IMG/VR virus record: IMGVR_UViG_3300025896_000191
Coordinates: 1-23,010 of that record
Length of the DNA: 23,010 nt
Origin: a virus
Strand: one strand, 5' to 3'
Notes under the pieces: generated by a model
What the model saw: only the letters and a program-made list of their open reading frames with translations
Database searches by the model: none
Told to the model about the DNA's origin: nothing
In this document: piece after piece, positions 1-23,010 of the stretch
Layout of the letters: every line of letters starts with the position of its first letter
Position numbering within the stretch: the first letter of the stretch is position 1
Program-made: the position numbers and the translations under genes

Positions 1-2
1 AT

Positions 3-41
3 AATGTTCTTGACATCATAGACGCTGAGGTATTAGAGTAG
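3..41 (+). CDS. C-terminal end of an upstream gene (partial)
   Basis: The window opens inside a reading frame that ends with TAG at 39-41. It reads as a short acidic tail ending in -IIDAEVLE. Of the other two frames, one is closed at once and one at base 21, so this frame is the likeliest end of an upstream gene on the same strand. Nothing about its function can be told from twelve residues. The position ahead of the terminase gene would suit a small terminase subunit, but that is a guess from gene order only. Confidence 0.35.
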   Translation, partial: NVLDIIDAEVLE

Positions 42-79
42 GTTCATAATTCTTTCTGACCCGCACCATGGAGATATAA

Positions 80-229
80 ATGGCTGATAAATATGACCTC
101 GCTAATCTGAGTATTGATGAACTTCCATTGTATGCGGGTGCTGTAGCATCTGGCGACTATCTTGTTCTTTGGGATGCGAGTGCTGCGAAGTTCGTTAAGG
201 TTGATGCCACACGCGTAACCTTCGCATAG
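80..229 (+). CDS. small structural-type protein, 49 aa
   Basis: This short ORF starts at ATG 80 with a TGGAG Shine-Dalgarno (69-73) six bases upstream and ends with TAG at 227-229. The product begins MADKYDLANLSIDELP and then has a segment of the form GDYLVLWDASAAKFVKVDA. That segment resembles the short anchor-like modules found in phage head-fibre and tail-fibre proteins, where a displayed domain follows. Here nothing follows, so it is either a stand-alone small virion protein or a shortened relative. It lies 10 bases before the next small structural ORF and ahead of the large terminase. I do not recognise it as a named family. The RBS, the codon structure and the fit between neighbours support it being a real gene; the virion role is inferred. 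Confidence 0.65.
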   Translation: MADKYDLANLSIDELPLYAGAVASGDYLVLWDASAAKFVKVDATRVTFA

Positions 230-239
230 GTGGCTGGTC

Positions 240-545
240 ATGGCATTTAAACCACGTAAGACATATTCACTGACAATGACAGGCTCTAGTGTTCGCCAAG
301 CATTATCTGCTGGTGGCACTGGTCAGGTTGAGATTTCTGCATCTGGTGGCGACATTGTGTGTAAGTTTGGTGATGCTGCTGTAACTGCATCTAGCACTGT
401 CACATCACAAGCATTGCCAGACGGTAACTTCATTGTTCTATCTGGTCAGACGAAATTATACGGCCTTGAGAATGAAACCCATATTGCAATGATTGGGAGT
501 GCTGGTGTTGGATACGCAACAGTTGGACACGGCGAACAAATCTAG
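240..545 (+). CDS. small beta-rich structural (decoration-like) protein, 101 aa
   Basis: A 101-residue protein rich in Gly, Ala, Ser, Thr and Val, with no signal peptide or membrane segment. The pattern (a TYSLTMTG start, then GQVEISASGGDIVCKFGDA, a Thr/Ser stretch and a PDGNFIVLSG segment) alternates polar and hydrophobic residues as in a small beta-sandwich. Similar small proteins are often found near terminase or capsid genes in podoviruses and are usually labelled hypothetical structural proteins. An AGGTGG Shine-Dalgarno lies just upstream. Its 3' end overlaps possible non-ATG starts of the terminase gene. The role (capsid surface or head-tail joining) is inferred from composition and context, and it could also be a non-virion protein. 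Confidence 0.75.
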   Translation: MAFKPRKTYSLTMTGSSVRQALSAGGTGQVEISASGGDIVCKFGDAAVTASSTVTSQALPDGNFIVLSGQTKLYGLENETHIAMIGSAGVGYATVGHGEQI

Positions 546-2058
546 TGAGTTGACTGAGGGCGAGATAAGGGCGCAGTTGGGTAATCGGTGGTGGAGACTG
601 AACCACCTTTACCATATTAAAGACACTAAAGGCCAAAAAGTAATATTCCGCATGAACTGGGCACAGAAGAAACTGTACACCAGTATGCACTATTACAACA
701 CTATCCTTAAAGCCCGTCAGCTTGGGTTCACATCTTTCATTATGATATATCTATTGGATAGTTGCTTATTCAACGATATGCACTCTGCGGGTGTGATTGC
801 TCATACGCGAGAAGCGGCAGAGGATTTGTTTAGGAATAAAATCCGATTTGCTTATGACGCGTTGCCTGAGTGGTTGCGTAAAGAGATACCAGCTAAAGCG
901 GACTCTGCACGCGTGTTGGAGTTTCAGAACGGTTCATCTATTGTTGTTGGTACATCTTTGCGGTCAGGGTCATTCCAGAAGCTACATATTTCCGAGTATG
1001 GTAAGACATCGGTTCGTGAGCCTGAGAAGGCTAAAGAGATTAAGACTGGTGCATTGAATACAATCCATATTGGTCAACAGATTTTCATTGAGAGTACAGC
1101 AGAGGGTCAGGGCGGAGAGTTCTTTGATATTATTGAACGCGCTAGAATACTTGCCGACACTGGAACAGACCTCACACCTATTGACCCCAAATTCCATTTC
1201 TTCCCTTGGTATGACCACCCAGATTATCGGCTGTCAGATATTGACGCTGGCAATGTTTCTATATCCGATAAGGATAGGACATACTTCGATAACCTTGGGG
1301 TCGCGTTAAGTGCTGGTCAGAAAGCATGGTATGTGAAGAAGAAGGAGCAACAGGGCGAGAGTATGTTGCGAGAGTTCCCGTCCACCCCTGATGAGGCATT
1401 TCAGGGGACGATGGAGGGGGCTATTTATCATTCCGATATGATTAGGCTCAGGGCATCTAATAGGATATGCCGTGTGCCGTATGAGCCAAGTAAGCCTGTT
1501 CATACATTTTGGGACTTGGGTAATCGTGACCCAGCCGCCGTATGGTTCTTTCAGCATATTGGTATGGAGTATAGGTTTATTGATTATTGGGAAGGTTCTG
1601 ATGTAGGCGGTCTTCCTCAATGGGTACGCATGATAAGAGAGAAGCCATATATCTATGGCACTCACTACTGGCCTCACGATGGTAATTATAAACAGGCTGG
1701 CACTGGTAAGTTACTTAAAGAGATGGGTGAGGATTTGGGATTGCGCCCTATCCAGATTGTCCAGCGCACAAAAGATAAACAGGTTAGCATTGAGAAGGTG
1801 CGTCCAATTTTGGGGCGTGCATATTTCGATGCTGAGAAGTGCTTCACTGGATTGAGGCATTTAGAGAATTACCGCCGTGAGTGGGATGAGCGTCTTGGTA
1901 TATTTTTAGCAAGCCCTCGACATGACTCGGCCTCCCATGGCTGTGACGCTATGATGACGTTCACTGATGGGTACGATGAAAGGCGCGTTGAAATGATTGA
2001 CTTTAATTCACGCCAAGCGTATGCTGAGCACGATTATGATATTTTAGGAGGATACTAA
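505..2058 (+). CDS. terL: terminase large subunit (DNA packaging ATPase/nuclease)
   Basis: The motor protein that pumps DNA into the prohead through the portal and cuts the concatemer. Visible signatures in order: the N-terminal adenine-binding region ending in NWAQ (about 655), a Walker A-like loop ARQLGFTS (712-735), Walker B LHISEYGK (982-1005), the coupling motif ESTAEG (1090-1107), then an RNase H-like nuclease with the first Asp in TFWDLGNRD (1504-1530) and the last Asp in HDSASHGCDAMM (1921-1956). The frame runs from a stop at 490-492 and the first ATG (652) lies inside the conserved N-terminal region, so the real start must be GTG or TTG. Candidates are 493, 499, 505, 508, 523, 550 and 577. 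I chose GTG 505 because GGGAG at 495-499 is placed as a Shine-Dalgarno, which means overlapping the previous gene. About 517 aa, slightly shorter than T7 gp19. Confidence 0.95.
   Translation: MLDTQQLDTANKSSELTEGEIRAQLGNRWWRLNHLYHIKDTKGQKVIFRMNWAQKKLYTSMHYYNTILKARQLGFTSFIMIYLLDSCLFNDMHSAGVIAHTREAAEDLFRNKIRFAYDALPEWLRKEIPAKADSARVLEFQNGSSIVVGTSLRSGSFQKLHISEYGKTSVREPEKAKEIKTGALNTIHIGQQIFIESTAEGQGGEFFDIIERARILADTGTDLTPIDPKFHFFPWYDHPDYRLSDIDAGNVSISDKDRTYFDNLGVALSAGQKAWYVKKKEQQGESMLREFPSTPDEAFQGTMEGAIYHSDMIRLRASNRICRVPYEPSKPVHTFWDLGNRDPAAVWFFQHIGMEYRFIDYWEGSDVGGLPQWVRMIREKPYIYGTHYWPHDGNYKQAGTGKLLKEMGEDLGLRPIQIVQRTKDKQVSIEKVRPILGRAYFDAEKCFTGLRHLENYRREWDERLGIFLASPRHDSASHGCDAMMTFTDGYDERRVEMIDFNSRQAYAEHDYDILGGY
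2045..2051 (+). promoter_or_regulatory. Shine-Dalgarno inside the terminase stop region
   Basis: TAGGAGG lies inside the last codons of the terminase gene (Leu-Gly-Gly-Tyr-stop) and eight bases before the ATG at 2060. It is close to the full anti-Shine-Dalgarno complement. Confidence 0.8.
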
Positions 2059-2059
2059 T

Positions 2060-2275
2060 ATGGGCGGACTAATGGGTGGGGCTAAAGTTGATACCAGAGC
2101 TGCGGACAGGGCGGAAGCAGATGCAAAAGATGCCGCAAAGAAATTAGCTGACTCCGAGGCTCAATCAAAAGCAGATGAAGAGTACCGCCGCAAAAATCAG
2201 CGCGGGAAAACATCTACTATTTTAAATAGCGTAGATGACGCGGCAAGTGGTTCGCGCTCACTGTTAGGAGGGTAG
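2060..2275 (+). CDS. small Ala/Lys-rich protein with C-terminal RSLLGG, 71 aa
   Basis: A 71-residue charged, probably helical protein: MGGLMGG start, an Ala/Asp/Lys-rich middle (residues about 10-45), an RGKTSTILNS segment and a C-terminal SRSLLGG. The combination of a Gly-rich start, an (R)G-x-STIL box and a C-terminal LLGG-like tail is, as far as I know, typical of short unnamed proteins beside the portal gene in many tailed phages; function unknown. It sits between terminase and portal, preceded by a strong Shine-Dalgarno. The next gene shares its first four and last six residues. Being at the portal, a role as a portal- or core-associated minor virion protein is possible but unproven. Confidence 0.8.
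   Translation: MGGLMGGAKVDTRAADRAEADAKDAAKKLADSEAQSKADEEYRRKNQRGKTSTILNSVDDAASGSRSLLGG
2264..2272 (+). promoter_or_regulatory. Shine-Dalgarno built from the LLGG codons
   Basis: TTAGGAGGG is formed by the Leu-Gly-Gly codons at the end of the 71-aa gene and lies five to seven bases before the ATG at 2278. The same arrangement is seen before 2060 and 2479. Confidence 0.8.
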
Positions 2276-2277
2276 TT

Positions 2278-2478
2278 ATGGGTGGATTAAATGCTAATGG
2301 CGATGGTACTGGTAATAAGCTAAGTAGTCGTCTTATAATGAGCGCGAAGAAAATTAGCGGTTACAAAGAGCCAGTGAAAACTGAAACTCCATTAAACCCA
2401 GTTATGATTGCGCCTACAAAGAAAAAAGTTTTTAGCACGACATCTGGCTCATCTGGTCGTAGCTTATTAGGGGGCTAA
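2278..2478 (+). CDS. small basic protein with MGGL start and RSLLGG end, 66 aa
   Basis: A 66-residue basic protein, low in predicted structure: MGGLNANGDG start, a Lys-rich middle with KKISGYKEP and a proline segment, then KKKVFSTTSGSSG and a C-terminal GRSLLGG. The first four and last six residues match the upstream 71-aa protein while the middle is unrelated. This suggests either a duplication whose centre diverged or two proteins docking through the same terminal peptides. Its stop codon (2476-2478) is directly followed by the portal ATG. The function is not known. Its placement suggests a small virion or assembly factor acting with the portal. Confidence 0.8.
   Translation: MGGLNANGDGTGNKLSSRLIMSAKKISGYKEPVKTETPLNPVMIAPTKKKVFSTTSGSSGRSLLGG
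2467..2474 (+). promoter_or_regulatory. Shine-Dalgarno of the portal gene within LLGG codons
   Basis: TTAGGGGG is formed by the last Leu-Gly-Gly codons of the 66-aa gene, about five bases before the portal ATG at 2479. It is the third consecutive use of the same device and slightly weaker, since GGG replaces GGA. Confidence 0.7.
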
Positions 2479-4110
2479 ATGACTAACATAGCAAAAGAGC
2501 TTATATCGACCCAGCAACGCCTTGAGTCTGATAAGGGTACTTATAACTCTCACTGTCAAGAGGTTGCTAGGTATGTCATCCCGCGCCTTGATGAGTTCTT
2601 TTCCAATAACAGGACTGCGGGTGAGAAGCGTTCTCAATGGCAGTTCGATTCTACAGCTCCATTAGCTCTTGATAGGTTCTCTGCAATTATCAGCTCTCTT
2701 GTAACCCCACGTGGTCAATACTGGCATGGGCTATCTCCTGAGAGTGATGAGCTATCTAATAACCACGAAGCTATGCTATGGTACGAGGCGGTTCGTAATA
2801 AGCTATTCAAATTAAGATATGGTTCAGGCTCGAACTTTGCCAACCAGATTAGTGAGTGTTATCAAAGCATGGGTGCGTTTGGTAATGGTGTTCTGATTGT
2901 AGAAGAGCGTGCGGCTAAGTGGGCGCGGTATAAATCAAGCCATATTAAAGAACATCACTTCATGGAAAATGAAGATGGTGTGATTGATACGAACTATAGA
3001 AAATACCAATTAACAGCCAAGCAAGCAGCAGAGAAATTTGGTGCTGGTGCTTTGTCTGGCACAATTAATAACGCTCTGGAAAAAACACCAGAGATGAAAT
3101 TTGATTTCCTCCATGTGGTGATGCCTAACTATGAGCGCAAACCACAGATGATTGACAATAATGGTATGGCTTATAAGTCTTACCATGTGGACTTGTCTGG
3201 TAATTCTTTGTGCGCTAAAGAAGGTGGGTTTAGGAAATTCCCATTTATTCCGTTACGTTATATCACATCAACTAATGAAATTTACGGACGTTCTCCAGCA
3301 ATGACTGCCTTGGCTGAGATTAAGATGCTTAACCAAATGCGCAAGACAGATATTAAGGCTCGTCACTTGGCTGTTGACGCACCTATCCTTGCATCTAATG
3401 AGGCATCGGTTCGTAAAGTATCATTGAAGCCAAATGCAATCAGCTATGGCACTCTTGATATGAACGGTAATCCATTGGTTCGACCATGGCAGACTGGCAA
3501 TAATCTGAGTGCGTCTGACAAAGGGATTGATGAAAGCCGCCGTATTATCAATGATATTTTCCTTGTCAACTTGTTCCAAATCCTTCTCGAAACGCCAGAG
3601 ATGACCGCCACTGAGGTTTTACAACGCCAGCAAGAGAAGGGTGACTTGCTCTCTCCTATTGGTGGTAGCCTTGAGTCAGAGTCGTTTAATAGGCTGATTG
3701 AGCGTGAGTTGGATATGATGGCTCACTCTGGTATGTTCGATGATGATGGTGAGCTTCCTATGCCGAAGTCTGTTCGTGATGCTGGTGGCGCTTATACAGT
3801 TGAGTTTACTTCTCCGCTTGCTCGTATGCGTATGGCTGGTGAAGCGGCTGGTGCCGAGCGTACATTACAGGCACTAATTCCTGCGGCGCAAGTTGACCCA
3901 ACAGTGCTAGATGCGATTGATTTTGATGCTTATGCTCAGATTATGAAGAAAGCAAACGGCGCCCCCGAACGCATGATGAAGTCTCCAGAGGTTGTTATGG
4001 CTATTCGTGAGCAACGTAACCAACAACAACAAATGGCACAGATGGCACAGGCGGCTCCACAAGTCGCTGGGGCAGTTAAAGATATTGCACAAGCACAGGC
4101 GTTACAATGA
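2479..4110 (+). CDS. portal (head-tail connector) protein, T7 gp8-type
   Basis: Forms the dodecameric ring at one capsid vertex through which terminase packages DNA and to which the tail proteins attach. Its 543 residues are close to T7 gp8 (536). The N-terminal region (a YNSHCQEVARYVIPR segment, then WQFDSTAPLALDRFSAIISSLVTP) is the usual start of the podovirus head-tail connector family. The central part has a PLRYITSTNEIYGRSPAM segment, the region facing the connector clip and stem. The C-terminus is Gln/Ala-rich (QQQQMAQMAQA) and probably helical, as in the crown or barrel of related portals. It starts directly after the stop of the 66-aa gene and its stop overlaps the next start (ATGA, 4107-4110), so the two are probably translationally coupled. 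Confidence 0.95.
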   Translation: MTNIAKELISTQQRLESDKGTYNSHCQEVARYVIPRLDEFFSNNRTAGEKRSQWQFDSTAPLALDRFSAIISSLVTPRGQYWHGLSPESDELSNNHEAMLWYEAVRNKLFKLRYGSGSNFANQISECYQSMGAFGNGVLIVEERAAKWARYKSSHIKEHHFMENEDGVIDTNYRKYQLTAKQAAEKFGAGALSGTINNALEKTPEMKFDFLHVVMPNYERKPQMIDNNGMAYKSYHVDLSGNSLCAKEGGFRKFPFIPLRYITSTNEIYGRSPAMTALAEIKMLNQMRKTDIKARHLAVDAPILASNEASVRKVSLKPNAISYGTLDMNGNPLVRPWQTGNNLSASDKGIDESRRIINDIFLVNLFQILLETPEMTATEVLQRQQEKGDLLSPIGGSLESESFNRLIERELDMMAHSGMFDDDGELPMPKSVRDAGGAYTVEFTSPLARMRMAGEAAGAERTLQALIPAAQVDPTVLDAIDFDAYAQIMKKANGAPERMMKSPEVVMAIREQRNQQQQMAQMAQAAPQVAGAVKDIAQAQALQ

Positions 4111-4379
4111 ACATAAAACAATTCCTTAAAAGCAAAGAATGGGCATGGCGATTCTTGCTTCTTGATGACCAAGGTAAAGAAGTAAACAGTCAGGCGCGAA
4201 TTGCTCTTGCTGACTTGCGCTCTTTCTGCCATGGTACTAAAAGCACATTCAATTCAGACCCTTTAGAGATGGCTAGATTAACAGGCCGCAAAGAAGTTTT
4301 TGAGAGAATAATGACATACTTAAATTATGATACTAGCAAACTTTACGACCTTGAAGAGGAGTTAATTGATAATGACTGA
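4107..4379 (+). CDS. Bbp19-like phage protein, 90 aa
   Basis: A 90-residue protein. Residues about 28-75 show the pattern ALADLRSFCHGTKSTF, then DPLEMARLTGRKEVFERI and LNYDTSKL. This matches my recollection of the Bbp19 family named from Bordetella phage BPP-1, a short protein commonly found between portal and scaffold genes in podoviruses. Its biochemical role is not established to my knowledge, and the conserved position suggests a head assembly or minor virion function. It overlaps the portal stop by four bases and the scaffold start by eight, so the three genes form a tightly coupled unit. The family assignment is from pattern memory only. Confidence 0.8.
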   Translation: MNIKQFLKSKEWAWRFLLLDDQGKEVNSQARIALADLRSFCHGTKSTFNSDPLEMARLTGRKEVFERIMTYLNYDTSKLYDLEEELIDND

Positions 4380-5211
4380 TATTCTATCTGATGCCCCAGC
4401 CGATAATGGTGGACAAGCTGACGTAGTAGTTGATAATAAAACTTGGTATGATGGGGCAGACCCAGATACAGTCGGTTATATTCAAAATAAGAAATGGGAT
4501 ACGGCGGAAGGCCCGAAAAAAATTGTAGAGAGCTATCGTAATCTGGAGAAATTCCATGGCGTTCCTGCTGACCAAATTATTAAACTCCCAAAATCTGGTG
4601 AGCCAATGGACGAGGTTTATAATCGCCTTGGTCGCCCAGAGTCACCTGATAAATATGCTCCTGTTGAGGGTTTAGAGTTTAACGCCGATATTATGAAGCG
4701 TTTTGATTCTAAGTTCCACGCCGCTGGATTGAATAATGAACAACGCTCAGCAATTCTTGCTGAGTACGGTGCTTTTGAAAAAGAAATCCAAGCACAAAAC
4801 GCAACGGCTATCGAGCAAGAAAAGACATTGCAAATTGATGCGCTCAAAAAAGAATGGGGCGCGCATTATGATGAACGCCTTGTTTTAGCTAAGCAAGCCG
4901 CACGCGCAATGCTTCCTGATAGCGCACAACGCGATGAGATTTTTCAGGCAATGGAGTCTGCTATTGGCCCCGCTGTATTGGCTAAGATGTTTGCAAACCT
5001 TGCTGATAAATTGGGCGAAGATAAAATTCATTCGCCTTCTGATGGTGGTAATCGCCAGTTTGGTTACACTAGAGAACAAGCGTTGAATGATAAAAACACC
5101 ATTATGAACGAAATCAAAGCAGACCCAGCTAGACTTGCTATGTATAATAAAGGCATGGGGAATGACATCGAGAAGATTTTGAAATTGAATAAAATATTAT
5201 CAGGTGAATAA
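4372..5211 (+). CDS. capsid assembly scaffolding protein
   Basis: The internal scaffold that guides capsid protein into a correctly sized prohead and then leaves or is degraded. About 279 residues, acidic at the N-terminus. It contains the block WYDGADPDTVGYIQNKKWDT (about residues 24-43), then ESYRNLEKFHGVPADQI and YNRLGRPESPDKYAPVEG, a set I associate with podovirus scaffolding proteins. The middle (about 95-200) is charged and helical, fitting a coiled-coil scaffold. The C-terminus (MYNKGMGNDIEKILKLNKIL) is a basic amphipathic helix, the usual capsid-binding end. I chose ATG 4372 because an AAGAGGAG Shine-Dalgarno lies ten bases upstream; a TTG at 4366 is in frame but less likely. Confidence 0.9.
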   Translation: MTDILSDAPADNGGQADVVVDNKTWYDGADPDTVGYIQNKKWDTAEGPKKIVESYRNLEKFHGVPADQIIKLPKSGEPMDEVYNRLGRPESPDKYAPVEGLEFNADIMKRFDSKFHAAGLNNEQRSAILAEYGAFEKEIQAQNATAIEQEKTLQIDALKKEWGAHYDERLVLAKQAARAMLPDSAQRDEIFQAMESAIGPAVLAKMFANLADKLGEDKIHSPSDGGNRQFGYTREQALNDKNTIMNEIKADPARLAMYNKGMGNDIEKILKLNKILSGE

Positions 5212-5582
5212 TGGCAACAATAGAGTGTATTCATAAGTTGGGCGGAGTAAATAATGTCGTCAGTGTTAGCTGGTTTGATATACCAGCTAATAGCGATGGT
5301 GGTTTTATTGAGATGCCCAACCATTCTGATAAGACAGTACAATTCTTTGGTGTGTTTGGTGGGGCAACAAGTAAAATACAAGGCTCTAATGATGAGCGTG
5401 TAATGACTGATTACGCATCATCGGTTTGGTATGATTTAACTGATGTTAATGGAATGGCTGTTTCTAAAAGTTCCGCTGGAGCCTCTGTTATTATGGAGAA
5501 CCCTAGATATGTTCGTTCTATTGTAACTGGTGGAGATGGAACAACCTCAATTACTATTGTTATCTGTGCTAAGAGGGGATAA
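5211..5582 (+). CDS. small beta-rich virion protein, 123 aa
   Basis: A 123-residue protein with the pattern VVSVSWFDIPANSDGGFIEMP, then FFGVFGGATSKIQGSNDE, a WYDLTDVNGMAVSKSSAGA segment, ENPRYVRSIVTGGDG and a final ITIVICAKRG strand. KIQGSND followed by WYDLTD and NPRYVRS is a recurrent module in phage surface proteins, where it forms a small beta-sandwich often displayed on capsids or fibres. The gene starts on the scaffold stop (TAATG overlap) behind AGGTGA and ends on the next start in the same way. A capsid decoration or head-fibre role is inferred from the module and its position between scaffold and capsid genes. There is no membrane segment or signal peptide. Confidence 0.8.
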   Translation: MATIECIHKLGGVNNVVSVSWFDIPANSDGGFIEMPNHSDKTVQFFGVFGGATSKIQGSNDERVMTDYASSVWYDLTDVNGMAVSKSSAGASVIMENPRYVRSIVTGGDGTTSITIVICAKRG

Positions 5583-6034
5583 TGGACGCTGATTTAAAAA
5601 ACCATATCAATAAAGGTTTTAAAACATTTGAGGTCTTTAGCAAGCTGAAAGATTTCGTTGATGATATTGACGCTGTTGAATCTCAAGTTTCAGAACAGAA
5701 AAAATATATATTAAACGCTCAAGCCGAGATTGATTTGCTTGTAAAAAAACAAGTTGAAGCAAAAGAAATAATAAAAAGCATAGAAGATTCTGGTGCGCTT
5801 ATTATCGAAGAAGCTAAAAAAGAAGCTTTGGAAATAGTAGAAAAAGCTAAATATCAAAAAAATGAAATAGCTAAAAAAGAAAAAGCCGAGTCTGAAAAAG
5901 CTAAATATAAAATCACAGAATTACAAAAAGAAATAGATTTACTAAGTAAAGAAATCGTGCCTTTGAGACATGAGCGTGATACAATTGTCTCCGAAATTGA
6001 AACTGTTAAAGATAAGTTTAGGAAAATGATTTAA
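5582..6034 (+). CDS. coiled-coil protein of unknown function, 150 aa
   Basis: A 150-residue Lys/Glu-rich protein that is almost wholly helical. From about residue 28 to the end, hydrophobic residues recur in heptad-like spacing among charged ones (QAEIDLLVKKQVEAKEIIKS, EEAKKEALEIVEKAKYQKNE, KITELQKEIDLLSKEIVPLR), predicting a long parallel coiled coil. There is no membrane segment. The gene is strikingly A-rich compared with both neighbours. It starts on the previous stop behind GAGGGG and overlaps the next start by one base. Between a decoration-like and a head-fibre-like gene, the simplest idea is a trimeric or dimeric stalk that carries the neighbouring beta domain. A second scaffold-like or core protein is the alternative. 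No family recognised. Confidence 0.75.
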   Translation: MDADLKNHINKGFKTFEVFSKLKDFVDDIDAVESQVSEQKKYILNAQAEIDLLVKKQVEAKEIIKSIEDSGALIIEEAKKEALEIVEKAKYQKNEIAKKEKAESEKAKYKITELQKEIDLLSKEIVPLRHERDTIVSEIETVKDKFRKMI

Positions 6035-7176
6035 TGGTAGATAACGTACAATTACCAGTGCCTAGTACAACAGGACAAGTCGTTGCCTCTGATGATGTGG
6101 CGGGAGTACAATTCCAACGAGTTAAGTTTACACTTGGCGCTGATGGCGTTAATGATGGGGATATTTCATTTGCGAATCCGATGCCGACCGATATTAACGC
6201 ATATTTCAAATCAGAGGATACTGCGGCAACATCTGGCGATAAAGGCCTTCCATTATTGGCTATGCGGCAATTAGCAGATAGCACATCAACTGACGCGGAC
6301 GGTGATTATACACTTTTTAAAATAGATGAAGAAGGCCGTTTAAAGGTGGCAACAAAACCTGCGTCATTTACTCTGGTTACTGGCTCAATAACAGCTAACG
6401 CGCAGACAGCGTTCTGCGATGTGTCCCGCGCTTCAAACGTTCTAATCCATATGGTTGCGACTTCACTTGTCGGGCATAACGCAACCTTTGAGGGGTCTTT
6501 AGATAGTACTAATGGAGCAGACGGAAATTGGTTTGGCATTCAAGTTATTCGTTCAAACGCCAACACAATAGAATTAACTACGGGCGTTCTCGCGGCTACT
6601 CCTGCTTATGCGTGGGAAGCGTCTGTTAATGGATTAACTTTCATTCGTGTAAGAGCAACAGCACATACAAGCGGCACCGCTTTATGGAAGTTTCAACGTG
6701 GCTCTTACGCAACTGAACCAATCCCAGCGGCGCAAGTGAGCGCGACACAACCTGTATCGGGTTCGGTAACAGCTACATTAGCTGCATCCGCTGTTCGCGC
6801 TGGTTTTATAGCGGGGGCGGCTATTTGGTATGATGACAGTGCAACTGTGCTGGCGGGCGCAGCTACATTTACAGGAACATCACGCGATTTGACTGTAACG
6901 GCAACCGCAACCGCTATGGCTAACGCGGCAACATACGTCAAAGAAATAAGGCTATCTGCCGAAAGTGACCAATCTGGAACGCTATGGCTTGAAGTATCAA
7001 GAGACAATACAAACTGGCGCAGGGTTAAGTCTGTAGCTACTGCGGCGGTAACGGGCGGTGGTCAATATGCTGAAATCGTCCATCGTCCATCATGGCGTTA
7101 TGCCCGTGTAGGTTTTACAAACGGCGCAACATTACAGACACGTTTCTCAATCGGCTCGATGTTGGTGGCGGTGTAA
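6034..7176 (+). CDS. head-fibre / displayed structural protein, two beta domains, 380 aa
   Basis: Residues 1-50 carry a recurrent phage module (STTGQVVASDDVAGVQFQRV, then LGADGVNDGD and NPMP), commonly at the N-terminus of head-fibre or capsid-surface proteins, presumably the anchor. Two Ala/Thr-rich beta domains follow, about residues 108-228 and 250-380. Each has an E-x-S-x-D/N...G-x-W-like stretch (EGSLDSTNGADGNWFGIQV; LEVSRDNTNWRRVKS), suggesting a duplicated carbohydrate-binding-like fold. There is no signal peptide or membrane segment. It follows the coiled-coil gene with a one-base overlap and lacks a close Shine-Dalgarno, so translational coupling is likely. Function as a capsid-displayed adhesin is inferred; a baseplate-type or minor tail protein is the alternative. 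Confidence 0.75.
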   Translation: MVDNVQLPVPSTTGQVVASDDVAGVQFQRVKFTLGADGVNDGDISFANPMPTDINAYFKSEDTAATSGDKGLPLLAMRQLADSTSTDADGDYTLFKIDEEGRLKVATKPASFTLVTGSITANAQTAFCDVSRASNVLIHMVATSLVGHNATFEGSLDSTNGADGNWFGIQVIRSNANTIELTTGVLAATPAYAWEASVNGLTFIRVRATAHTSGTALWKFQRGSYATEPIPAAQVSATQPVSGSVTATLAASAVRAGFIAGAAIWYDDSATVLAGAATFTGTSRDLTVTATATAMANAATYVKEIRLSAESDQSGTLWLEVSRDNTNWRRVKSVATAAVTGGGQYAEIVHRPSWRYARVGFTNGATLQTRFSIGSMLVAV

Positions 7177-7275
7177 ATGCTCTTAGCTCTCTGGTCCGCT
7201 TATGAGTGGGTTTCTGAAAGTGTATCAGAAGGCGGAAGAAATTATCTTTATTTTCGCAGACGTAGAAAAAGATAG
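7177..7275 (+). CDS. 32-aa peptide with Arg/Lys-rich C-terminus
   Basis: A short ORF starting immediately after the previous stop (TAA-ATG) and ending at TAG 7273-7275. It has a hydrophobic start (MLLALWSAYEWV) and a strongly basic end (YLYFRRRRKR). GGTGG at 7164-7168 could be a Shine-Dalgarno. Short Arg-tailed peptides between a head-fibre-like gene and the capsid gene occur in other podoviruses as far as I recall, but I know of no function. Being adjacent to the previous gene favours translation by coupling. It could also be a chance ORF, as it is only 33 codons; the abrupt basic tail is the main reason to keep it. Confidence 0.5.
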   Translation: MLLALWSAYEWVSESVSEGGRNYLYFRRRRKR

Positions 7276-7304
7276 TTGACTATATTCCTATTGTAGGATA
7301 TTAT
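7276..7304 (+). promoter_or_regulatory. sigma70-type promoter for the capsid unit
   Basis: TTGACT (7276-7281) and TATTAT (7299-7304) are separated by exactly 17 bases. Each hexamer matches the sigma70 consensus at five of six positions. Transcription would start at about 7311, just before a structured leader and 130 bases before the major capsid gene. This is the best promoter in the window and lies immediately after the stop of the 32-aa ORF. Confidence 0.8.
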
Positions 7305-7311
7305 TCACATT

Positions 7312-7334
7312 GCAGGATAAGGTTATCCCCCTGC
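7312..7334 (+). other. leader hairpin 1 of the capsid mRNA
   Basis: GCAGG (7312-7316) can pair with CCTGC (7330-7334), and the inner ATAA with TTAT, leaving a small C bulge. The stem begins almost at the predicted 5' end of the promoter's transcript. A hairpin at the very 5' end would be expected to protect the mRNA from decay; that role is inferred. Confidence 0.5.
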
Positions 7335-7339
7335 GCGAA

Positions 7340-7356
7340 AACGTGACGCTCACGTT
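7340..7356 (+). other. leader hairpin 2, perfect 7-bp inverted repeat
   Basis: AACGTGA (7340-7346), loop CGC, TCACGTT (7350-7356): a perfect inverted repeat in the untranslated leader between the promoter and the capsid gene. No T tract follows, so it is not an intrinsic terminator. It could be an RNA structure that stabilises the message, or a protein-binding site. Confidence 0.55.
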
Positions 7357-7397
7357 AAATGCGTAGGAATTGCCCTCTAATAATTGAGACAAGCGTT

Positions 7398-7436
7398 CCG
7401 TTGAATTTGATTTTATTTTAACTCAAACAACGGAGG
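7398..7436 (+). promoter_or_regulatory. leader hairpin 3 abutting the capsid Shine-Dalgarno
   Basis: CCGTTG (7398-7403) pairs with CAACGG (7428-7433), and TTTGA (7406-7410) with TCAAA (7423-7427), with a two-base bulge and a T-rich 12-base loop. The last two G of the stem are the first two of the GGAGG Shine-Dalgarno (7432-7436), which is five bases from the capsid ATG. It could mildly gate translation or simply place the site next to a stable stem. Confidence 0.5.
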
Positions 7437-7441
7437 CCAAA

Positions 7442-8332
7442 ATGGCTGATATTGAAGCACTACGGATACAGACGTATTCGACTAACCTTGAACTGTTGTT
7501 GCAACAACGCGGTTCACCATTCCGTAACTATTGCCGTAAAGCAAATGCTGCGGGTTCTAAAGCGTATCGTTTTCTGTCTCAAGTAGCGAAAGTTAACGCT
7601 TCTCGCCGTACAGGACCAGCGGAGCCTATTGATAACCAAGCTATGACGCTTGATGGTCGTTGGGTAAATATGCCATTGCCATTCAACTTCAATACAATCG
7701 TTGATGATATTGATTTGCTGCAAACTAACATTCAGCCACAAGGCGCATATGTTACTTCTGCGGTTGAAGGTCTTAATCGTCAAATCACTGACTCTTTCTT
7801 TACCGCTTTTTATGGTACAGCTAAGACTGGTGAAACTGGTAGCACATCAACTACATTTACATCTGGCAACCAAATTGCTGTGACAGTAGGTGCTGGTGCG
7901 GCAACTGGTTTAAACCTTGAGAAACTTCGTGCCGTTAAAAAACTTGCACAACAACAATTTGTTGATTTCAGCTTTGAGCGTCCAGTAATGGCACTTAACG
8001 CTAAAGCACATGATGATTTGTTGGCTCTGACGCAAGTTGTTTCAACAGACTTTAACTCTCGTCCAATTCTTTCAGAAGATGGCGTTGTTAGTTCTTTCCT
8101 CGGTATTGACTTCGTAATGAATGAACAGATTCCAGTTGACTCAAGCGGATACTACCGTTTGCCATTCTGGGTTCCTTCTGGTATCGGTGAAGCAACATGG
8201 TTTGACATCAAGACGGATATTCGTGAGCTTCCAAACTACAAAGGGAAACCAATGTTGATTGAGGCTGAATCATGTATTGAGTACACTCGTCTCGAAGAGA
8301 ACAAGTGTTACGAAGTCAAAGTAACAGCTTAA
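7442..8332 (+). CDS. major capsid protein (HK97-fold, podovirus type)
   Basis: The shell-forming protein, 296 residues. It starts MADIEALRIQTYSTNLELLL and continues with segments I associate with a family of about 300-aa phage capsid proteins (Phage_capsid_2-like): YRFLSQVAKVNASRRTGPAE, then DGRWVNMPLPFNFNTIVDDID, a Gly/Thr-rich loop near 125-155, and a C-terminal GKPMLIEAESCIEYTRLEENK. It is shorter than T7 gp10A (345 aa) and not obviously related to it in sequence. It has its own promoter and structured leader, a strong GGAGG site five bases from the ATG, and uses CGN codons for all 15 arginines (no AGA or AGG), all signs of very high expression. The capsid role is also supported by position after the scaffold and before the tail tubular genes. 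Confidence 0.92.
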   Translation: MADIEALRIQTYSTNLELLLQQRGSPFRNYCRKANAAGSKAYRFLSQVAKVNASRRTGPAEPIDNQAMTLDGRWVNMPLPFNFNTIVDDIDLLQTNIQPQGAYVTSAVEGLNRQITDSFFTAFYGTAKTGETGSTSTTFTSGNQIAVTVGAGAATGLNLEKLRAVKKLAQQQFVDFSFERPVMALNAKAHDDLLALTQVVSTDFNSRPILSEDGVVSSFLGIDFVMNEQIPVDSSGYYRLPFWVPSGIGEATWFDIKTDIRELPNYKGKPMLIEAESCIEYTRLEENKCYEVKVTA

Positions 8333-8344
8333 GGAGAATGAATT

Positions 8345-8839
8345 ATGGCTACAATTTTAGGCACTCATATTACTAACATGGACGCCACTCCATTCAACCG
8401 CGTACTCGCTGTTGAACATGGTGGTATCCAAAAAACAATTTCGTTGACAGAAGAGTTTCCAGTTATGTCTCTTGCTGACGTTGAGATTGTTGCAAAACTT
8501 CCTATTGATGCAGTTTTGCCATCTATCAAGTTGGCAAGCGATGATTTGGGAACTACTGGTACGTTAAATATTGGGTTCTATAAAAAGAACACTGATGGCA
8601 CATACACAGCCGTTTCCGCCGCCGCAATTGCATCGGCAATCAACGTCAACACTGCTGCGGTTGCTTTAACAGAATATCGTTTCTCTGTTAAAGATATTAA
8701 CACAGCAAAACAAAAAGTATGGGAACTTGCTGGTCTTTCAGCTCGCCCCGCTTATTCTGACATGTATGTTGGTGTAGCCGCTGCCGCAGCTACAACTGCC
8801 ATTGGTACTGTTAGTATGTTTATTGATTTTGTTGAATAA
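8345..8839 (+). CDS. putative capsid decoration protein, 164 aa
   Basis: 164 residues, rich in Ala, Val, Thr and Ile and without charged clusters. It begins MATILGTHITNMDATPFNRV and later has SLADVEIVAKLPIDAVLPSIKL, NIGFYKKNTDGTY and a hydrophobic alanine-rich run near the end followed by GTVSMFIDFVE. It follows the capsid gene by 12 bases with an AAGGAG site eight bases from the ATG, and is the last gene before a strong terminator, so it is made from the same abundant mRNA as the capsid protein. A protein encoded this way is expected in high copy number, which fits a decoration or cement protein. No named family recognised; a head completion role is the alternative. Confidence 0.75.
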   Translation: MATILGTHITNMDATPFNRVLAVEHGGIQKTISLTEEFPVMSLADVEIVAKLPIDAVLPSIKLASDDLGTTGTLNIGFYKKNTDGTYTAVSAAAIASAINVNTAAVALTEYRFSVKDINTAKQKVWELAGLSARPAYSDMYVGVAAAAATTAIGTVSMFIDFVE

Positions 8840-8847
8840 ATAAAACT

Positions 8848-8877
8848 ATGGGGGCTAACCATGCCCCCATTTTTTCT
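8848..8877 (+). terminator. intrinsic terminator after the capsid unit
   Basis: ATGGGGGC (8848-8855) and GCCCCCAT (8863-8870) form a perfect 8-bp, GC-rich stem with a seven-base loop, followed directly by TTTTTT then C. It is a textbook rho-independent terminator. It lies 8 bases after the stop of the 164-aa gene and 13 bases before the next start. No promoter is evident between it and the tail genes, so those depend on read-through or on antitermination. Confidence 0.92.
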
Positions 8878-8889
8878 TACAGGTGAGTC

Positions 8890-9450
8890 ATGGCTTCTAA
8901 ATCAGAGATTGCTAATAGAGCTTTGTTAAAACTAGGTCAACCTAGAATTTCTAATATTGAGACAGACCCTTCACCAAATGCTATTGCAATGAATAGCCTT
9001 TTTGATAATGTCCGCGATGAAATCCTGCAATCGTATCCTTGGAATTTTTCTATTAAGCGTGCAAATATTGCCGCAGACGCTGTAACCCCTACATGGGGTT
9101 GGGATAACGCGTTTTCTCTGCCTGTTGATTGCTTGAGAATATTAGAGATAAAAGATGTTGCGGATTATTCCGTAGAAAATAATAAAATACTATGCGATGA
9201 AAATGGCCCTATATATATTAAATATATATACCGAGTAAGTGACACAGCATTATTCCCATCGTTATTTAATGAGTTGTTTTCTATCACATTAGCTATTCAG
9301 GCTAACGAAAAGATTACAAACAATCAGGGATTGCAACAAAATTTATTAATAGAGCGAAAAGATATTTTAGAAAGAGCGTCGTCAACTGATGCTATTGAAA
9401 ACCCACCTGAATTTTTTGAAGATGATGCTTGGTTAGTGTCGAGGTTATAG
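8890..9450 (+). CDS. tail tubular protein A (T7 gp11-type adaptor)
   Basis: The adaptor ring that joins portal to tail nozzle, 186 residues (T7 gp11 196). The N-terminus SEIANRALLKLGQPRISNIE, then RDEILQSYPWNFSIKRA, WGWDNAFSLPVDCLRILEI and the all-helical C-terminal half (ITLAIQANEKITNN) follow the conserved order of this family. AGGTGAG lies just before the ATG. It follows the terminator closely, which suggests that it and all downstream genes are made at lower levels than the capsid unit, in keeping with about 12 copies per virion. Its stop codon is directly followed by the start of tail tubular protein B, its structural partner. Confidence 0.92.
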   Translation: MASKSEIANRALLKLGQPRISNIETDPSPNAIAMNSLFDNVRDEILQSYPWNFSIKRANIAADAVTPTWGWDNAFSLPVDCLRILEIKDVADYSVENNKILCDENGPIYIKYIYRVSDTALFPSLFNELFSITLAIQANEKITNNQGLQQNLLIERKDILERASSTDAIENPPEFFEDDAWLVSRL

Positions 9451-11484
9451 ATGCCAATACAAACATCTTTTAATGCTGGTGAATTTAGCTCCCTAATGGG
9501 GGGTGATGTCGATTTAGATAAGCGTGCGTTTTCCGTTTCTCTGATGGAGAATATGATTGCTCTAAAGCAGGGGCCAGCCGTTACTCGCGGCCCTACAAAT
9601 TTCATCAATGAAGTAAAAGATAGTGATAATAAAACAGCCATTCGTAAGTTTGAGTTTAGCGATACCGATGCAATCCAGATTGAAATTGGTGATTTGTATT
9701 TCAGGTTCTATAAAGAATACGCGCAAATATTAAATGCTGGTACGCCTGTTGAATTAGTCACGCCATACGCACAAGCTGATTTGTTTGATGCTGATGGGGT
9801 GCTATTATTAAACTTCGCGCAATCTGCTGATGTGATGTATATAACACACCCGTCATATCCGATTTATGCGCTTACAAGGGTATCGGATATATCTTGGTCA
9901 TTAACTGAGATTGACTTAGATGATGGGCCATATCTTGACCTTAACGGCACATCAACCACAATAACCCCATCTGGAACTTCTGGTTCTGTAAGTCTAACCG
10001 CATCCGCTGCATTATTTGCCGCCACTGATATTGGTCGTATTGTTCGCGTGTTGCATGGCTCTACATGGGGTTGGGCGACAATTACCGCATACACGAGCAC
10101 AACTGTTGTTACCGCCACCACAGGCTCAAATTTTGGTGCAACAACAGCGTCAGTTTCATGGAGGCTTGGTGTTTATTCTGAGACAACTGGCTATCCGTCC
10201 GCGATTACATTTTTCCAAGATAGGGTTGCTTTGAACGGCTCCACATCAGACCCAGATTTTTATGCGTTATCAAAAACATCTGGTTATTCCCCAACAAAGA
10301 TTTCTTTCCAGCCTACCAATGCGTCTGGCGTTGTTGCTGATGACAATGCTATTACAGGCCGCGTTCCGTCAGGTCAGGTAAATAACATTAGATGGTTGGC
10401 ATCTGATTCTAAAGGTTTGATTATTGGCACAAGCAAAGAAGAGCTCCTTCTTCGTGCTAACTCATTAGGCGATACAATTACCCCGACCAATAAGAACATC
10501 GTTCCATTATCTGCTACTGGTGGGAGTATCATCCCTCCAATTAAAACAATTAATGGCAACGCGTTTATCCAAGAATTTAGACGTAGGGTGTTTGATGTTG
10601 TTTATACTTATGAGGAAGATAGCCTTAAACCAAAAGACCTTACATTAGCCGCCGAGCATATAACTCGCGGACAGATTATTGATGCAAGCTACCAGAAAGA
10701 GCCAGTTAATATTATCTGGTTTGCCAAGGGTAACGGTGAGTTGGTCGGTATGACACATTATCCAGACCAGAAGGTTTATGGCTGGCATCGTCATACTATA
10801 GCTGGAACAGAACCCGCAGTTGAGAGTATTTCAACTATCCCATCCCCAGACGGTCAGCGCGACGATTTATGGATGATTGTGAAGCGCACGATTAACGGGG
10901 TGACTAAGCGGTATGTTGAGTATATGTCTCGTCATTATGAAGATGATATGGAAGTGTACGAGGGGGCGAGATGTGATAGTAGGTTCTCTTATATCGGAGC
11001 ATCAACCTCCACTGTTACTGGATTGTCACACCTTGAGGGGCAAACAGTTAAGGTTATGGTTGATGGTAAGTCTCATCCTGATTTAGTTGTCAGCGGTGGA
11101 GCAATCACATTAGCGAACTCTAGGGTTGGTGAGAACATCCAGATTGGTTTAGGTTATAGATGGAGACTTGTTACAAGAGAAGTTGAAATTAAACTTAAAA
11201 ATGGAGATACAGCTCAAGGTAAAATTAAGCGTGTTAGTGATGTTGTATTGCGCTTATTAAATACACTTGGGTTAGAATACGGAAAATATAATAGCACTTT
11301 GTACGAATACGACTTTAACCAAGGCCAATCTTTTGATGAAACGCCAGCTTTGTTCTCTGGTGATACTGAAACAATAGCATGGCCTGATGGGTCTGACTCC
11401 AATATGCAAATGGAATTTTCCAGTGATAGTGTTTACCCAGCCTGTATAGTCGCACTGATGTATGAAATTACGGTGCAACCATGA
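9451..11484 (+). CDS. tail tubular protein B (T7 gp12-type nozzle)
   Basis: Forms the hexameric nozzle of the short tail below the adaptor ring. 677 residues (T7 gp12 794). The N-terminal block is diagnostic: FNAGEFSSLMGGDVDLDKR, an ENMIALKQGPAVTRGPTNFI segment and RKFEFSDTDAIQIEIGDLYF. An Ala/Thr-rich beta domain follows (about 165-235), then TGYPSAITFFQDRVALNGS, YALSKTSGYSP, RWLASDSKGLIIGTSKEELL and TYEEDSLKPKDLTLAAEHI, the usual order in the beta-propeller-like part. GAGG six bases upstream is the probable ribosome site. Its stop overlaps the next start (ATGA at 11481-11484). Confidence 0.93.
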   Translation: MPIQTSFNAGEFSSLMGGDVDLDKRAFSVSLMENMIALKQGPAVTRGPTNFINEVKDSDNKTAIRKFEFSDTDAIQIEIGDLYFRFYKEYAQILNAGTPVELVTPYAQADLFDADGVLLLNFAQSADVMYITHPSYPIYALTRVSDISWSLTEIDLDDGPYLDLNGTSTTITPSGTSGSVSLTASAALFAATDIGRIVRVLHGSTWGWATITAYTSTTVVTATTGSNFGATTASVSWRLGVYSETTGYPSAITFFQDRVALNGSTSDPDFYALSKTSGYSPTKISFQPTNASGVVADDNAITGRVPSGQVNNIRWLASDSKGLIIGTSKEELLLRANSLGDTITPTNKNIVPLSATGGSIIPPIKTINGNAFIQEFRRRVFDVVYTYEEDSLKPKDLTLAAEHITRGQIIDASYQKEPVNIIWFAKGNGELVGMTHYPDQKVYGWHRHTIAGTEPAVESISTIPSPDGQRDDLWMIVKRTINGVTKRYVEYMSRHYEDDMEVYEGARCDSRFSYIGASTSTVTGLSHLEGQTVKVMVDGKSHPDLVVSGGAITLANSRVGENIQIGLGYRWRLVTREVEIKLKNGDTAQGKIKRVSDVVLRLLNTLGLEYGKYNSTLYEYDFNQGQSFDETPALFSGDTETIAWPDGSDSNMQMEFSSDSVYPACIVALMYEITVQP

Positions 11485-11921
11485 TGGTGAAAGTTCCGTT
11501 CCTGTCAGTCCATCTTGATGATATAGCACTGCAAGCTGGTCAACATGATATGGTGGAATTTTTAGAACAAGATGGATATGCAGAGATGCTTGAGGCAGTA
11601 GAAGGCTCTTACAGTGTGTTTAAGGATGGGGTATTGATGGGGTGCGGCGGGTTGGCAAGTCAGGGTAATGGTCGAGCTTTGGCATGGACACTTATCACAG
11701 CTATGTGCGAAGGTACTGATATGATTGCCGTGACAAAGATAGTGCGAGATGCTATAGTAAATTCAAAGTATAGAAGGATTGAAGCAATCGTCCGTGGTGA
11801 TTTTGAAGCTGGTCATAAATGGATGAGATTGCTTGGTTTTAAACTTGAAACGGAACATGGTATGGCTGGATGGTTTAACGATGGGGAAAAAGGTTATTTA
11901 TATTCGAGGAGTCCAAAATGA
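11481..11921 (+). CDS. GNAT-fold virion/assembly protein (T7 gp13 counterpart)
   Basis: 146 residues, in the position and size of T7 gp13 (138 aa), a protein with an acetyltransferase-like fold linked to assembly of the internal core. The second half reads like a GNAT domain: IVNSKYRRIEAIVRGDFEAG, HKWMRLLGFKLETE and YLYSRSP, the pattern of the last strands and helices with the C-terminal GF-x-x-E turn. The acetyl-CoA binding loop (R/Q-x-x-G-x-G/A) is not visible where expected, so an active enzyme is doubtful. It overlaps the nozzle stop by four bases and the next start by four. I infer a structural or assembly role; a true acetyltransferase acting on a host or virion protein cannot be excluded. 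Confidence 0.8.
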   Translation: MMVKVPFLSVHLDDIALQAGQHDMVEFLEQDGYAEMLEAVEGSYSVFKDGVLMGCGGLASQGNGRALAWTLITAMCEGTDMIAVTKIVRDAIVNSKYRRIEAIVRGDFEAGHKWMRLLGFKLETEHGMAGWFNDGEKGYLYSRSPK

Positions 11922-12397
11922 CGGGTATTGAAACAGCTTTAATAGCTGCTGGTATGTCCGCCAGCACAGCAGCTACGGTTACATCAATTAGCACTCTTGC
12001 CTCCGTTGCCTCTCTCGGCTCTACATTCATTGGTATGCAGGGGCAGAAACAGCAACAAAAAGCAGAAGCAGTTAGCAATAGAACAAACGCCGCTATTGAA
12101 GCTACTAACTCTGCAAATCAAGAGATTGCAACACGCCGTGACCAGTATTTAAGAACTGGTGCAAATGTCGCCGCCGCTGGTGCTGGCGGTGGACAGACTG
12201 GTTCTGCCCTTGATATTCTTGCAGATAACGCCGCGCAGGATGAATTAAATATCATTGGAATTAGAAAAAATGCCGCAATCACACAAGATGTCTATAAATC
12301 AAAAGCATCATCTGCTAAGCAAGCTGGCAAAATGAATACCTACGCTGGCATTTTATCTGGTGGTGTTGACGCTTACAAATTATATAAGGGTATGTAA
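11918..12397 (+). CDS. internal virion protein B-like (T7 gp14 counterpart)
   Basis: 159 residues in the place of T7 gp14 (196 aa), which is ejected into the host outer membrane to begin the DNA conduit. The N-terminal 40 residues are Ala/Thr/Ser/Val-rich and weakly hydrophobic (MTGIETALIAAGMSASTAAT, then ISTLASVASLGSTFIGMQ), fitting membrane insertion. Residues 41-80 are Gln/Ala/Asn-rich and helical. A Gly/Ala stretch (VAAAGAGGGQTGSALDILA) matches the usual SG-rich turn of this family, followed by a long helix ending in YKLYKGM. A GAGGAG site lies six bases before ATG 11918. The TAA overlaps the next ATG by one base. Confidence 0.85.
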   Translation: MTGIETALIAAGMSASTAATVTSISTLASVASLGSTFIGMQGQKQQQKAEAVSNRTNAAIEATNSANQEIATRRDQYLRTGANVAAAGAGGGQTGSALDILADNAAQDELNIIGIRKNAAITQDVYKSKASSAKQAGKMNTYAGILSGGVDAYKLYKGM

Positions 12398-14871
12398 TGC
12401 CAAAGATTGAAACATACGCATCGTCCAATAATCAAATTAATGTCAAAACTCAGGCATCGGATTTTGCTGATACTCGCGGCCTGCAAAATATGCAGAACGC
12501 ATTGGGCGGGTTATCTGAATTATCATCAAGAATAAATGATGAGAAAGAACGCTCGCTTGCTACAAAGGTAGCTAGTGATGCGCGTATTGAATGGGAAAAA
12601 CGTCTTAACGATAGTGTAAATGACCCAGACTTTAATAATAAATATGGTCAGGATGGTGGCAAATACCATGACTCTGTATTGGCTGATTTCACCAAATACC
12701 AAGGCGATGTGGTTTCTAGTAATGGTGGCAATAAATATCTTGATAGCATGATGACATCTTTGCGTGAAGATGTGGCAATGAAGTCTATTAATTACCAATC
12801 TAAATTTGCTGGGAATTATATTAAATCAAATTATGAAACATCATTAGATAATATTGCAAAAATAGCAAAGTATGACCCACAAGCGGCAGATAAAGAGTTG
12901 GAGAATTTTAAAGTATCTGTTGCTGGTAGCTCATTAATAGATGGGATGCAGAAAAATGATATTGTTAAAACAGCGCAATCAAAAGTAGGAATAGCTGCGG
13001 CAACTGGATTTATTGATAGAAACCCAATGGAGCTTTCTAAGATTGTCCACAGCCAAGGAAACGGATTTATAAATAAAGTATCTATGGCAGAAAGTTCTGG
13101 TGACGCTTTAGCAAAAAACCCAAATTCAAGCGCAACTGGCGCTGGACAATTTATACAATCAACATGGCTGTCATTATATAAAGAAAAATATGGCGCATCT
13201 GGAATGAATGATGCTCAGATACTTGAGTTAAGAAAAGACCCTATAAAATCAAAAGAGATGATTGCTTTTTACGCACAAAAAAATACCGCTGTATTAGAAA
13301 AAAATGGCGTTAAAGTCACCGATTCATCTTTGTACCTATCTCATTTCTTGGATGCTGCTGTGGCGGCTAAAGTATTAAAAGCGCCAAGAGACACACCGAT
13401 TAAAGACCTTGTTTCTGCTGATGCGATAGCGTCAAATAAAACTGTGTTACTTAACAGAACAGCAGGTGATGTTATTGATTGGGCTGATAAAAAAATGAAA
13501 GTAGTTACGCCAGCAGAAGTTGACGCATCACTTATTTCATCTTTATTTCCTAGCTTTGATAAACTTACTTCTGACGAACAAGATAATATGGTGAATTACG
13601 CTAATAATAAGACACGCCAATACGCGTCATTAGCGCGTCAAGAATTAAAAACAACCATGACAGATATTAACAATACTGTATCAAATGGCATTATGGTCAA
13701 AAATGATATTTTAGATGGTGTGGCAGATAAAGCATTATCGTATGGGCTTGATGAAGAGTATCAAACTATTGTTGACTTAAAGAAAAATCAATCTGAATTA
13801 AGACAGTTCGTAAATGATACTTCATTGGCGGGGCAAACAACACGCCTTGAATCTCTTAAAACTGAAATGCAAAATGGTGATATTAGTAAATCTGGTTTGT
13901 ATGAGATATTATCTAAAACCTATGAAAATAAACTGGAATCTATTAAGAAAGACCCTTGGGGATATTACTCTGCTACTGGAATAATCACCACGCCGACACC
14001 AGTTACGGATGTTCAATCATTTAAAAATAATGTTAGTGATAGGCTGTCATCAATTAATCTTATTTCCGCGAGAGATGGCGTTGTTATGCCGTTACTTAGC
14101 GCATCTGAAACTTTAGCTTTAAAAGATAATATATCAAGTGGAAACGCTAAACAAGTTGCACAACAATTGACTAATCTATCCCAAGTTATACCAGATGATT
14201 ACAAGCCAACATTTGCATCACAACTATCTAAGACAGACCCAGTATTAGCATCAGCAATGGTATCTGAGCCACAAGTTGCTATTGGTATTTTAAATGGTGA
14301 TAAGATTAAAGATGCCAAGGTTCAGCCGTCACTTATATCAACTGAGGTTAGTAATAAATTGCAAGCTGCCGTTCAATCCGTTGAAAGTTTAAATAGTATT
14401 CAAGCATCAGTTTTTGCTTATTACAAACATTTGTCTTTAACTGATGGTGCTTTGGGAGATTCTACTGTTGACCAGAATAGACTTAATCGTGCCATTAAAG
14501 ATGTTGTTGGAGATGTTCAAGGTTTATCTGTCGGCGGCAACTCATCACAAGTTATTATCCCTAATGGCATGACGGCCTATAATGTTGAGGACGCTTTTAA
14601 TAATTTAGATGATAATGTTTTATCTATGGCTGGTTATTCTGCGCCGTTTGCTGGAGTTAATGCAATAGACCCGCAAGATTTAATTGAGAACGCGACTATA
14701 GTATCTACAGGAAAAGGTCAATACGGGTTTGTATTATCTGGGATTGGTGTGGTTCAAGATAAAGATGGAAAGCCATACTCGGTGGATATAAAAAAAATAT
14801 CAGAAGCTATAGATAAATTGGGCATAAGAAAAGAAAGAAGAATAAATCAAAAAGAAGGAATTTATTACTAA
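12397..14871 (+). CDS. internal virion protein with lytic transglycosylase domain, 824 aa
   Basis: A core protein that probably travels with the DNA and opens the peptidoglycan. Residues about 220-350 form an SLT-type transglycosylase domain: MAESSGDALAKNPNSSATGA then GQF, with Glu232 as the expected catalytic acid in the E-S/G-x-G-like motif, TWLSLYKEKYG after it, and SSLYLSHFLDAAVAAKVLKA as the later domain helix. The flanks (1-215 and 370-824) are charged and mostly helical. In T7 the transglycosylase domain lies at the N-terminus of gp16, whereas gp15 has none. Here it sits inside the gene following the gp14 counterpart, an altered domain layout. One-base overlaps join it to both neighbours. 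Confidence 0.88.
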   Translation: MPKIETYASSNNQINVKTQASDFADTRGLQNMQNALGGLSELSSRINDEKERSLATKVASDARIEWEKRLNDSVNDPDFNNKYGQDGGKYHDSVLADFTKYQGDVVSSNGGNKYLDSMMTSLREDVAMKSINYQSKFAGNYIKSNYETSLDNIAKIAKYDPQAADKELENFKVSVAGSSLIDGMQKNDIVKTAQSKVGIAAATGFIDRNPMELSKIVHSQGNGFINKVSMAESSGDALAKNPNSSATGAGQFIQSTWLSLYKEKYGASGMNDAQILELRKDPIKSKEMIAFYAQKNTAVLEKNGVKVTDSSLYLSHFLDAAVAAKVLKAPRDTPIKDLVSADAIASNKTVLLNRTAGDVIDWADKKMKVVTPAEVDASLISSLFPSFDKLTSDEQDNMVNYANNKTRQYASLARQELKTTMTDINNTVSNGIMVKNDILDGVADKALSYGLDEEYQTIVDLKKNQSELRQFVNDTSLAGQTTRLESLKTEMQNGDISKSGLYEILSKTYENKLESIKKDPWGYYSATGIITTPTPVTDVQSFKNNVSDRLSSINLISARDGVVMPLLSASETLALKDNISSGNAKQVAQQLTNLSQVIPDDYKPTFASQLSKTDPVLASAMVSEPQVAIGILNGDKIKDAKVQPSLISTEVSNKLQAAVQSVESLNSIQASVFAYYKHLSLTDGALGDSTVDQNRLNRAIKDVVGDVQGLSVGGNSSQVIIPNGMTAYNVEDAFNNLDDNVLSMAGYSAPFAGVNAIDPQDLIENATIVSTGKGQYGFVLSGIGVVQDKDGKPYSVDIKKISEAIDKLGIRKERRINQKEGIYY

Positions 14872-16631
14872 TGGCAATAGACTCTTTACTTACTCCAGAA
14901 AACCAACTTGGTAATCTGCCATTAGCAGACCGCGCACCTACATCTAAATCTGACATATGGAATTTATCATTAGTAGCTGGCGCATTGAGTTCTGGTACTG
15001 GATATGGGGCTTATAGACTTTCTAATATAAGAAGCGATAGAGACGCTGAATTTAAAAAGATAACTGGCAAGTCTGTTAAAGAAGCCGTACCGCATGACTG
15101 GTCGTATAAGCCATCTTATTTTCTAAACCCAGAAAAGATGCACGATGATTTTCAAATGTCAGTTGATAATTATATAACTGAACAAAGAAAAACAAATCCT
15201 GATTTCAGTAGAATTAAAACAGACCAAGAATTACGTAGTGATATAAAAAGCGACAGGGATTTTGCTAGTCAAGAAATAGAGCGTAACGTAGATGGTGAAG
15301 GCTTAACTGGCTCTGCTTTATCAATGGCTGGATATATGGGGGGGGCTGTAGCTGGCGACCCTATAAATTTAGCCAGTATGTTTGTTGGTGCTGGTGCTGG
15401 CTCTACTGTGCTAAGAACAGTATTGACTGAAACTGCTATTAATGCTGGCGTGGAAATTGCTCAAATCCCAAGTCGTATAAAATGGGAACGAAGCATGGGC
15501 AACAAGTATGGTATAGGTAATGCCTTAACTGACGTTGCTCTTGCGGGTCTTGGTGCTGGTGCTATAACTGGATTAACTAAAGGAATTGGGCGCTCGTTTA
15601 AATATTTTGATAAAGAAAAGTTACCAAGTACAGACGCTGCATCAGCATCTGTGCTAGATGCCATATCAAGAAATAAATCATTGGGCAGCGAGGTAAGAGA
15701 TAGTGCATTATATAACTCACGAGCCGCACACTTTGATGAGAATATTCCAGTTCGTGAGCCGACTATTAAAGACTACACAGACCATGCAAATAACTTCATG
15801 GAGACAGTTCGCGCCGTTAAAGAACACCGCCAACCAAATCTAGTAGATAGGTCTGGGGAAAAAGCTGTTACTGTTTCTAGGGAAAGTTTTGGCAACCAGT
15901 TAGAAGGTCAAGGATTATCTGGAGATAACTTTAAGCGTTTAGAAAATAGGGTAGAAAATAATTCGCTAGTCACAAAACAAAATGAATTTAGAACTAGAAA
16001 AGAGGCTGATGATTTTGTCAGGGCGCAACAAAATAGGACTGATTATTATGTGCAGAATGACAATGGCAAATTATCTGTGTATGAAAGAGCTGATGGTGAA
16101 TTTGTAAAATCAGACAATGGAAATAAATTGGTCTATGACACAAAACGTAAAGCTAATGATGTCGCTAAAAAGTTGTCTGAATCAACTAGCGCAAAACACT
16201 CATTAATTGAAAATGGTGGGCTGTTCTATATTATTAAAGGCGACAAAAAACTAGCTGATAAAATATCGAATAGCGATTTTGTGGCAGAAGTAAAAGTTGA
16301 TAAGCCTATTATACAGGAAGTTAAAACACCAAATGCTCCACCAACAAATCTTCTTTACTACACAAAACCTAATAACTCTGGACGCTCTATAGACAACGAA
16401 TTTATTGAAGCAAATATAAACGCCACAAACAAGCTTGATGAAAGAATAAAACAAGGCGATTCCAAAGATTTATCTCCAGCTATGGAGGCTGATTTTAATA
16501 GGCTAATTAAAGATTTCCCAGATGAAAAAATATTAATTGATGGCGTTGAAATGAAAATGGCTGATTTAAAAGAAATTATACTAGAAGATGAAACAATACT
16601 TGATGCAGTGAGGGTCTGCGCTATAGGATGA
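14871..16631 (+). CDS. internal virion / ejection protein, 586 aa
   Basis: A second large core protein. Residues about 145-245 hold Gly/Ala-rich hydrophobic helices (LTGSALSMAGYMGGAVAGDP then INLASMFVGAGAGS; later ALAGLGAGAITGLTKGIGRS), as in the membrane-penetrating part of T7 gp16. Residues about 373-416 and 421-465 look like two copies of one small alpha/beta unit (F-x-T-R-K-E-A-D-D-F; V-Y-D-T-K-R-K-A-N-D-V). The C-terminus carries a segment recalling phage polyvalent proteins: LSPAMEADFNRLIKDFPDEK, then DGVEMKMADLKEII and DAVRVCAIG. With the next gene it totals about 1,400 residues, near T7 gp16 (1,318), so the two may be a split counterpart. The ATGA overlap (16628-16631) couples them. 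Confidence 0.8.
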   Translation: MAIDSLLTPENQLGNLPLADRAPTSKSDIWNLSLVAGALSSGTGYGAYRLSNIRSDRDAEFKKITGKSVKEAVPHDWSYKPSYFLNPEKMHDDFQMSVDNYITEQRKTNPDFSRIKTDQELRSDIKSDRDFASQEIERNVDGEGLTGSALSMAGYMGGAVAGDPINLASMFVGAGAGSTVLRTVLTETAINAGVEIAQIPSRIKWERSMGNKYGIGNALTDVALAGLGAGAITGLTKGIGRSFKYFDKEKLPSTDAASASVLDAISRNKSLGSEVRDSALYNSRAAHFDENIPVREPTIKDYTDHANNFMETVRAVKEHRQPNLVDRSGEKAVTVSRESFGNQLEGQGLSGDNFKRLENRVENNSLVTKQNEFRTRKEADDFVRAQQNRTDYYVQNDNGKLSVYERADGEFVKSDNGNKLVYDTKRKANDVAKKLSESTSAKHSLIENGGLFYIIKGDKKLADKISNSDFVAEVKVDKPIIQEVKTPNAPPTNLLYYTKPNNSGRSIDNEFIEANINATNKLDERIKQGDSKDLSPAMEADFNRLIKDFPDEKILIDGVEMKMADLKEIILEDETILDAVRVCAIG

Positions 16632-19063
16632 GCTTTGTAAATTGCATAAAAAATAATACGTTCTTAACTCCGAAACAAAAGAAATCACTTGCTGACGAGT
16701 ATGATGTTTATTATAAAAAATACACAGCAAGCACAGGTAATGCTAATGCAAGTTCTTTAGCGGCTCAAGAATTTATGCTTCATAAAGTTAAAGTTTTATC
16801 CCAGAAAAAAAAGAACTCTATTGGTGACGTTATTGCATGGGTAGAATTAAACAAAGCCTTTGATTTAAACTCAGCTAAATATAACAAACTTAGAGATGAT
16901 GCCACCTTTACTAAATACCTTTGGGGGAAAAGCGGCAAATCAACTGCGGCTAGACAGATACTTGAAGACACCTATACAAGCACTATTACTATAGAAAGAA
17001 ACGCGCAAAATTCTATTTGGGAACAACTTAGTAAATTTAAAACAAAATTTGCTGGTATTACTAGAGATACAGTTGGTTTTAAAAATGTTGTTCGCGAAAT
17101 GTTGGGTGATGATACAGGTGATGATTTTAGCAAAATGAGTGGCAAGGCTATTCGTGATGTGTTTGATAAATTGCATAAAATGTATGAACAAGCTGGTGGT
17201 ATAGTCGGGAAGCTAGATAACTATTTTCCTCAACGCCACAATGCTAATTTAATTAAGAGGGCAGGTTTTGATGTTTGGAAAAAAGAGATACTTGATTCTA
17301 TAGACATTAATAAAATGATTAATGACGAAACATCTATGCCATTTTCCCCGCAGGAATTAGACGCGATGCTTCCTAAAATTTATGACAACATTATTACTAA
17401 TGGCTTGAATGATGTGGCTTTAAGAGCTGATGAGGGAAAGCAAACTTTTGGTCGTGGTGGCGGTACTGCTATGCGTCACTCGGCATCAAGATTTTTTCAC
17501 TTTAAAGATGCTAATGCTTTCTTAAATTATAATAAGAAATTTGGTGTCGGTGATGAAGGTTTGTTTGATGCCATGATGCACCATATACATACTATGTCCA
17601 GAGATATTGGTATTATGCAACAGTTAGGCCCTAAACCAGAAGCTCAAATTGCAAGGTTAAATTTAAAACTGCAAAGCGAGGGCGTTCAAAACATAAAAAC
17701 TTTTAATGGTATGTATGATGTTTTATCAGGCAGAAACTCTTATGATGGCACAACAGGTATATTTTATAATACAACTATGGGTGTGCAAAATATATTACGC
17801 TCAGCATTACTTGGTGGCGCTCCAGTGGCGGCTATAGGTGATTCCTTCTTTGCTGCCATGGCTTCAAAGATGAATGGGATACCTGTAGGAAAGACACTCA
17901 AATCTTACGTTGGTATGCTTAATCCATTAGACGCTGGAGATAGAAGGATAGCAGCTAGAAACGGGTTTGCTGCGACATCAGTTAATGGGCAATCAATAAC
18001 AGGAGCCAGATTCACTGAGGACGCTGATGGTCATGGTGTAACTGGATGGATGGCGGCATTTACGAATAGGGCATCTGGACTAGGGTCTATGACTGACGCT
18101 GTTAAAAACGCACCAGTAATTTCTGCCATGGGGTTCTTGGCTGAATTAAAACATACTAAAACAAATTTTATAGATTTGCCCCCAGCTATGCTTGAAGCGT
18201 TTGATAGATGGGGAATTGATAAATCTGATTTTGATAATTTTATGAAAGCTGATTTTCACAGAGATGTTGACTCCCCAGCCGATTTTATTAGACCAGAAGA
18301 GATAGCAAAAGTATCAGTAGAGTCTGCGGCTAAGCTGGATTTATGGCTCACTGATATGGCTATGTTAGCAAGTAATGAGCCAAGACTTATAACAAGAGCT
18401 ATAACAACTGGTGCTGTAGCTGGAGAAGCTAAAAGCGGTACATTGTTAAGGGGTACGGCTACATCTATTATGATGTTTAAATCATTTGGAATATCCATGA
18501 CAGTAAACCATTTAATTCCTGCAATGAGAAGAATGGAAACCGCAAAGGGGTTTGATAGGTTTTCTAGGCTTGGGGCTTTAACTGTAGGAACAACAGTTCT
18601 TGGCGCGGCAGCATTACAACTCAGAAGTGTTATGTACGGCAAAACTCCACAAGATATGAGTAATGGTAAGTTTTGGCAATCAGCGATGCTACAGGGTGGT
18701 GGCGCTGGTATATTTGGAGATTTTCTTTTCTCAGACCAATCAAGATTTGGTAACAGTATAATTGAAACTGCGGCTGGCCCTGTAGTAGGCACTGCGGCAG
18801 ATTTATTTAAAGTATTTAAAGGAAATTTTGATAAGGCTTTAGATGAGGGAACAGAAACTAAATTCTTTGCTGACCTATTCCAATTTGGTAAAACTAAAGT
18901 GCCAATGGTTAAACTTTGGTACACAAGATTATTACTTGAAAGAACTGTTCAGGATTCATTAGAAAGAGCAATAGACCCTAATTTCGATACCCGCATGAGA
19001 CGCATTGAAAGCAAAATGGAGTCTGAAAAGGGGCAGGAATTTTGGTGGGGGCCTAACAATTAA
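16628..19063 (+). CDS. large internal virion / ejection protein, 811 aa
   Basis: Starts MSFVNCIKNNTFLTPKQKKS, with a Lys-rich helical N-terminal third. The middle contains GIVGKLDNYFPQRHNANLIK and an FGRGGGTAMRHSASRFFHFKD segment. Residues about 390-480 and 620-720 contain hydrophobic stretches. The C-terminus follows a pattern seen in gp16-like and DarB-like large phage proteins: GGGAGIFGDFLFSDQSRFGN, then TAAGPVVGTAADLFKV, VPMVKLWYTRLLLERTVQDS and GQEFWWGPNN. It is probably stored in the head and ejected with the DNA. Codon use differs sharply from the capsid gene: by hand count 31 of 39 arginines are AGA or AGG. It is the last gene of the core block and 48 bases precede the fibre gene. Confidence 0.8.
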   Translation: MSFVNCIKNNTFLTPKQKKSLADEYDVYYKKYTASTGNANASSLAAQEFMLHKVKVLSQKKKNSIGDVIAWVELNKAFDLNSAKYNKLRDDATFTKYLWGKSGKSTAARQILEDTYTSTITIERNAQNSIWEQLSKFKTKFAGITRDTVGFKNVVREMLGDDTGDDFSKMSGKAIRDVFDKLHKMYEQAGGIVGKLDNYFPQRHNANLIKRAGFDVWKKEILDSIDINKMINDETSMPFSPQELDAMLPKIYDNIITNGLNDVALRADEGKQTFGRGGGTAMRHSASRFFHFKDANAFLNYNKKFGVGDEGLFDAMMHHIHTMSRDIGIMQQLGPKPEAQIARLNLKLQSEGVQNIKTFNGMYDVLSGRNSYDGTTGIFYNTTMGVQNILRSALLGGAPVAAIGDSFFAAMASKMNGIPVGKTLKSYVGMLNPLDAGDRRIAARNGFAATSVNGQSITGARFTEDADGHGVTGWMAAFTNRASGLGSMTDAVKNAPVISAMGFLAELKHTKTNFIDLPPAMLEAFDRWGIDKSDFDNFMKADFHRDVDSPADFIRPEEIAKVSVESAAKLDLWLTDMAMLASNEPRLITRAITTGAVAGEAKSGTLLRGTATSIMMFKSFGISMTVNHLIPAMRRMETAKGFDRFSRLGALTVGTTVLGAAALQLRSVMYGKTPQDMSNGKFWQSAMLQGGGAGIFGDFLFSDQSRFGNSIIETAAGPVVGTAADLFKVFKGNFDKALDEGTETKFFADLFQFGKTKVPMVKLWYTRLLLERTVQDSLERAIDPNFDTRMRRIESKMESEKGQEFWWGPNN

Positions 19064-19111
19064 CTAGAAATATAATCCTAATTTTGGTACATTAAAACAT
19101 CGGAGAAACCC

Positions 19112-20521
19112 ATGACACTATCTACAACAGCAAATATTATGCAATATTCGGGGAATGGTGTAACAACTGCATTTTCATTCCCATATCTATTCTATGCTGA
19201 TGCCGATTTAAAGGTATATATTGATAGCGATTTACAAGCGTCTGGGTACACTGTTAGCGGTGCTGGTGGTGCTGGTGGCGGTAGTGTCACGTTCTCTACT
19301 GCTCCATTAACAGGTACAACAGTAACAATCCAGCGTTTAGTGGATGTTACACAAGAAACAGACTTTGAAAATTTTGACGGCAATCCTGCTGATGTTACTG
19401 AAAAGCAGTTTGATTTATGCGTTATGATGTCGCAACAAAACGCTGATTCTACCTTCCGTTCATTAAAATACCCAGCAACTATATCAGGAATTACTGATGC
19501 TTCATTACCGACACCAATAGACGGAACGGCTTTAGTGTTTGATGGTACTACTGGGGCAATTACAACATCCACTACTTACATCGCTGACGCGGTATCCGAT
19601 GCTACAGCGGCGGTTACTGGCACGGCACTCATTACAGCTACAAGCACAACATCATTAGCTACCACTGGCTCTGGCAATAAAACATGGGTTATTCAATCTG
19701 GTCGTGGCTTTGCTTTAGGCCAAAGGCTTCGCGTTGCATCTGATGATGGTACAAAAATTAATGAGGGGGTTGTAACTTCATATTCTGATACGTCTTTAAT
19801 TATAAATGTTGATTATGTGTCTGGCTCTGGAACTCATGCTGATTGGAATATATCTGTGGCTGGGGATAGAGGCGCATCTGGTGGTGGTACTGGCGATATG
19901 CTAGCTGCACAAAACTTGAATGATGTCGCCAGTAAGCCAACAGCCTTTAATACGATTAAACAAGCTGCAACTGACGCTAATAGTGGCGTTGTTGAATTGG
20001 CAACTGATGCGGAAACTATAACTGGCACAGACACAGTGCGTGCCGTAACCCCCGCTGGATTGAAGGCGGCATTAAACCTACCATTCCTTCACCTACAAGA
20101 CCAGAAAATAAGCGGGACTGAAGGTGGCGGATTTACGTCAGGCGCATGGCGTACGAGGGTCTTAAATACAGAAGTCACAGACACAATTGGGTCAACGCTT
20201 TCATCTAATCAGTTCACACTTCCTGCTGGGACATATTATTTTGAGGCATCAGCACCAGCATTTTCTGTTGGAAGACATTTATCACGCTTGCAAAATATTA
20301 CAGACACAACCACAACATTACTTGGCACGTCCGAAGTCACAGCGTCCTCTACTTCTGTTGTTACGCGCAGTTTCGTAAATGGTCAATTTACCATTGCTGA
20401 CACAAAAACATTTGAATTGCAACACCGATGTCAGGCCACAAATGGTACTAATGGTTTTGGTGGAGCTACTGGATTTGATACAGAAGTTTACGCAGAAGTC
20501 CGTGTATGGAAGGTCGTGTAA
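19112..20521 (+). CDS. tail fibre protein with T7-fibre-type N-terminal domain
   Basis: 469 residues. The N-terminal 125 form the virion-anchoring domain shared with T7 gp17: MQYSGNGVTTAFSFPYLFYA, DLKVYIDSDLQASGYTVSGA, GGGSVTFSTAPLTGTTVTIQ and FDLCVMMSQQNADSTFRSLK. A beta-rich shaft follows. Residues about 285-325 hold the fibre module SGVVELATDAETITGTDTVR with AVTPAGLKAAL. The C-terminal 140 residues (QKISGTEGGGFTSGAWRTRV, LPAGTYYFEASAPAF, then a TGFDTEVYAEVRVWKVV end) look like a trimeric beta-jelly-roll tip, probably the receptor-binding part. There is no intramolecular chaperone-like tail. GGAG at 19102-19105 is six bases from the ATG. Confidence 0.93.
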   Translation: MTLSTTANIMQYSGNGVTTAFSFPYLFYADADLKVYIDSDLQASGYTVSGAGGAGGGSVTFSTAPLTGTTVTIQRLVDVTQETDFENFDGNPADVTEKQFDLCVMMSQQNADSTFRSLKYPATISGITDASLPTPIDGTALVFDGTTGAITTSTTYIADAVSDATAAVTGTALITATSTTSLATTGSGNKTWVIQSGRGFALGQRLRVASDDGTKINEGVVTSYSDTSLIINVDYVSGSGTHADWNISVAGDRGASGGGTGDMLAAQNLNDVASKPTAFNTIKQAATDANSGVVELATDAETITGTDTVRAVTPAGLKAALNLPFLHLQDQKISGTEGGGFTSGAWRTRVLNTEVTDTIGSTLSSNQFTLPAGTYYFEASAPAFSVGRHLSRLQNITDTTTTLLGTSEVTASSTSVVTRSFVNGQFTIADTKTFELQHRCQATNGTNGFGGATGFDTEVYAEVRVWKVV

Positions 20522-20736
20522 TGACATCCGAAACCTACATTCCAGACCCCCAAAGATTTACAAATAATGATAATCAAGTCATTGCTTTGGAGTCTATAAT
20601 TATTGTCATTCTCATGGTTTACGTGTTATTTTTGCAGCGGTCATGGTTTTCAGAGCGCAAAGAAACAAACAAGACGTTATTGGAAGTATCGGAAGCAGTT
20701 AATATATTAACAGGGGTTATCAATGCTAAGAAATGA
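20521..20736 (+). CDS. small single-pass membrane protein of the lysis cassette, 71 aa
   Basis: 71 residues with one clear membrane segment at about 20-38 (VIALESIIIVILMVYVLFL), followed by an Arg/Trp turn and a charged helical C-terminal tail (ERKETNKTLLEVSEAVNILT). Its start overlaps the tail fibre stop (TAATG); a further in-frame upstream start at 20506 is inside the fibre gene and unneeded. Position two genes before the lysozyme makes it a candidate holin or an inner-membrane spanin-like protein. The single segment and helical tail fit either, and no lipoprotein partner is seen. The function is inferred only. Confidence 0.7.
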   Translation: MTSETYIPDPQRFTNNDNQVIALESIIIVILMVYVLFLQRSWFSERKETNKTLLEVSEAVNILTGVINAKK

Positions 20737-20932
20737 CTTAATGCACAGCCATTTTAAAGTTAGGTCTGCTTGCAAGAAATTAATTAAGGCAGTTAATGAT
20801 AATCCATCTGCTTTTGATGGTTTGGAATATAGGCCACAGATTACAATGCCTAATAAATCAAAATCATTTCGCGACATGGGGTTAGCTGGAATGGCGATTA
20901 TTTTATTTTCTAAGCTGTTGGGGTGGCATTGA
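20723..20932 (+). CDS. small protein with C-terminal hydrophobic segment, 69 aa
   Basis: 69 residues: a basic N-terminal half (RNDLMHSHFKVRSACKKLIK), a linker with EYRPQITMPNKSKSFRD, and a hydrophobic C-terminal segment of about 17 residues (MGLAGMAIILFSKLLGW). It begins 14 bases inside the preceding membrane protein gene, with AGGGG six to seven bases upstream of ATG 20723, and its stop overlaps the lysozyme start (TGATG). A tail-anchored protein immediately before a signal-less lysozyme is a plausible holin or anti-holin, but no family is recognised and the single short segment is atypical. Confidence 0.65.
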   Translation: MLRNDLMHSHFKVRSACKKLIKAVNDNPSAFDGLEYRPQITMPNKSKSFRDMGLAGMAIILFSKLLGWH

Positions 20933-21363
20933 TGGACAGATTTAAACTTGTGAAGGCATTGAAACAAGACGAGGGGTTTATGCCCCATGCTTATAAAGAC
21001 AGTCTTGGTTATACGACTATCGGATATGGTCGTTTAATTGATAAGCAATTAGGCGGCGGCATTACAGAAGATGAAGCCGATTTCTTACTTGAGAACGATA
21101 TTATGCGAGTTGAAGATGCTCTTGATAAAGAGTTTCCTTGGTGGAGAAAATGCCCTGAAAACGTACAAAGGGCAATGGCTAATATGTGCTTTAATTTAGG
21201 CATAAAAAAATTCAAAGGATTTAAAAACACGCTGGCACTTTTAAAGGCTGGCAACTATCAAGCGGCGGCTGACAATGCCATGCAAAGCCTATGGGCAAAG
21301 CAAGTTGGCGATAGAGCAAAGCGCGTAACAGATTTAATGAGACAAGTTAAAATAGGAGAATAA
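20932..21363 (+). CDS. endolysin, T4-type lysozyme (GH24)
   Basis: A muramidase that hydrolyses the MurNAc-GlcNAc bond of peptidoglycan for host lysis. 143 residues from ATG 20932. The catalytic triad of the family is present at the T4 spacing: Glu14 (KQDEGF), Asp23 (AYKDSLG) and Thr29 (YTTIGYG). Later family blocks include NVQRAMANMCFNLGIKKFKG and a C-terminal DRAKRVTDLMR. There is no signal peptide or SAR-type membrane segment, so export needs a holin, which fits the two membrane proteins just upstream. A GTG start at 20923 is possible, but ATG 20932 overlaps the preceding stop in the usual coupled way. It is slightly shorter than T4 lysozyme (164 aa). Confidence 0.94.
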   Translation: MDRFKLVKALKQDEGFMPHAYKDSLGYTTIGYGRLIDKQLGGGITEDEADFLLENDIMRVEDALDKEFPWWRKCPENVQRAMANMCFNLGIKKFKGFKNTLALLKAGNYQAAADNAMQSLWAKQVGDRAKRVTDLMRQVKIGE

Positions 21364-21364
21364 A

Positions 21365-22714
21365 ATGTTAAGAGCAGTAGCAACACCAAGTTATAACGCG
21401 ATAATTGGTTCGCCAAAGAGTTATAAAGCAAATCCAAAAATCGCCATTCTTGGTGATAGCATGACTAATTATAACAATGATTGCGCTGGAACTGTGTACT
21501 TAATTAATGAAGCTCAAGGTTACATGACATGGCTTAATGCTTTGTCTGGGCAGCGTTTTAATTTTCCTGTTGCGGGTGCTAACGATATTTTTACAGCCGC
21601 AAACTTTGGCGTTTCAGGCGAAAGGCTAGATGAAATTAAGGCGCGTCTAAATCCTGTTATTGCGTACAACCCTGATGCTATTATTTTTATGGGAGGTACA
21701 AATGACCTTGTAAATACAACAAGAACATGGGCGCAAATGACTGCCGATGCCCAAACGATTATTGAGACCTTTACTAATCGTGGTGTTTATTTTATCGCCA
21801 TGCCGATTTTGCCGCGTTCTACTTGGTCTTCTTTGACTGCTGGTGAAATTATTACTCGCCGCAAAGTTCAATATAATTTTAACACATGGCTGCGCCGTTA
21901 TGCTTTAACTAATCCATTATGCGTAATTGCCGACCCTACTCTTGATTGGATTGACCCAGCTAGCGCGACAGGAGACCCAAAGGCTGGTATAACTCAAGAT
22001 AATTTACATCAATCCCCAACTGGTGCTTATTACATGGCAAAAGCGATAAAGCGCGTTACGGATGTTATATTTCCGCCTATTTGCCAAACCCGTGTAAGTT
22101 CTGTTCTGGACGCTTATGACGCTACAGATAATCCTCGTGGCAATCACACAATTAACGGCCTTATGTCTGGCACTGCTGGAACGAATGGAACAGGCTCAAG
22201 CGGTACTGTTGCGGATAACTGGACTGTTTCAAGAAGTTCTGGTTCAACTATCACGGCAGTTTGCTCTAAAACGACATTAACAATTCCTGATGTCTTAACG
22301 CCAATCACAGCTCAACGTATTGTAGTTTCAAGTGGTGGTGCTGGGGCAACAAACGAAGCAATCCGTATGTATCCAAGCGCAACTATATCAACGGGGATTA
22401 CAACGGGTGATATTTGCTATGCAGAGGCTATAGTTCGCGTCTCTGGTATAACTGGTATCGTGCAGGGCGTTGTTTTACAAATGGAACATTATGATGGAAC
22501 AACACCATATTACGCGCGTGATATGGATAGGAAAACATCCCCCCATGCTTTACCAACAGGAATCGATGAAGTTCTTACATTAAAAACACCTGTTTTCCCT
22601 GCCCCTGCTTCTTTTGCGTATGTTCGTTGTGGAGTGTTAATTTATGTTGACGGTAACGTGTCTGGCGGGGTGACGGCTGATATTGCACAAATAACATTGC
22701 GTAAGGTTGTATAA
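21365..22714 (+). CDS. SGNH/GDSL hydrolase with C-terminal beta domain (virion esterase-like)
   Basis: 449 residues. The N-terminal half (25-235) is an SGNH hydrolase with all four blocks visible: KIAILGDSMT with nucleophile Ser32, NFGVSGERLDE (Gly), FMGGTNDLV (Asn) and the Asp-x-x-His pair in DNLHQSPTGAYYM. Such enzymes remove acetyl or acyl groups from glycans. The C-terminal half (about 245-449) is Gly/Thr-rich and beta-stranded, with SGTVADNWTVSRSSGSTITA and a terminal AQITLRKVV, like a jelly-roll binding module of tail proteins. AGGAG six bases before ATG 21365 is a strong site. No signal peptide is seen, so it is probably a tail-associated enzyme acting on capsule or O-antigen acetyl groups; an intracellular role is the alternative. 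Confidence 0.9.
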   Translation: MLRAVATPSYNAIIGSPKSYKANPKIAILGDSMTNYNNDCAGTVYLINEAQGYMTWLNALSGQRFNFPVAGANDIFTAANFGVSGERLDEIKARLNPVIAYNPDAIIFMGGTNDLVNTTRTWAQMTADAQTIIETFTNRGVYFIAMPILPRSTWSSLTAGEIITRRKVQYNFNTWLRRYALTNPLCVIADPTLDWIDPASATGDPKAGITQDNLHQSPTGAYYMAKAIKRVTDVIFPPICQTRVSSVLDAYDATDNPRGNHTINGLMSGTAGTNGTGSSGTVADNWTVSRSSGSTITAVCSKTTLTIPDVLTPITAQRIVVSSGGAGATNEAIRMYPSATISTGITTGDICYAEAIVRVSGITGIVQGVVLQMEHYDGTTPYYARDMDRKTSPHALPTGIDEVLTLKTPVFPAPASFAYVRCGVLIYVDGNVSGGVTADIAQITLRKVV

Positions 22715-22722
22715 AACACAAA

Positions 22723-22746
22723 CCCCCTACCATTCCTGATAGGGGG
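22723..22746 (+). other. GC-rich hairpin downstream of the SGNH gene
   Basis: CCCCCTA (22723-22729) and TAGGGGG (22740-22746) form a perfect 7-bp stem with a 10-base loop, eight bases after the SGNH stop. No T tract follows on the + strand; read on the - strand the stem is followed by TTTGTGTTTT, which is moderately T-rich. It may be a weak + terminator, a 3'-end stabiliser or a terminator for - strand transcripts. Confidence 0.6.
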
Positions 22747-22777
22747 ATGTGGAACGCATACTGTGGTAATAACGTAA

Positions 22778-22806
22778 TTGCAAAATACCCCATAATCTGG
22801 CATAAT
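22778..22806 (+). promoter_or_regulatory. possible sigma70-type promoter before the 54-aa gene
   Basis: TTGCAA (22778-22783) and CATAAT (22801-22806) are spaced by exactly 17 bases; the -10 matches five of six and the -35 four of six consensus positions. A second copy of CATAAT lies at 22791-22796. The predicted start is about 22813, right before the AAAGGA ribosome site of the next gene. This is weaker than the promoter at 7276. Confidence 0.5.
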
Positions 22807-22829
22807 GTCAATAACAAAAGGATTTAATC

Positions 22830-22994
22830 ATGGAATGGCTACAAGATCACTATCAAGATATTTTCGCTTATGTTGGTATTTTTGTAACTGCCGCAACTGG
22901 TATCGTTGCTCTGACACCAACTACTAAAGACGATGAAATTCTTGGTAAAATCGTCAAGTTCATTGAATTGTTTTCAGTCGTAAACAAGAAATAA
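22830..22994 (+). CDS. small holin-like membrane protein, 54 aa
   Basis: A 54-residue protein from ATG 22830 to TAA 22992-22994, with AAAGGA as Shine-Dalgarno. It begins MEWLQDHYQDI, has one membrane segment (about 11-28, IFAYVGIFVTAATGIVAL), then TPTTKDDEILGKIVKFIELF and a basic end VVNKK. The layout of a membrane helix, a TPT-K-D-D turn and an amphipathic helix is common in small phage proteins that are sometimes labelled holin, with little experimental proof. It stands apart from the lysozyme cassette behind its own promoter candidate and a hairpin, so it may be timed separately. Holin is a working guess. Confidence 0.8.
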   Translation: MEWLQDHYQDIFAYVGIFVTAATGIVALTPTTKDDEILGKIVKFIELFSVVNKK

Positions 22995-22995
22995 A

Positions 22996-23010
22996 ATGAC
23001 CCTGATAGCG
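22996..23010 (+). CDS. possible start of the next gene (truncated)
   Basis: An ATG at 22996-22998, one base after the previous stop, opens a frame of five codons before the window ends. The spacing resembles other gene junctions here, but the upstream ribosome site is weak (AAGAAA), so this is only a possibility. Confidence 0.3.

Follow-up and report, generated by a model that had tools for sequence, protein, structure and literature searches.

The major capsid protein (MCP) gene of this phage and the cement gene behind it probably form a transcription unit of their own, with a host-type promoter, a terminator after the cement gene, and a leader RNA that acts as a conserved cis-regulatory element for capsid and assembly genes. 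We assign this joint reading a probability of roughly 0.72. What determines the relative amounts of shell, scaffold and cement protein in DNA phages has long been asked, and promoters and gene order are the usual answer. Here a translational answer can be put directly to the test, with a compact RNA element that stands almost exclusively before one capsid family, that of cultured SAR11 phages (HTVC010P among them) included. The element is also a candidate RNA module for protein binding and supplies a sequence tag for the PF19821 capsid family.

Organization of the capsid unit

The window, meaning the whole stretch of DNA analysed (23,010 nucleotides, IMG/VR record IMGVR_UViG_3300025896_000191), is the 23 kb late region of a short-tailed phage whose portal matches the PF12236 profile at 2.1e-103. 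It carries a PF19821 MCP within the gene order of the HTVC010P-type capsid module: terminase, PF12236 connector, assembly gene, MCP, cement, tail. The relationship is distant: in the MCP alignment, identity to the four pelagiphages is 27–32%. Judged by MCP, the closest named phages are a Manatee Spring podovirus, HTVC010P-type pelagiphages and two human faecal phages, at 25–36% identity. The features of the unit, together with a possible site further upstream, are:

4392–4419, plus strand: possible copy of the motif, weak, where the assembly/protease gene begins (gene 4366–5211; E = 4.2 with covariance model R1, see below)
7276–7304, plus strand: sigma70-like promoter TTGACT-17-TATTAT, 10 of 12 consensus matches
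7311–7441, plus strand: structured MCP leader RNA (fold z −4.65 for 7311–7460)
7311–7335, plus strand: RNA motif, permuted copy GCAGG-AUAA-GG-UUAU-CC-C-CCUGC (matcher match)
7340–7356, plus strand: hairpin AACGUGA-CGC-UCACGUU between the two motif copies (predicted fold)
7366–7399, plus strand: RNA motif, direct copy GGAA-U-UGC-C-CUC-loop-GAG-ACAA-GCG-UUCC (matcher match; core 7371–7395)
7398–7433, plus strand: hairpin CCGUUG...CAACGG (predicted fold)
7442–8332, plus strand: MCP gene (PF19821, 1.7e-45; phrog_3437)
8345–8839, plus strand: capsid cement (decoration) protein gene (synteny and AlphaFold2 model)
8848–8876, plus strand: intrinsic terminator, hairpin 8848–8870 plus T tract (8 perfect pairs, −15.4 kcal/mol)

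From the promoter at 7276–7304 a transcript would start near 7311. A consensus match alone proves nothing, because promoter-like sites are as frequent here as in shuffled sequence (27 in positions 1–12000 versus 26.8), and this site is one of six plus-strand 10/12 sites in the window. Two of the six lie wholly within the ~667 non-coding bases left by our own gene list, at 7276–7304 and at 10–39; the latter is a sigma70-like TTGACA-18-TAGAGT upstream of the first late gene. Across relatives, a sigma70-type site of at least 10/12 occurs within 320 nt upstream of the MCP gene at 16/81 loci including the window, compared to a mean of 2.16 loci in shuffles (at most 5 in 50 rounds), 1 on the opposite strand and 22 of 1385 windows elsewhere. 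Sites of at least 11/12 precede the MCP gene at 8/81 loci, versus 0.1 in shuffles. Relatives with a promoter of at least 10/12 quality are a minority. An internal promoter of sigma70 type makes sense because Skadi-1, an HTVC010P-type phage, is reported to encode no RNA polymerase (PMC10504331).

The product of 8345–8839 has relatives at the equivalent position in HTVC010P-type phages. The two best PDB matches of its AlphaFold2 model (pLDDT 91.5) are capsid chains from phages Pam1 (E 1.8e-5) and GP4 (E 1.4e-4); the capsid cement proteins of KHP40 and KHP30 come lower down (KHP40 at rank 16). The terminator hairpin behind it runs into TTTTTTC and could also be usable on the minus strand. Strict terminators within 120 nt after the cement gene were found at 27/76 loci including the window, against 1.3 expected from their density elsewhere in the same loci, and HTVC010P has one at this place. 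Terminators upstream of the leader are rarer (6/81 loci, clearest in L131). The first-pass annotation had proposed a near-consensus sigma70 promoter, a leader, the MCP gene, a decoration candidate and an intrinsic terminator in direct succession. Promoter and terminator are present where it placed them, position and predicted structure lend support to the decoration assignment, and the layout as a whole recurs in diverged relatives (promoter 16/81, terminator 27/76).

Several further observations concern the surrounding late region. From the preceding gene to the promoter, the space is taken up by a 32-codon reading frame (7177–7275) whose stop codon abuts the −35 box; relatives have a gene of 55–65 codons at its place. 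The last long late gene, 21365–22714, encodes a GDSL-type lipase/acylhydrolase domain (PF13472, 2e-14) and is perhaps a receptor-modifying tail protein. On the minus strand, a strong hairpin with a T-rich tail lies at 22746–22723, just downstream of a promoter-like TTGACA-18-TATTTT at 22811–22782; together they would produce a short antisense RNA where the late operon ends.

An internal-loop motif in capsid gene leaders

Some 130 nt of leader separate the predicted start from the MCP gene, and none of 200 shuffles of 7311–7460 folded as well as the native sequence. This exceptional folding had gone unmentioned in the first-pass annotation. The leader contains two copies of a motif whose core is a 1x4 internal loop, a C opposite A-N-A-A/C, between two short helices. 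The direct form reads outer stem, single C, inner stem, loop, inner stem, A-C/U-A-A/C, outer stem; in the permuted form the identical internal loop is closed from the other end. Neither form appeared in any of 3000 shuffles of the window leader, and the direct copy at 7366–7399 is found in relaxed form too. The hairpin at 7398–7433 overlaps the outer stem of this copy and runs into the Shine-Dalgarno (SD) sequence GGAGG (7432–7436). Covariance model R1, for which 13 copies from relatives were used, did not detect the window's leader copies at E ≤ 5, and they are therefore divergent members by structure rather than sequence.

Relatives were gathered with the terminase and a two-member MCP alignment. 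As sole queries, the window's MCP and cement protein retrieved none, and an eight-member MCP alignment proved too heterogeneous for searching. From 174 MCP loci we removed L001, L049 and L129 as duplicates by origin, and filtering the remaining 171 for redundancy and short leaders left 82 non-redundant PF19821 MCP loci, window included. A first motif definition that left out the opposing C missed most copies and was replaced. Within 250 nt upstream of the MCP, the strict motif occurs in direct form at 50 loci, in permuted form at 29 and in either form at 56, compared to 0.35, 0.2 and 0.55 in shuffles and 0/82 on the reverse complement; these are in-sample counts, as the motif was first spotted by eye in the same leaders. 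Each leader with the motif holds one to four copies. When the relaxed form is also admitted (A-G-A-A allowed, as in pelagiphages), 64/82 loci carry the motif within 120 nt, versus 0.7 when shuffled, again an in-sample count. The other 18/82 leaders had neither form within that distance, and some of them (L130, L157, L171, L175, L190) are matches to R1. Since the motif is present at 64/82 loci and promoters of this strength at 16/81, the RNA element is better conserved than the promoter. Pelagiphage leaders contain C-stem-loop-stem-A[GU]AA in 49 of 50 distinct cases. Among cultured phages, Vibrio phage 1.182.O (L451) has a direct copy in its MCP leader, and the MCP leader of Skadi (L453) shows the pelagiphage form by eye.

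Base pairing within the motif is preserved while its sequence changes. A 42-copy MAFFT alignment (A4) misaligned the 5' arms, and counts were taken from equal-length sets only. In set A5, 94.9% of positions pair (shuffled 82.1, best slide 56.9); sets A7 and A8 reach 96.7% and 97.5%, with four and two pairs, respectively, changed on both sides. Outer pairs 1–3, anchored by sequence, exceed permutation with z of 3.6–4.3, although neither permutations nor shuffles take account of the relatedness of loci. In another anchored test the third inner pair did not exceed permutation (0.52 versus 0.49), the register there being ambiguous. In pelagiphages both sides of the inner stem change in concert.

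The motif is near-exclusive to leaders of the PF19821 capsid family. The IMG/VR-wide pattern run, which with the held-out SD pairing loci described below constitutes our test outside the 82 loci, returned 49 places (by contig name, 8 already in our set and 41 new), and 48 have a PF19821-like MCP within 400 nt downstream. At the 49th (L239), the contig ends in a frame that reads by eye like the start of such a protein. Searching 60 sources with R1 gave 54 matches at E < 0.05, 52 in MCP leaders (44 sources) and two at assembly-gene starts; on the opposite strand of these sources there were none. Among 47 comparison loci, 35 with no PF19821 match, R1 produced two matches at E ≤ 0.01, one in the MCP leader of L009 and one in L043. 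The latter (2736–2757, E 0.0015) lies far from the capsid gene. Matches at E ≤ 0.1 were present in 20 of 30 whole records, mostly at capsid genes, with a few weak ones elsewhere. A looser pattern that makes no demand on the inner stem matched at least 120 stretches; among the 80 matches listed, 34 are upstream of an MCP, and the third inner pair forms in 32/34 of these versus 21/46 of the others. This contrast is a clean control for structure. On the reverse strand of L407, a good copy (2641–2663) lies ~40 nt before a phrog_9953 major head gene, which belongs to another family.

Known Rfam classes were rejected as the identity of the element. Two Rfam matches in the window fell far below gathering scores, neither in the leader, and nine relatives gave none at E ≤ 1. 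The portions of PMC8040213, PMC10504331, PMC2864571 and PMC10931766 available to us contain no description of the element, nor was one found in the literature searched, which excludes most subscription papers. The Skadi authors state that no terminator sequences or ribonucleotide switches could be identified (PMC10504331). The folded leader element is apparently new to description.

Copies of the motif also occur at the assembly gene. A direct one occupies non-coding sequence after the preceding gene and before the assembly-gene start codon in L159, L173, L203 and L192, and the SD falls inside it. In pelagiphages, a permuted copy falls within the first codons of the assembly gene at 56 of the 63 loci reaching that gene; its inner stem is fully paired in 52/56, with several paired changes. 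The N-terminal coding region of the assembly gene in other relatives is rich in A, P, G and Q, and for that reason we treat coding matches there, including 4392–4419 in the window, as weak evidence.

Complementarity to the Shine-Dalgarno region

The 5' half and loop of the motif pair better with the SD region of their own locus (mean −10.5 kcal/mol) than with those of other loci (−8.6 kcal/mol; z −7.0, 0/5000 permutations), as measured at the 49 of 82 loci with a copy at the required distance (n = 49). The result was repeated in held-out loci (z −3.6, 1/5000 permutations, n = 26). Of the 34 MCP-associated looser-pattern matches listed, 33 satisfied the rule on start and distance, and the 26 used are those that were both new and distinct. 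The signal resides in the apical loop and its flanking bases (z −7.9), compared to z of −1.8 and −4.2 for the arms alone. This pattern of covariation fits either strand exchange or a loop–SD pseudoknot.

A leader motif tied to capsid genes, with an apical part that covaries with the SD, points to an additional layer of control, most likely translational, and shell production is probably controlled at the RNA level too. The first-pass annotation had held that capsid and decoration protein levels would be raised by transcription alone. The promoter and terminator layout it described does recur, but "alone" does not stand given an RNA motif that covaries with the SD. On a purely transcriptional account, capsid mRNA would be raised by a strong promoter inside the operon together with a terminator that leaks, and the leader would only stabilise the message. 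It draws on the recurrent promoters and terminators (16/81 and 27/76 loci) and on cultured Alteromonas phage ZP6 (L452), which by eye has a perfect TTGACA-17-TATAAT ~110 nt before its MCP gene and in whose MCP leader the strict matcher found no motif. However, a stabiliser predicts neither a fixed-sequence internal loop nor permuted copies nor motif–SD covariation, and we judge this account unlikely.

We propose instead that the motif would act in cis, as an RNA element regulating the translation of capsid and assembly genes, and that a protein probably binds it. An internal loop that can be closed from either end, in one to four copies per leader, is as expected of a protein-recognised module. 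Since the apical part of the gene-nearest copy can pair with the capsid SD, motif formation or binding should alter ribosome access; this translational effect, whether it turns expression on or off, we infer.

Energy modelling does not support the simplest form of such a switch, in which motif formation by itself frees the SD. Modelled with nested folds, SD accessibility was 0.20 free and 0.24 with the motif enforced (p 0.076), rising in 19 and falling in 12 of 45 loci. Judged as a riboswitch-like switch, the element has significant SD complementarity and, in the fold model, a thermodynamic switch that is not significant. Enforcing the motif costs 7.4 kcal/mol on average (45 loci), which suggests that it needs a binding partner. 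In the window, forming the direct copy costs ~8 kcal/mol if its outer stem is extended, and the SD hairpin is then partly opened; with a three-pair outer stem it costs 0.4 kcal/mol and leaves that hairpin intact. Pairing between the SD region and the direct motif is moderate (−8.0 kcal/mol).

In a variant of the proposed mechanism, a loop–SD pseudoknot would repress translation when formed, acting as an off switch rather than by strand exchange that frees the SD. The concentration of the SD signal in the apical loop and flanks (z −7.9, arms z −1.8 and −4.2) speaks for it. The test of the arms is blunt, though, since only variable positions can covary, and L173 would by eye need about ten pairs from an eleven-base loop. 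We regard the off switch as a tentative alternative, somewhat less probable than not being the case.

Candidate factors and comparison with known systems

Under the translational reading, one factor would read the sites in the capsid leader and at the assembly gene and so balance scaffold and shell synthesis. This factor would most likely be a capsid assembly protein, either the scaffold or the capsid protein. The copy in L407, ~40 nt before the phrog_9953 head gene, would not be explained by a protein specific to PF19821 capsids and could instead suggest some other RNA-binding factor common to many hosts. It is a single case, possibly due to chance, as 46 of the 80 looser matches listed lie outside PF19821 MCP leaders, and the tighter pattern is rare in host genomes (nine stretches). 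A host factor of this kind is improbable in our estimation.

A more specific candidate is ribosomal protein S7. Here the leader would mimic the S7 operon-control site, and free host S7 would control shell and scaffold translation in many short-tailed phages through imitation of a ribosome assembly site, in which case shell synthesis would respond to the host's state of ribosome assembly. In 16S rRNA, the S7 site carries ACAAG where h28 and h29 join, ordered as in the permuted copy; a 16S rRNA to compare with was looked for in one genome and not found there. The exact pattern occurs at nine places in 84,980 species, and five of these, all in Ramlibacter (L260, L262, L265, L266, L267), lie ~30 nt upstream of an S7-like gene; the downstream product in G030 is PF00177, the others being judged by their S7-like starts. 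R1's best match in three Ramlibacter genomes is likewise the S7 leader (E ~1e-6), and S7 is described as binding the region before its own gene (PMC10931766). The five Ramlibacter genomes nevertheless represent one lineage, and we estimate that anything from a handful to a few tens of pattern matches would arise by chance in 257 Gb. The motif is not general to S7 leaders: only 6/39 match, five from Ramlibacter, included because of their match, and one other (39 leaders were readable among 65 loci, 26 being unreadable by the start rule). Other S7 leaders of the order have, by eye, a hairpin there without the loop. Because other S7 leaders lack the motif, we lowered our estimate of this reading and now hold it very doubtful.

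Among known systems, the capsid unit resembles gene 10 of phage T7, where phi10, the gene 10 leader, gene 10 and Tphi follow one another and the transcription sites belong to the phage RNA polymerase. In both cases a capsid gene has its own promoter, a structured leader and a terminator after it; in the window, leader and terminator flank the capsid genes as read from the sequence. Unlike in T7, promoter and terminator here are by sequence of the host kind, termination is placed behind the cement gene, and the leader carries a conserved internal-loop motif with SD complementarity. Structural proteins also control capsid or scaffold translation in the coat protein operators of RNA phages and in P22 scaffold autoregulation. 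The phages considered here, double-stranded DNA phages with shells of HK97-type fold, differ in having several and permuted copies, for which binding by a protein is proposed.

The leaders of ribosomal protein genes, such as the S7 site of the str operon, likewise place a small RNA site before the gene of an assembling protein and regulate translation; the S7 site of str mRNA is described as resembling that of 16S rRNA (PMC10931766). Unlike the str site, the element described here precedes phage capsid genes, and its factor is a candidate. HTVC010P-type pelagiphages share with the window the gene order, the PF19821 capsid, the cement gene, the terminator and the motif, in their case with an AGAA or AUAA loop.
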